A stretch of DNA of 59,044 nt. Origin: Deltaproteobacteria bacterium (GTDB lineage: Bacteria > Desulfobacterota > Desulfobacteria > Desulfobacterales > Desulfatibacillaceae). Below, in pieces: positions 1 through 59,044 of the stretch (positions within the stretch are counted from its first letter, which is position 1; every line of letters starts with the position of its first letter). The notes under the pieces are model-generated. The model searched no databases, was not told where the DNA came from, and saw nothing but the letters and a program-made list of their open reading frames with translations. The translations under genes and the position numbers were made by a program. The DNA lies in the NCBI GenBank assembly GCA_016235345.1, contig JACRLG010000029.1, positions 1 through 59,044 of the forward strand, in the 5' to 3' direction.

Positions 1-201
1 CGGCGGGGTGCGGATGAATCGCGGTCCCGTCCACGGTCGTCACCTTCGCGGGGAGGCCCGAAGGATTTCTTCTCCCATGGCTTCTTGTCGCCGAAGTCCC
101 GGCGCGGTGCGGATGAATCGCGGTCCCGTCCACGGTCGTCACCTTCGCGGGGAGGCCCGAAGGATTTCTTCTCCCATGGCTTCTTGTCGCCGAAGTCCCG
201 G
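1..201. repeat. In-frame 99 bp tandem repeat coding for the methyltransferase tail
   Basis: Bases 1-102 and 100-201 are the same sequence offset by 99 bp, with one mismatch visible (base 6 versus 105). The period is 33 codons, so each unit adds a basic, disordered segment (RRDFGDKKPWEKKSFGPP then an Arg/Asp stretch). The array continues off the left edge, so the total number of units cannot be seen. Confidence 0.95.
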
Positions 202-1538
202 CGGGGGCGGTAAGGGGTATCACCCGTTTCCCTTACCCTGCCGGGCCTGTGATCGTCGCGGCGGTCCCTTTCCGGCTCACCGGAAAAATCCCGGCGCGGG
301 CGGAATTCGGCCTCCGGCTCGCGCACCCTTGGCACAAATGTTTCCGGCGCGGGCGGCTCGAAAAAATTAGCCTCGGCGATTTTCAGATGCAGGAGCTTGC
401 AGGGGATGGGGCCGTTATACAAATCCTCCTGCTTGTGGGCCGTTATGCCCAGAAACCGGCCAAGGGTGGGGTTGCCGGTGAACACCCCGGCGGAAAAACC
501 CGGAAAATGCGCGCGCAAAAGCTCGCCAAGGCGGGCATGGAGGGAAGCGAGCTCGCTTTCCTCGCCCATGCGCTCGCCGTAGGGCGGGTTTACCACCAAA
601 AGGCCCTTGTCGCTTCTTGGGTTTTCGGGCGGGCGCAGCTCGGAGAAATCCCTTGCCCGCACCCTTATCAGATCGGCGAATCCGGCCCTTATGATGTTGC
701 CGGAAGCGGACCTTGCGGCCCTTGGGGAAATGTCGCAGCCCACCATGGGGCCGAGTCTTTCTCTGCCCTTTGACGCCCGCTCCAGGGCCTCGGCCCGGAG
801 CATGTCCCACAGGCCCTGGTCGTGTCCCTTCCAGCCAAATGCCGCGTAGTATTCCCTTAAAAGCCCCGGAGCCGTATCCGTGGCCATTAAGGCTCCTTCC
901 ACCAGAAAGGTCCCGCTTCCGGCCATGGGGTCCACGAGGCTTGCGCCTTCCGCCGCCAGTCCGGGCCAGCCCAGGGCCATCAGAATCGCGGCGGCCAGGT
1001 TCTCCTTCAAGGGGGCCTCGCCGCCTTCCTCCCTGTAGCCCCTTTTATGAAGGCCCTCTCCTGCAAGGTCTATGGACATGACGCCCTGGTCCTGGGAGAG
1101 ATAGAGATTGAGCCTCACCCTTGGGCGGATAAGCTCCACCGTGGGCCTTACCCGGAATTTGTCCCGGAACTGGTCGCAAACCGCGTCCTTCACCCGAAGG
1201 GCCGCGAAATGCGAGTTTGAGATGGAAGTCTCCATGGTTACGGCGTCCACCGCCATGGTGGATGCCTTGGACATGTGATCCGCCCAGTTGACTGATTTTA
1301 CGCCTTCGTAGAGGCTGTCCGAATCGAAGGCCGGGAATTTTCCCACAATGAGAAGTATGCGGCTTGCGGTCCTGGACCACAAAAGCGCGCGGTAAGCCGT
1401 TTCAAGGGTTCCTCTAAAATGAACGCCGCCAGCCGACTCCACGGGGGATTGGGCTCCAAGGGCCTTCAATTCTTCCGCAAGAAGCGCGGACACGCCCTTC
1501 GGGGCTGAAGCGAAAAATTCATGCATCGTGTTATCCAT
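1..1538 (-). CDS. THUMP/UPF0020-type 23S rRNA (guanine-N2) methyltransferase, 3' end outside window
   Basis: Reading back from an ATG at 1538, an open frame runs without a stop to base 1 (512 codons seen). The start reads MDNTMHEFFASAPKG. A THUMP-like N-terminal half is followed by a class I SAM methyltransferase domain with a DPMAGSGTF SAM-binding loop near residue 200 and the catalytic NPPYGER motif near residue 315, as in the RlmL N-terminal half and Bacillus YpsC. These enzymes methylate a guanine of 23S rRNA on N2. After about residue 390 the protein changes into an Arg/Asp/Pro-rich tail made of 33-residue repeats, which the family does not usually carry. It starts 7 bp after the phosphofructokinase stop, so it is probably the last gene of that operon. 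Family assignment is firm; the exact target base is inferred. Confidence 0.88.
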   Translation of the reverse strand, partial: MDNTMHEFFASAPKGVSALLAEELKALGAQSPVESAGGVHFRGTLETAYRALLWSRTASRILLIVGKFPAFDSDSLYEGVKSVNWADHMSKASTMAVDAVTMETSISNSHFAALRVKDAVCDQFRDKFRVRPTVELIRPRVRLNLYLSQDQGVMSIDLAGEGLHKRGYREEGGEAPLKENLAAAILMALGWPGLAAEGASLVDPMAGSGTFLVEGALMATDTAPGLLREYYAAFGWKGHDQGLWDMLRAEALERASKGRERLGPMVGCDISPRAARSASGNIIRAGFADLIRVRARDFSELRPPENPRSDKGLLVVNPPYGERMGEESELASLHARLGELLRAHFPGFSAGVFTGNPTLGRFLGITAHKQEDLYNGPIPCKLLHLKIAEANFFEPPAPETFVPRVREPEAEFRPRRDFSGEPERDRRDDHRPGRVRETGDTPYRPRRDFGDKKPWEKKSFGPPREGDDRGRDRDSSAPRRDFGDKKPWEKKSFGPPREGDDRGRDRDSSAPR

Positions 1539-1545
1539 GGAGTGA

Positions 1546-3654
1546 TCAGCTAACCTTTCCTGCTGCTGTTGCATTGAGCGCTAAAGTGATGGGCATGGGT
1601 TCCGCCGCATCCCGGTTGAATACTATTGGGCCCGGTATGCGGAAATGATCCCCGCCCGAATCGGCGGCCAGCCATTTTTCCCTGAAGGCGGCGGCTGTTT
1701 TGAAGGCTTGGGAATTTACGTTCACAACTGTTCTTTCTATGACCAACTCCAGTTTTCCGCCCCGCTCCTCAAGGCGCATCAGGGGCGCTATGGGAATGCC
1801 TATGGGCTCCCATTTGTCGAATCCGTGTTCAAGGTTGCGGATGGCCGCCATCTGGCCGGTCGCGTTGTTGGCGATGAGTGAAAACGCCGTCATTCCAAGG
1901 TTGTAGGTGTAAACGGCGTCAAACCAGGTGGGGTCCGTGCCCCTTCCGTCGTAACCGAAAAAATGGACCTGGGTCTTGAAATCCGGCGTGGCCTTTTTGT
2001 GGACCTTGGCCACTGCGGGCGGAATTTGCATATCCGGCTGGATGAGGCCGCGTTTTTCCAGGGCCGCGCGCAGGGATTTGGGCGAGGAGATTTGCTTGTG
2101 GGTAAGGTAGAAAGGCCCTTTCGGGTAATTTTCAAAAAGCACAGGCCCGTAGACGTCGGGGGACAGGCCGGCCTTTCTAAGTGTTTTCGTGAAGTATTCG
2201 GGGCGGATGCCCACCTTGTAAAGGCCCTGTTGTTTCAGGGTTTTGAGGTAATCCTTCACAAGGCCGTCCAGCACCTTTTCCGTTTCCACCTGGCTGAAGG
2301 GAAAGTTGCCGTGGCTGTCCCGCTCCATCAAAAGCCCCTCCTGGAAAAAGGCGGGGATGTCGGAAAAAAGGTCGTCGTCCCGGGTGTTCCACAGGGTGAA
2401 GGCCTTGTCCTCCCGGCTGCGCCTGGCCAGGCGGGCCAGATAGGCCCTCTTTTCGCCAAGGGACGGGAAATCGATGTGGAAACCTGCGTCGTAGATGCGG
2501 TTGTACTCGGCTATGATGGCGTTCAGCTTGATTATGAACACCTGGATTTCATTGATGAACTCCAGTATCCCTTCGGGAAGGACGATGATGCCGAAGGCCT
2601 TGCCCACTGCGGCCCGGCGCACGATGGCGTCGCAGACCACCCGCGAGAGGTGCCGGAGGGTCATTCCATAGGCGGTGTAATCAGTCCCGGCCCCCGCCGC
2701 CTCGGCGGCCTCCAGGCGACGGTTGTCGATGTAATGGGCGAGGTCTTCGCCGACAAGGGTCATGCTGGCGTGGGTCTGCAAGCCCACCTCCAGCGCAAGA
2801 TGGCTGGCCACCCTGCCCATGACCTTGCAAAGGTGCCAGTACTTGGCCCCGCTGCTGGCGTCCGAGCAGAGGCTGGATATCGAGTTGGCAAAGGCCCGTG
2901 CGGCGGAATGGAACCCGAAGGACATGGCGCACAGGGTGTTGCCGTCCCTGTCCCTCACCTGGATGTCGCCGTCTATTGTCTTGGGGACCCCGATCACCTG
3001 GACGGATTCGCTGTAAAGCTCCTCCGCCAGAAAGGCCGCGTTGGTGTTGGAGTCGTCCCCCCCCACCACAACCAGGGCGTCAAGGCCCAGCTCCTTCACC
3101 GTCTGGCGGGAGCAGCGCATTTTTTCACTGGTGTCGATCTTGGTGCGGCCGGTGCGTATCATGCCGAAACCGCCAAGGTTGCGATAGCGGTTGACCAGCT
3201 CGTCCGTAAGGATCACGGCCTCGTTTTCTATGACCCCGTCCGGCCCCATGAGAAAGCCGTAAACCTTGTTTTCCGGGTTCGCCTTTTTGGCCCCGTCGTA
3301 AAGACCCGCCACCACGTTGTGTCCGCCGGGGGCCGGTCCGCCGGAAAACACAACGCCTATGGTCCTCTTTTTCCCGAAACGAGCCGCAGCCTCCGGCTCT
3401 GATTCAACTGGGGCGGTGATGGCCACCACAGGGTTGTTGATTATTCTGGGAAGTTTTTCAGCCGCTTCCTTGTCAACGTCGAAACGGTATTCGGGCCTTG
3501 CCGAAAGGACCGTGTGGCAGGCATCAAAAACCGGGCACACGGGGATAACCGCGTTTCGCCTGTGCCTTGTATCGGGGCTTTCGTCATCGGTAAGGGCCGC
3601 TATGCGGGGATGCGACGCAAGGTTCGCATAGGTTTCGAGATCAATTCCGCTCAC
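1546..3654 (-). CDS. pfp: Diphosphate-fructose-6-phosphate 1-phosphotransferase (PPi-dependent phosphofructokinase), long form
   Basis: This 702-residue protein phosphorylates fructose 6-phosphate with pyrophosphate, a reversible glycolytic step in the cytoplasm. The N-terminal glycine loop reads GVVFSGGPAPGGHN (about residue 100). The GGDD motif (VVVGGDDSNTNAA) is the signature of PPi-dependent rather than ATP-dependent enzymes, and the catalytic PKTIDGDI motif follows. The start is a GTG at 3654 preceded by a strong AAAGGAGG Shine-Dalgarno, 18 bp after the stop of the DUF1566 gene, so the two are probably co-transcribed. The length exceeds the usual 400-560 residues. The extra sequence is mainly an N-terminal ~85 residues and a C-terminal region of unknown role. 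Confidence 0.93.
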   Translation of the reverse strand: MSGIDLETYANLASHPRIAALTDDESPDTRHRRNAVIPVCPVFDACHTVLSARPEYRFDVDKEAAEKLPRIINNPVVAITAPVESEPEAAARFGKKRTIGVVFSGGPAPGGHNVVAGLYDGAKKANPENKVYGFLMGPDGVIENEAVILTDELVNRYRNLGGFGMIRTGRTKIDTSEKMRCSRQTVKELGLDALVVVGGDDSNTNAAFLAEELYSESVQVIGVPKTIDGDIQVRDRDGNTLCAMSFGFHSAARAFANSISSLCSDASSGAKYWHLCKVMGRVASHLALEVGLQTHASMTLVGEDLAHYIDNRRLEAAEAAGAGTDYTAYGMTLRHLSRVVCDAIVRRAAVGKAFGIIVLPEGILEFINEIQVFIIKLNAIIAEYNRIYDAGFHIDFPSLGEKRAYLARLARRSREDKAFTLWNTRDDDLFSDIPAFFQEGLLMERDSHGNFPFSQVETEKVLDGLVKDYLKTLKQQGLYKVGIRPEYFTKTLRKAGLSPDVYGPVLFENYPKGPFYLTHKQISSPKSLRAALEKRGLIQPDMQIPPAVAKVHKKATPDFKTQVHFFGYDGRGTDPTWFDAVYTYNLGMTAFSLIANNATGQMAAIRNLEHGFDKWEPIGIPIAPLMRLEERGGKLELVIERTVVNVNSQAFKTAAAFREKWLAADSGGDHFRIPGPIVFNRDAAEPMPITLALNATAAGKVS

Positions 3655-3672
3655 GCCTTCCTCCTTTCCTGG

Positions 3673-6024
3673 TCAGCGCCTGACGGCATGCACGAGGCCG
3701 CAGCGGTTGGATTCCCGCGTCTCCTCGGAGGATCCGCCCGCCACCGGGCTCACCACCTCCACCACGTTCACCCACTGGTCGGTGAAGGCGCGGTAGGACT
3801 TGGAGGACCAGTAGAACATGTCCGTGTTCCATGACGGAAAGGCGGGCTGGGCCTTGTATATGCCCTTCAGTTCAGCCGGGGTGGGCAGCCTCCAGTTGGA
3901 GAACCCTCCGGTGGTGAGTTCCTCGGCGTATTGTTTCGCGGTGGGGTAGTCCATGCACGGGCGGCCTTCCATGGCCGAGTCCAGAATGGTCCAGGTCAGG
4001 CCGGTCCTGCGGTCGGTTACGGTGCCGTTTCTGCCCGGAACGAACCTCGATCCGTTAAGCTGGCTCCTCACCTGGGCCTGGGTTGCCGCGTCCTTTCTGC
4101 CTTCCTTTTTTGCTGCAATTTCCTTCAGCCTGTCCTCGATTTTTTTCTGTACGCTGGTTCCGGGATAGGCTTCGAGAAATTCCCTGTAAACGGCCTCGGC
4201 GGCGTCGAGATCGCCGCCCTTTGCCTGGGCGTCGGCCAGAAGGCGCTGATAATGAAGGGCCTCTTTCTGGTAGGTGCGGTAGCTGTCCGCCAGTTTTCCA
4301 AGCTCAACGGCCCTTGGATTGTCGAAAAGCCCCACATAGGTCTCGCACAGGGTTATGGCCTCGCCCCATTTTTCGGCTTCGGCAAAAGCGTCGATATTCT
4401 TTTTCACCGAAAGGTAAAATTCCTCGGCGGTATCGGATATGAGCTTTTTAACCTCCTCAAGGTGCGCGCCCTTGGGATATTTCTTTATGTATCCGACATA
4501 GGCCACCATCCGGTCGTCGACGTTTCTGTTCACCATTGAAATCAGGGTGTTGAAATCACGGTCGTCGGTGGCTGCCCTCAAGCGGGCAAGCTCGGCCTGG
4601 GCGCTGCCGATCATCTGGCCGCCCTTGTATTTGGCGAGGAAAGCCTCCATAGTCTGGGCCGCCTTTTCAAACTCCTTTTTTCCCGAAAAGGCGTCCGCGC
4701 TTTTTTTGGCCTCGTCGAAGGCGGCCTTTTCAATGCGCACCGAAAGCGCGGCTATTTCCTCCCCGGCCTTCTGGGTGTGCTTGTTTTCCCCGGCGGCGTT
4801 TACGTATTGCTTGAGAACGGCGAGCTGCTTTTCGGGCGACTTTTCGGCATGGGCTGCTTCGATGGCGGTGTTGTATTCCTTTTCAAGCCTGTTGGCCTTA
4901 AGGAACATTAAAAGCGCGATGACAGCCGCAAGGACAAGAACAAGGCCGATACCGCCCAAAATCGCGTATTTTTTCAGGTCACGGGCCAGGGCCGCCCGCT
5001 TGGCCTTCTTCTCCTCGCCCTCTATGGTCCACCCTTTTTCCTTGACGTACTGGTGGATGTAGGCCAGGGCCTCCTCTTCGTCCATGCCGAAACGGGCGGC
5101 GGAGGAGATGAGGGTTTTCATGTACTCGGAGCGAAGGGTGCCGTCCATTCCGGCTATTTCGATGTCGTTGTCCAGGTCCTTCAGCTGGCTTCTGGCGCGG
5201 GATATGTCGTAGGAGGACCGTGATTCCTCGGTCTTGAAAATGGCGATGCAGTGGCCCACCAGGATGGTGCTGGCGGTTACGATGGCGTCCTTTTTGGATA
5301 TCTTGCTTATTTCCGTCTGTTTGAACTGGGCCTTTTTCTGCAGGAGTTTCAGGCTGGCGTTGTGCTCCACCTCCAGAAACTCGTACAGGGAGGCGAGGCC
5401 CAGAACGGCCAGGTTGTCCTCTATGCCCCTTGCTATGGTGGATTCCAGGCTTTTTCCGGCAGGCCCTGCGCTTTCGCCTTCCTTCACCACCGGGCCGGTG
5501 ATCCGGCGGCGTATGACATCGACTTCCAGGCCGTGCATCTTGGCGAGTTTCGCCACCTCTTCTTCGGTGACGTAGCCCTTGGCCAGCCTGACGCCGATCT
5601 GCTTATCGATCTCGGCGAATTTTTCGGCTTCCTTGTGGGCTATGCGATCCCGGATGTCCTTTTCGGCCAGCCCGTGGAGTTCGGCGAGCTTGGCGACTTC
5701 CTCGTCCGTGATGTAGCCCTTGGACATCTGTATGGAAAGATGCCTGTCAACGCTTACGAATTTCTCCTCGGCCTTTGCGGACTGCTGGATGGCGGCGTGC
5801 CTGGCTTCTTCCTTGCGGAGTTCCGGGTCCATCATGATGCGCCGTATTTCCGGCAGAAAGCCGATGAATTTTTTCGCCTGGATGCCCTTGGTGGGATGGT
5901 TCCTGAAACGGCTCCACTGGGCCTGCTTTTTCTTGATGGCCTCTTCGATTACCCTGGGATCCTCCTCAAGAGGATCCACGGAAAGTTCGAGAAGATCGTA
6001 GAAATTTTCCCTGTCGAGCGCCAT
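3673..6024 (-). CDS. Membrane protein with J-domain-like N-terminus and C-terminal DUF1566 (Lcl) domain
   Basis: The protein has 783 residues. Residues ~1-90 look like a DnaJ-type segment (NFYDLLELSVDP). Two related ~45-residue units follow, each containing KGY(I/V)T(D/E)EEVAKLA, at ~100-130 and ~145-175. A second J-like stretch (SLYEFLEVEHNASL) lies near 220. A single hydrophobic helix (GGIGLVLVLAAVIALLMFL) at ~358-380 is followed by ~280 residues of charged helical, TPR-like sequence. The last ~115 residues are a DUF1566 domain (RTGLTW, FSNWRLPTPAEL, MFYWSS). Topology suggests a cytoplasmic N-terminus and an exported C-terminus. A GAGGAACGG ribosome site supports the ATG at 6024. It heads the operon with pfp and the RNA methyltransferase. 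No enzymatic function can be assigned; a chaperone-recruiting or sensing role is a guess. Confidence 0.85.
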   Translation of the reverse strand: MALDRENFYDLLELSVDPLEEDPRVIEEAIKKKQAQWSRFRNHPTKGIQAKKFIGFLPEIRRIMMDPELRKEEARHAAIQQSAKAEEKFVSVDRHLSIQMSKGYITDEEVAKLAELHGLAEKDIRDRIAHKEAEKFAEIDKQIGVRLAKGYVTEEEVAKLAKMHGLEVDVIRRRITGPVVKEGESAGPAGKSLESTIARGIEDNLAVLGLASLYEFLEVEHNASLKLLQKKAQFKQTEISKISKKDAIVTASTILVGHCIAIFKTEESRSSYDISRARSQLKDLDNDIEIAGMDGTLRSEYMKTLISSAARFGMDEEEALAYIHQYVKEKGWTIEGEEKKAKRAALARDLKKYAILGGIGLVLVLAAVIALLMFLKANRLEKEYNTAIEAAHAEKSPEKQLAVLKQYVNAAGENKHTQKAGEEIAALSVRIEKAAFDEAKKSADAFSGKKEFEKAAQTMEAFLAKYKGGQMIGSAQAELARLRAATDDRDFNTLISMVNRNVDDRMVAYVGYIKKYPKGAHLEEVKKLISDTAEEFYLSVKKNIDAFAEAEKWGEAITLCETYVGLFDNPRAVELGKLADSYRTYQKEALHYQRLLADAQAKGGDLDAAEAVYREFLEAYPGTSVQKKIEDRLKEIAAKKEGRKDAATQAQVRSQLNGSRFVPGRNGTVTDRRTGLTWTILDSAMEGRPCMDYPTAKQYAEELTTGGFSNWRLPTPAELKGIYKAQPAFPSWNTDMFYWSSKSYRAFTDQWVNVVEVVSPVAGGSSEETRESNRCGLVHAVRR

Positions 6025-6065
6025 ATCCGTTCCTCGTTCGGTTCCCTTGTGTTAGATTTGTACTG

Positions 6066-6101
6066 AAACCGGCGGCCCGTTCAACGTTTCTCCGCCGGTT
6101 T
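6066..6101 (-). terminator. Hairpin in the mutL-DUF1566 gap
   Basis: Perfect 10 bp arms AAACCGGCGG (6066-6075) and CCGCCGGTTT (6092-6101) enclose a 16-base loop, 40 bp upstream of the DUF1566 gene. It may end mutL transcription or lie in the 5' leader of the next gene; there is no long T run. The rest of the 385 bp gap (6025-6409) holds no convincing gene. A short GC-rich self-complementary stretch lies near 6215-6235. Confidence 0.45.
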
Positions 6102-6409
6102 AGCGCGAAAACAGTTGTCCACCGAAACACGAATACTGTTCCATCAGAAGATTTCTGTCAATGGTAAGTTGCGGACAGCACTAGCCGAATGCGTGTGAAA
6201 GCCAGTTGCAGACGGCCTGCGGCCCGCAGCCGGAAGTTTTGAAAATGAAGGTTTTCTGCCAGCTTGTGAGTCCGACGGAGATGATTTTCCCCCGATAAGG
6301 GGCGCTCCGCACGCTTTCCCCGGTAAAAAAAGCATGTTATCAGGGTCGCTGGCGCGTTTGTAAAACTATGGGCCAGGCGATTTTCCCTCTACCGCCCACC
6401 GCCCCTTGC

Positions 6410-8338
6410 TCACTTTCTTTTGAAATCCCTCTCGATTTCTGCGTTCGTCCATAAAATCCAGGTGGGGCGTCCATGAGGGCAGTGGGCGGGGTCGGGGCAG
6501 GACGAAAGGTCCGAGACGAGCCTTTTCATCTCTTCAAGGGACAGGTTCTGGTTGGCCCGCACAGCGCCGTGGCAGGCGGTGAGAGCAACGACCTCGTCCA
6601 TTATGCGGGGCATGTCGTTTGCGGATTCGATTTCAAGGGCCTTTTCAGCCAACTGCCTCACAAGCTGCGCAAGGGGCCTTCCGCCCAGAAAGGACGGTGC
6701 CGCCTTGATAACGAAGGCGTTTCCGGAAAACGGCTCTATTTCGAGCCCCAGCCCTGAAATTTCGGGAAGGATGCCGACAAGGGCGTCGGCCTCCGCGTGG
6801 GAGAGGGTGAGGGTTTCGGGAAAGAGCAGGATTTCCGCCTCGATCCGCCCGGCCATAAGCTGCGCTTTGAATTTCTCGAACATCACCCGCTCGTGGGCCG
6901 CGTGCTGGTCTATTATCATCAGGCCCTGGCCGGACTCGCAGACTATGTAGGACGAGCGCATCTGGCCAATGACCCGAAACTGTTCGGGTCCGGCCGCCTT
7001 TTGCGGGAAAACGGAAGCCTGGACCAGGGAGGCGGGCGGCGCGATCCTGCATGGGGCCTCAAAGGCTCCCTCCCGTTCGATCAAAAAGGCCGCCACAGGC
7101 TCGGCCACCGATGCGCCTGATAGGGCGGGGGCCTGCTGCCGGTGGGTGTCCGTCGGGGCCTCGGCCTCTATTTTGCGGGCATGTGAGGGCAGGGGGGCTC
7201 TTGCCGGAAATTGCCCCAGGCCAAGGTCGCGTGCTATGGCTGCGGCCCCGGAGGCGCTTTCCGGGCCGCGCCCGCCGGACCCTGAAAAGGCCGGGCCGGA
7301 AGGCTGGGGAGGCGGGGCAGGGGAGGCCTCCCAGGGAACGCGGGCGGCCTCGGACTCCGAAAGCGCCTTGGACACCGCCCGAACCAGGGTGGCGTGGACC
7401 TCCTTCGATCTGGCGAACCTCACCTGGGCCTTGGCCGGGTGAACGTTGACGTCCACCTCGGCGTGGGGCGCGTCCACGGAGATCACGGCCACCGGATAGC
7501 GCCCCCTTGTGAGCCGCCCGGAAAAGCCCTCCATCACCGCGTGCATAAGAAGCCGGTCAGCCACCACCCTTTTGTTGACAAAAAGGTACAGGGATCGTGA
7601 TGTGGAGCGCGAGAGTTCGGGAGGGGCCAGTACGCCGGAAATGGAGGCGGCGTCCGTCCCGAAGAAAACTGGAATCAGGTCCCGGCCCGTTTCGTAGCCC
7701 AGCACCGCGTGAAAGCGGGCCTCAGGGTTTTTTGCCGCTGGCCAGGAAAAGACCTCGCGCCCGTTGTGGATGAGGGTGAAGGAGACATCCGGGCGGCAGA
7801 GGGCAGCGGACGTGACGGTTTCCGCCACGTGGCCCATTTCGGTGGCCGCGCTTTTGAGGAATTTTTTTCTTGCCGGGACATTGTGAAAAAGGCGTGAAAC
7901 GCTCACCACCGTGCCGACCGGAGCGCCGGTTTCGGCCACGTCCAGCATCCGGCCCGCCTCCACTCTTATTACGGATGCGCACTCGCCTTCTGCGCTGCGG
8001 CTAATCAGGGTGAGGGCGGAAACCGAGGCTATGGATGGCAGGGCCTCCCCCCGAAAGCCTAACGTATGGATTTCAAAGAGGTCTTCGTCGGTTTTGATCT
8101 TGCTTGTGGCGTAGCGCTCAAGGCAGAGGAGGGCGTCGTCCCGGTCCATGCCACAGCCGTTGTCCGACACCCGTATCAGGCTTTTGCCGCCATCCGAAAC
8201 CTCTATGGAAATCCTGTCCGCGCCCGCGTCCAGGGCGTTTTCCAGAAGTTCCTTCACCACCGAGCCGGGGCGCTCCACCACCTCCCCGGCGGCGATCTTG
8301 TTGGTGAGGATTTCCGGCAGGATTCGGATTTCGGACAC
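6410..8338 (-). CDS. mutL: DNA mismatch repair protein MutL with endonuclease motif
   Basis: The 642-residue protein couples mismatch recognition by MutS to strand incision. The GHKL ATPase signatures are present: ELLENALDAGAD, DNGCGM and GFRGEALPSIASV in the first ~110 residues. A Pro/Ala-rich linker occupies ~340-440. The C-terminal domain carries DQHAAHERVMFE (about residue 476), which fits the DQHA(X)2E(X)4E metal-binding motif of MutL proteins that nick DNA themselves. ACHGAVRAN, CPHGRPTW and a terminal FKR complete the site. This is the pattern of organisms lacking MutH. The start is a GTG at 8338, 4 bases after the TGA of the upstream small gene, so the two are translationally linked. 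Confidence 0.97.
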   Translation of the reverse strand: MSEIRILPEILTNKIAAGEVVERPGSVVKELLENALDAGADRISIEVSDGGKSLIRVSDNGCGMDRDDALLCLERYATSKIKTDEDLFEIHTLGFRGEALPSIASVSALTLISRSAEGECASVIRVEAGRMLDVAETGAPVGTVVSVSRLFHNVPARKKFLKSAATEMGHVAETVTSAALCRPDVSFTLIHNGREVFSWPAAKNPEARFHAVLGYETGRDLIPVFFGTDAASISGVLAPPELSRSTSRSLYLFVNKRVVADRLLMHAVMEGFSGRLTRGRYPVAVISVDAPHAEVDVNVHPAKAQVRFARSKEVHATLVRAVSKALSESEAARVPWEASPAPPPQPSGPAFSGSGGRGPESASGAAAIARDLGLGQFPARAPLPSHARKIEAEAPTDTHRQQAPALSGASVAEPVAAFLIEREGAFEAPCRIAPPASLVQASVFPQKAAGPEQFRVIGQMRSSYIVCESGQGLMIIDQHAAHERVMFEKFKAQLMAGRIEAEILLFPETLTLSHAEADALVGILPEISGLGLEIEPFSGNAFVIKAAPSFLGGRPLAQLVRQLAEKALEIESANDMPRIMDEVVALTACHGAVRANQNLSLEEMKRLVSDLSSCPDPAHCPHGRPTWILWTNAEIERDFKRK

Positions 8339-8341
8339 GGG

Positions 8342-8527
8342 TCATTTATCCGGCATGGATTTCATGTGGCGGCAGAGAAATTCCTCGTCCAAAGGCTTCA
8401 AGTCGTATTTGACGCAGGCCTCCTCGATGAGTTTTTCGGGGTCGGCGGCCGGGTCCGCAAGTTTCATTTCGCTTATCCACTTGACGGCCCGGCGTAAGTC
8501 TTCACCTTCAGGCATGATGGTGGTCAT
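8342..8527 (-). CDS. Small conserved-looking protein between gatA and mutL
   Basis: This is a 61-residue acidic helical protein starting MTTIMPEGEDLRRAVKW. The frame is open back to 8578, but the ATG at 8527 has a GGAAGG ribosome site 5 bases upstream and is preferred. It contains an amphipathic helix (LRRAVKWISEMKL) and ends in CRHMKSMPDK. No known domain is recognised. Its tight spacing to mutL (4 bases) shows it is co-translated with it. Confidence 0.6.
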   Translation of the reverse strand: MTTIMPEGEDLRRAVKWISEMKLADPAADPEKLIEEACVKYDLKPLDEEFLCRHMKSMPDK

Positions 8528-8584
8528 GAAAGCCTTCCTTTCAACAGCCCGTCTAAAAACGCGATACTTTAGTGTCACGCTTCA

Positions 8585-8668
8585 AAGCCAATTCCGCCAC
8601 GTACGAACATCCTGATTTAGCCCAAGAACTCTGCGATTTCTTGGGCGGGTACGCTTGCTCATTGGCTT
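8585..8668. other. Nested inverted repeats in the gatA to small-gene gap
   Basis: Three stems nest inside one another: AAGCCAAT (8585) with ATTGGCTT (8661); CGTAC (about 8600) with GTACG (about 8649); and GCCCAAGAA (8620) with TTCTTGGGC (8638). Together they can form one long interrupted hairpin. It could be a terminator or attenuator between gatA and the small gene, a REP-type repeat, or a small structured RNA; the sequence does not decide. Confidence 0.5.
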
Positions 8669-8744
8669 CTCGCGAACCTTAGCATTTCATCGCCAATATT
8701 CAAACTGTTATACGGGCTTCTTGGCCAGCCTTTTCAATATACTG

Positions 8745-10205
8745 TCAAAGGGCTGGTTTTTGTTGATATACGTTCAGGGCCTTTTCAAGATGTTGGGCCA
8801 CGGTGAGGATGGTCTCCTCCGCAAACTGGTCGGCCATGATCTGAAGGCCTATGGGAAGGCCGCCTTCCGAAAAGCCGCAGGGCACCGAGATGCCCGGAAG
8901 CCCGGCCAGGTTCGCCGGAACCGTGAAGATGTCGGAAAGATACATGGTCAAGGGGTCGGAGCATTTTTCGCCCATGAGAAAGGCCGGGGTGGGGCACACC
9001 GGGGCCACTATGGCGTCGCAGGCGGCGAAGGCCCTGGCGAAGTCCCTCATGATCAGGGTGCGGACAGCAGAAGCCTTGCCGTAGTAGGCGTCGTAATAAC
9101 CGGATGAAAGGGCGTAGGTGCCCAGAATTATTCGCCTTCTGACTTCCGGCCCGAATCCTTTGGAGCGCGTGTTGGTGTACATCTCCAAAAGATTCGACGG
9201 GTCCGGGTCCCGGAACCCGTATTTCACGCCGTCGTAGCGGGCGAGATTGGACGAGGCTTCGGCTGTTGCGATGAGGTAGTAGGCGGCCACGGCGTATTCG
9301 GTGTGGGGAAGGCTCACCGAAACAACTTCGGCCCCAAGGCCTTCCAGGGTTTTGACAGCCTTATACACGCACCTGGAAACGTCCGGTTCAAGCCCCTCGC
9401 TGTTGAAATACTCCCCGGGAAGGCCCAGAACCAGGCCCTTCACGTCCCGGCCAAGAGCTTCCGTATAGTCCGGGACCGGCTTGGGCATGGAAGTGGAGTC
9501 TTTATGGTCGTGACCGGCCAGCACGTTCATCAAAAGCGCTGCGTCCTCCACGGTTTTGGTGAGGGGTCCCACCTGGTCCAGAGAGGATGCGTAGGCCACC
9601 AGCCCGTAACGCGAAACCCGTCCGTAGGAGGGCTTCAATCCAACCACCCCGCAGTGGGAGGCGGGCTGCCGTATGGATCCGCCCGTGTCCGAGCCTACGG
9701 AGCCAAGCCCCATGTCGGCGGCCACGGCTGCTGCAGAGCCGCCAGACGAGCCTCCGGGGATGCGCGAAAGGTCCCAGGGGTTTTTGGTGGGCTTATAGGC
9801 GGAGTTTTCCGTGGACGAACCCATGGCGAACTCGTCCATGTTGTTCTTGCCCACTATCACCGCCCCCGCGTCCCGGAGTTTCTGCACCACCGTGGCGTCG
9901 TAGGGGGGAATGAAGTTTTCAAGGATCTTCGAGCCGCAGGTGGTGCGAAGGCCCTTGGTACACAATACATCCTTCACGCTTATGGGAACGCCGCAAAGTG
10001 GGCCGCCCCCGCCACTTTTAAGGGCCTGGTCGCAAAGCTCGGCCTCCTGCATGGCCCGGTCGCGGAAAATGCTCAAAAAGGCGTCAACCTTGGGTTCCAC
10101 GTCATCTATGCGGGAAAGGATCGAGCCGGTCAGCTCGCAGGACGTAAGCTTTCCCTCGGCCAGAAGCCGGGCCGCCTGGGATATTGTGAGGCGAAATGGT
10201 TCCAT
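8745..10205 (-). CDS. gatA: Asp-tRNA(Asn)/Glu-tRNA(Gln) amidotransferase subunit A
   Basis: The 486-residue amidase subunit liberates ammonia from glutamine for conversion of Glu-tRNA(Gln) or Asp-tRNA(Asn). The amidase-signature Ser-cisSer-Lys triad is visible: Lys in [12 protein letters not shown] (about residue 79), the Gly/Ser-rich [16 protein letters not shown] and [12 protein letters not shown] segments (residues ~150-180). Length and motifs are normal for GatA. It lies 22 bp downstream of gatC in the same operon. gatB is not in this window. Confidence 0.97.
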
Positions 10206-10227
10206 GATGGCTTTCTTAAAATAAGCT

Positions 10228-10527
10228 CTAAATTACGCGGGGCACCAGAAAATTGGTTCCATCCTGCATGGGGGCGTTTGCCAGGGCGCTTTCCCGGTCT
10301 ATGGATGGCCTTGCCTCGTCCTCGCGCAGGGCGTTGCAGATGGGCAGGACGTGGGACGCAGCGGGCACGTCTCCGGTGTCGGCGTTGTCCAGTTTTTTCA
10401 CGTAGGAAAGTATCTCCCCCAACTGCCGGGCAAAGTCCCCGACCTCGTCCGGCAAAAGGTGAAGCCGGGCCAGCTTGGCCACGTAGAGGACCTCCTCCGG
10501 GGTGATCCTTTGTTTTTCTTCGCTCAT
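10228..10527 (-). CDS. gatC: Asp-tRNA(Asn)/Glu-tRNA(Gln) amidotransferase subunit C
   Basis: The small subunit stabilises GatA and links it to GatB. The 99-residue product begins [22 protein letters not shown], the standard GatC start, with the [16 protein letters not shown] and [10 protein letters not shown] segments typical of the family. The frame is open to an earlier ATG at 10560. That upstream stretch belongs to a dispersed intergenic repeat found elsewhere in the window (20.9 and 25.4 kb), so the internal ATG at 10527 is preferred. The ribosome site is weak in either case. Confidence 0.93.
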
Positions 10528-10655
10528 CCGATTATTGCCGGGCTCAATGTCTTGTTCCATTTTTCGCTTTTCGGAAAAAGTTCAAAAAGTGGGATCGGGG
10601 AGTTTCTTCCGTGGCCGGATCCTCTTGAAAAAGGGATGAGAACCACGCCCCGAAT
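10528..10655 (-). repeat. Dispersed ~130 bp repeat, copy in the SPOR-gatC gap
   Basis: Read on the minus strand it matches the copy at 20.9 kb in the same order: GTGGTTCT, TTTTTCAAGAGG, CCGGCCACGGAAGAAA, CTCCCCGATC, TTTTTCCGAAAA, AAAATGGAA and GGCAATAATCGG. It fills nearly the whole space between the SPOR gene stop (10664) and the gatC start (10527), so it lies inside the transcribed operon as an intergenic leader. Confidence 0.75.
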
Positions 10656-10663
10656 AAGTTCTT

Positions 10664-11419
10664 TCACTCGATTTTCACCACGAGGCTTTCGGCGGAGGTC
10701 TCCGAAAGGGCCTTGCGCACCATTTCAGCCTTGGGGCGGTTGCCGTAGCGGCCCACCCTGACCCTGTGGATGTCGTCCTTGCCGGGCCTTTTGATCACCA
10801 TGGCCCAGGCCGGGTAGCCCTTTTTCAAAAGCAGGCCGACGAGCCTGTCCGCTTCGTCCGCGCTTGTGACCGCCGCCACCTGCACCGTCCAGGTCGCCAG
10901 GCTTTCCGCCGCGCCCGGCGTGACAGAAGCTGCGTCCGCCCTGGCCGTGTCGGATTCGGCCTTTTCATCTTCGGGCTTCGATGCGCCAGGCTTATCTTTT
11001 GACTTTATCATTTCAGACAGGAACTTCAAAGCTGGCTGCGCCACGCTGCTCACGGACCGGGGGGTGTAATCCCGCGCGGCGGCCTCGGAGGGGGTGTATA
11101 AAAGGTGATCACCGGTGTTGTCCCCGGCTTCCTTTGTGAGGTCGGTGGGCCGGCTCCTCTGTTGCCCCTTTCGGAGTTCAATGGTTGAAAGGGCCTGCTT
11201 TATATCCGAGAACTGGCCCCGCATGTCCTGGTAATCGTACATGATGGGCCCCTGACGCCTTCCGGCGTAATGCCCCAGGCCGAACATGGCCGCCATGCCG
11301 ACAAACACGATTGCGGTCAAGATCACAATGGATGACCTGCCAAGGGTCACCTGCTTTCCGGGCGGCTTTTTGACCGGTTTTTTGGACGAATTTTTGGCCG
11401 AATTTTTTACCGGGGGCAT
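10664..11419 (-). CDS. SPOR-domain membrane protein
   Basis: This is a 251-residue bitopic protein. A Lys-rich cytoplasmic N-terminus (KNSSKKPVKKPPGK) precedes one membrane helix (SSIVILTAIVFVGMAAMFGL, ~27-48), a charged linker, and a C-terminal SPOR domain (~175-251: ATWTVQVAAVTSADEADRL to the end). SPOR domains bind peptidoglycan stripped of stem peptides and localise proteins to the division septum. It begins 5 bases after the argS stop, an arrangement known in several deltaproteobacteria, where the coupling appears to be transcriptional only. Confidence 0.88.
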   Translation of the reverse strand: MPPVKNSAKNSSKKPVKKPPGKQVTLGRSSIVILTAIVFVGMAAMFGLGHYAGRRQGPIMYDYQDMRGQFSDIKQALSTIELRKGQQRSRPTDLTKEAGDNTGDHLLYTPSEAAARDYTPRSVSSVAQPALKFLSEMIKSKDKPGASKPEDEKAESDTARADAASVTPGAAESLATWTVQVAAVTSADEADRLVGLLLKKGYPAWAMVIKRPGKDDIHRVRVGRYGNRPKAEMVRKALSETSAESLVVKIE

Positions 11420-11423
11420 GGCT

Positions 11424-13076
11424 TCACATGGTTTCGGGTGCGTTTACTCCAAGAAGGCCAAGCCCGTTCCGGATGACCTTGCGGATGGCGGCCACCAGGG
11501 CGAGCCTGGCCTGCGAAAGGCCGGTGTCTTCGGATATTACCCTGTGCCGATTGTAATAGGGATGGAAAAGCGAGGCAAGCTCCAAAAGATAATAGGTGAT
11601 CCTGTGGGGCTCCAGAAGCCTTGCCGCCTCTCCCACCGCCTCCGGGAAAAGGTTGAGCTTTTTCAGGAGCTTCAACTCTTCGGGCTCCAGAAGGGAGGCT
11701 GCTTCGGGGTCTGCCGCAAGCCCGGCCTCGGCGGCCTTTTTCTCTATGGACGAAATCCGGGCGTGAACGTACTGGACGTAATAGACCGGGTTGTCCGAGC
11801 TTTTCTGCTTGGCGAGCTCCAGGTCGAAATCCAGCGGGCTTTCGTGGTGCCGGGTGAGGAAGATGAAGCGGGCGGCGTCCGCGCCCACCTCGTCCACCAC
11901 CTCGGAAAGGGTGATGAACTCCCCGCTCCGGGTGGACATGGCCACGGGGCTTCCGGCCCTTAAAAGGTTGACCAGGGTGACCAGGACCGCCCGGAAGCTC
12001 TCTTTCGGCTTTCCGACCGCTTCAACCGCTGCGGTGACGCGGTCCACGTAGCCGTGGTGATCGGCTCCCCAGACGTCGATGACCCTGTTGAACCCGCGCG
12101 AGAATTTTTCCGCGTGGTAGGCGATGTCAGCCGCGAAATAGGTGTTCAAGCCGTTCTGGCGCACCACCACCCTGTCTTTCTCGTCGCCGTAGGAGGAGCT
12201 TTTGAACCACCAGGCCCCGTCCAGCTCGTAGATCAGGCTGCGGGCCTTCATATCGCCAAGGGTCTTGTCCACGAAGCCCGAATCGTAGAGGGACTGCTCG
12301 GAAAACCAGTTGTCGTGTATCACCCCGAAATTTTTCAGATCGGCCCGGATGCCGTCCAGAATGATCCGGGCGGCCTTTCTGGCGCACAGGGCCACGGCCT
12401 CTTCTCCGGGAAGGGCCGCCAGTTCCGCGCCGTGTTCCTCGCTTATCCGCCTTGCGATGTCCCTTATGTAAGGCCCCTGGTAGGCGTCTTCGGGAAAATC
12501 GATGCTTTCGCCCTTCTCCTCCTGCATCCGAAGCCACACGGAAAGGCCTAAGGTGCGGATCTGGCGGCCCGAATCGTTTATGTAGTATTCCCGTGTCACG
12601 TCGTGCCCGGTGAAGGCCAGAAGGCTCGCCAGGCAGTCGCCCACAGCCGCCCCCCTGCCGTGGCCAACGTGAAGGGGGCCGGTGGGGTTGGCGCTCACGA
12701 ACTCCACCATGACCTTTTCGCCCCTGCCGATGTTCGAGGACCCGTAGAGCGAGTCCCTGCCGTGGACCACGGAGAGGACCTTGCGCCATCCTTCGGGGCG
12801 GATGAAAAAGTTGATGAATCCGGGACCGGCGATTTCCGAACGGGCCAGGATGTTTTCCGGGTCTTCAATGTGATCGAGGATCGCAGCCGCGATTTTTTTC
12901 GGGGCCTTTTTCTCGTCCCTTGCCATGGTCATGGCGAGGTTGGTGGCGAAATCGCCGTGGGCCTCCTGCCTTGGTTCATCCAGAAGAACGGGTGAGGCCA
13001 GGGGGCAGGTGAGTTCGCCTGCGTTTACCGCGTTGTTCCAGGCGTTTGAAATTATTGCCGCCAGGGCTTCCTTCAT
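11424..13076 (-). CDS. argS: Arginyl-tRNA synthetase
   Basis: The 550-residue class I synthetase charges tRNA-Arg with arginine. An ArgS-specific N-terminal domain (~1-110) is followed by the HIGH-type signature in [12 protein letters not shown] (~130) and the KMSK-equivalent [11 protein letters not shown] (~380). The C-terminal anticodon-binding DALR domain ends [11 protein letters not shown]-like ([12 protein letters not shown]). An in-frame TTG lies at 13082, but the ATG at 13076 (MKEALAAII) is the likelier start. It appears to be the first gene of the argS-SPOR-gatC-gatA-mutL unit. Confidence 0.97.
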
Positions 13077-13248
13077 GGTCAACTTTCGTTAAGCATTTTA
13101 CAACATGCTGATTTGAAATGGGTTATCGGTTCGCATACCAAGCATCGGCATCCTTTTACTCATAATTGGTTTTGGGATTTTAGTCAAGAAATCGAGTTTG
13201 CCCGCCATTTGAACCGGCGCACCCGGAGTGTGAAACCCAAACTTTACT

Positions 13249-13276
13249 TTTATCAGGTCATTTAAAATGGTATAAT
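13249..13276 (+). promoter_or_regulatory. Candidate sigma-70 promoter before the response regulator
   Basis: A perfect TATAAT (13271-13276) is preceded at 16 bases by a weak TTTATC (13249-13254) in an AT-rich stretch about 95 bp upstream of the response regulator gene. The gap 13077-13369 holds no gene and must also contain the argS promoter on the other strand. Confidence 0.4.
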
Positions 13277-13369
13277 TAAGAATACACATGCCCTGTCTTA
13301 AGGTGAAGGAGTTCTTGGCCCGCCGGTACAGGCTAAGACAAGCCGCCTCTACAAGGGCTGTATTTTTCC

Positions 13370-14770
13370 ATGCAAGGCAAGACCATGAAAGACGGATTTG
13401 AAATTCGCGGGGAAACCATTCTGGTTGTGGATGACGAGGACGTCACCCTCTTGATGATGGACCTGTTGCTGACAGGCGCTGGTTTTGCAGTGAAAAAGGC
13501 GAAAAGCGCCGTGAAGGCCCTGGAAATGATAGGGGCGGAGCAGGTGGACCTGGTTCTCACCGACCAGGAAATGCCCGAAATGGACGGCCTGGAGCTTCTG
13601 GAGCGGGTCAAGGCCATCCGTCCCAATTTGCCGGTCATCATCTTCACCGCCCACGGAAGCCTGCCCAAGGCCGTGGCCAGCATCAAGAAGGGGGCGGACG
13701 ATTACCTTAACAAGCTGGTGAACCAGGAAGAAATCCTGGCTGTGATCAGGCGCTCCCTGGAGTTCAGCCGGATGAGCGAGGCCAACTTAAGGCTCAAGGC
13801 CCACCTGACGGAACTCTACAGCTTTCACGTGATCCAGACCCAGTCGCCCCTCATGAAGGAATGCCTGGAACTCGCCGAAAAGGTGGCCAAAAGCGCCATG
13901 ACCACCGTCTGCCTTTCCGGGGAGAGCGGAACCGGCAAGGAGGTCCTGGCCCGTGCCATTCATTTTTCCGGGGAGCGCATGGACGCGCCCTTCGTTGCCG
14001 TAAATTGCGCGGGAATTCCGGCGGGGCTTCTTGAAAGCGAGCTTTTCGGCCATGTGAAGGGGGCATTCACAGGGGCTGACAGGGATCACGCCGGACGCTT
14101 CGCCACCGCCGCCAACGGCACCCTGCTTCTGGACGAGATTGCGGACATGCCGCTGGGGCTCCAGGCCAAGCTCTTGAGGGTTCTCCAGGAGCGGGTTTAC
14201 GAGCCGGTGGGGTCCAACAAATCCTTGCGCGCGAATTGCCGGGTAATAACCTCCACAAACAGAAAACTCTGGGACATGGTAAAGGCGGGCGCCTTCCGGG
14301 AGGACCTCTATCACCGCATAAACGCCTTTCCCATAATCCTGCCGCCCCTGCGCCAGCGCCGGGAGGACATCCCCCTTCTTGCCGGGCATTTTCTCTCAAG
14401 GCTGAGCGACGAGCTGGGCAGGCCGGTTTTCAGCCTTGCCCCGGACGCCCTGGCCACGCTTTCGGATAATTTCTGGCCCGGCAACATAAGGGAGCTTAAA
14501 AACTGCCTGGAACGCGCCGCCATAATATCGGACGGAAGCGTCATCCAAATCGGGCATCTTGGCATAAGTCCGGCCAAATCAGGGCCCAAGGAGGTGCAGA
14601 CCGGCCGGGACGGAAGGATAATTCTTACCGTTTCGGTGGAAAAGGAGGACTTCGGGCTGGACGCCCTGGTGGGAAGGATTCTTGAAATAGCCCTGGAAAA
14701 ATTCGGCAAAAACAAGAGCCGGGCAGCGGCCTGGCTCAAGGTGGACCGGAAAATGTTCTACAGAAGATAG
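13370..14770 (+). CDS. Sigma-54-dependent (NtrC-type) response regulator, short DNA-binding end
   Basis: The 466-residue protein has a receiver domain (~15-130; [10 protein letters not shown], acceptor Asp in LVLTDQEMP, conserved Lys in YLNKLVN where Pro is usual). A sigma-54 AAA+ domain (~155-395) carries Walker A GESGTGKE, the sigma-54 contact loop GAFTGA and LLRVLQE. The C-terminus has a Fis-type helix-turn-helix. It activates sigma-54 promoters after phosphorylation by a sensor kinase. The HTH stops at KMFYRR, just inside the recognition helix, about 6-8 residues shorter than usual, so DNA binding may be altered. An ATG at 13385 is an alternative start. It converges on the large hybrid kinase 52 bp away, a possible partner. 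Confidence 0.93.
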
Positions 14771-14821
14771 GGACGCCTGCCCAAAAACGCGAACTGCTGT
14801 ATTGTATGGAGCCACAATCTC

Positions 14822-17800
14822 CTATTCGTTTGCCGCCGCAATTTCGTCTATCAGCTCGGCCAGGGCCAGGGCCAGGGCGGGATGGAGCCGACCGGCAAGG
14901 GCCGAATCGCCTTCCTCAGCCGCCCTTTCCAGGCGTTCGGCTGCGTCTTTGGTGCGGCTTGCCCCCATCTGCATGGAAAGGCCCTTTATGGAATGGGCCA
15001 TGCGCCTCAAATCCTCCAGGCTGCCCGTTTCAGCCGCCCGGTTCAATGCGTCAAGCCTTGCGGGAACCGTTTTCAGGAAAAGCTCGGTCACCTTTTTAAG
15101 CGAGTCGAGGTTGCGGCCCAGCCTTTCGAGAAGCCACTCGCGGTCAAGAATCGCGCCCGGCGCGGGGAGAACCCGGTCATCGGCATATTCGGAAAATTGC
15201 TGGGAGCCGGGCTCGCCAAGGCGCTCTTTCATAACCTTGGCTATGGTTTTCATCAGAATCGGCACGTCAACGGGCTTGGCCACGTAATCGTCCAGCCCCG
15301 CCTCAAGGAATCGCTCCCGGTCGCCTTTCAGCGAATGTGCGGTGAGTGCGATCACGGGAACGTCGTGAGGAGTGGCCCAGCCTTGGGCCATGCGCAGCCT
15401 TCGGGTGGTTTCCATTCCGTCCATGCCCGGCATCTGTATGTCCATCAACACCAGCTCAACCCGGTTTTCTTCCAGGAAGCGCAGGGCCGCTTCGCCGTCC
15501 TCCGCCGTGGACGGCCTGTAACCCGCCCTTGCGAGAAACAGGCAGATCATCTGGCTTATGACCGGGTTGTCCTCCACCACCAGAATATCCAGGCCTTCCT
15601 GCATCCTTGTTTCTGTAAGCGGCATTCTGTTTTCAGTCTCCCTGCCCGGCGTGAACCGCGATGTGAAAAAGAAGGTGCTTCCAAGGCCGGGAGCGCTTTC
15701 AATCCATATGGCCCCGCCCATCAGTTCAACCAGTTTCCTTGAAATGGAAAGGCCCAGACCGGTGCCGCTGTGCCTCCTGGTGAGAAATTCCTCCGCCTGG
15801 GTGAACTGGTTGAATATGAATTCGTGCTTCTCAGGGGCGATGCCGATGCCCGTGTCCCTTACGGAAAAAAGCAGGCTGAGGGTTTCGATGGGGGCCTGAG
15901 ACGGATCGCCTCCGTTTTCGCCGCCAACGGGTGCGGGTCTGACCGACAGTTCGATCGAGCCGACTGCTGTGAACTTAACGGCGTTTCCAAGCAGGTTCAC
16001 GAGCACCTGGCGAAGCCGGTAGGGGTCGCCCGACAGGATTGCGGGAATTTTCCGATCGATGGAGTACGACAGTCCAAGTCCCTTTTTATCAGCCACCACC
16101 CTGAAGGATTTGACCGTGCTTTCAAGAAGTTCCGGCAGCGAAAAATCCAGTTGCCGGATTTCCAGCTTGTTGGCCTCGATCTTGCTCATGTCCAGTATGT
16201 CGTTTAGCAGATTCAACAGGCTTCTGGCCGAATCCAGGACAGGCTCAAGGCATTCCCTCTGGCGAGGGTCGAGTTCCGACTCAAGGGCCAACTGGGTCAT
16301 GCCCATGATGATGGTCATGGGGGTTCTTATCTCGTGGCTCATGTTGGCCAGGAACCTGGATTTTTCCTTGCTGGCCTCCTCGGCCTTCTCCTTTGCCAGC
16401 CGCAGCATATCCTGGGCGGTCTTGCTCTCATGGATGTCCACCGCCATCTCGTAGCGCACCATGCGCCCGTCGGGCCAGCGTATGGCCTTGTCAAAGCACC
16501 TGTACCAGCGCCCGGCCACCGGGTTCAGCATCTCCCACGTGTGGCTCCTGCCTAAATTTTCCCCGAATATCATTGGGTTTGTGCAAAAATCGCAGGGCGT
16601 CTCCCTGTTTTGAAACACCCTGTGGCATATCATCCCCTTGGCGTCGCCCATGACATCGCGCAAGGTCTTGTTCATATAAAGGATTTCATATGTGTCGGGA
16701 TCGGAGACGTAGATTATTTCGTTTGAGGCGTCGAATATGGAGAGGAACTGCTGGCGCTCGAAATCGAGGGCCTGGCTTGTTTTCTTGTGGTTGTCGATTT
16801 CCAGGGTGAGCTTGGTGTTGACGCTGACCAAGTCCCTTGTCCGTTCGTCCACCTTTTTCGCCAGAGTCCTGTTCCGGCTTTCAACAGCCCTGACCCTTGC
16901 CTTGTATCCGCCGTAAAGGAACAAGCAGAACAATATCGCAATCACCAGCCTGAACTGCCAGGTCCCCCACCAGGGAGGGGTGATTACAATGGAGAGGGAG
17001 GCCCCGTTCCTGTTCCACATCCCGTCGTTGTTGGACCCCCTTACCCGGAAAACGTATTTGCCGGGATGAAGGCTGGTGTAAGTGGCCAGCCTGTTCTGGC
17101 TGTCGGTGTTTATCCAGCGGGAGTCGTAACCTTCCAGGATGTAGGCGAAGCGGTTTTTTTCAGGCACGGCGTAGTTCAAGGCTGAAAACTCGATGCTGAA
17201 AACCGACTGGTCGTGGCTGAGCACGATTTTTTCCGTAAGGCCGACGGGTGATGAAAGTACGCTGTCCCTGCCGGGCCCGACGCTCTTGTGGAACAGGAGA
17301 AAATCCGTGAATACGACGGGCGGCGCTGTTTCGTTGTGGCGTATGGCAGCCGGGTCGAAGCGGTTCAGGCCCGCGTTGCCGCCGAAATAAAGCTCGCCGT
17401 TTCTGGTCTTCAGATAGGAAAGGGGAGCGAAGGCTGAGGCCTGAAGCCCGTCCCTCCGGTCGTAGGTCTTGAAGTAGCCGGTTTTTGGGTTGTAGCAAGT
17501 CAGCCCCGAGTTGCCGGAAAGCCAAAGGTTGCCAGCATCGTCTTCCAGGATGCCGAAAATGGGCCCGTTCAAGGCGGGTTCCGCCGAATCGGGGCGAGAG
17601 AACCTGCATGTCCTGGGGTCATACCGGTCAAGGCCTCCCACGGTTCCGAACCAGATGATCCCGGATGAGTCCTGGTGCATGCAGTAAATGGTGTTGGCCC
17701 TTATGGACGCCGGATCGTTTTCCCGGTGTTCGAAATGATCGAATACGCCGGATTCCGGGATGAACCTGTCGACCCCCTTTCCGATGACGCTCACCCAGAG

Positions 17801-19393
17801 GAAGCCCCCGGTATCCGACAGTATGGCCAGCAACCTGTCGTCAGCGAGGCTTGCCGGGATCATGGGGTCGTGGCCGTACCGGATGAAAATCCCCGAACTT
17901 CTGTCATACCTGAAAAGCCCGCTGCCGAAGGTCCCCACCCAAAGATCGCCCCTTGGGTCCTGGTGAAGGAACAGTATCAGTTCCTTTCCGGCTGGCGCTC
18001 CGCTCCTTATGTCAAGGGGAACCTGCCTGAAGGCGCCTTTCTCCCTGTCAAGGATAAGAAGCCCCGCGTCCCACGATCCCACCCACAGCGTTCCTGTGCG
18101 GTCCTCCAGCACCGACGTGGCCATTCCGGCCCTGACTCCACCCTGGGATGCCAGGCGCCGTCCGTAGTTGGTGAATCTGCCGGTCTTCGGATCAAGGCGG
18201 TCCAGCCCGCCGTCTGCCGAGGTTATCCACACCATGCCGGAGGAATCCTCGAACATTCCCCGCATCTTGTTGCCGCCCAGTCCCTGGGTTACCGCCGGAT
18301 TGTAGCGGTAGGGTATGAATTTTATGGCGTTGGGGTCGATCTTGTTGACGCCGTCCGTCATGGTGCCGACCCACAGGGCCCCGGTCCGGTCCTCGCATAT
18401 GCTGATTACGGAGTTTTCCGTGAGGGAATAAGGATTCGCCGGATCGTTTAAGTAGCGCCTGAAGGTTCCAGAGGCCCGGTCCATATGGTTGAGGCCGCCG
18501 CCCCTTGCGCCCACCCAGAGCCGACCCGTCCGGTCTTCGTGTATGAAAGATATGGTGTCGTTGCTTATGCTTGCAGGATTGCCGGGATCGTGTCTGAACC
18601 TCTTGAATTTTTTAGTTTTATTGTCGAAGCGGCAAAGCCCGCCGAGCTGGGTGCCCGCCCACAGGACGCCCGCGCTGTCCGCAAAAAGTGCGACCACCGT
18701 GTTGTTGGAAAGGCTTTCGGGGTCTTCGGGATCATGCCTGAAGGTTTCAAAGGCGCGTTTTTCCGGGTCGAAACGGCAAAGACCTTCATTGGTTCCAGCC
18801 CACAAGCGCCCGTCTTTGTCCCTGCCCAGGGACCTCACCTGGTCGTTGGGCAGGCTCGCCGGGTCATCGGACCTGTGAGTGAAAACCGTGAACCTGCCTG
18901 TTTTGGGGTCGAGAAGAGCCAGGCCTCCAAGCGTGGCCACCCAGAACCGTCCGTCCTTTTCTTCCGCAAGGGCCTGGACGCGGTTTTCGGGAAGACTTTG
19001 CGGGTTTTTCGGGTCGTTTAAAAAGCTGATGAATTTTTCGGTTTTGGGATTGAACAGGCTGAGTCCGCGCCCTGTCCCTATCCACAAAAGCCCGGCCTTG
19101 CTTTCCGTTATGCAGTTGATTACGTTGTAGCTGATGGAGGATTCGTCGTCCGCCCGGTGGGAAAAACTTTTGAACCTGTATCCGTCGTACCTGTAAAGGC
19201 CGCTTTCTGTGCCGAACCACATGTAGCCGTAGCTGTCCTGGAAAACAGAGGAAACCTGCTGGCCGGGCAGCCCGTTTTCGGCGTTTATGCGCTCGAAGGC
19301 CAGGTTGAACTCGTCGGGCTGGCCGGCCGCCAAGGTCAGGGAGGGCGAAAACAGAAAGGCGGCTATGGCAAGGACTGTCAGAACCTTACGCAT
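14822..19393 (-). CDS. Two-component-propeller hybrid histidine kinase with receiver and HPt domains
   Basis: The 1523-residue inner-membrane sensor starts with a signal peptide (MRKVLTVLAIAAFLFSPSLTLA). About 14 two-component-propeller units follow (motifs such as GLWVGT or RLWAGTNEGL, ~35-680), then a Y_Y_Y domain (~735-800) and one membrane helix (WQFRLVIAILFCLFLYGGY, ~808-828). Next come a PAS domain (~880-985), HisKA (FLANMSHEIRTP, phospho-His near 1020), HATPase (~1090-1215), a receiver (VLMDIQMPGMDG, Asp near 1318) and a terminal HPt (AHSIKGLS, His near 1466). This is the layout of periplasmic-ligand sensors related to Bacteroides hybrid systems but with an internal phosphorelay in place of an AraC output. 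The final acceptor could be the convergent response regulator; that link is inferred. Confidence 0.95.
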   Translation of the reverse strand: MRKVLTVLAIAAFLFSPSLTLAAGQPDEFNLAFERINAENGLPGQQVSSVFQDSYGYMWFGTESGLYRYDGYRFKSFSHRADDESSISYNVINCITESKAGLLWIGTGRGLSLFNPKTEKFISFLNDPKNPQSLPENRVQALAEEKDGRFWVATLGGLALLDPKTGRFTVFTHRSDDPASLPNDQVRSLGRDKDGRLWAGTNEGLCRFDPEKRAFETFRHDPEDPESLSNNTVVALFADSAGVLWAGTQLGGLCRFDNKTKKFKRFRHDPGNPASISNDTISFIHEDRTGRLWVGARGGGLNHMDRASGTFRRYLNDPANPYSLTENSVISICEDRTGALWVGTMTDGVNKIDPNAIKFIPYRYNPAVTQGLGGNKMRGMFEDSSGMVWITSADGGLDRLDPKTGRFTNYGRRLASQGGVRAGMATSVLEDRTGTLWVGSWDAGLLILDREKGAFRQVPLDIRSGAPAGKELILFLHQDPRGDLWVGTFGSGLFRYDRSSGIFIRYGHDPMIPASLADDRLLAILSDTGGFLWVSVIGKGVDRFIPESGVFDHFEHRENDPASIRANTIYCMHQDSSGIIWFGTVGGLDRYDPRTCRFSRPDSAEPALNGPIFGILEDDAGNLWLSGNSGLTCYNPKTGYFKTYDRRDGLQASAFAPLSYLKTRNGELYFGGNAGLNRFDPAAIRHNETAPPVVFTDFLLFHKSVGPGRDSVLSSPVGLTEKIVLSHDQSVFSIEFSALNYAVPEKNRFAYILEGYDSRWINTDSQNRLATYTSLHPGKYVFRVRGSNNDGMWNRNGASLSIVITPPWWGTWQFRLVIAILFCLFLYGGYKARVRAVESRNRTLAKKVDERTRDLVSVNTKLTLEIDNHKKTSQALDFERQQFLSIFDASNEIIYVSDPDTYEILYMNKTLRDVMGDAKGMICHRVFQNRETPCDFCTNPMIFGENLGRSHTWEMLNPVAGRWYRCFDKAIRWPDGRMVRYEMAVDIHESKTAQDMLRLAKEKAEEASKEKSRFLANMSHEIRTPMTIIMGMTQLALESELDPRQRECLEPVLDSARSLLNLLNDILDMSKIEANKLEIRQLDFSLPELLESTVKSFRVVADKKGLGLSYSIDRKIPAILSGDPYRLRQVLVNLLGNAVKFTAVGSIELSVRPAPVGGENGGDPSQAPIETLSLLFSVRDTGIGIAPEKHEFIFNQFTQAEEFLTRRHSGTGLGLSISRKLVELMGGAIWIESAPGLGSTFFFTSRFTPGRETENRMPLTETRMQEGLDILVVEDNPVISQMICLFLARAGYRPSTAEDGEAALRFLEENRVELVLMDIQMPGMDGMETTRRLRMAQGWATPHDVPVIALTAHSLKGDRERFLEAGLDDYVAKPVDVPILMKTIAKVMKERLGEPGSQQFSEYADDRVLPAPGAILDREWLLERLGRNLDSLKKVTELFLKTVPARLDALNRAAETGSLEDLRRMAHSIKGLSMQMGASRTKDAAERLERAAEEGDSALAGRLHPALALALAELIDEIAAANE

Positions 19394-19697
19394 AAGGTTT
19401 TTCCTGAAAACATGGATCGGGGTTACGAAATTTAACGGCCTGTACCATAAACGAACATAAAAAAGAATATCATAAAATCAATGAATTAAGAAACAAATTT
19501 TTTAAGCATGGCCCAAAAAGGTACAGAGGCGGTTTTCTGGAGCCTTATGGAAAAGCGCAAGCCCTGCCTGTGGCCGAGCTCAGGGGGACGGGTGCGTAAT
19601 TTTTCTGACTGGCGGCCAGCCCGCCAACTACGCCTGCGTGGGCGAATGGTTTTTCGACAAATCCGCCATACGGTTTACGCAGTGAAAGGAAAAAACC
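19394..19697. other. Gap between the hybrid kinase and the DUF3783 gene
   Basis: An AT-rich stretch (19440-19505, with AAAAAAGAATATCATAAAA) directly upstream of the kinase should contain its promoter. The remaining ~190 bp are GC-richer, and I see no gene or clear signal in them apart from the ribosome site of the next gene. Confidence 0.4.
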
Positions 19698-20126
19698 ATG
19701 ACGGACGCAAAGATGACCAGGGTGGGCAGTTCGGAATGCATAATGCACGGGCCACGCAAGCTTTTCGTGTGCGGCTGTCAGCCCCTGGAACAGGAGGCTG
19801 TCTGCGAGATGCTCGAACACGAGGGCGTTATTGGAGTGGATGTGGTGTTTTGCCTGCCTTCGGACGCTGAAACCAAAATGAGCGAACTTTTCGCCCTTAA
19901 ACACAAGAGCGGGATGGGAGACGAGAGCCGGATGCCCCGCGCCACAATCATGGGCGGGATCACGGAGAAAGAGCTTCACCAGATTATGGGCGCATGGCGG
20001 GAGTTGGGCCTGCCTTCCCAGTTATGGGCGGTGCTCACCCCCACGTCCGAGGCGTGGACCTTAAGGCAGCTCATCACCGAGCTTCAGCGGGAGAAAAGGG
20101 AAATGGACAGGCGGCCCCGGCAGTGA
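19698..20126 (+). CDS. DUF3783 domain protein
   Basis: This is a 142-residue soluble protein. The C-terminal half (~75-135; RATIMGGITEKELHQIMGAW, then LWAVLTPTSEAW) matches the DUF3783 family, whose function is unknown. The N-terminal ~65 residues (KLFVCGCQPLEQEAVCEML) resemble an alpha/beta fold. A GAAAGGAAAA ribosome site supports the ATG at 19698. It is a single-gene unit closed by a hairpin at 20209. Confidence 0.8.
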   Translation: MTDAKMTRVGSSECIMHGPRKLFVCGCQPLEQEAVCEMLEHEGVIGVDVVFCLPSDAETKMSELFALKHKSGMGDESRMPRATIMGGITEKELHQIMGAWRELGLPSQLWAVLTPTSEAWTLRQLITELQREKREMDRRPRQ

Positions 20127-20208
20127 CCGCGAGAAAAACTCAATATCCTCCAGGGCGGTCAGCACTCCTTATTAAGAGGCATCCCCGACCAGTAGGGAGA
20201 AGCAAAAA

Positions 20209-20236
20209 GGGCCTGTCGGCAAAAACCGGCGGGCCC
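20209..20236 (+). terminator. Hairpin after the DUF3783 gene
   Basis: GGGCCTGTCGG and CCGGCGGGCCC pair (with two G-U pairs) around a CAAAAA loop. It sits between the convergent DUF3783 and PilZ genes and could serve both; no long T run follows. Confidence 0.5.
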
Positions 20237-20270
20237 CGCACAAGCACTCGGACTTTTCTATGAACCGGAC

Positions 20271-20753
20271 TTATTCTTCATCCAGGCGGACGCAATGCTC
20301 CATTACCATGTCCAGGCGCTGGGCGAAGTATTCCGGCAGGCCGATGAACTCAACCCCGCAGTGGCGCAGGCAGTAACCGTAGGCGAGGGAATCTGGCTGA
20401 TCTGCTGCCTGATCGTGAACCGTCCGGCAGGCGACGTCCCGTAAAAGAAAACCCTGGCCTGCCAGAAAAATCGTTATGCGCCCTTCGGGCGGCTCCGTAT
20501 CTCTTTCGATATGAACGCCTTCGTCAGCCAGATATTGAAACATCAGACCCCCGCGACTGATGTTGCAGATGGGCCCCACCCTTTCGGCGGAGTCGGGCAT
20601 GGCGGCATAAACGCCTTCGGGTGCGCGGTAACGGGCATAGCGGCGTCTTTCTCGTCCGGCTGAGTCCCCCCGAAACATGGATACCTCCACAGGCCCAAGC
20701 GTCATGGAATTTTTTGATTTTTTAATGGGAGTATTGTCTTTTAAAAATGACAT
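20271..20753 (-). CDS. PilZ domain protein (cyclic-di-GMP binding)
   Basis: This 160-residue protein has the two PilZ signatures that clamp c-di-GMP: an Arg-rich RxxxR at ~40 (RERRRYARYR) and NISRGGLMF (N/DxSxxG) at ~69. Such proteins translate c-di-GMP levels into motility or envelope responses. The first ~25 residues (IKKSKNSMTLGPVEVSM) are not part of the domain, and a start at the internal Met near residue 28 is possible. It is flanked by a 328 bp AT-rich gap. Confidence 0.85.
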   Translation of the reverse strand: MSFLKDNTPIKKSKNSMTLGPVEVSMFRGDSAGRERRRYARYRAPEGVYAAMPDSAERVGPICNISRGGLMFQYLADEGVHIERDTEPPEGRITIFLAGQGFLLRDVACRTVHDQAADQPDSLAYGYCLRHCGVEFIGLPEYFAQRLDMVMEHCVRLDEE

Positions 20754-20896
20754 AAATTTTATATCTTAGCAAGACTAAATTCTCACCCATGAAAGAAAAG
20801 CTCCACGCAAAACACCCCGAAAACCGCATAAAGGCCCAAATTGCTTGTAATATTACGTATTGTAAACGGAACCCCCTTCTTCCGCCAAGACATGTA

Positions 20897-21024
20897 TTAA
20901 GCGAAGCATGGTTCTTTTCCATTTTTAAAAAACCGGCAAAGGGAAGAAATGCCCCGATCTTCCTCCCTCCGCCATTTTCGGGAAAACAAAAATGGAAATA
21001 ATTTGCGCTCCTGGTAATAATGGG
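20897..21024 (+). repeat. Dispersed ~130 bp repeat, reference copy
   Basis: This intergenic sequence starts TTAAGCGAAGCATGGTTCTT, then has a T/A run, CCGGCAAAGGGAAGAAATG, CCCCGATCTTCC, CATTTTCGGGAAAAC, AAAAATGGAA and ends near GGTAATAATGGGATG. Related copies lie at 10528, 25348 and (inverted) 25460. It occupies most of the 20754-21081 gap between the PilZ and YihY genes. The rest of that gap is AT-rich and I see no gene in it. Confidence 0.75.
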
Positions 21025-21081
21025 ATGCGCCCTCCTGTCGCTATAGTCGCCTTGCCCCAAAAGAGGTTACAGGCTTGGAGA

Positions 21082-22446
21082 TTATCCGTCCTGACCGGAA
21101 CCGGGCGGCAGATCTCCAAGGCGCAGGTTCGATCCGGCCCCCCGCCACAGGCCCTCCAGATCGTCAAGAAGTCTTCTGATCTCGCGCTCCGCCGTTATTT
21201 CGCGATGGGGCGGCAGGTTCTTCACGCCTTCGAGTTCAAGGGCCAGCAGGACCGAAACGATGGTCAGCCTGTCGGGGGCCGTGGCCGGGATATAGCTGCA
21301 ATGGCCGTCCTTTCCAGGCCGGGTGGCGGCGAGCACCCCGGCTGCGGCAAGTTGCTCAAGGACATCGGCCACGCTCCGCCAGGGAAGGTCAAAAGCGTCC
21401 GCCATTGAAACGGCGTTTTCCGGCGAAAGTCCACGGGAAAACCGGTCCATGGCGCGATGAACCAGGCAAAGGGCCAGCACGGTTCTCTCGCGGGTGCAGA
21501 GCCTTTCAAACAGAGGCTCGAAGGCGTAGGTGCCAGCGTGTCGGATGGCGAAAGCGAATTCCGCGCCGAACAAAATGATCATCCAGGAGGTCTGGACCCA
21601 CAAGAGGAGGAGGGGCAGGGCGGCGAAACTGCCGTAAACCGCGTTGATGCGGGTGACTCCCACCTGCAATCCGATGTAAAAGAACTGGAACATGAGATAG
21701 AGAGTGCCCGCCACGATGCCGGCAAGCACCCCGGAAAACCACGGGATCCGACCGTTGGGCATGAAGATGTAGATGAATGACAGAAGCACCCAGATCACGC
21801 AGTATGGCAGAAAACCCAGATAATAGAGGATGAACGGGCTTATCTCGCTTATGGCATCCACCGACATGAGCAGGTTTTTTACGTGGGTGGAAAAGACCAC
21901 GGCAGAGGTTGACGCGGCAAGCCACAGGATGGGCGCGAGTATTCCGGCAGCGACGTAGTCGGTGGCCATTCTTACCAGCCTGCGGGTTTTCCTGATTCCC
22001 CACACGGTGTTGAAGGCGATTTCCATGTTCCAGAACACCCGGAAGGCGCTCCAAAAAAGGATGAGGAGCCCGGTGCCCGCTATGATGCCGCCCTGGGCGC
22101 TTTTGAGCGTCTCAAGGGACATGCGGATGACTTCCGCCACCACCTCCCTCTGGCCGGTAAACCAGCCGTAAAGCTGGCCCTCCACCGCTTCCTCGAAGCC
22201 GAAGCCCTTGGCTATGCCCAAAACAAGGGCCAGCATGGGCACCAGAGACATGACGGTATAATAGGTGAGCACCAGGGCGCGTTCCGAACACCGGTTTTCC
22301 ATGTAGCCGCGCACCGCAAGCGCCGGCACCCTCAAAAGATGCAGCGCAACGGCCCGCCCCACGGAAAGGTCCCGTGCCCTTATCTCCCATATGCCCTGGG
22401 CGAGAAATCGCCATGCCTTTCCGGGTGCGGATGAACCCTTGACCAT
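21082..22446 (-). CDS. YihY/BrkB-family inner-membrane protein
   Basis: This 454-residue protein has six predicted membrane helices in the first ~300 residues, with the family features YYTVMSLVPMLALVLGIA, FWSAFRVFWNMEIAFNTVWG and VTRINAVYGSFAALPLLLLW. A C-terminal ~120-residue extension (ERLCTRERTVLALCLVHRAM, then PWRSVADVLEQLAAAGVL) looks like a winged-helix domain, as in many YihY proteins of this length. The physiological role of the family is unsettled (it was once annotated as ribonuclease BN, incorrectly). It is 43 bp from the next gene, the PAS kinase, on the same strand. Confidence 0.9.
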   Translation of the reverse strand: MVKGSSAPGKAWRFLAQGIWEIRARDLSVGRAVALHLLRVPALAVRGYMENRCSERALVLTYYTVMSLVPMLALVLGIAKGFGFEEAVEGQLYGWFTGQREVVAEVIRMSLETLKSAQGGIIAGTGLLILFWSAFRVFWNMEIAFNTVWGIRKTRRLVRMATDYVAAGILAPILWLAASTSAVVFSTHVKNLLMSVDAISEISPFILYYLGFLPYCVIWVLLSFIYIFMPNGRIPWFSGVLAGIVAGTLYLMFQFFYIGLQVGVTRINAVYGSFAALPLLLLWVQTSWMIILFGAEFAFAIRHAGTYAFEPLFERLCTRERTVLALCLVHRAMDRFSRGLSPENAVSMADAFDLPWRSVADVLEQLAAAGVLAATRPGKDGHCSYIPATAPDRLTIVSVLLALELEGVKNLPPHREITAEREIRRLLDDLEGLWRGAGSNLRLGDLPPGSGQDG

Positions 22447-22488
22447 ATAATGATTCCCCTGTCGCAGCGGAGTTCCGTTTTACGGACT

Positions 22489-25233
<2,745 letters not shown>

Positions 25234-25347
25234 TGGGCACCTCGGCCGGGGGTTTTCGCAAAAAAATCTCCATCAAATCCACGCTCTGAAAACGGCCCGA
25301 TATCACTCCCGAATCATATGCGAAAAGGCAACGGGCAAATGCAACTG

Positions 25348-25478
25348 TTAAGCGGAGCATGGTTCTTTTCCGTTTTAATGGAACCTGGCCGAGGGGCGAA
25401 ACACTAGAAGCCTGCTCCTACGCCGTTTTTGGGAGTTCAAAAAATGGAATTAAACCCTGCTCCCAGTAATATCGCCGG
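25348..25478 (+). repeat. Dispersed ~130 bp repeat, direct copy of an inverted pair
   Basis: It begins TTAAGCGGAGCATGGTTCTT, continues through TTCCGTTTTAATGGAACC and TTTTTGGGAGTTCAAAAAAT, and ends CCCAGTAATATCGCCGGG, matching the 20.9 kb copy in order and spacing. The large gap 25234-26150 otherwise holds the next copy, a REP-like hairpin and no convincing gene. Confidence 0.7.
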
Positions 25479-25593
25479 GAAATGGATCGGGTATGATTTT
25501 GGCGTTTCCGAAAAAGCCGGAGGAGGAAGGCCGGGACATTTCCCGCCTAGCCGGATCGCCTCAGTAAGGGAAAAGAACCTTGCCTCGTGTAAC
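25460..25593 (-). repeat. Dispersed ~130 bp repeat, inverted copy
   Basis: On the minus strand it reads GCAAGGTTCTTTTCC, then GGCGGGAAATGTCCCGG, CCTTCCTCCTCCGGC, TTTTTCGGAAACGCC and CCCGGCGATATTACTGGG. It shares its last ~18 bp with the 25348 copy, so the two form one ~245 bp palindrome-like unit centred near 25468. Confidence 0.7.
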
Positions 25594-25945
25594 AGCGCGC
25601 CGGAAGGAACCGGCCTTGAAGCGCAACGCCCGGTTTTGCCTTTGCCGGTGGGTAGGGAACTGCATTTTTCCATCATGGCTGTGAATTGTTTTCGGCAAGG
25701 CGGTTTTTCCCGGGAGCGCAGGGTGAAAGGCCCCTTTTACTTTTTCGCTCATGCTGAAAATTGTTGCGCTCCGTATTTTTCATTATAGCATACGGGACAG
25801 AAGCGAAACTTGTGGAAATTGAAACACGAAAAATCATACATAACTTAATTGTGGACTTACAAGGCCTTTATGGCCGCCTCAAGACGGCCAATGCGGCCCG
25901 CAGTTAAAAAATATATGTGGCTTGAACTATTTACAGCTCGGTCAA

Positions 25946-26051
25946 GCTCCCTCACCCGGCCTTCGTCCACCCTCTCCCAGAGGGCGAGGGTAGGGTTAGC
26001 TATGGTAACTCAACTCTCCCTCTCCCTCTGGGAGAGGGCCGGGGTGAGGGA
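25946..26051. repeat. REP-like double hairpin upstream of tRNA-Arg
   Basis: CCCTCACCCGGCC at the left pairs with GGCCGGGGTGAGGG at the right, and inside them CCCTCTCCCAGAGGG pairs with CCCTCTGGGAGAGGG-type arms. This composition (CTCTCCC...GGGAGAGGG...GGGTGAGGG) is that of widespread proteobacterial extragenic palindromes. Confidence 0.75.
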
Positions 26052-26150
26052 AAAATCGGCCCGACGTGCTGAGAATAGTATAGAGTCACAAAAATATATG
26101 AATTTTTGTTGATTCTCCGCCCGACATTGCCTATAAGCCACGAAACGAAC

Positions 26151-26226
26151 GCGCTCGTAGCTCAGGGGATAGAGCACCAGCCTCCGGCGCTGGGGGTCGC
26201 AAGTTCGAATCTTGCCGGGCGCACCA
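26151..26226 (+). tRNA. tRNA-Arg (anticodon CCG)
   Basis: The 76 nt cloverleaf includes an encoded CCA. The acceptor GCGCTCG pairs with CGGGCGC; the D-arm is GCTC/GAGC, the anticodon arm CCAGC/GCTGG has loop CTCCGGC (anticodon CCG, reading CGG), and the T-arm GCAAG/CTTGC has loop TTCGAAT. Its 3' end faces a tyrosine integrase gene, so it is the probable attachment site of the element to the right. Confidence 0.97.
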
Positions 26227-26242
26227 AAAAATGCAGTGAAAT

Positions 26243-26275
26243 GAAGGGGTTACGGAGTCGGTCCGTAACCCCTTC
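26243..26275 (+). terminator. Terminator hairpin after tRNA-Arg
   Basis: A perfect 14 bp stem, GAAGGGGTTACGGA paired with TCCGTAACCCCTTC, has a 5-base loop, 17 bp after the tRNA. Confidence 0.8.
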
Positions 26276-26459
26276 GCCTTTGTAAAACCAATCGTGCGGG
26301 ACTTTATGCGGGACTTTTTTCAAATGCTGTGTTTCCGGGCCTCCGTTGGCAGTGGTCGCAAGGATACGGTTTATTTTCGAGTGGTTGAAAAGGCCAAACC
26401 CGAAAATATCCGAAAACGACCATCCAACAAAAAGAGTTCCAGAACCGTCCAGCATTTAT

Positions 26460-27509
26460 CTATCCCTTGTGGTTTGCAGCCGCCTCGAAAACGTCCATCG
26501 CGTCCCGTTCGGACTGCCCCAAGCTGTGAAGGTAAATCTCTGTCGTCAAGCGGTTCTCGTGGCCCAGGATGCGCTGGATCGAGCTGACGGGGACGTTATT
26601 CCCCTCCATCAGTGACGCCCCTGAGTGCCGGAAGGCGTGGAACCGGAAGTACGGAACCCCTGCCTTTTTACAAAGCCCCTGCATGATCCGCTTCCGATCC
26701 AGAAACGGGCCTTTGATAATCTCACCCGACTTCTTCTCCCGGTAGGTGTGCCAGAACACCCAAGGAACGCTTTGATCCCGCAAGACCTTCCGACGGGCCA
26801 TGATTACATAGAGCCGACTCGTCAACGGGACTTTGCGGGGCGTCCGGTGGCCGCCCTTCTTCTTCCGGGTGTAAAGCACCAGGAACCGCTTCTCCAGGTC
26901 CACGTCTTCCCAGATCAGGCCATTGATCTCGCTGACGCGGGCCATGGTGTCCCGAAGGGTCCAAAGATAATCCTGGTCGTCGGGGGAAGCTACGGCAATG
27001 ACTTTGTCCAGGTCTTCGGAGTTGGGGACGTACCGGATCGACTTTTCAGCCGGGAAGAAATCAATCCCATCGGTGGGGTTCACCTTTATAATGCTTCGTT
27101 TCTTGGCGAAGTTGAAGGTCGCCCGAAGGCTGCGAAGGTCTTTGTTCGCGGCGGAAGCAGATACGGCTGACAACCTATTTAAAAGGTAGTCTTCCACCAT
27201 GTCCCGGTCAATTTCGTCGGCCTCGAAATCACCCCATGCCCGCCCCCACCTTTTGGCTATGTACAAATATTCCTGATAATGCCGGGGGCAGTTATAGGCC
27301 TTGACGTGATCAAGCCTTAGATTGACCATCTCCAAAAATGCCGTGCCGGTTGATGGGTTTTCCTGGGCGGGGTTCAGGGCCTCCTCTCTTTGTTTTGCCT
27401 CGGCTTTTGAGGCTTGACCCTTTGTCCCGTACCAGGGGCTTGTGTAACGAATCCCCTTCAGGACAAAGTCGAATCTCCATCCCTTCTTTTTGTCCGAATA
27501 AACGCTCAT
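26460..27509 (-). CDS. Tyrosine-type integrase beside tRNA-Arg
   Basis: The 349-residue site-specific recombinase has the catalytic set in the C-terminal half: Arg in MARVSEINGLIW, HAFRHSGASLM (HxxR), GHENRLTTEIYLHS (His and the nucleophilic Tyr). A core-binding domain is seen at ~65-150, and the N-terminal ~60 residues (YSDKKKGWRFDFVLKG) look like an arm-type DNA-binding domain. The frame is open to 27581, but the ATG at 27509 has AAAGGAG 8 bases upstream and is preferred. It would integrate the element into the tRNA-Arg 3' end. Confidence 0.93.
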   Translation of the reverse strand: MSVYSDKKKGWRFDFVLKGIRYTSPWYGTKGQASKAEAKQREEALNPAQENPSTGTAFLEMVNLRLDHVKAYNCPRHYQEYLYIAKRWGRAWGDFEADEIDRDMVEDYLLNRLSAVSASAANKDLRSLRATFNFAKKRSIIKVNPTDGIDFFPAEKSIRYVPNSEDLDKVIAVASPDDQDYLWTLRDTMARVSEINGLIWEDVDLEKRFLVLYTRKKKGGHRTPRKVPLTSRLYVIMARRKVLRDQSVPWVFWHTYREKKSGEIIKGPFLDRKRIMQGLCKKAGVPYFRFHAFRHSGASLMEGNNVPVSSIQRILGHENRLTTEIYLHSLGQSERDAMDVFEAAANHKG

Positions 27510-27699
27510 ATAGGTTCTCCTTTGATGGAAATACCAGAGAACCCCCAAGCCTTCTGCCGCCCACTTCCTGCCAGTGTTCATAAACCCAACTGGTGCTTTT
27601 CTTCAGGAAAAGGGCGACCTCCCTGGGAGTCATTATTTCCAAGTCGGTTTTATTGTCAACTTTTTGATTTTCTGGTTCGTTTTTGTACAATGTGTTCAT
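27310..27699 (-). CDS. Excisionase-like HTH protein overlapping the integrase start
   Basis: This is a 129-residue protein. Residues ~20-65 form an AlpA/Xis-type helix-turn-helix (MTPREVALFLKKSTSWVYEH, then GSLVFPSKENLYERLFG). The remaining ~65 residues are Arg/Lys-rich and are encoded in a different frame over the first 200 bp of the integrase gene. Probable role: DNA bending for excision and repression of int. An internal ATG (before TPREV) with TTGGAAATA upstream is an alternative start. The overlap makes the tail uncertain, but the HTH part is well supported. Confidence 0.7.
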   Translation of the reverse strand: MNTLYKNEPENQKVDNKTDLEIMTPREVALFLKKSTSWVYEHWQEVGGRRLGGSLVFPSKENLYERLFGQKEGMEIRLCPEGDSLHKPLVRDKGSSLKSRGKTKRGGPEPRPGKPINRHGIFGDGQSKA

Positions 27700-27721
27700 G
27701 GTTCAAGCTTTTTCTTAGTTT

Positions 27722-27761
27722 TTGTCTGACAGAAACTGATAAAGCTATTCCTGCCAGACAA
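27722..27761. promoter_or_regulatory. Operator-like inverted repeat upstream of xis-int
   Basis: TTGTCTGACAG (27722-27732) and CTGCCAGACAA (27751-27761) are inverted copies with one mismatch, separated by 18 bp, 23 bp upstream of the xis-like start. This is a plausible binding site for the excisionase-like protein or a repressor. The remaining gap to 27884 is very AT-rich with no gene. Confidence 0.5.
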
Positions 27762-27884
27762 TGTGCTAAGATAAGCTTTTACATGTCAACCCGAGGTGTG
27801 GAATGATGGCATAACAAGCTTAATTAATTATAATTATAGATATCTATTCTGAATATTCCTACGAAAATCAAACATATCACCCTC

Positions 27885-29255
27885 CTACAAATGGCAGGTC
27901 AGACAGCCATAAACGCCCTTGTCCCATTCATCCCAGTCGCCCATGGAATACCTGGAGCGGGCGAGGTCGGTCATCAGCGTCGCGCAACCAGCCTTGGGGC
28001 CGTTCCGGTTCTTTCCGACGTACAACCGCTGGACTCCGGTTCCCCGGCCAGTTGAATCGCGCATGGCCAATTCTTCTTTGGTCTGGGACATCCCGACGAC
28101 GTAATCGGCGGTGAAGGCTTTCGAGAAGTCTTCGGACAAAGCATCCAGGTCGACGTTCTTTTTCCAGAGGTTCGCCCGGTTCGCCTGGGAAGCGGTGAAA
28201 ACGGAAACCTCGAACTCCTTGGCGATACTGCGGTCGTCCACGTAAATGTCGCCGGTGTCGAGACGCTTATCGTCGTTCTTCCTGTCCGACGCCTGGATGT
28301 CCGCGTAATCAATAATGACGACGGAAACGGGTTTGAGGCCCATCTTCACCCTGGTTTCGTTGATGCGGTGCAGGTCGGCGCGGATATGGGAAGGCTTCAG
28401 GGTCATGGGGAGCTTGTCCAGCAGGATCAGCTCTCCGACAGGCGGAACGCGGCGGTAAATGTCCCACTGGGCTTTGGCCTTCATGAAGTCCATGGCCAGA
28501 TTGTCGAAAGCGATCCCGGTTACGCAGGCGTCGGAGCGGGCCATGACGATTTTCCGGTCTACTTCCAAGGTGTAATACAGAACGACCTCTCCGGCGTGGG
28601 TTGCCCGCAAACCGATGTTTCCCAACAGGATGGACTTTCCGCGACCGGCTGCACCACAGAAAACGATCATTTCCTTGGGCGCGACACCACGGCTGAACAG
28701 CATATTGTCCAGTTCCCGAACTGAGGTGCTGACTCCTTCGGCAAAAGCGGTACCGGCTTCATACTCGGCGATGCGGTCTTCTATCCCGGCAATCAGGTAG
28801 AATTCCTCATGGACGGCACACGCCGAAGTCTTAGCCTGGGCTGAATTGATGCGCCGGACGATTTCGTCGTACTGGCCCTTCTTGAGCAGGTCCACCGAAT
28901 TGATGATCTCGGTTTCCAAAATCTTGTGGGTTGCGAAAGCCTGGAATTCTTTTCGGATGTAGGGTTCGGAGGCAATGGGGACTCCGAACAGCTTGATGAT
29001 GTCGAGGACTCCGGGCAGGTCCGCCTTGTCCATCTCCTTTTTGGCTGCGAGCTTCTTGACCTCGTTGACGACGACGGCCTGGGTGATGACAATGCCAGGA
29101 TAGGTTTTCGAAAAGTTGATCAGGATGCCAGCGATCTTGGCTTCGACCTTGCCGTCGAAAAGCGGCGGGGCAATAATGGCCGAGGCCATGTCCCGGAAAC
29201 TGGTGTCCTGAAACATGAGGGCGATCAGGCTTCTTTGAAAGGCGGTCGGGAACAT
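27885..29255 (-). CDS. Phage-type DnaB-like replicative helicase/ATPase
   Basis: The 456-residue protein has an N-terminal helical domain (~1-130) and a RecA-like core. Walker A is GAAGRGKSILLGN (~203), an acidic Glu follows the next strand (YYTLEVDRK), Walker B is VSVVIIDYADIQ (~310), and a Gln/Arg-containing segment (SVFTASQANRANLW) lies where DnaB loops sit. It should unwind DNA at the replication fork of the element. AAAGGAAG precedes the ATG at 29255. It ends GVYGCLTCHL. It is more divergent than cellular DnaB, as expected for a phage or satellite copy. Confidence 0.85.
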   Translation of the reverse strand: MFPTAFQRSLIALMFQDTSFRDMASAIIAPPLFDGKVEAKIAGILINFSKTYPGIVITQAVVVNEVKKLAAKKEMDKADLPGVLDIIKLFGVPIASEPYIRKEFQAFATHKILETEIINSVDLLKKGQYDEIVRRINSAQAKTSACAVHEEFYLIAGIEDRIAEYEAGTAFAEGVSTSVRELDNMLFSRGVAPKEMIVFCGAAGRGKSILLGNIGLRATHAGEVVLYYTLEVDRKIVMARSDACVTGIAFDNLAMDFMKAKAQWDIYRRVPPVGELILLDKLPMTLKPSHIRADLHRINETRVKMGLKPVSVVIIDYADIQASDRKNDDKRLDTGDIYVDDRSIAKEFEVSVFTASQANRANLWKKNVDLDALSEDFSKAFTADYVVGMSQTKEELAMRDSTGRGTGVQRLYVGKNRNGPKAGCATLMTDLARSRYSMGDWDEWDKGVYGCLTCHL

Positions 29256-29274
29256 TCAATACTTCCTTTGTGAC

Positions 29275-29610
29275 GAAGTGAGAGGGGTCAAGGACCGTTC
29301 AAAAGGGCTTGAAACGTGTCCGAGTGAGTTTCAGGGTTTGGACGCCAAATTGAGGCTCGTTGGCAAAGCTCCGACACGCGGAAACGGGTTAAGGCTTCAA
29401 AACTACATCTTGTGGTGGCAGTTCTGTTTTTTCCTTTGCCAATTTTGGATTTTCAGGCCACAAGATGTAGTGTCGGGCCAAAAGGTGAGGGGTTCATTTT
29501 CGGATGCCAAATCCCGTTTTCCGGGGTTTGGAAAGCTGTGGGTCAAATCGCGTGTTAATAAAAAGTTTCGGATATGGTTTCTCGGAGCTGAGAGGGGTCA
29601 AGGATCGTTT
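29275..29610. repeat. Pair of ~25 bp direct repeats in the initiator-helicase gap
   Basis: TGAGAGGGGTCAAGGA followed by CCGTT occurs at 29275-29300 and again with TCGTT at 29585-29610, about 310 bp apart, each with a GA(A/G)-type lead-in. They flank a long inverted repeat. The role is unknown; duplicated regulatory or maintenance sites are possible. Confidence 0.6.
29402..29471. repeat. Perfect 14 bp inverted repeat with a 42 bp spacer
   Basis: ACTACATCTTGTGG (29402-29415) and CCACAAGATGTAGT (29458-29471) are exact inverted copies. The spacer is T-rich on the plus strand. It lies in the 437 bp non-coding gap between the DnaB-like gene and the 496-residue gene. Confidence 0.75.
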
Positions 29611-29639
29611 CCAATGGGTAAAGTGGTAATTGGATGAAA

Positions 29640-29683
29640 GGAAAACGCTTCCAGGCCGTTTAGGGGGCTTAGAAGCGTTTTCC
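29640..29683 (-). terminator. Terminator hairpin after the 496-residue gene
   Basis: GGAAAACGCTTC and GAAGCGTTTTCC pair exactly (12 bp) 10 bp after the stop of the minus-strand gene; on that strand the stem is followed by TTTC. Confidence 0.7.
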
Positions 29684-29692
29684 GGGAAAGAT

Positions 29693-31183
29693 TCACACAA
29701 TTGGCTTGAACCGCATTTCGGACAGGGGCGGGAGTTTGTAAAATCGAAGGTCTTCTCGCATGTGCATCCCGCCCGGCCCCCAACCTTCGACGTATTCGAG
29801 GGCCAAGAGGCCATCCAAAATGGCGTTGGTGACAGCTTGGGGGCCGCCGAAGGTGTTGAGCCGCGCGCCAGGGTTTGATTCGCTAATGTAGCGGAGCAGT
29901 TCGGGGATGAGGTATTCTTCGTACATCTTGATTCGCAGGGAGTTGGCTTTCCTGGTTTCCGCAACCCAGTTGGGGTCGGTCCGTGGAATGGTGATCCAGT
30001 TCTCCGGGCAAAGCCTTGGCGAGTCTTCGATGTCGGCCCGGACGATAAGGACTTTCATATTCCCGCCTTCGCTGACCCATCTGGCGTAGGCTGAGTCATC
30101 GTTCGGAGCGAGGTTCTGGAGCGGGGGCCATTGTTGCTCGCGCCAGCCGCCTTTTTCGGGGACCATGATTCCTTTGCTTCTGTAATACTTGAACATCATG
30201 TCCAGGTGGGTTTCGTAGGTGTAGGCTTGTTTATCGGCATATTCGCGGGCTCTGGTATAATCACGTCGGGTTTTGGCCGGAAGCGACCTCATCTCGGCTT
30301 TTGTCGGGAACAGCGCGTTCTTGAAATGCTTCAGCCCGAACTCCCCAGGTTTGACGGTGAGAAGCTGCTTCAGGTAGGCTTTGAGGAACTCGTAATCCCG
30401 TTGCGCGGGTATCATCCTCCAATACTTCGGGTGGCCGCTGTACAGGGCTTCGTCGAAGGCTTCGTCTTCTCTGAACATATCCTCGATTTCGGTATCACCT
30501 GGAGATGCGGGCTTGCGAAACGGAAGCGAGATTCCCTTTTTCGGGGATTTGGAAGGTTTCGAGCTGGCTCCCTTTTTTGGGGGTTCGGGTGACTTAACTT
30601 TTACTACTTCACTCGGAATCAAAACGGGGAACCTTTTTATCGGGGGTGAAAGTAAAGCCATGTTAAACACCAAGTGTTCGGGAACTGTTTCTTCGTTCCC
30701 GAACTTGGATTTGAAAAGGATGGATTCGGAGGTGATTTCTTCTGGAGAAAATGGAGATGGAATTTCTCCCAAAACCTTTCTTTTAAGATTAAATAAATAT
30801 AGGTTTTTGGAGGAACCTAATTCTGAATTAGGTTCGGGAGAATTAGGTTCTGAATTAGGTTCTGAACCTAAGTTAGCCACCTTCGCCGCAAATACCTCCG
30901 AAGTTATGATAAACCTCCGAAATTGCATGATTTCATGTTTAAACGACGGCGGAATCGGGTTTTTCAGGCTGTAGAGGATTTCCCGACCGGTTCCGGCTCC
31001 TTCTCGAACAATAAATGACTTCCAACCAGTGTTTTGAGATAAATCATTCAGCCGTTCTTTTACGGCTGAGATAGTCGTTTTCGGCCTCAGCACCTTCACC
31101 ATTTTTGTTGCATCTTTTGCTGTGACCAGATAAGGTGCTTCGTGAAACAGAGTTAAAAGAAGTGCGCCAAGTTTCAAGCTCAT
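29693..31183 (-). CDS. Putative replication initiator-like phage protein, 496 residues
   Basis: I do not recognise a named family. The N-terminal ~100 residues look like a winged-helix DNA-binding domain (LGALLLTLFHEAPYLVTAKD, then TISAVKERLNDLS). A low-complexity Ser-Glu-Pro-Asn stretch lies at ~105-124, and a Lys/Pro-rich linker (PEPPKKGASSKPSKSPKKG) at ~200-220. The C-terminal ~260 residues are helical with conserved-looking Trp and Tyr. GGAAAGGA precedes the ATG at 31183. Its position directly before the DnaB-like helicase gene, and the iteron-like DNA inside it, are what one expects of an O-type initiator. The functional call is inferred from context. Confidence 0.6.
   Translation of the reverse strand: MSLKLGALLLTLFHEAPYLVTAKDATKMVKVLRPKTTISAVKERLNDLSQNTGWKSFIVREGAGTGREILYSLKNPIPPSFKHEIMQFRRFIITSEVFAAKVANLGSEPNSEPNSPEPNSELGSSKNLYLFNLKRKVLGEIPSPFSPEEITSESILFKSKFGNEETVPEHLVFNMALLSPPIKRFPVLIPSEVVKVKSPEPPKKGASSKPSKSPKKGISLPFRKPASPGDTEIEDMFREDEAFDEALYSGHPKYWRMIPAQRDYEFLKAYLKQLLTVKPGEFGLKHFKNALFPTKAEMRSLPAKTRRDYTRAREYADKQAYTYETHLDMMFKYYRSKGIMVPEKGGWREQQWPPLQNLAPNDDSAYARWVSEGGNMKVLIVRADIEDSPRLCPENWITIPRTDPNWVAETRKANSLRIKMYEEYLIPELLRYISESNPGARLNTFGGPQAVTNAILDGLLALEYVEGWGPGGMHMREDLRFYKLPPLSEMRFKPIV
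30775..30871. other. Candidate replication origin inside the initiator-like gene
   Basis: GAATTAGGTTC occurs three times directly (30825, 30840, 30852). Inverted copies sit at the two ends: a full GAACCTAATTC at 30813 and a partial GAACCTAA at 30864. Immediately to the left is an AT-rich tract (TTTTAAGATTAAATAAATAT, 30781-30800). Iterons next to an AT-rich region within the initiator gene is the arrangement of lambdoid origins. The same bases encode the Ser-Glu-Pro-Asn repeat, so slippage within a coding microrepeat is the alternative. Confidence 0.5.
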
Positions 31184-31213
31184 ATTGTGGTTCCTTTCCG
31201 ACGGGAAGGGGAA

Positions 31214-31246
31214 GCGGCAGTCACCGAGTGGGTCGGTGACTGCCGC
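31214..31246 (+). terminator. Perfect hairpin between the helicase and initiator-like genes
   Basis: GCGGCAGTCACCGA pairs exactly with TCGGTGACTGCCGC around a 5-base loop, and ATTTTTATT follows on the plus strand. Both flanking genes run on the minus strand, where no T run follows, so it may act as an attenuator or mRNA-end stabiliser there, or stop antisense transcription. Confidence 0.6.
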
Positions 31247-31264
31247 ATTTTTATTGGGGGTGAT

Positions 31265-32524
31265 TCAGAAAAACGGGTCAAAGGTTCCGACAAGCTGGAA
31301 AGCTGGCTCGTCGCGGATGATTTTGATACGGGCCAGGGAATGTTTGGCCAGATACCGGTTGGTCAGGTCCGCAAAATCCACGATAAAAACTCGATTTTCC
31401 TTCCCTTCCCCTTTTGGACGCATACCTCGCCCGATTCTCTGAAAATGCCGAATCTGTGACATCCAACCGCCTGCCAGGACAATCGCCGAAAGGGCCGGGA
31501 TGTCGACACCCTCGTCGGTGATCGTCGAACTCACCAAAATGTCGAGGTTGCCGTTCTGGATGTCTGCAAGGGCCTTCTGGCGGGTTTCGATGTCTTTTTT
31601 CCCGTGGATGTAAGTCGAGCGGAATCCGCCATCAATAAACGCTTTCTGTAAAATCTCCCCGTGACGAATTTCATTCACCAAAACCAGAACCTGACACCCT
31701 TTCCGAACCAAGTCGGCGGTTTCGGCTATAATCAGGGCGTTGCGGTGAGGGTTTTCAACGACGCCGTCGCGGTAGGCACTCTGCCACGTCATTGACCGTT
31801 TCATGGCGGCTTGGGTTTCAGATACCCGAACGAACTTGATGAAGGGTTGCGCCAACAATCCCCGGTCGATCAATTCCTGCAAAGTGATTCGGAAGATCAC
31901 CCCGCCTGTAACGGCCATGAGCTGCATATCCTCGATCTCGCCCTTCATCATCGGGGTGGCGGTCAAACCAATCCGATAAAAAGCGTCACAGGCATTACAG
32001 ACGGCCTGGAATGATGCAGTGTCTCCGTGGTGCGCTTCGTCGATGATGAGCATGTCGACGTTATTAAGAAGGTGAAGGACGGCGGGGTCTTTTTTTGCAA
32101 GTCGCCCGGAAAGGGTCTGGATCATCCCGATGTTTGCAGGCTTCATCAGCGGGGATTCTCCGTCACCGAAAATGGCGGCCTCGATCCCAGTGGATTCCCG
32201 GAGCGACTTTTCGGTCTGGTATAGAAGCTCCTGCTTGTGGGTCAGTAAGAGGGTCTTCAACCCTTTGGTGCGGATCGCCCAGTTCATGGCGGCAACGGCG
32301 ATCTTGGTCTTACCCGATCCAGTGGGGGCCTGGACGATTCCGCGAGTGCTGTCGAAAATGGCCTGGACTGCGGCGATTTGATAATCACGAAGGACCGTCC
32401 CGATCAGGCTTTTCTCGATAACAGCATCGGGCGGGGCCGGGGCGGTGTTTGAGTGGTTCCGAATGTCACGCACGGGGACTGAAAACTTCTTCTTCGCCAG
32501 GGCGGTCTGGACGTGGGGGGACAA
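31265..32524 (-). CDS. UvsW-like superfamily 2 helicase, main part (separated from its N-terminus by a frameshift)
   Basis: The 419 residues carry the full SF2 motor: motif I QAPTGSGKT, Ia LLTHKQEL, II DEAHHGD, III IGLTATPM, V SSTITDEGVDIPAL and VI QRIGRGMRPKGEGK. Phage UvsW-type helicases remodel branched DNA and R-loops during replication and repair. The open frame starts at a TTG at 32524, which is not a believable start: LSPHVQTALAKKKFSVPVRD continues smoothly from the upstream 82-residue ORF. See the frameshift at 32515-32520. Confidence 0.88.
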   Translation of the reverse strand: MSPHVQTALAKKKFSVPVRDIRNHSNTAPAPPDAVIEKSLIGTVLRDYQIAAVQAIFDSTRGIVQAPTGSGKTKIAVAAMNWAIRTKGLKTLLLTHKQELLYQTEKSLRESTGIEAAIFGDGESPLMKPANIGMIQTLSGRLAKKDPAVLHLLNNVDMLIIDEAHHGDTASFQAVCNACDAFYRIGLTATPMMKGEIEDMQLMAVTGGVIFRITLQELIDRGLLAQPFIKFVRVSETQAAMKRSMTWQSAYRDGVVENPHRNALIIAETADLVRKGCQVLVLVNEIRHGEILQKAFIDGGFRSTYIHGKKDIETRQKALADIQNGNLDILVSSTITDEGVDIPALSAIVLAGGWMSQIRHFQRIGRGMRPKGEGKENRVFIVDFADLTNRYLAKHSLARIKIIRDEPAFQLVGTFDPFF

Positions 32525-32714
32525 GCCCGGCAGGGAAGGTCCAGCCGGGGCCGGTGAGGAAGCACTTTTTTCCGTCCCATCTTCCGGCTTTATATAATGG
32601 TGAATATTTGGCGCCTGGAACTGCGAAGGTGAGGCTCTTTCTTACTGTGTCGTAAACGAGCCTATCACCAGTTGTCAGGCTCGCTGTTTTGTTCTGGAAA
32701 GTGATTTCATTCAT
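32466..32714 (-). CDS. N-terminal piece of the UvsW-like helicase
   Basis: The 82 residues include KYSPLYKAGRWDGKKCFL and TFPAGL, the small N-terminal domain seen in front of UvsW-type helicases. AAAGGTAGGAA precedes the ATG at 32714. The frame runs 59 bp past the helicase frame start. Removing one C from the six-C run on the minus strand (32515-32520) would give PAGLVPHVQTALAKKKF without interruption, so this and the 31265-32524 frame are one gene split by a +1 shift. Confidence 0.8.
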   Translation of the reverse strand: MNEITFQNKTASLTTGDRLVYDTVRKSLTFAVPGAKYSPLYKAGRWDGKKCFLTGPGWTFPAGLVPPRPDRPGEEEVFSPRA

Positions 32715-32804
32715 TTCCTACCTTTCTGGTGTGAATTTGCTTGGAAAAGACCTGTCGGGGATAATGGGATTCAATTCTCTGTATTTTTTGGGTTGGAGGA
32801 CAAA

Positions 32805-32840
32805 GGGGATGCCTCCGGCGGGAACTACCGACAAGGATTG
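32805..32840 (+). repeat. GC-rich 36 bp repeat, left copy
   Basis: GGGGATGCCTCCGGCGGG followed by AACTACCGACAAGGAT matches the inverted copy at 58970-59005 at 32 of 36 positions. It lies in the 576 bp gap 32715-33290, in which I see no convincing gene. Confidence 0.7.
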
Positions 32841-33290
32841 CCTGTAAACCTGACCCCAGCCTTTGAACTGGACCCTAAAGTGGGTGCGGGCGGGGAACTT
32901 TTCAGGTCAATTTCCTTGAAAACCAAACAATCAGCACAGCAATCCTTAAGGGTTCAATTTCTCAGGTCACCAAGGGGCAGTCTCGAATGTCGATTGTTAA
33001 GGCGGGCGGCTGTTGCAGGATCACGTTGGAGTTTTAATGGCTCTTGGTTGTCTGAGCGGGGGGCGTTACCATCCACTATCCCATTTAATATATTGCGTAC
33101 GACGGTGCAAAGCCCCCGGCCCATCTCGAACCCATTGATTAATAACATTTATACATGGGTGTAATCCCTGCTTTATCAAGTAGTTCCAAGTCTGCAGATT
33201 CCTTTTTAGATCTGTTCTTATTGGCCAGCCAATCAGACACGTGCCATTTTTGAACTTCATCATATTGGCTACGGACAGGATCATATTGTA

Positions 33291-34570
33291 TCACTGCTGT
33301 CCGGTTAAGAAATCAAAAAAATGGGCCTGAATCATCGAATTGTGTTATAGTGAGTTCACGACAACGCACTGAACACAAAGGAGATTCAGACCCATGGCGC
33401 ACCATAGCACAATCCTTTCGCAACTGCTACAACTTGTTGACAGACATGATTTTCGCCAAATCGAGCAAGCCGGGTTCGCCCCGAAGCGCAAGTACCGCAC
33501 CCTTTCCAGGTGGAGCCAGTTCGTCGCAATGATGTTCGCCCAACTCGGCAACCGCCAGAGCCTGCGGGACATCGAAGGGCATTTCGACGCCCATTCGGCG
33601 AGGCTTTATCACGCAGGCGCAGGCGCGGTCCGTCGTTCGACGCTGGCCGACGCCAACAACGACCGCCCGGCTGAGTATTTCCAGGCCATTTTCGACCGCA
33701 CCTACGCGCGATGCGCCGCCGTGGCCCCCAAAAAGCGGTTCCACTTCAAAAACAAGCTCTATTCATTCGATTCCACCGTGATCGACCTGTGCCTCAGCGT
33801 CTTTCCCTGGGCGTCTTTTCGCAGCACCAAGGGCGGCATCAAGGCCCACACCTTGCTGGACCACGACGGCCTGATCCCGGCCTTCGTCGAAGTCTCGGAC
33901 GCCAAAACAAGCGACATCGAAATCGCGCGCACGCTTTGCCTGCCGCCAGGCTCAATCGTGGCGGTCGACCGCGCCTACACCGACTTCAAATAGTTTGCGC
34001 AGATGGAAAAAAACCACTGTTTTTTCGTCACCCGCCTGAAACGCAACGTCAGTTACCGGATCGTCGAACGCCGCGCCGTCCGCAAAGAAACGGGCCTTAC
34101 GAGCGATCAGACGATCATGCTGGACGGTCCGAAATCGGGGGACTGCCCGATCCCCCTTCGCCGCGTGGGCTATCGCGATCCGCAGACCGGCAAACACTAT
34201 GTTTTCCTGACCAACATCTTCCACCTCTGCGCCAAGACCGTGGCGGACATTTACAAGCAACGCTGGCAGGTGGAGCTTTTTTCAAGTGGATCAAGCAGAA
34301 CTTGCGCATAAAGAGCTTTCTCGGAACCAGCAAAAACGCGGTTCTGACGCAAATCTGGATCGCGATGATCACGGTCCTGCTCCTGGCCTTCTACAAATGG
34401 CGCGCCAAACTCGGACAGTCCATCACCGAGATCTTCAAGTTGCTGCAACTGACCCTGTTCGAACGCCGGAATCTTTATGAACTTTTCGAACCGCCGCCGA
34501 CTCGACAAACCATGGCAACTTGTGGCCAATTATCTTTTGATTTCAACAACTTTTAACCGGACAGCAGTGA
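33291..34570 (+). mobile_element. Degenerate IS4-type insertion sequence
   Basis: The 1280 bp element is bounded by inverted repeats TCACTGCTGTCCGGTTAA (33291) and its complement ending at 34570, which agree across 18 bp, followed by weaker similarity. It contains one transposase gene broken twice. The bases flanking the two ends show no matching target duplication, so it is either old or a product of recombination between two copies. Confidence 0.85.
33394..34556 (+). pseudogene. IS4-family DDE transposase, inactivated by a stop and a frameshift
   Basis: The protein starts MAHHSTILSQLLQLVDRHDF after AAAGGAG. The catalytic residues are still readable: Asp in FDSTVIDL, Asp in VAVDRAYTD, and the IS4 Y-x2-R-x3-E-x6-K signature in YKQRWQVELF(F)K. 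An in-frame TAG at 33991 follows YTDFK (a Trp is usual there, TGG to TAG). A six-T run at 34277-34282 needs one more T to rejoin the frame of KWIKQNLRIKSFLGTSKNA. Full length would be about 385 residues. It is not functional as it stands. Confidence 0.9.
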
Positions 34571-34623
34571 CCTCGAAACCATTGTATAACACGCTTGCTG
34601 CGGAGACAGCGTCAACGCATCAA

Positions 34624-35208
34624 TCATTTAGATAGCAACTTTTCTTTTGTATGCTGAATAATAGTCGATATAAGGTCAGCAATCATAATTAAGCCTTTGC
34701 TGCCACCTGCAATAAGCCCTGCAGTGATGACTATATCAGCAGTATAATAAAAGCAGCGTTGGAAAGCAGTTACTGTAAGTTTAGGTGTATCTATAAGTAG
34801 AAGGCTTCCAAGTGTCCGAACACCCACGGCACTAACAGCCAAGGCCATAAACAGCGAAAGATATAACCTCATTTTGCTTTTCTTGGCCCGCCAAGTAGCC
34901 AAGTTCATAGACGAGTCACTAAGTTTGTTGAGCCGTTCGGTATCTTCAGGCTTATCTTTTAGTGCCTTCCGAGCGCTGTTTTCTTCTGCCGATGCTTTGT
35001 CGATATCATCATCGAACCATATTGAGCCTATAACAGCTGTAGTGCGCTCGACGAAAGCTGTAATCACGATGAGTGCTCCAACTAGCTTAGTTGCTACGTC
35101 AAATATGTTTTCTGCGAATGGTATGCCAATCAACATGTTATATCCAGCCAGTGCGGCCAAAGTTACAAATATGATAAAGCCAATTGCGTCTCGCCAATTC
35201 AGCTTCAT
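34624..35208 (-). CDS. Small polytopic membrane protein, unknown
   Basis: This is a 194-residue protein starting MKLNWRDAIGFIIFVTLAAL. The ATG at 35208 has GGAGGGG 3-9 bases upstream and is preferred to the one at 35220. Four hydrophobic segments (~8-28, ~38-58, ~112-130, ~150-168) are arranged around a charged cytoplasmic helical loop (DDDIDKASAEENSARKALKD) at ~65-105. No family is recognised. Base composition is clearly more AT-rich than the housekeeping part, suggesting acquisition. It lies next to the IS4 remnant and downstream of the giant-protein genes. Confidence 0.65.
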   Translation of the reverse strand: MKLNWRDAIGFIIFVTLAALAGYNMLIGIPFAENIFDVATKLVGALIVITAFVERTTAVIGSIWFDDDIDKASAEENSARKALKDKPEDTERLNKLSDSSMNLATWRAKKSKMRLYLSLFMALAVSAVGVRTLGSLLLIDTPKLTVTAFQRCFYYTADIVITAGLIAGGSKGLIMIADLISTIIQHTKEKLLSK

Positions 35209-36073
35209 ATACCCCTCCATTCGTTAAGAGTAAAATCAAATGCGATGATTTCCGAGAAGATGTGGTCGTGCAGATCAGAAGCAAGCATCGTAACATTTTC
35301 ACCAACACGCAGGCGTGTTGATACATCTACAACATCAGCCGTTCCAGGTAGTTTTTCGTTTTTTTCAAAACGAAGTTTTCAGCCTCTTGCTCTCCTCCAT
35401 TACGTAACTTGATTTCGGTGAGAAGGGATAAGAGGTTTGCAAGACCCTTAAGCATGACATTCTCCCAGGATAGCGACCCTCCGGCCTCAAGGTCCACGCA
35501 AGGCTGATCTGCCGGCTGTAACGAGCCTTCCAAGAACTTAGACAACTCTGCCTGTAGCGACCATCAATGTGATCGGAATCCATCAGCCTTGCCTCGCGCA
35601 GGGGCGATTCGAGAAAGGCACCTATACAAATTAAGCTGAAAAGGGCTCAACCCTCGTTACTCCACATGAATGCCCCGTTGTGCGGCAGCCTGGAGGCGAT
35701 ATGACAGCTCCTGGCCAGATTGGCGCCGGCAAAGGCTGCGTCTTTGGCCAGAACGTGTGTACGTGCAAAACGTCGCCTTCTGGGACTGGGGCTCCCTCTC
35801 AAATCATGACGGTTGCTTCTCTGAAGTCTCCTTTCCGGCAGGTGCAGCCTCCAATAGTTTCGCCAAAAACAGTACTTGCAGGATGGATAAGCCCCGAGGC
35901 CTGTATGATGAAGTGAGCCTTATCGATATATTACGGGGCAACTTCGATTTCCATGTGCCCAGGCATGGAAGCGGGCTCAACACTTGACTTCCTCCGGCTG
36001 CCAACAAGCCCACGGAAATATTTTCCGCTCCCGGTAATATGGGGCATTCTTTTCGCTTAACCCCGCACAATCT
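35209..36073. other. AT-rich gap without a well-supported gene
   Basis: This 865 bp stretch lies between the membrane protein and the L,D-transpeptidase-like gene. A minus-strand frame at 35327-35545 (TTG start; LSWENVMLKGLANLLSLL, then KKTKNYLERLML) could be a 72-residue protein or a gene remnant. A plus-strand frame at 35701-35916 (MTAPGQIGAGKGCVFGQNV) is Cys-containing and of unclear status. Neither has a ribosome site I can defend. Confidence 0.35.
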
Positions 36074-36607
36074 CTATTTAACAATTATCAAATTCTTTTT
36101 TACCAATTCCTCTATAGGGAATTGTTTACCACCTGTAACAATTACGTCGACACTCCTGGGCGGCTTATCTAGGTTCCAAAGGTAATTCATTATTTTTCCC
36201 GAGCGATCACAAACGCATCCATGGGTCCAGTCCCCTGCTCTTTCCTTTCCATGAAGGTAGTACCCGTGATCGGTGCCGCTTTGCGGATTCAGTCTGGCGC
36301 GGATACTTCCCCATTCTAATCGGGGATACCCGGTAGTGCCATTACAATTGGCTATTTCCTCAGGCAAGTTTTGTATGCCATAGTAAGGTTTGAGGGCACC
36401 TTCATTATCACACACGGCAGTACCTTCATCGCCTCGAATATCGAGATGAATACGATAGTTGCCATCATCAAGCGGGTGGTTGCCGTTTCCGCCTGAAAAT
36501 GCGGTAACCGTATGAACGACCTTTGTTCCGTTAAAAAGAGTTAGGTCACCAATTAATGCACTTTCGGAGTTCGCTCCTGTTTTATGAAATGTAATTTTTA
36601 ATGCCAT
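36074..36607 (-). CDS. L,D-transpeptidase-like (YkuD-type) protein
   Basis: This is a 177-residue protein. The pattern HG at 119-120 followed by THGC at 128-131 (YYLHGKERAGDWTHGCVCD) corresponds to the YkuD HG...(S/T)HGC(V/I)R catalytic site, with Cys131 as nucleophile and Cys in place of the usual Arg. Such enzymes cross-link or trim peptidoglycan, and small unsecreted versions also serve as interbacterial toxins. No signal peptide is visible (MALKITFHKTGANSES), so export by a dedicated apparatus, or a cytoplasmic role, must be considered. AAAGGAG precedes the ATG. No immunity gene is evident. It is AT-rich compared with the giant genes upstream. Confidence 0.65.
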   Translation of the reverse strand: MALKITFHKTGANSESALIGDLTLFNGTKVVHTVTAFSGGNGNHPLDDGNYRIHLDIRGDEGTAVCDNEGALKPYYGIQNLPEEIANCNGTTGYPRLEWGSIRARLNPQSGTDHGYYLHGKERAGDWTHGCVCDRSGKIMNYLWNLDKPPRSVDVIVTGGKQFPIEELVKKNLIIVK

Positions 36608-36758
36608 CTTCTAACTCCTTTGCCGCGCCCAGTTGTTAGGGCACAAGTTGTTTGTTCATGCGGACTTTTGGTTAGGGTCGGAGAGCCCTCTATGCAGGCC
36701 TGCCAGGGACTCAGAAAGCCGACTTTTCGTTACCAGCCTCTCTTAATTCCGGTGCTCC

Positions 36759-36989
36759 ATGGTGCTTATGATCCAGACATGTCCGGCACCGACAGTGAAT
36801 GCCTTCATGTCGCCCATCCCCCATATTGATTCGCCCTGGTTGTTATCGTGCCTACGTTTGATCGTGGCTGCGACCACGATCGACAGCTCCCTTCGCTGTA
36901 TATGCCTTGGCGATGCTCAACTATGTAAGGCCCGCCTCGTAAGGTATTTGGGTGAAGGAAATTTCAGCGTTTTCCATCATGCGGAATAG
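36759..36989 (+). pseudogene. Possible decayed PAAR-like fragment
   Basis: The plus-strand reading QTCPAPTVNAFMSPIPHI, followed at family-like spacing by RCICLGDAQLCK, resembles the CPxxTP...PHxGGP...CxCxGPPD pattern of PAAR spike-tip proteins, but the glycines and the Pro-Ala-Ala-Arg motif are missing. It could be a remnant or chance. The rest of the 36608-37051 gap shows no gene. Confidence 0.22.
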
Positions 36990-37051
36990 GTGGGAAGGCT
37001 CATCCCGCCCGGCCCCTCCTATGCCAGGATATGTTATGCCTCTATCTGGCT

Positions 37052-40000
37052 TCAATCTTGATTCCAATCCAGTTCCCAATTTTTAACCTCCATGATGACG
37101 TCGCCTGAGGCCTCAGCTTTTTCACCTTCATCCCGGGCCAGCGGCGGCGCCTCCCATCGTATGGTAACTGCAACCGAGGTCGTGGGGATGTGCGCTTTGA
37201 TCACGCCCTGAAAGAGCTTGTGGGACTCATTCGCGGGCACGCTCCGATTCGTTCCCAGGGCCCGGCTCATGTACTGGTCCCGCGTGACGTCCGGACGGGC
37301 TTGTCCCGATTCAGTGCCCATGGCGATGGGATGGGTGTCCCTGTCCAGGCGGGAGTATACGATGTTGACCCTGATAGTTTTTTCGGACTCGATCCCACGC
37401 TGGCCTTGCAGCAAAGGGCTCCAGAGGTGGACCCCTTTGTCGGGCTCGCCCGGGGGCTGCATGAAGGGCATGCTGAAGGCCTTTCCCAGCCGGTCTCCCA
37501 AGTCCCTTGCGGTGAGGTCCTCGGGCCCGGCGGCCGCCCATTGCGTAAGCGAGCAGGAGACCTCTCCGTTGATCATGGGGGCGTGGGGCAGCCGCTTGAG
37601 GCCTTCGGGCATGCTCGCGGCCGTATGGGTCACCTTGACGTTCTTGAACTCGGCCCACGCAGAATAGGCGCTCTCCATGAGAAAGCAGGGGTTGATGTCC
37701 GAGTCGCCGTCGTGGTCGATATCCCTGTAGTTGCGAAGGGTGCGAAGCCGCACCCGGTAGTTGAAGGCTGCGTCCAGAAGAAAGGTGAGCCTGAGGACGA
37801 AAAGGGGCTTTTTCCCGAACCCCGTGCCGGACGCCGCCGGCGCCTCGGGCTTCGCTTCCATGAAGCTTGCGCCGATGACGCTCCCGAAGTAGTTATTGGG
37901 GGCCTCCCGCGTGTCCAGGACCAGGTCGCCCTTGTAGCCATCCACGCCCTTGATGAGGGTGTAAATTTGGCGGATCTTGCGCGGCTCCCTGCCATCGGCG
38001 GCCAGCTTTTGCCCTCCGCCCTTCGTTGCCGGAAAAAGTTCGGCGCAGGCGGATCTAAGGCCCTTTTCCAGATCCTCAAGCTTGACCTCGGGCTTTTCGC
38101 CAGCTTGGTCCTGGGTGTCGACCTGTGTTTGCCGCCAGTACTGGAAGGCCGAAACGAGATCCTTCCAGGGCTCGTCCTTGCCATCTCCTGGCCCTGGGGC
38201 TGGGGCCTTTCCCCCGGTATTTTTTTCCCCAATCCACCCATCCCTGGGGTGCTCCTCCACCTCGATGATGAAGCGATCGTTGACGAAGCTTTCAAGCCCT
38301 CCACCGGCGGCAGCCTCCTCGTCGGGCTCCACCAGGAAGTGGCAATGCCCCATGTAGGCATGGCGCTTGATGGAGGCCTCCGCGAGAAAAGCCATGCTGT
38401 CCGACCCAATGAGGGCCGTGGGCACCGTCACGTCGCTTTTTCGCAAAACCCGGCTCACGCCTTCCAGCCTGGGCGGGAGGCCACTGTCGCCGCCCTCCAT
38501 CGAGCGCTTGATAATGTCGTCGATATGGTTCTTGAAATATTCGGTCACGTCATCGTGCCTGGAGTCTTCCGTCCATCCCTTCAGGGAGTGGTAGTCGGCA
38601 GGAAAAAGCTCCACGTTGGTGTTGTCCGGCCTTTCCACGGATTGGGAAGGAGTGCTTTGGGCCACGAGGTTCACGTGCACGGGCGCGCTGGGGGGCAGCC
38701 GGGAAGGCAGGAGGTAAAACTCTTCCCTGGTGTTGGTCGTGGGGTCCTTTATCACCCACTCGGGGTTATGGTGCAGGATTTTCACCCGCATGTCCCTTTC
38801 CTCTGCCTCGGCTGATGGGATCAGTCGGGCGGCTTTTTCGTCCCAGGCCGGGTAGAAGTTCGCCTGCTCCAGGATATCCTCGCCCGAGCGTCCCAGCACT
38901 GTTTGGGGCATGATCTGGAACTCGTTATCGTAGGTCTCGTCGTCCAGGATATCGATGAGGAATCGTTGCTTCGACTCTCCCAGGAAGGAGGTGAAGGTGA
39001 AGCGGTCCATGTCCACCTTGGGCTGGGAGGCCTCATCCTTGCGGCCACTTTCCAACGCGTGCATTCCCGCCTCGTCCTTTGCGCGCTTCCGCGCCACGTC
39101 CTCGACGAGCTTTCCGATCTGCAGGCTGTAAAGCCGGCTGCTGTAGCTGGGTTTCAGGTAACCGTCACCCACCAAGTCCTCGCCGTGGAAGAGGTGGAGG
39201 GCAAAGCCCTTGGCCCGGGAAAACCAGGTGATGTCCTTGGCCAGAATGGCGGCCACGGCCTGTCGGGCCGGCCCGGGATCCCCTTGGCCGCCCAGAGCCC
39301 TGAAGCGGAGGTGCCTGGCGGTATTGAGCCGCATGGGATAGTCGTCGTCGAGTCTTTTGTTTCTTATGCGCTGGGCGAGCCTTTCGCGAAAGCGGTCCTT
39401 GCGCAGCTCCCCCACATTTTCCTCGTCGTCCTCCACCATGGCGAGGAAGTAGTAGGCAAGCCGCTGGGCCACTTCCCGGCGCAGGGTCCTGGCCTTTTCC
39501 TGCCACTGAACGGCATCCAGGGCTGAAAGTCCACACTCTGAGCCTGGAGCCTTGTCTCGACCGGTGATTTCCATTCCAGGGGGCATGCCCCCCCGGCAGA
39601 GCGCTTCCAGCACCTTGAGGCAGAAGCATGCGAAGTCATAGACGGTGCGGTCGTCGGACAGGGCCTTGCGCAGCTTGCCCTGGCCCAGGGCCAGGGGCCG
39701 GAAGGCCAAGGGAACGGTGAAGAGCAGCGTGGACCTGTTCTCCTCCGATGCCATGCCCATGTGCCCGGCCGGTTTCCAGCAGAACGGGGCATGGGGCCCC
39801 AGGAGCTTCGAAAACCTTTCCGGGTCCTTTTCCGGGTTCTGCTCCTCAGCTTTCCCTGGCTCCGGCTTTTTCTCGAACCATGTGAAGCCCTTGCAAAAGG
39901 AGCCTTTGTCAAGGAAGGCCTTGGCCTCGGCATGGGCGATCTTCCTGACCTGGTTGTCCTCGCCGAGGAGAGGGGCGGTCCAGTCCGCCTGGTCCAGCCC

Positions 40001-43000
40001 TCCGGGCAAGGTGACCAGCGAGCTATTTTTGTCCACCACCGCGGGAAAAAGATCGCCGACGGCCACGGTTCTTGCGCCCGTCACCTCGGAGCTTCGGGCG
40101 ATGAAGAGGCCGACCCGCACTATGTTCGCGGTCTTCCCAATCTCCCCGGGCCCGATGGGGACTTTCCCGAGGCTGTTTTCCGTTTCGGTGCTCCAATTCT
40201 CCGTGTTTAAGGTGAACTTGAAATGAAACTTTTCGTCCCAGTGGCTGTTGGCGGTGGCGTCTTTAAGCTTGCCGATGAATCCTTCGTAGCCTGACTGTGT
40301 ACCCTCGGGAGCGGGCTCCAGGAGACCGGCCAGGGCCGCCAAGTCCACGCGGCCGTCCATGGTCTTGTACCGCCGCTTGGAAAGGCGAAGGGAGCCCAGG
40401 AGGCTGGGGTTTTCGTCCGAGCTCCAGGACTGTGCGTCCACCTTGTTCAAGGTGTTGTCGAAGTTCCATTCCTCCAGGACGAGCTCCAGGGCAGAGTTCG
40501 CGCCCTCCGGAAACATGGCCATGAGAGTCTCGTAGGCCTCCCTCAGCCGCGTGACTCCGGCCGTGTCCTCCTGGTCGGCAGCCGTGTCCTTTGCCCGGCC
40601 CTGCTCCACGGCCTTCAGGCACAGCTCGAAGTACTCCTTCTGGAAGTGCAGGCAAAGCTCCTCCTGGCCGTCCCCGGCGGCCTTGAGGGAGAAGATGGCC
40701 ATGGTGAAGCGTTTGCCTACCTCCGGCGTCTCTCCGCTGGTCTCGGGAGGCAGGGGGTTGCCGTGGGCTGCGGCGGGGTGGGGGACCGGGTTGTAGAAGG
40801 GAAGCTTATGGTGGTCGAAGCCCCGGACCAGCATGCGGACCCCGGTCTGATGGTCCAGAAACAGGGAGAAATACCAGGGGGTGGAGGCACGCCGGTGCAC
40901 CGCGTAGCGCCACTTTTCGTTCTTTACAAGCTCCTGGCGCTGGTCCTCCCGGCTTGCCGAGGACTCCAGGCCGAACTCGTGGGTGAAGTCGTAACGGAAC
41001 CGGATTGTGCTCGTATCTGCGGACTCGCACGTATTCGCCAGAAGATGGCCCTTCTGGGTGAGCCTATACCACGAGGCCTGCTCTTCAGTTTCTTTGTGCA
41101 TCCACAGCCAGGCCTTGTTGAAGTTGATGAAGTCGGTCCAGAGGATCGAGACATCCGGGTCTGAGCTGCTTCGATCGAATGTAAGGGAGATGGTGTCCGA
41201 GAGGTGCTCGGTGGACCGGAAAAAATCGAGGATCATGGCCTTTTTGAGAGCGATCACCGCGGCGGGCTCGTCCTTCTCCCCGCTTTGGGCCAGGATCAGG
41301 TTGAAATCCATGTCCGCGCCATCCTGGACCTTGGGCTTGAGAACCAAAAAGGCCAGGGCGCCGGCCGGAAGCCCAGCGCGCCGGAGGGCCGCGGCCGCCC
41401 CGATTTCGCCTCCCCCTGTCCCGTCGCCTCCCTCTCCCGTGGCCGGGGTTGTGCTTTGCAGGGAGGAAAGCCAGTTGGACACTGCCTGGAGCGAGGAACT
41501 TTCCTGTTTATCACCGTGCAGGAGGCCCCGGCCTTCCCCCATGGCCGTTAGCTTGGCCTTACCCAGGGATAGCATGTTCACCTCGGTCACCTTCTTTTCC
41601 GGCTTAGGCGCCGGCTCCGCTGTGCCCTGGGCCGGCTTCGGGGGCTCCGCCATCCACAGAAAGGCCTTGTCAAAGGCCTGGGTTCGGGTTTCGGCCTTCA
41701 GGAAGTCTTCGAAATAGCGCGCCATTCTCTTGGCTTCAACTGCGTCCTGGCCGTCGGTCACCAAGCGGAGGAAAAAGCCTGTCTGGCCGTTATTGAGAAA
41801 GGGCTCGGGGGTGGGCGCCGGGGCCTCGCCTTCACCCGTCCTTTTACCCCTCTCGGGAGGGGCCACCGCCTGGTGGATGATTGTCACCTCCACCTTGAGG
41901 CCCAGCCGGACCATGTTCTTGAAGTCGCCCTTGCCCCACGTGCCCGGGAGGAGCTCGGAGCGGCGCAGGCTTTGCCTCTGGGGCGTGGGCACGCCCAGCA
42001 CCGGATGGCCTTCGCGCGTGTCCAGGTGGGCAGGGGTGAACTTCCCCATCCGCCACAGAGGCGACTCCAGGCGCCCATCCTCCTCCAGGGCGTCCAGGAT
42101 GGACTCCGGCACCTGGAAGGCCTTGTTGTCGCTTCCCTCGGGCTTTTCCGGCGCGTCGCCATAGGGCTGGGCATAGGCCAGCTTGGGCTGGTAACAGACC
42201 GGGCCCGCGCCTTCAGCCTCCGATTCAAGCTTTGTCTCTACCTGGAAACGCTTCTTGGACTCCGGGGAGTATTGGAGGTATTTTTCGCAAGCCTCCCAGT
42301 AGGTTTTAAGGCTCCGGCAAAGCCAGTCGTTCTCCTTCGGATGAGTCTCCCTGGAAAGGATAATTTGTTTTGTATTGATGGAAATTTTCAGTGAAAGATT
42401 ATCCCCATCGAGGATATTCTTGAGATCCGATCCTCTCCATCCCAGGGTCAGGCCCAGGAGCGAAACGGCGGGCACCCATTGGGCATCGTCGCCCTTTTCC
42501 CCGGAGTGCGCCTCGGGGATCCGGAGTATCTTTCCGTCATCATAGAGGGAGGTGCCGTCTTTCACGGGCCACAGGAGCCGCTCCCCGAAGAAGAAGAGGT
42601 TCCGGAGGCCCAGGATTCTGGAGTCCGTCTTTAGCAGTTCCTTCGCATGGGAATCTTCGGTGGGCTTGGGGATGCGCCCGAGCTGTGCCGCCAAGCCCTC
42701 CCACATCACCCGGGCATAGGGCTTGTCCTTGTTTTCGTCGAAGAGCTCCCGAGCGTGGCCTGTCATCTCCTTGGACCCGTACTCCACGCGCTCGGGCAGG
42801 AGCCGCTCCATCTCTTGGCCGTCCACCGGCCATTTCGGAATGCTGATGGAGTGCTTCTCGTTTATCAGCCACCTGGCGATGCTCAGGACGTTTCCTGCGT
42901 CGTCCATGTCACCGGTGCCGTCGATGTCCCCCACGTCGTCGAAGTTCCATTTATCATCCAGCCCTGCCGAGTTTCGGATATCCAAGGTTTCGCACACGTA

Positions 43001-43642
43001 TCTGAGGGCCGTCAATAGGTTCCCTTCCACGCCGTCTGGAAAGCCTTTGTCCAGGTGCAGGCGCAGGAGGGCCCGGGCCCAGTGCAGCAGCTCCAAAAGC
43101 TGCAGGCGGGTGTAGACGCGTTTGGCTGGCTCCGAATCCCAGGTCCAGGGCCCGATCCCATCGGTTTCCGATGAGAAGCGGAAGGGCTTGACCAGCCTGA
43201 GGTTGTTGTCGATCCAGAACTTGGCCCATTGGCCGGGGTCGGGGGAGAATGCCATGTCGCCGACCGTGCGGTTCACTGTTTTTTCCCCCGCGGAGGAGCT
43301 GAGCGTGGCCGTGATCTCCGTGTCCGGGGCCAGGGGCACGGGGACCCAGAGGTTGTGCTCTCCGTTGGGTTCCGCGCTCCAGTCCGGGGGGGCCTCCCCC
43401 TCGTTCTTGCCGGGCACCGGGGCCACCTCGTAGATCCACGCTGACTGATTCTGGAAATAGTCCCAGGGCCAGGGCGAGCGATTGTCGTCAGCGAGAAAAG
43501 GCACTACGGTCAGGTGTACATGGAGATCTTCCGGCGTGCTTTTTGCCAGGGCTGGCTCTCCTTTGGCGTTCTTGAAGCCGGCCAGGAGGATCTCCGGGCA
43601 CAGAATCTCCGGGTTGATGAACACGATCCTGCCGTTTCCCAT
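37052..43642 (-). CDS. Giant protein of unknown function, 2196 residues
   Basis: I do not recognise a family. It starts MGNGRIVFINPEILCPEILL, without signal peptide or membrane helix. The N-terminal part is rich in Trp and Pro (SPWPWDYFQNQSAWIYEV). A dockerin/EF-hand-like segment (VGDIDGTGDMDDAGNVLSI) lies at ~232-250, and a second Ca-site-like motif (DIDHDGDSDINP) near 1975. A Gly/Thr-rich linker (TPATGEGGDGTGGGEIGA) sits near 735. Predicted content is mixed alpha/beta with many charged loops. It is the third and last gene of an apparent operon, 70 bp after the 1950-residue gene. Size, Ca-binding-like motifs and the secreted partner suggest a large structural or surface assembly; this is inference only. 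Confidence 0.85.
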   Translation of the reverse strand: MGNGRIVFINPEILCPEILLAGFKNAKGEPALAKSTPEDLHVHLTVVPFLADDNRSPWPWDYFQNQSAWIYEVAPVPGKNEGEAPPDWSAEPNGEHNLWVPVPLAPDTEITATLSSSAGEKTVNRTVGDMAFSPDPGQWAKFWIDNNLRLVKPFRFSSETDGIGPWTWDSEPAKRVYTRLQLLELLHWARALLRLHLDKGFPDGVEGNLLTALRYVCETLDIRNSAGLDDKWNFDDVGDIDGTGDMDDAGNVLSIARWLINEKHSISIPKWPVDGQEMERLLPERVEYGSKEMTGHARELFDENKDKPYARVMWEGLAAQLGRIPKPTEDSHAKELLKTDSRILGLRNLFFFGERLLWPVKDGTSLYDDGKILRIPEAHSGEKGDDAQWVPAVSLLGLTLGWRGSDLKNILDGDNLSLKISINTKQIILSRETHPKENDWLCRSLKTYWEACEKYLQYSPESKKRFQVETKLESEAEGAGPVCYQPKLAYAQPYGDAPEKPEGSDNKAFQVPESILDALEEDGRLESPLWRMGKFTPAHLDTREGHPVLGVPTPQRQSLRRSELLPGTWGKGDFKNMVRLGLKVEVTIIHQAVAPPERGKRTGEGEAPAPTPEPFLNNGQTGFFLRLVTDGQDAVEAKRMARYFEDFLKAETRTQAFDKAFLWMAEPPKPAQGTAEPAPKPEKKVTEVNMLSLGKAKLTAMGEGRGLLHGDKQESSSLQAVSNWLSSLQSTTPATGEGGDGTGGGEIGAAAALRRAGLPAGALAFLVLKPKVQDGADMDFNLILAQSGEKDEPAAVIALKKAMILDFFRSTEHLSDTISLTFDRSSSDPDVSILWTDFINFNKAWLWMHKETEEQASWYRLTQKGHLLANTCESADTSTIRFRYDFTHEFGLESSASREDQRQELVKNEKWRYAVHRRASTPWYFSLFLDHQTGVRMLVRGFDHHKLPFYNPVPHPAAAHGNPLPPETSGETPEVGKRFTMAIFSLKAAGDGQEELCLHFQKEYFELCLKAVEQGRAKDTAADQEDTAGVTRLREAYETLMAMFPEGANSALELVLEEWNFDNTLNKVDAQSWSSDENPSLLGSLRLSKRRYKTMDGRVDLAALAGLLEPAPEGTQSGYEGFIGKLKDATANSHWDEKFHFKFTLNTENWSTETENSLGKVPIGPGEIGKTANIVRVGLFIARSSEVTGARTVAVGDLFPAVVDKNSSLVTLPGGLDQADWTAPLLGEDNQVRKIAHAEAKAFLDKGSFCKGFTWFEKKPEPGKAEEQNPEKDPERFSKLLGPHAPFCWKPAGHMGMASEENRSTLLFTVPLAFRPLALGQGKLRKALSDDRTVYDFACFCLKVLEALCRGGMPPGMEITGRDKAPGSECGLSALDAVQWQEKARTLRREVAQRLAYYFLAMVEDDEENVGELRKDRFRERLAQRIRNKRLDDDYPMRLNTARHLRFRALGGQGDPGPARQAVAAILAKDITWFSRAKGFALHLFHGEDLVGDGYLKPSYSSRLYSLQIGKLVEDVARKRAKDEAGMHALESGRKDEASQPKVDMDRFTFTSFLGESKQRFLIDILDDETYDNEFQIMPQTVLGRSGEDILEQANFYPAWDEKAARLIPSAEAEERDMRVKILHHNPEWVIKDPTTNTREEFYLLPSRLPPSAPVHVNLVAQSTPSQSVERPDNTNVELFPADYHSLKGWTEDSRHDDVTEYFKNHIDDIIKRSMEGGDSGLPPRLEGVSRVLRKSDVTVPTALIGSDSMAFLAEASIKRHAYMGHCHFLVEPDEEAAAGGGLESFVNDRFIIEVEEHPRDGWIGEKNTGGKAPAPGPGDGKDEPWKDLVSAFQYWRQTQVDTQDQAGEKPEVKLEDLEKGLRSACAELFPATKGGGQKLAADGREPRKIRQIYTLIKGVDGYKGDLVLDTREAPNNYFGSVIGASFMEAKPEAPAASGTGFGKKPLFVLRLTFLLDAAFNYRVRLRTLRNYRDIDHDGDSDINPCFLMESAYSAWAEFKNVKVTHTAASMPEGLKRLPHAPMINGEVSCSLTQWAAAGPEDLTARDLGDRLGKAFSMPFMQPPGEPDKGVHLWSPLLQGQRGIESEKTIRVNIVYSRLDRDTHPIAMGTESGQARPDVTRDQYMSRALGTNRSVPANESHKLFQGVIKAHIPTTSVAVTIRWEAPPLARDEGEKAEASGDVIMEVKNWELDWNQD

Positions 43643-43711
43643 GATAAAACCCCATTCCTTGGCGTTGGTTTGACAACCCTGGATTCGCGCCGGGTAGTGA
43701 AGCTCCCCGCC

Positions 43712-46700
43712 TTACCGGCTGATGGCGAGCTGTTTTCTCACGGGCACTGAAACGCTGCCCTCCACCGTAAAGGTGTAGTGGAACCAACCCTTTCCGATGG
43801 TGACCGAGGCGTAGTAGTTGGCGGCCATGGTGGCCTCAGCCAAAAACCGCATGGGCGCGCCGCGCTTCCAGGAAAGACTGGCTTTCGTCACGAACTGAAG
43901 CTCCACGAGAAACCGGGCCGAGATGACCCAGACGTCGATGCCTCCCTCGCCGTAGGCGTAGATGCCCAAGGCTACCGTCAGGTCCACCTTATCGATGGCC
44001 TCGGAGAACGTTTTGTCCAGGGATAGTGTTATGGAGCCTTCCATGACCGCCATGACGCCGATGCCCGCCCGGACCCAGGCCACGCTGTTTCCGGCCGCGA
44101 AGCCTAGGCCCGCATATAGGGCGATTCCCCCACCGAGTTGAAGGGATTTGTCGGCCCCCTGGGAGAACTTGGATACGTAAAAGCCGAACTTGCTCTCGTA
44201 GCCGCTGGCCATCACGCTGAAGCTGCGGGTCATCTGGTACATCCCGTTGGCCCACCACGGAAACCCGAAGCCCATGAGGAAGTCCAGACTGCCCGGGGTG
44301 AAGGAGAAGGTGAGCCATCCTGCCTGAAAGCCCGGCGCGAGCATATCGAGCTTGGGCATGGGGATGTCCAGGTAGAACTTGTCGTCCTTGCGGTTCCGGC
44401 CCGGGATGAAAGCCATGGTGATAGTGTCGCCATCGAAGGCCTTTTCGATCCAATTGGCGGACAGGCTGATCCCGTAGAAATGGTCCTGGTGCAGGACCAA
44501 GCGCCCGCTTTCGATTATGGAGGTGCCCAGGGTGAAGCTGATGCCGAAGAGCCAGTCCTTTTCTCCGGTCAGGGCGGCCTTGACCTTCTTACAGTCCTTG
44601 TCCACGAGGCCCGGTTTTGGCGGGGAGGCGTGGGGATCGCCCATGATGGCATTGTCGGCGTCCTCCTTGGCCTTGCGGGAGGTACCGCTCATGAGCAGGC
44701 ACGTGAGGATACTGGGATCCACCTCCATGTTGTAGGCCACCAGAATCCAGTCCACCCGAAGCAATTTTGAAAGGTCTTTGGAAAAGTTCAGGTAGGCCAG
44801 GACCCCCGAGCCTCCCCCTTTCCGGTGCAGGAACAGAAGGTAACCGCCCTTTTTGTTCCGGCCGCCGATGAGGTCCATTCCCAGAAGGGAGAGGCGGAAG
44901 TCATTCACCAGGAGGACCGTGTACTCCTCTTCATTATTCAGAGAGCTCTTGTATCCAGGCTCGAAGGTGAGGCTTTCGAAGCTGAAGGTGAGAATGCCGA
45001 AGAGATCGAAGCGGAAGCGCTTGATCTCCACCGCGCCCAGGGCCACGCAGGGGGTTATCTCCGGATCGCCGGCCGTGAGCTTGACGCGCGCGCCGATGAG
45101 GGCGGAGAGGGAGAGGCTTCCCACGCTCACCGCGCCCAGGGCGGGCAGCTTGCCGAAGGATACGTCGAAGACCATGTAGGGAAGCGAGTAATCGCCCCCG
45201 GCCAGGGAGGGGATCTCAAAGCCGCTGAGCAGCACGGGAAAGCGATCGGCGAGGTCCTGGACCGCCGTCAAGAGGCCCTCTGCGTTCTCCTTGATCCGCA
45301 GAAAGCCCATGGACTTGAGCCGTAGATCCAGGAACTCCAGGCAGAGCTCTAGCGGCCGCCCAAGCTTGAACTCGATGGAGTCGAAGTCGAACTCCAGGGA
45401 CCGCTGGGTCCCCATGGCCATGTCGTTCTTGCCCTTGGAAGAGGGGAGCATCAGGCGGAAGGACTTGAAGAGGATCTTCGTCTCTCCGTTGCCGGACGGC
45501 CCCTGGAACTTCAGGTCAGGCACATTGAGGCGGGACGCCTCGATGGCCCGCAGGATGAGGTCCGCGTCTATCTCCAGGGTGGCGCGGCCATGTCTTCTGC
45601 CGGCCCGGAAAGAGCGTACGGCCACCTCTTTGATGAAGAGCACTTCTATGGGCAGCTTGAGTGCCTGGTCGAACACCACCCCGAACTCCAGCTCGGACGA
45701 GGAGCCGTCGGCGGCCTGCCGGACCTTGCCGAAGATGGTGATGCTCGAGAACCTGTCTTTTCGGTGTCCCCACAGCCGGTCGATGTCCAGACGGAGCTCG
45801 ATCAGGGTGCGGGTGGGCACCAGCCGGGTGTTCCGGATCCAGGCCTCGAACTTGACCAGGGAAAGGCCCGCATCCCGCCCAGCAACGGGCGTCAAATTCG
45901 CGTCTCCATCTTCGGATGGGGCTTCCTGGAAGACGGTGGCCATGATGTCCAGCTTGTCGGCGAGGCGGCCGCTCTTGGGTTTGTCGATCCTGACCCCCCA
46001 GCCTGCGAGGGCCACGTACTTGACCCGGATGAAGCGGAGGCCGCAGAGATCCGAGGTCATGGGGTCCGAGGAGAGGTCCGCCAGGGGGTTTAAGATGATG
46101 AGCCCCAGCCATCCGGGCTTTTTCACCTCCTCGTCCACGAAGCGCTCCAACCAAGCGTCCACAAGCTTTTTCGGCCAGGCGTCATTACCGGGCTCGAAGT
46201 CGACCTTGTCCTTCAAGGCACTGCTCCAAAGTCCCAGGGGATCGGGGAAGTCGGGCAGGCGGGCGTAGCGTTGGTGGAGTTCCAGGAGGATCTCGGACAG
46301 GCGGATGGACTTGCTGCGCTTCAGGATGACCGTGGTCTCGCCGTTGTCCAGGTTCAGGTCCCAGGCCTTCTCATCCATGAGGGAGCAAAGCTCCAGGCGC
46401 TCGCTCATGAACTTTTGGATGTCCTTTATGCATCCGGCAAAGGCGGGGGAGTACACCGCCTGGAAGCGGCTGCTCACCGCCACGTAGGGCGGGTCTGGGT
46501 TGGCCAGGGATTTCAGGAGATGGCCTGCGTCCCTGGCGAACCCTTTTTCTTCCTTAACCACGCCGATGGCTTGTGCCAGGAGGTCGAGGTTGACGGGGCC
46601 GAAGCCGGGGATCTCCCGCAGGTTCACGACCTTTTCCAAAAGGTCGGGCGTATAGCCCATCTGTCCCAAGTGCCCGCGCAGGGCTTCGAACTGGGCCGTC

Positions 46701-49564
46701 ATCTTCTTGTACGTATCCCCCAGAGGTGGAAACTGAGTCGCGAGTTCACTGTAATCTCCTTCCCAGCACTTTGCCAGCCGCTGCAGGCTCTCGTCCCAGC
46801 CCATGGGGACCGTGATCTTGAGCTCGGAGGCCAAGGCCTTCACCCTTTGGTCGAACTCGGCCTGGATGGACTTGGCCAGGAGCTTTTTCGCCACGTTGGC
46901 TATCCCGCTGTTGTCCCCGGCCATGGATAGAATGAAGTCCGCTATGCGGACGTACATGTTCATGTCAAAGCCGGCCGCCAGGGCCGCACAATCGCAGAAG
47001 TCCTTCCACAAGTGGTTTTCAGCTCCGGCTCCTTCCAGCCTGGCGGATTGGATCCACTTTTCGCTGAAGAGCAGCAACGCTTTATCATCGCTAAAGATTG
47101 TCTTGGCGTCCTCTATGAACTTGTTCCACTCGTCGGTGTTTTTAAAGCAGAGGGCGACGGCCTTCTCGCCCATGAGAAGCACACCCTCTACAACCTCCTG
47201 CATGAGGGATGTGAAGGGAAGGACCTCGGCCTCGGCCTTGGTAAACCCTTTTCTCTCCGCGGCCCCCAGGGCCCGGCTCACCGCCGTTGCCAGGAACCGG
47301 AAATCGAGCTTTCCGCTGGGCTTCTGGAAGTTTTTCCGCAGATCGTTCCACTCATCTTGGAACTTCTCCGGTGTCCAGGAAAGGATCTCCAAATAAAGAT
47401 CCTTCCATTGATTTTTGATGTTGCTCTCGGTTACGGCACCCAGCTTTTTTCGTACTTCGTCGACCACTCCCAAAAGCACCCGAGCCGCACGGTAGACTCG
47501 CAGGCAAGGCTCGGTTTTCCGTTCCAGGTCGCAAAGGCTATCCATGACCTGATTACGAAAGGATGCATAAAAGAGCTGGAGGTCCTGAGGGGTGCCGGCC
47601 CAATTAAGAATCTCCAGGAACTCCTGGCCCCCGTCAGGAACCCAGGCCCGCTTCCAAAGGGCCCCCACGTCGGCCATGGCCTTCTCCAGAAGGTCCCTGG
47701 GCGTCTCGACGCCGACAAGCCTGGCGGCCTCTTTTGAGCCGGACTCGAAGCCGAAGGAGTAGTTGGCCCTTTCCATCTTCATGGCCATGGGCTGGGGCTT
47801 GGTGTCAACAAAGCCGCCTTGAAGCCCCGTTAGCCGCCCCAGGATGGTCTGGGGTTTTGGCTCTATGGACCCGGACTCGGATTTGGATTCCTCCTTGATG
47901 TGATTGAGCCGAAATCCAGCCAGGTGCTTCTGGTTATGGCTTACGGTTTGGGTGAATCTCTTAAGGAAGCCTTCATCCAGCCCTTTGTACCATATGTCCA
48001 GCGCATTTCCGGCTTTAGCGACCAATTCATCGCGCCCCATGGCGTCCGGCGACAGAAGCCAGGAGGCCGAGGCCCGGGCGTCCATGGCGGGAAGCTCCAG
48101 GGGTTCGATGACGGCCGCTGTTTTCCTGGTGAGTGTGCGGGTTCCCACGGCCTTGGTGGAGCCTTGGCCGGCCAGCGCGACCGCGAGATCCTTTTCGCTG
48201 GGCAGAAAGTCCTCTTCCAGGTAGGGAAATGCGATTTTACAGTCATCCTGGCCGACGATCTTGAGGCCAAGACGCTGGTGGGCTACGTCCGCCGGTGGGC
48301 GAAGTATTTGGTCGATCACGAAAATGCTGGTTTTGTCCGCCGCGGTGGCGAGGACGAATTCCGTCTGGAGAAAAGCATTGGAGGCGATTCCATGGATCTC
48401 CCGTGGGAAATTAGATTCCGGCTCAAGAACGAGGATTCCCTGGGAGTTCACCCAGTCGCGCGTTTCCCTACTGTGGACATGACTTTTCTTTTCAACCTTG
48501 ATTTTCCTTATCGTTACCGGGAGGTTTCCGTTCTCTCCCTGAACATCCAGAATAATCCCAGGTGAGGAGGGCTTTTCTGGTCTGTATCGCAAGTCGAATT
48601 TCTTATCTGTATCGTTTGCGGTTAAGCACAGGGGCAAGGAGTTTTCGTCTTTCAGAGCGTGGATCAGAAGTCCGGGCGGGTTATTCTCGTCCCTCGGCAC
48701 CCAGGCACGGGAGAGCGTTATTTTATTCCCATTGGGTTGGAACCGGCTTTCTAACTCCCCGTTGATCAGGGTGTGGTTGAACAGGATAAGTCCCGGGTAC
48801 TTATTGCCAGCCCGATCGCAACTGTTCCCCCTGAAAATTTCTGGAGTAATATTCAGCGAGTGGCCTCGGGGAAAAAAACGCATGAGTCCGCACCCGGAGT
48901 TTCCCCAGTCGAATCGCACTCTGTAAAGCCACAACTTCTGAATGGCCAGCGTGTAAATCGCCTGGGCTCTGATTACGAGTTGTGCATCAAACTGGTCCGA
49001 ACCAGACTTCTCTATGTTTGGTCCTGGAACTTGGTCCCGGAGAATCTGCCAGGCGCGCCCGGTGGCATCTGAACCTGCAACCCCACCACTAAAAAAAAGA
49101 CCGATCTTGAAATCGTCTTTTGAATAACTGCCTGTGACCCAAGAGAAGCCAGGTCCATGGAGGTTATTAGGTAGTTGATTTATGGCGACATTTTTTACCT
49201 GCAGATGTGTTACCTGGAATACAACAGTGTGTTCTTCGACGACCTGGGGCGTGGCCTCGATAGAAATAAAATCCTTGCCCCAAACCTGTCTTCCTCCTGG
49301 CAAGCTTAGGCTTAACTGAATTGAATTGTTATCCGCAGGGCTCGCCAGCACTATTCTTTGGTCCCCGGGATACCCTTCCAGAGTAGCCTTGAAGGAGATT
49401 GGGCATTCGACTTTGAACAAGCCATCGGCAAAGCCGTTCGTGGTTAGGATTAGCTTACCGTCCTGGAGGCTTAACCGTAGGCTGTCTTCAAAGTGGTGGC
49501 TTATACCGGAGGGATCAGGCTTGAAGGCCAGCTTTTTACCGAATAGATTTATTGTTATACTCAT
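43712..49564 (-). CDS. Giant protein of unknown function, ~1950 residues
   Basis: The ATG at 49564 (MSITINLFGKKLAFKPD) follows GGAAAGAG and is preferred to the upstream start at 49579. There is no signal peptide. Residues ~1-450 are beta-rich and ~550-1150 largely helical. Residues ~1200-1950 consist of many alternating hydrophobic/polar strands (ASVTIGKGWFHYTFTVEGSV near the end; GFYVSKFSQGADKSLQLGGG) that look like long beta-sheet or amphipathic sheet structure. It ends VPVRKQLAISR, not with the aromatic residue typical of outer-membrane barrels. No known domain is recognised. It lies 35 bp after the secreted protein gene and 70 bp before the other giant gene, so the three are co-transcribed and likely act together. 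Confidence 0.85.
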   Translation of the reverse strand: MSITINLFGKKLAFKPDPSGISHHFEDSLRLSLQDGKLILTTNGFADGLFKVECPISFKATLEGYPGDQRIVLASPADNNSIQLSLSLPGGRQVWGKDFISIEATPQVVEEHTVVFQVTHLQVKNVAINQLPNNLHGPGFSWVTGSYSKDDFKIGLFFSGGVAGSDATGRAWQILRDQVPGPNIEKSGSDQFDAQLVIRAQAIYTLAIQKLWLYRVRFDWGNSGCGLMRFFPRGHSLNITPEIFRGNSCDRAGNKYPGLILFNHTLINGELESRFQPNGNKITLSRAWVPRDENNPPGLLIHALKDENSLPLCLTANDTDKKFDLRYRPEKPSSPGIILDVQGENGNLPVTIRKIKVEKKSHVHSRETRDWVNSQGILVLEPESNFPREIHGIASNAFLQTEFVLATAADKTSIFVIDQILRPPADVAHQRLGLKIVGQDDCKIAFPYLEEDFLPSEKDLAVALAGQGSTKAVGTRTLTRKTAAVIEPLELPAMDARASASWLLSPDAMGRDELVAKAGNALDIWYKGLDEGFLKRFTQTVSHNQKHLAGFRLNHIKEESKSESGSIEPKPQTILGRLTGLQGGFVDTKPQPMAMKMERANYSFGFESGSKEAARLVGVETPRDLLEKAMADVGALWKRAWVPDGGQEFLEILNWAGTPQDLQLFYASFRNQVMDSLCDLERKTEPCLRVYRAARVLLGVVDEVRKKLGAVTESNIKNQWKDLYLEILSWTPEKFQDEWNDLRKNFQKPSGKLDFRFLATAVSRALGAAERKGFTKAEAEVLPFTSLMQEVVEGVLLMGEKAVALCFKNTDEWNKFIEDAKTIFSDDKALLLFSEKWIQSARLEGAGAENHLWKDFCDCAALAAGFDMNMYVRIADFILSMAGDNSGIANVAKKLLAKSIQAEFDQRVKALASELKITVPMGWDESLQRLAKCWEGDYSELATQFPPLGDTYKKMTAQFEALRGHLGQMGYTPDLLEKVVNLREIPGFGPVNLDLLAQAIGVVKEEKGFARDAGHLLKSLANPDPPYVAVSSRFQAVYSPAFAGCIKDIQKFMSERLELCSLMDEKAWDLNLDNGETTVILKRSKSIRLSEILLELHQRYARLPDFPDPLGLWSSALKDKVDFEPGNDAWPKKLVDAWLERFVDEEVKKPGWLGLIILNPLADLSSDPMTSDLCGLRFIRVKYVALAGWGVRIDKPKSGRLADKLDIMATVFQEAPSEDGDANLTPVAGRDAGLSLVKFEAWIRNTRLVPTRTLIELRLDIDRLWGHRKDRFSSITIFGKVRQAADGSSSELEFGVVFDQALKLPIEVLFIKEVAVRSFRAGRRHGRATLEIDADLILRAIEASRLNVPDLKFQGPSGNGETKILFKSFRLMLPSSKGKNDMAMGTQRSLEFDFDSIEFKLGRPLELCLEFLDLRLKSMGFLRIKENAEGLLTAVQDLADRFPVLLSGFEIPSLAGGDYSLPYMVFDVSFGKLPALGAVSVGSLSLSALIGARVKLTAGDPEITPCVALGAVEIKRFRFDLFGILTFSFESLTFEPGYKSSLNNEEEYTVLLVNDFRLSLLGMDLIGGRNKKGGYLLFLHRKGGGSGVLAYLNFSKDLSKLLRVDWILVAYNMEVDPSILTCLLMSGTSRKAKEDADNAIMGDPHASPPKPGLVDKDCKKVKAALTGEKDWLFGISFTLGTSIIESGRLVLHQDHFYGISLSANWIEKAFDGDTITMAFIPGRNRKDDKFYLDIPMPKLDMLAPGFQAGWLTFSFTPGSLDFLMGFGFPWWANGMYQMTRSFSVMASGYESKFGFYVSKFSQGADKSLQLGGGIALYAGLGFAAGNSVAWVRAGIGVMAVMEGSITLSLDKTFSEAIDKVDLTVALGIYAYGEGGIDVWVISARFLVELQFVTKASLSWKRGAPMRFLAEATMAANYYASVTIGKGWFHYTFTVEGSVSVPVRKQLAISR

Positions 49565-49599
49565 GACGTCTCTTTCCACTCGCTGCTTTTAATGTTAAA

Positions 49600-51690
49600 C
49601 TATCTTCGCGACAGCCTGTAGATGTCAGGGAATCCCGGCAGAGGCGAGCGCCCCAGGCCCTCCACCTCCAGAACCGTGAAAGGAGTCATTTTTGCAAGAT
49701 CGGCGGAGTGGATGAAAGCCCTCCCGCCTTCCGGGATCGCTCCTTTGATATGCACACGCCCGGACCGCGAGTCGATTTCCACGATTTGACTGGCCGTTTT
49801 GTCATCGCTCACTACTTCCAGATATACGCCTTCCAGGGTCCGGACGCCGGTGATGTTCTCTTTCACTGCTGGGCTCTTGAACCGATAATGATCCCACGAG
49901 TACACGCTTGCCGCCATCTGCCCGAGGAGTATCCAGAAATTTTTAGGCTGGATGATTGGGCTCTGCAACGCTCCTACCTCCGGCAAGGCTGAAACTCCCT
50001 CTTCCTCAACCCACTTCAAGTCTGTATCCTTGTAGCAAAGGCCGGGCTCCCTGATCGCCACCTTGGTTTGCCGGCCGCCCTCCTCAAAGACCATGGATCG
50101 CAGGTCAAATGCGGGCAGTACGAGCGGATCATTCTTGTAGCTGTCGTACAAGCGGTAGAGGCGATAAAAGGACTCATAGGAAATAAATAATTCACCGCCC
50201 TGGGCACCACCAGCTTTAGTGTCCCCGTAGGTAGCCAGGCAGACGTCGGGGTGCTTCTTTAAAGACATGGTGGTCTCTGCGAAAACGGCATTGGGTGCTC
50301 CGGGGTCTCCAGGCCAGAGGATGTTCAGGACGATGACATTGGAGCCGCCAGCGGCCAAGAGGCCATTGCTGTCCTTTGCGCAGTTCCGCCCCGGAGGTGA
50401 TTTGAGGATTAACTGACGGATAACGGGGTCGACCCGGCCAAATATCCGAGCGGCCTCCCAGTCCCTCAGGGACCAGGATGACTCAGGCCAAACGGTGGAA
50501 CCCCAGAAAACAGAGTTTCGTTCGAGAGTGACCCGTTCGTCGAACCCCCACTGGTTAGCTTCCATGGAATAGTCGCGATTCGCGAACCAGGATGAATCTT
50601 TACGATTAACGGTGGCGGTCACACATGCCGCGTTGGCGGGGCAAGTCAGGTCTGCGGGCGGATAATCATTACTGTGCGGGATCCCGCCAAAAATTCGTTC
50701 GTAAACCCCTCCATTAACGCGGAGACCGGAAAGGTTGAAAAAATTTTCGGAAAAGGTTTTCAAATCCTTGGCCAGTGAGGTCTTTTTATCGCGGGATGAT
50801 CCTGGCGCACTAAACTCCACCTGAAGCTCCGCTGCATTCATCACATATAGGAGACGCGCCTCCAGATACGCGTGGTGATTGTTAAAGTCATGCGGTGCAG
50901 CCGCAAGTGACAGTGCCCCCTGAAATGGACTGAGAAGAGCATTCCAGGCTTTGCTTTCGTTCCCTAATAAACTGTTGGCGGCCCCCCCGCTGAGATCTAT
51001 GTATAGGTTTTGGTGATCTTTGTTACTGTAATTACCCATATTGGCCGCGAAAAACCTGGCCAGTACGAAGCGTTCCAGGTCGTTGGGCCAGGCGCAGGGC
51101 TTCTTGCTCTGGTCTGAATCCGCTGGCTTCTGAGCCTCTGCCGACTCAGCTGGGACGGCAAGATACCTGAGAGGAAGCCGCCAAGTGACGATTCCGGGCG
51201 GGAAAGGAGTGTAATTCTCACCGCCTACCGTCTCAGAAAATTCTCCCATTTGCGTGAAATGCAGGACGTCTCCGGGCAGGAGAAGCACACGTTGACCGGT
51301 GAAAATCAGCTCATCTAGCTTTTCCAGAACCGCAACAAGCCTGTCAGTTGTGAATGAAAGTCCTTCTTTGGGAGAAATCAAAATATCCAGATCTTTCGGA
51401 TATGTGAAGCAACCCCTTGGATCCGAGTCCATGGCTCGGCGTATGTTTTCGTAGCCAAGGTCCGGGGGCCTGACGGCCCGTAGGGGAAGCATGGTCTTCA
51501 TCGTCAGGCCTCCCAGGCCCGTCTCAACAGGTGCTGCGGCCAGCGCCCCTGCACCTTGGACTGTCATGGAGCCATCGAGTGGACGACGAATGCAAGGACT
51601 TTGCCCTTCTTTTCCTGATGTCGTTCCCCCTGTCAAAAAGAGCAAAAGAACCAAAACCACGATTCGTTTCATGGCAGAAGTGGCGACCAT
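49600..51690 (-). CDS. Secreted protein of unknown function, 696 residues
   Basis: The frame is open to 51732, but the ATG at 51690 has AAGGAG 8-9 bases upstream and yields a clear Sec signal (MKRIVVLVLLLFLTGG after a short MVATSA lead). No lipobox Cys follows, so it should be released into the periplasm or beyond. Features include DLDILISPKEGLSFTTDRL, a strand-rich middle, YLDLSGG-like YIDLSGGAANSLLG, paired cysteines (LTCPANAACV) and LVEVEGLGRSPLPGFP-type C-terminal sequence (VLEVEGLGRSPLPGF). No family is recognised. It is the first gene of the operon with the two giant proteins. Confidence 0.8.
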   Translation of the reverse strand: MVATSAMKRIVVLVLLLFLTGGTTSGKEGQSPCIRRPLDGSMTVQGAGALAAAPVETGLGGLTMKTMLPLRAVRPPDLGYENIRRAMDSDPRGCFTYPKDLDILISPKEGLSFTTDRLVAVLEKLDELIFTGQRVLLLPGDVLHFTQMGEFSETVGGENYTPFPPGIVTWRLPLRYLAVPAESAEAQKPADSDQSKKPCAWPNDLERFVLARFFAANMGNYSNKDHQNLYIDLSGGAANSLLGNESKAWNALLSPFQGALSLAAAPHDFNNHHAYLEARLLYVMNAAELQVEFSAPGSSRDKKTSLAKDLKTFSENFFNLSGLRVNGGVYERIFGGIPHSNDYPPADLTCPANAACVTATVNRKDSSWFANRDYSMEANQWGFDERVTLERNSVFWGSTVWPESSWSLRDWEAARIFGRVDPVIRQLILKSPPGRNCAKDSNGLLAAGGSNVIVLNILWPGDPGAPNAVFAETTMSLKKHPDVCLATYGDTKAGGAQGGELFISYESFYRLYRLYDSYKNDPLVLPAFDLRSMVFEEGGRQTKVAIREPGLCYKDTDLKWVEEEGVSALPEVGALQSPIIQPKNFWILLGQMAASVYSWDHYRFKSPAVKENITGVRTLEGVYLEVVSDDKTASQIVEIDSRSGRVHIKGAIPEGGRAFIHSADLAKMTPFTVLEVEGLGRSPLPGFPDIYRLSRR

Positions 51691-51769
51691 TTTCAGGCTC
51701 CTTGGAAAAGCGTGACGAAGAAGTTTCGTCATCTTCCATTGAATTTTTATTTAAGTCATGTTAAGGGGG

Positions 51770-51830
51770 AGTATATTCACTGTAGCCTAATAACTGTCAA
51801 ATTGTCAAGCATTTCATGGTTGACAATTTG
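51770..51830 (-). promoter_or_regulatory. Promoter and palindromic operator of the giant-protein operon
   Basis: On the minus strand TTGACA (51803-51808) is 17 bp from CTACAG. A second TTGACA (51795-51800) is 17 bp from AATATA or 19 bp from TATACT (51770-51775). A perfect 11 bp inverted repeat, CAAATTGTCAA (51798-51808) and TTGACAATTTG (51820-51830), spaced by 11 bp, overlaps the -35 hexamers, an arrangement typical of a repressor site. The remaining bases to 52045 are AT-rich with no gene. Confidence 0.6.
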
Positions 51831-52045
51831 GTCCCGCAACCCAAAAGGTACCAAACTGCGCTCAACGCGAAAATTGCTAAAACCCGCTTCCCAGCATGCC
51901 AGCGCCCCGTCCTGGGGTTCTGTAACCCGCCTTTTCTTCAAGCCCGAAAGCTACCTGAAAACCGCTTTTCAATGACATGTGATATCAACACGTTATGAAT
52001 GGCCGGATCTTTATGATTTCATCACTTTTCATAAGGACATCAACC

Positions 52046-52682
52046 TTGGAATAGTTGCTCGAATGAGGACCAGATTGCGCTGGCCGTGGCGGGCATCTTG
52101 GACATCATCAAAGGGGTCCGGGCGTTGGGGCTTCCGGTTCACGTTCGCGGGTGCCGGGGGAACCACGGGCGTCAGAACAAGTACGCCCCGATGGAGAACA
52201 ACTACGATTTCATCGTCATGCAGATGCTTCGGATGCTGTCCTATTATGAAGACCCGACCGGGACCAGCGTCGAGTACGCCACGACAACGCCTTACCTGAA
52301 TTTCAAGATCAAGGGCTGGAACATCCATCTGCGGCACGAGGCCCCGGTTCAAACGGAAACGCCTGCGGCCAGGGCAAAGTTCGGGGGCTGGAAAGCGATC
52401 CACGACTTCGATGTCATGGTCTACGGACACCGGCATCACCCCGGAAACGGAACCTACCTGGACTGCGACACCGTCATGAACGGCGCTCCGATGGGCATTG
52501 ACGACCTCGCGGAGTCCATGGGGACGTACTCCAGGCCATCACAGGTCTTGTTCGGGATGTCGCCGGATCAGGGTTTCTCGTTCAAGTACAACGTCTATCT
52601 GGATCGGTTCGGGTGCGGGGGTGAATTGCAGTATCTCATCGAGCGGTATCCCGCTCTTTTCAAGGAGTGCATAATGAACTGA
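52046..52682 (+). pseudogene. Metallophosphoesterase, N-terminal half missing
   Basis: From about 52046 the frame reads SNEDQIALAVAGILDIIKG and continues to TAG-free MN at 52682. The conserved GNHGR motif (RGCRGNHGRQ) and the metal-binding GHRHHP are present, as in phage-type calcineurin-like phosphoesterases. The preceding half that should carry the DxH and GDxxD motifs is absent, because upstream of ~52046 the frame soon meets a stop and the sequence becomes unrelated and AT-rich. The nominal GTG start at 52086 is therefore not original. The junction marks the right edge of the inserted cargo. Confidence 0.75.
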
Positions 52683-52708
52683 GGCCTTGAGTCTCATCCG
52701 TTAACGAC

Positions 52709-52758
52709 AAACCCCGTTGTGGCTCATAAATCGGAAAATATGAGCCACAACGGGGTTT
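52709..52758. terminator. Bidirectional terminator hairpin
   Basis: AAACCCCGTTGTGGCTCATA pairs exactly with TATGAGCCACAACGGGGTTT around an 10-base loop, with T-rich sequence on the plus side and TTTGTC on the minus side. It separates the convergent phosphoesterase remnant and the 89-residue gene. Confidence 0.9.
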
Positions 52759-52763
52759 TGTTA

Positions 52764-53033
52764 TTAATCGGGCTTCGTTCCGTTCAAGACCGCTTTTGCC
52801 GCTTTCAACGCGGCCTTCCGAGCTTCAACGGAGCTGAGAAGGGTCGCAAGCTCTGACCATTTCAGCTCGACCCCGTTGGCTCTTGTTATTTTTCCTAAAC
52901 ACCAAGTCAGGCCCGTCATGGTGACGTAACAATCTCCCAGTTGTTCTTTACCATTCGGGGACCGAACTTCCAATTCAAGGCCGTTCTGCTTGATCTCCAT
53001 GTTCACTTCAAATGATTTGATCCAGACTTTCAT
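52764..53033 (-). CDS. Small phage-type protein, 89 residues
   Basis: It starts MKVWIKSFEVNMEIKQNGLE. It has a beta-rich N-terminal half with a short Cys/Trp segment (TGLTWCLGKI), and a C-terminal Ala/Lys helix (VEARKAALKAAKAVLNG). No family is recognised. GAAAGGAC precedes the ATG. It ends 6 bp before the terminator and follows the zinc-motif gene by 30 bp, so it is the last gene of the recombinase operon. Confidence 0.65.
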   Translation of the reverse strand: MKVWIKSFEVNMEIKQNGLELEVRSPNGKEQLGDCYVTMTGLTWCLGKITRANGVELKWSELATLLSSVEARKAALKAAKAVLNGTKPD

Positions 53034-53063
53034 GGCAGTCCTTTCTACGGTCGAGATTCAAAG

Positions 53064-53357
53064 CTATTCTTCCACCGGAACCGCCTCCGGCAACAGGCTG
53101 TTCTTCAAAATATGGTGCATCGCCTGTTGCAAAAGGTTTTCCTGAATGACCCGGCCAGGGGCCAGGAACCGCCACTTGTCGTGCTTCCCGTAATACCGAA
53201 CCTCGTCGATATTTTCGCACAAAAGGTTCGGACACCAAAAGAGGTCGAACGCGGGCAGGGCGAGCTTGTCGCACTCACCATGGCACTTGGTGCAATAGAG
53301 TTCGTGCCTTTGGACATCAATCAGGAAATTACAGGCGCGTGAGGACGTTGCGTTCAT
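53064..53357 (-). CDS. Small Cys-rich (zinc-ribbon-like) protein
   Basis: The preferred ATG at 53357 gives 97 residues (MNATSSRACNFLIDVQRHEL); the frame is open upstream to 53423 inside the recombinase gene. YCTKCHGEC and FWCPNLLC provide two CxxC-type pairs that could bind zinc, followed by a basic YYGKHDKWRFLAPG segment and a helix. Its start overlaps the recombinase stop by 29 bp, so translation is coupled. Function is unknown; DNA binding is plausible. Confidence 0.6.
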   Translation of the reverse strand: MNATSSRACNFLIDVQRHELYCTKCHGECDKLALPAFDLFWCPNLLCENIDEVRYYGKHDKWRFLAPGRVIQENLLQQAMHHILKNSLLPEAVPVEE

Positions 53358-53916
53358 ACTGCTCCTGAACGGCTTCGAAGTCTTGGGTTCCGTACATATC
53401 ATAAGTGGTTTTGAAACTGGCATGGCGCATCAATCCTTGTGTGGTTTCGATGGAGCAACCAGCGTCCTTGCAAAGACGCGCAAACGTATGCCGCAAAAGG
53501 TGCGGGTGAATGTTTCCCGTTTTGCTTTTGGGGTTTGGGTTCTTGATCGCTGCACGTTTACCAACCTCGGTGACGATGCGGTTCACTTGGACAAGGGTGA
53601 TATGGTCCATCCGCTTCTTGGCCGGGAAAACCCAACCAGAGTCGCGCCCGGTGAGAAAGAACTTGATGTCTTGGAGCAGGTCGGGCGGCATGGGGACGAC
53701 GCCGGGGAGCCTGCCCTTGCCGACAAAGGAAATGCGGTTCCGGGTCCAGTCGATCTTCTCGGCCCGGATAGAGGCGACTTCTTCCCGACGCATACCGCAA
53801 TGGGCCATCAGGCGGATTATGATGCGCTCACGCAGATTTTGACAGTTGAAAATTAGCGCCTTCACCTCAGTGGGTTTGAGCGTGTACGCCGATGTTCTCT
53901 GGGGAAGTGATGCCAT
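53329..53916 (-). CDS. Tyrosine recombinase made of the catalytic domain only
   Basis: The 195-residue protein corresponds to the C-terminal catalytic domain of XerC/D-type recombinases. Visible residues are Arg in CGMRREEVASI, Lys in FVGKGRLPG, HLLRHTFARL (HxxR), and LMRHASFKTTYDMYG with the terminal His and nucleophilic Tyr. The N-terminal core-binding (SAM-like) domain is missing, although all six active-site positions are present. Such short recombinases occur in phages and integrative elements. It is the first gene of a three-gene operon, and no strong ribosome site is seen at the ATG. Confidence 0.85.
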   Translation of the reverse strand: MASLPQRTSAYTLKPTEVKALIFNCQNLRERIIIRLMAHCGMRREEVASIRAEKIDWTRNRISFVGKGRLPGVVPMPPDLLQDIKFFLTGRDSGWVFPAKKRMDHITLVQVNRIVTEVGKRAAIKNPNPKSKTGNIHPHLLRHTFARLCKDAGCSIETTQGLMRHASFKTTYDMYGTQDFEAVQEQYERNVLTRL

Positions 53917-53958
53917 TTTTCAGGCATAGCACAAATCGTGACATGAATGTAAACAAAA

Positions 53959-54002
53959 AAATAGCCCCAGCCTGGAAGACATCTCCAGGCGGGGGCTATT
54001 TT
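53959..54002. terminator. Strong terminator hairpin
   Basis: AATAGCCCC-A-GCCTGGA pairs with TCCAGGC-G-GGGGCTATT; an A run precedes it and TTTT follows, so it can work in both directions. It separates the recombinase operon from the ATPase/TPR module. Confidence 0.9.
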
Positions 54003-54003
54003 C

Positions 54004-54092
54004 ACGAAGCGTTTACTATAAAAATCATCAATGTTACATTTTGGTTATAAATTCGATGGGAAGGTATTCGGGATGAACTGGAAAAGCACAAT
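54004..54092 (+). repeat. Left copy of a ~90-100 bp direct repeat bracketing the ATPase/TPR module
   Basis: GAAGCGTTTACT, then ATGTTACATTTTGGTTATAA, GATGGGAAGGT and GGATGAACTGGAAAAGC occur in the same order as at 58811-58914. The right copy has an extra ~15 bp in the middle. Confidence 0.75.
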
Positions 54093-54102
54093 CCTGGCGT
54101 TT

Positions 54103-54134
54103 CGATGTAACGCTTTGCTCAAAGTGTTACATCG
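54103..54134. other. Inverted repeat upstream of the ATPase gene
   Basis: CGATGTAACGCTTTG and CAAAGTGTTACATCG pair at 14 of 15 positions with a 2-base centre. It may be a hairpin or a protein-binding palindrome. The remaining gap to 54426 holds no supported gene. Confidence 0.55.
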
Positions 54135-54426
54135 GGGGCTTTGAGCTTGATTTCGTGATGTTTGCAAAGGAACCGGTCAAGATAGCCCCGCGATGTCAGC
54201 GTATGTCAGCGGGTGCCGGGCAATTCGCCCATGACGAGAACCTTGATCGCCCGGTTGGTTTTCTGCGGACTCTCGTCGCGCCAGTAATCGGTGGTTTGGC
54301 TGTGGCTCGAATCCAAATTTTAGGCAATCCAATATTTAGCCATTGATGGAACATCACAAAAATGATAATTGTTCAAAATGATGATCACGCAGAAGTTCCG
54401 ATTTACCGAATTCCGACACACTCTGC

Positions 54427-54456
54427 GGACAAGGTAAAATTTTACTACCCTATACT
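54427..54456 (+). promoter_or_regulatory. Weak candidate promoter of the ATPase/TPR module
   Basis: TATACT (54451-54456) lies 18 bases after GGACAA (54427-54432), about 47 bp before the ATPase start. Only the -10 is convincing. Confidence 0.3.
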
Positions 54457-54503
54457 TCAGGCCACATGCCCTAAGTGCCAGCGTTTCGTAAAGGACACGC
54501 GCG

Positions 54504-55871
54504 ATGAATCCTGTATTGAAAAAAGCCTATAACAACTGCAAGCCCGATGAATATCTGAAATGGAACGATGACCGGTATGTTTCGCTAAGCGCCATGGGAC
54601 TTCGCGGAAGCGACGGCGATATCGTCGCGGAACTGGAAGACGCCATCGCCATCGCTGACGGGGAAGCGCACCTTCTGTTTTCGGGCTTTCGGGGCAGCGG
54701 AAAGACAACGGAGCTTTTAAGGCTTCAGCATCAACTTGAAAAAAATGGATATGTAGTGGTCTACGTTGATACCGATGAATACCTTAATCTGACTGTACCC
54801 GCAACGGTTTCTGATCTGTGGATTTCCATTGCAGCCGGATTCAGCCGTTTTCTTATGGATAAAAAATATATCGATAATACCCAAAGCTTTTGGAAAAGAT
54901 TACAGTCTTTTCTGGAGCAGGAAATAAAAATTGAAAACTTCAAGTTCGGCGTATCCGGGGTGGCTGAACTGGAGTTAAGCCTAAAGCAGAATTCCGAGTT
55001 CAGGGATAAACTGAATAAGGCCCTGGAGGACAAGAGACCCCGGCTGGTGAAGGAATGCCGTGGGTTTCTGGATGAGTCAATCGGAGAAATCGCCAGGAAA
55101 AACCCCGCGACGCTGGGAACCGTTTTAATTCTGGACAGCTTTGAAAAACTGCAAGGGGACGCCAGGAATGAGGATGAGGTCAGGCAAAGTGTCGAAACAA
55201 TGTTCATCCGCGACTGGAAACTTTTAAAAACCCCCTGCCACGCCATTTACACGGTGCCTTCGTGGCTTTCCTTCACCGAAACAGGTGCGGACTGCGACCT
55301 GGGAAGAACCTATTTGCTTCCCATGTGCAAGGTATCCGAAAGAGAGAAGAATGATGATGGTGGATACAAGATATCGCCCTACCAGGGCGGCATTGACGCA
55401 ATGCTGGACCTGCTTGGGAAAAGGATGAACCTTGAACAAATTTTCGGAGGCCGCAAGCAGGTAGAGCCTTTGGTGATTCTGAGCGGAGGTTATCCGCGCG
55501 ACCTGCTTCGCATGATCCGGGAAGTGATACTGCGCAATACAAAAACCGAGGCTTTGCCCATCTCGCCGGAAAAGCTCAGGTCAGACATTGACAGGGTTAT
55601 AGAAATTTATACAGAATCTTATGAACTGGGCCTGGACGGCGCTGATTTGCCTCTTTTGTGCAAAGTCGCCATTAACCACAGCTTGAGCGGCTGGACCGGT
55701 AAAGACAAGTTACGACTTGCCAGGCTTTTTGACAGGCATTTCGTGCTTTCGTACCAGAATGGGGAAAAATGGCTGGACCTTCATCCCCTTCTCAGCAATA
55801 CCTCGGTAATGAAGAATGCTCTTGAAGAGTGCAAGGCTGAAAAGGACAAGGCCAAAGAGGGCGAGCCTTGA
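54504..55871 (+). CDS. AAA/STAND-like P-loop ATPase
   Basis: This is a 455-residue soluble NTPase. Walker A is GFRGSGKTT (61-69), Walker B TVLILDSFEKL (206-216, Asp211), and a sensor-2-like GGYPRDLLRMIREV occurs in the C-terminal half as in AAA/STAND proteins. The N-terminal ~50 residues precede the P-loop without a recognisable effector domain. AAAGGA lies 8 bases before the ATG. The stop codon TGA overlaps the ATG of the TPR gene by one base (TGATG), so the two are translated together and presumably form a complex. It may be the switch part of a sensing system, with the TPR protein as recogniser; this is inferred. Confidence 0.8.
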   Translation: MNPVLKKAYNNCKPDEYLKWNDDRYVSLSAMGLRGSDGDIVAELEDAIAIADGEAHLLFSGFRGSGKTTELLRLQHQLEKNGYVVVYVDTDEYLNLTVPATVSDLWISIAAGFSRFLMDKKYIDNTQSFWKRLQSFLEQEIKIENFKFGVSGVAELELSLKQNSEFRDKLNKALEDKRPRLVKECRGFLDESIGEIARKNPATLGTVLILDSFEKLQGDARNEDEVRQSVETMFIRDWKLLKTPCHAIYTVPSWLSFTETGADCDLGRTYLLPMCKVSEREKNDDGGYKISPYQGGIDAMLDLLGKRMNLEQIFGGRKQVEPLVILSGGYPRDLLRMIREVILRNTKTEALPISPEKLRSDIDRVIEIYTESYELGLDGADLPLLCKVAINHSLSGWTGKDKLRLARLFDRHFVLSYQNGEKWLDLHPLLSNTSVMKNALEECKAEKDKAKEGEP

Positions 55872-58372
55872 TGAGTACCGAAAGAGGGACCCCTGTATTC
55901 CTCGGAAAGGAAGGGGAGGAGCAATACTCTCTCCTTCGTGACGCATTGGAAGTGGGGGAGGGTTTCGAGCTTTTTTTTGTTTGCAGTTCTTCCCCGAACG
56001 TCCTCAAGGAAATTGACAACCGTCTGAAGTACAGCGACATTCCCGGAAACACCCACCTTGATTTTTTTTACGAAAATCCGGCAGACCTTTCCCGTCTTTT
56101 GGAAAAGCTTCTTCAGGTTCAAAGCCCGGCGGAAGGCAGGCATATTATAGCCGTAAGGTCGGAAGGCCGTGAAGACGAACTTCGGGCCGGCTGGACCAAT
56201 GCCCTGATTTTATTGAATGAGCAGCGGAACAGGCTAATAAGGGCCTGTCCTTCGGCAATCCTTCTTATGGGGCCTCCGCTTGTTTTTCTTCTTGCCCAAT
56301 CCGTAGCCCCCGATCTTTGGTCCGTTCGCTCATCGAAGTTTGTTTTTCCCGCAATTGCCGGTGATCAGACTCCATTTCTTTTCCAAAACATACGGTCAAG
56401 TGGCGGCTCCGACATCCTCCCCCATGAATTGAAGGATGGGGAATATTACGATGGCCTTGCTTCGGCCCTTGAAGCAAGCGGCAACAAGGCCGAGCGTATG
56501 AGCCGGGCCAGGCTGCTTCGGTCTGCGGCGGACGCCTGGGCCATGCGGGGAAGGCCCAGGGATGCTTTTGCGGCGCTGGACAAGGCTCTGGCCATCCATG
56601 AATTGCACGATAACCCGGAAGGAAAAGCAGGGATTTTAAATGATCAGGCGTGCATTTTGGCCACTATAGGCGAAATTGACCGGGCGAATGACCTTTGGAA
56701 CCAAGCCTTGCTGCTTGCCGAAAAAGCGGGTGACGATAAGCTCAAGGCGGAAACTCTCAATAATATGGCCGGAGTCATAGCCCGACAGGGCGACGTTACC
56801 CGCGCCATGGAGCTTTGGGAGGAGGCTCTCAGAATTAACGAACAGCTGGGAGAGGTTCGGGGCAAGTCGGCGACACTTCACAATATGGCCGGAGTTTTTG
56901 CTCAGCAGGGGGATGTACCCCGCTCAATGAAGCTTTTGGAAGAGTCCCTTATATTAAAGGAGCAGATTGGAGACGTCCAAGGCAAAGCGGCGATCCAAGC
57001 AAACATGGCCTTGGTAATAGCGAAGCAGGGCGACTTAACCTTCGCAATGAAACTTTGGGAAGAATCATTGAAAATTGCTGATCAGATCGGCAATGTTAAT
57101 GGAAAGGCAGCGGCCCTTTCCAATATAGCTGGACTCATTGCCCGACAGGGCGACGTTTCCCTCGCAATTAAACTTTGGGAGGATTCCTTTAAGTTATTTG
57201 ATAAGATGGGTGATGTTTCCGGCAAGGCTGCAACCCTTCACAATATGGCACAAGTAATTGCACTCCAAGGAGATGTTGTCCATGCAATGAAGCTTTGGGA
57301 GGATTCTTTTAAGCTAAGGGAGCAGGTAGGCGACATTCATGGCAAGGCCGCTTCACTTCACGAACGGGCGAAATTCATTGCTCAGCAGGGCGATATCCCC
57401 CGTGCCATGAAACTATGGGAAGAGTCGCTAAAGCTATTTGACCAGATCGGCGATGTTTCCGGCAAGGCTACAACCTTAGCAAATATGGCAGGAGTGATAG
57501 TGGAGCAGGGTGATGTTTCCCGCGCAATGAAGCTTTGGGAGGAGTCGCTTGAGATAAACAATCGTCTTGGAGATGTTCGGGGCAAGGCAGCTACGCTTCA
57601 CAATATGGCAGGGGCAATAATGAAACAGGGTGATGTTTCCCGTGCAATGAAGCTTTGGGGGGAGTCACTTGAGATAAACAATCGTCTTGGAGATGTTGAG
57701 GGCAAAGCGGCTACCCTTAATGATATGGCGGGAGTGATTTTTCAAAAGGGAGATATTTCCCGCGCAGTTGAGTATTGGGAGGAAGCCCTAAAGCTGCATG
57801 AGCAGATCGGTGATTTTTCCGGCAAGGCTGCAACCCTTCACAATATGGCCTGGGTCCAGGAGCGGCAAGGGAATCCTGCAAAGGCACGGGAACTATACCT
57901 GCAAGCAGCTGGGCTTTTGGGAAAGTCCAAGGCTTTTATGGCTATGGCCAAAGTTTTAGGGAATCTCGGTTCGATGGAAGGCGAGGATGCCCTCAAGTTC
58001 CTTGCTCAAGCACTGTGGCTGAACCTGCGGATTCCGCTTCCCCTTGAGGATGCGATAAACCTTGCCAGGGTCTTGGTAAAAAAAATCGGCCCTGCCTCCG
58101 AAACCGCGCTTTTAACGGCTGCTGCAGCCGTTTATTTAGTTAAAACCCGTGGAAATATGAATCCAAAGCTAAAGCGGCTTCATGAAGAAGCCTCTGATCT
58201 CTTGGGCCGTTGCGCCCAGGCTCGCGGCATAACTGCTGAAAAATACGTGGGCTGGGCAAGGGAAGCAAAAATTGATGATTCTTCATATATTATACCCGCG
58301 TTGAATGAAAAGCTTGAGGAGATAATAAAAGACTCCTGGCTTTTCGACCCTGCCGATGTTCCACCGCTTTGA
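55871..58372 (+). CDS. TPR-repeat protein partner of the ATPase
   Basis: This is an 833-residue protein (ATG at 55871; a TTG one codon earlier is possible). The N-terminal ~190 residues are alpha/beta (FELFFVCSSSPNVLKEI) and include LNEQRNRLIRACPSAILLMG and APDLWSVRSSKFVF, a pattern seen N-terminal to TPR arrays in bacterial signalling NTPase partners. From ~245 to 690 there are eleven 40-residue TPR units of kinesin-light-chain type, consensus KAATLHNMAGVIxxQGDVxR followed by AMKLWEESLxI. A helical cap of ~140 residues follows. TPR superhelices bind proteins or peptides, so this is the likely ligand-binding component. Confidence 0.85.
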   Translation: MSTERGTPVFLGKEGEEQYSLLRDALEVGEGFELFFVCSSSPNVLKEIDNRLKYSDIPGNTHLDFFYENPADLSRLLEKLLQVQSPAEGRHIIAVRSEGREDELRAGWTNALILLNEQRNRLIRACPSAILLMGPPLVFLLAQSVAPDLWSVRSSKFVFPAIAGDQTPFLFQNIRSSGGSDILPHELKDGEYYDGLASALEASGNKAERMSRARLLRSAADAWAMRGRPRDAFAALDKALAIHELHDNPEGKAGILNDQACILATIGEIDRANDLWNQALLLAEKAGDDKLKAETLNNMAGVIARQGDVTRAMELWEEALRINEQLGEVRGKSATLHNMAGVFAQQGDVPRSMKLLEESLILKEQIGDVQGKAAIQANMALVIAKQGDLTFAMKLWEESLKIADQIGNVNGKAAALSNIAGLIARQGDVSLAIKLWEDSFKLFDKMGDVSGKAATLHNMAQVIALQGDVVHAMKLWEDSFKLREQVGDIHGKAASLHERAKFIAQQGDIPRAMKLWEESLKLFDQIGDVSGKATTLANMAGVIVEQGDVSRAMKLWEESLEINNRLGDVRGKAATLHNMAGAIMKQGDVSRAMKLWGESLEINNRLGDVEGKAATLNDMAGVIFQKGDISRAVEYWEEALKLHEQIGDFSGKAATLHNMAWVQERQGNPAKARELYLQAAGLLGKSKAFMAMAKVLGNLGSMEGEDALKFLAQALWLNLRIPLPLEDAINLARVLVKKIGPASETALLTAAAAVYLVKTRGNMNPKLKRLHEEASDLLGRCAQARGITAEKYVGWAREAKIDDSSYIIPALNEKLEEIIKDSWLFDPADVPPL
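56615..57935 (+). repeat. 120 bp tandem repeat array coding for the TPR units
   Basis: Eleven units with a 120 bp period occur. The central ones are alike at the DNA level too (for example, units starting near 57580 and 57700 share GAGATAAACAATCGTCTTGG and its surroundings), which points to recent duplication or homogenisation. Confidence 0.9.
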
Positions 58373-58446
58373 TTCGTTGATAGGAGATAAGGCCAAAGCG
58401 TCACCCGTTGCGATCCTCGCCTGACGCACTACGGCAGTCTGATCCC

Positions 58447-58722
58447 GGACTTTTTTTATCCAGTCAAGCTCCATCGTAAGCCTGCCGATCTCGCTGAAGA
58501 GCCGTTCCGGCTCCCGATGGGCCACCGCAGGCTTGGGGCCCGCCTGCCTTCAAAAAGAGTCCTGGCGTGTTCCTGAATCTCCTTTTTCCACAGACCGACC
58601 TGGACCGGATGAACTCCGTACTCCTGGCCGATCTCGTTGATCTTCTTTGCGCCCCGCAATGCCTCCAACCCCACCTTCGCCTTGAACTCCGGCATGTGGA
58701 CCTTCCGCTTCTTTGCCGCACA
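58447..58722 (-). pseudogene. IS3-family orfA transposase fragment
   Basis: AKKRKVHMPEFKAKVGLEAL and NEIGQEYGVHPVQVGLWKKE are the HTH of IS3-type OrfA. After LFEG the frame shifts near 58540 and resumes as LFSEIGRLTMELDWIKK, the usual end of OrfA. No orfB follows, because the TPR gene's 3' end lies directly beside it. It is a decayed IS remnant. The 672 bp from 58373 to the window end hold this fragment and two repeats, and no intact gene. Confidence 0.8.
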
Positions 58723-58810
58723 GCTTAAACCACTGTCTGAATACCGTGTCCACTATACTTTTACGAAAGTGGATCTCGTGTTTTATTCCGATCATTTGTG
58801 TCTCCTTTTT

Positions 58811-58914
58811 CATAAAGCGTTTACTGGAAAAAAGGCCCATGTAACAGTTTGGATTAATTGTTACATTCTGGTTATAAAAGCGCGGGGAAGGTCTTCAGGA
58901 TGAACTGGAAAAGC
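58811..58914 (+). repeat. Right copy of the direct repeat bracketing the ATPase/TPR module
   Basis: AAAGCGTTTACTGG, TTGTTACATTCTGGTTATAA, GGGGAAGGT and GGATGAACTGGAAAAGC match 54004-54092 in order and orientation, with an additional GTAACAGTTTGG segment. Confidence 0.75.
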
Positions 58915-58969
58915 GTTGGCCTGCCCCCGTTGTTTGGACCACTTTAAATGTTAGAACCGGTATGACACA

Positions 58970-59005
58970 CCATCCTTGTCGGGAGCCCCCGCCGGAGGCA
59001 TCCCC
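58970..59005 (-). repeat. GC-rich 36 bp repeat, right inverted copy
   Basis: On the minus strand GGGGATGCCTCCGGCGGG followed by GGCTCCCGACAAGGAT matches the 32805 copy at 32 of 36 positions. The pair is inverted and 26 kb apart. Confidence 0.7.
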
Positions 59006-59044
59006 GCCCGTCGCCCGCGATTTCATCCAAGCACGAGCAAGCCG

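Follow-up and report, generated by a model that had tools for sequence, protein, structure and literature searches.

By the account in PMC7466680, the replication origin of phage lambda, with its iterons and AT-rich tract, is located in the middle of the O gene. For phage SPP1, PMC6316719 outlines an origin, oriL, in gene 38; this gene, which encodes the origin-binding protein, contains direct repeats and an AT-rich unwinding element. The phage also encodes a DnaB-family helicase and a separate loader, gp39, and has a second origin, oriR. In the RepA_N plasmid pSK41, as summarized in PMC5703833, four Rep boxes lie centrally in rep and are bound by the winged-helix N-terminal domain of Rep, and the origin sequence encodes the linker of this protein.

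Here, we describe a comparable arrangement in the gene of a 496-residue protein. The window, i.e., the whole stretch of DNA that was analyzed, is 59,044 nucleotides long, and its relevant features are listed in Table 1. While the iterons of lambda O occupy codons 117 to 145, the repeats and the AT-rich tract of this locus together occupy codons 104 to 138. The annotated origin in P22 gene 18, which begins at about codon 118, is also intragenic. The gene next door is on the helicase side in all three cases: it is P in lambda, the DnaB-like gene 12 in P22, and a DnaB-like helicase gene here. However, lambda has four 18-bp iterons, whereas this locus has 11-bp units at 12- to 15-bp spacing, three of them direct and two inverted. 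Compared by description only, SPP1 oriL is similar in its intragenic repeats and AT-rich tract and in the phage's own DnaB-family helicase; as outlined for that phage, the separate loader gp39 and the second origin oriR are differences. As described, pSK41 is similar in that the repeats are inside the gene and the origin sequence codes for a linker.

Table 1. Features in and around the repeat-bearing gene (positions in the window)
Feature	Position	Strand	Basis or remark
tRNA-Arg (CCG), likely integration target	26151..26226	+	
Tyrosine integrase	26460..27581	-	PF00589 E 1.3e-19; tRNA adjoins 12/16 relatives
Small ORF before integrase, possible HTH excisionase	27310..27699	-	HTH_17 E 0.15 only
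DnaB-like replicative helicase, phage-type, 456 aa	27885..29255	-	phrog_19 E 1.7e-55; PF03796 E 4.7e-18
Structured noncoding gap separating the proposed initiator gene from the DnaB-like helicase gene	29256..29692	-	folding, repeats
496-aa orphan protein, proposed initiator	29693..31183	-	contains the repeats (codons 104-126) and the AT tract (within 126-138)
AT-rich tract, candidate DNA unwinding element	30781..30806		low stability; AT excess over synonymous expectation
Iteron copy R1	30813..30823	-	GAATTAGGTTC on minus strand, exact
Iteron copy F1	30825..30835	+	exact
Iteron copy F2	30840..30850	+	exact
Iteron copy F3	30852..30862	+	exact
Degenerate inverted copy R2	30864..30874	-	2/11 mismatches; exact across GAACCTAA
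UvsW-like helicase body, 419 aa	31265..32524	-	phrog_16 E 3.6e-82; PF04851 E 5.8e-25
UvsW N-terminal domain, other frame than helicase body	32466..32714	-	PF21241 E 9.9e-6
IS-type transposase, overlapping frames (first DUF4372/DDE)	33394..34556	+	

The array contains three exact direct copies of GAATTAGGTTC on the plus strand, and its unit starts are spaced 12, 15, 12, and 12 bp. R1 and F1 together form a perfect 23-bp dyad with a 1-nt center, and R2 and F3 form the dyad TTAGGTTC-T-GAACCTAA, which is also perfect and odd-centered and spans 17 bp. The first-pass annotation had described three direct copies with inverted copies at both edges. The direct copies and one inverted copy were found to be exact, but the inverted copy at the other edge has two mismatches. 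In the whole genome (4,011,554 bases), the exact 11-mer is present four times, all inside one 50-bp cluster, while the reversed pattern, used as a control, has 0 matches. With up to one mismatch, there are four matches to the unit in the 59-kb window compared to a shuffle mean of 0.99, and at least four such matches anywhere in the 59 kb were obtained in 2 of 100 window shuffles. Since the count alone gives a weaker signal, the case for the array rests on its clustering and on the codon test described below. Allowing two mismatches revealed no further copy in the element; three others are located in the window at 7.7, 48.4, and 55.3 kb. In IMG/VR, a 20-base portion of the array had a match (L040) that was rejected, since it is an isolated stretch of AT-rich DNA within a long tape-measure-like gene and has neither the array nor its context.

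On the coding strand, the array encodes NLGSEPNSEPNSPEPNSELGSSK and reads LGS-EPNS-EPNS-P-EPNS-ELGS. EPNS arises from the forward copies, and ELGS and LGS arise from inverted copies of the same 11-mer. Thus, the low-complexity Ser-Glu-Pro-Asn insert proposed earlier is present in the forward copies (as Glu-Pro-Asn-Ser) but not in the inverted ones (Glu-Leu-Gly-Ser and Leu-Gly-Ser). The three EPNS copies have identical codons up to the last wobble base, and CCT, AAT, TTA, and GGT, which are rare in the element, are used throughout the array. Different codons for the same peptide, which according to the first-pass annotation would point to a mere coding microrepeat, are therefore absent, and the inverted copies encode another peptide. 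We resampled synonymous codons with the peptide fixed, using the codon usage of four element genes with the array left out. None of 200,000 resamples reached four copies of the unit and two reached three, in a test that assumes independent codons and that a recent duplication with template switching would escape. In the same resamples, the direct 9-mer repeat count was reached or exceeded in 171 cases and the inverted count in 36, but never both together. With the gene's own local codon usage (codons 1 to 95 and 146 to 228), 0 of 100,000 resamples reached four copies, and none had more than two. Because the forward and inverted copies encode different peptides and codon resampling never yields the array, we conclude that the array is a DNA feature, with constraint at the DNA rather than the peptide level.

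The same principle was applied as a scan in 33-codon windows, in which direct plus inverted 8-mer pairs were scored. The 496-residue gene scored 37 at codons 94 to 126 (resample maximum, 17; 0/200). The positive controls lambda O and P22 gene 18 scored 17 and 15, respectively, both at codons 112 to 144 (resample maxima, 9 and 6; 0/500 each), and both peaks fall at the annotated origins. The scan passed over lambda P, P22 gene 12, and three SPO1-type genes (455, 396, 271, 270, and 68 of 500 resamples). The remaining 22 genes of the window scored 10 or less. A score of 10 was reached at 37052-43642 (0/60 resamples equal or higher), 3673-6024 (1/200), and 14822-19393 (2/60). In the compared loci, two of 671 ORFs scored at least 12, and scores at least as high were obtained in 12 and 140, respectively, of 300 resamples; for no ORF among the 671 was a high score also a rare one in the resamples. 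The integrase loci contributed 62 ORFs, of which two scored at least 8: the end of an integrase gene (score 8; 5/500) and an antisense ORF over the end of another (score 16; 1/500). For the sets of 671 and 62 ORFs, the longest nonoverlapping ORFs served as gene stand-ins. The scan is thus not perfectly clean, since some window genes and one integrase-locus antisense ORF are also rare under resampling.

Along the coding strand, about 100 codons are followed by the repeats and then by the AT-rich tract. The analysis confirmed the previously noted presence of such a tract beside the repeats inside the gene: TTTTAAGATTAAATAAATAT is located at 30781-30800, has low duplex stability, and is part of an AT-rich run that extends beyond it. 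Among the 20-bp sites of the window, it ranks second in instability, with only 10 of 59,024 20-step windows being less stable, all of them at an intergenic site at 27.8 kb. This site (27810-27845), an AT-rich spot flanked by the DnaB-like gene and the small ORF preceding the integrase gene, is the least stable in the 59-kb window. Among distinct sites, the tract ranks third, seventh, and fourth when 27, 40, and 60 steps are used, respectively. Its AT content also exceeds the synonymous expectation. For codons 126 to 138, it was reached by 7 of 20,000 resamples with element codon usage, and the excess was modest with local usage (253/20,000); for codons 126 to 150, the corresponding numbers were 0 and 7 of 20,000. 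The consensus of the DnaA box is TTWTNCACA, and no exact match to it was detected within 26 to 38 kb. Two IHF-consensus matches are present in the same region, both distant from the array.

In agreement with the first-pass annotation, the 496-residue protein is not a recognized initiator: it has no match in Pfam (E up to 5), PHROGs, or NCBIfam. Because there is no family match, the label "initiator" rests on position. Among PDB sequences, a single match was obtained (E 1.8). The protein matches neither PF04492 (Phage_rep_O) nor an O-like PHROG, both of which were recovered for the controls lambda O and P22 18, and the RepA_N family PF06970 was not matched either. By tblastn (E up to 1), no match was found in the plasmid collection and nothing usable in phages. 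Homologue searches in IMG/VR and GTDB contigs, which reach close relatives only, and across overlapping sets of 96, 389, 395, and 389 genomes yielded nothing usable. There was no homologue in the best 80 of 561 IMG/VR loci with DnaB relatives, nor in 16 integrase and 8 helicase loci. A genome search with E up to 0.01 gave matches in eight other genomes (E 0.002 to 0.006; at most 61 residues; 15.8 to 18.6 bits), seven of which belong to one genus and match in the same stretch of an approximately 800-aa frame; the eighth is L008. We took the seven matches in one genus to be due to chance; by eye, two of them resemble penicillin-binding protein. The family phrog_1098, considered for the 496-residue gene, was dismissed, as it does not match this gene. 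Structure models made without an alignment had pLDDT values of 39.5 and 44.3, and the second contains helices at residues 4 to 15, 22 to 32, and 38 to 52. With this low-confidence model, the best Foldseek match had an E of 2.6, and weak matches to Fur/PerR winged-helix proteins were found among calmodulin-like ones. Inspection by eye together with the low-confidence models suggests that residues 1 to 75 may form a winged helix.

Read along the minus strand, the element comprises genes for a YkuD-like protein and a membrane-like protein, the IS, and then the genes for the UvsW-like helicase, the 496-residue protein, and the DnaB-like helicase. The repeat-bearing gene indeed adjoins a DnaB-like helicase gene, as proposed, with matches to phrog_19 and PF03796. 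The IS separates the replication module from the remaining element genes. The UvsW-like gene (31265-32714) is in two frames and may be broken or shifted. The YkuD-like gene (36074-36607) has a weak L,D-transpeptidase (YkuD) match below the cutoff and an HG...THGC motif recognized by eye, and it occupies the place of the lysis genes in SPO1. In the 437-bp gap downstream of the 496-residue gene, which has a single copy in the genome, a perfect 14-bp inverted repeat (29402/29458), an 18-bp inverted repeat (29640/29666), and a 21-bp direct repeat (29279/29589) are present, and the RNA fold of 29256-29700 has a z of -4.4 (0/100 shuffles). Between two minus-strand genes, at 31214-31246, the plus strand has a strong 14-pair hairpin and then a T-rich stretch; a plus-strand gene that it could end is not evident there.

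The integrase has 16 relatives, which are found in Magnetococcales, Acidobacteria, Desulfobacteraceae, and others. Their loci (L138-L153) are from several phyla and have varied neighbors, and in 12 of the 16, a tRNA for Arg, Lys, Met, Thr, Asp/Val, or Ala is present. The small ORF preceding the integrase ends inside the integrase ORF, which is in a different frame, and relatives of this small ORF (E below 1e-20) are at the same place in 8 of the 16 loci. Because neither the 496-residue protein nor the DnaB-like gene was found in the 16 loci, some of which hold little element-side DNA, the cargo of the elements appears to differ. Between the tRNA and the integrase stop, a tandem TGCGGGACTTTA pair (26295-26317) may represent arm-type sites; in L139 and L143, too, there are repeats overlapping the end of the integrase. 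No second attachment site was detected within the window; a second copy of the tRNA end was rejected as a candidate, since it belongs to another tRNA-Arg. In Rfam, only tRNA scored above the gathering score. DnaB matches in 189 of 389 genomes appeared to be host DnaB, judged by length, and were not used. Given the IS between the genes, the UvsW-like gene in two frames, and the lack of a second attachment site in the window, the element looks decayed. It is likely a prophage-like, IS-disrupted remnant beside tRNA-Arg.

The gene order was compared to that of phages. In SPO1, whose type belongs to the Herelleviridae, the annotated order is holin, endolysin, holin, and then the early module of helicase (19.5), gp20.1, and DnaB-like gp21.1. 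A helicase gene, an intervening gene, and a DnaB-like gene follow each other in this element, SPO1, EalM-132, and Goe26, in which genes of this module are annotated as dbpA and radA. LysYB1 has a similar order, but with small genes between the helicase gene and the intervening gene. The intervening gene product of LysYB1 has weak matches to replication-initiation PHROGs at the N terminus, and that of Goe26 has N-terminal, subcutoff matches to HTH and RP-C Pfam families; those of SPO1 and EalM-132 are shorter and lack this N-terminal part. Homology of the 496-residue protein to the gp20.1-slot proteins was rejected, since hhalign gave a score of 12.4, compared to 19.2 to 26.9 for the ten best of 60 shuffles. 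The family profiles of SPO1 gp20.1 (phrog_14232/phrog_1098) revealed no similarity to the protein either, and the three gp20.1-slot genes tested have no such intragenic repeats. The gene order is absent in six other phages with a related DnaB (BUCTxx99, RHEph10, SSU5, RHph_N1_10, Mel-JY01, and Nican01), in four of which a primase is encoded directly downstream. Since the SPO1-type phages share the order and these six lack it, it is shared with one phage group and is not general. Literature searches on the replication genes of SPO1 yielded nothing of use, and no report of this case was seen in searches of open-access papers for intragenic origins.

Perfect odd-centered dyads are typical of operators, and the units form two of them (23 bp and 17 bp). 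The array could accordingly be a regulatory operator, at which a repressor or the 496-residue protein binds the dyads and controls transcription of the replication genes, and not a start site; some initiators also autoregulate. However, the array is located over 300 bp into the gene and has no further copy elsewhere in the element, and an operator alone would leave the adjoining AT-rich tract unexplained. We consider this explanation unlikely. The array might also be a coding microrepeat, in which slippage and hairpin-templated duplication gave rise to a peptide linker and the DNA as such has no function. Linkers tolerate repeats, and the direct copies do yield a tandem EPNS peptide. No homologue of the array, which is unique, is known, and the outcome of codon resampling is compatible with a recent mutational expansion. 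Nevertheless, one inverted copy keeps the 11-mer exact although it encodes a different peptide, element-rare codons recur throughout, the combination of a high scan score and rarity is seen in none of the 671 other ORFs, and the neighboring tract is AT-rich at synonymous sites, too. These points make a microrepeat improbable.

Short direct and inverted sites also occur at partition sites. When the plus strand of the array was folded as DNA, two stable hairpins were obtained (MFE -16.3; z -6.2; 0/200 shuffles), in line with a recombination, partition, or single-strand hairpin site, such as a centromere or a resolution site. But no partition or resolvase gene was recognized among the element proteins scanned, and the location inside a gene between two helicase genes argues against such a role, which we regard as very improbable.

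The reading that we favor is that the array and the AT-rich tract constitute an intragenic theta-type origin, that the 496-residue protein is its initiator, and that both belong to a phage-derived integrative element; on the comparisons made here, this is probably correct. In this mechanism, the N-terminal domain of the protein would bind the 11-bp units, and the resulting nucleoprotein complex would open the AT-rich tract. The DnaB-like helicase, encoded just downstream, would then be recruited to the opened origin, and the element would replicate after its excision. The origin sequence would at the same time code for the linker that follows the N-terminal domain. The lambda-type origin proposed in the first-pass annotation agrees with the position, the codon tests, the low stability, and the SPO1-type gene order, but not with the unit length, the inverted copies, and the protein family. 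By this comparison, the locus likely works like the lambda O and RepA_N origins, although the protein belongs to neither of these families. The architecture is therefore already known, but the initiator would be unrelated to the described families.

Possibly, although we put this forward only tentatively, the 496-residue protein is the founding member of a new family of initiators, and an SPO1-like helicase/initiator/helicase module, whose origin of short units in both orientations lies in the initiator's own gene, was captured by a tRNA-integrating element. To our knowledge, for most phages and integrative elements whose hosts are not model organisms, the origin has yet to be mapped. The scan needed no knowledge of protein families to pick out the origins of lambda and P22, and here, it indicates an origin in an orphan gene. 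It thus offers a route to initiator/origin pairs where homology fails. If binding to the units holds, one more unrelated protein would have its origin inside its own linker. Were the protein to found such a new family, intragenic origins would have evolved once more, separately from those of lambda O, SPP1 gp38, and RepA_N.
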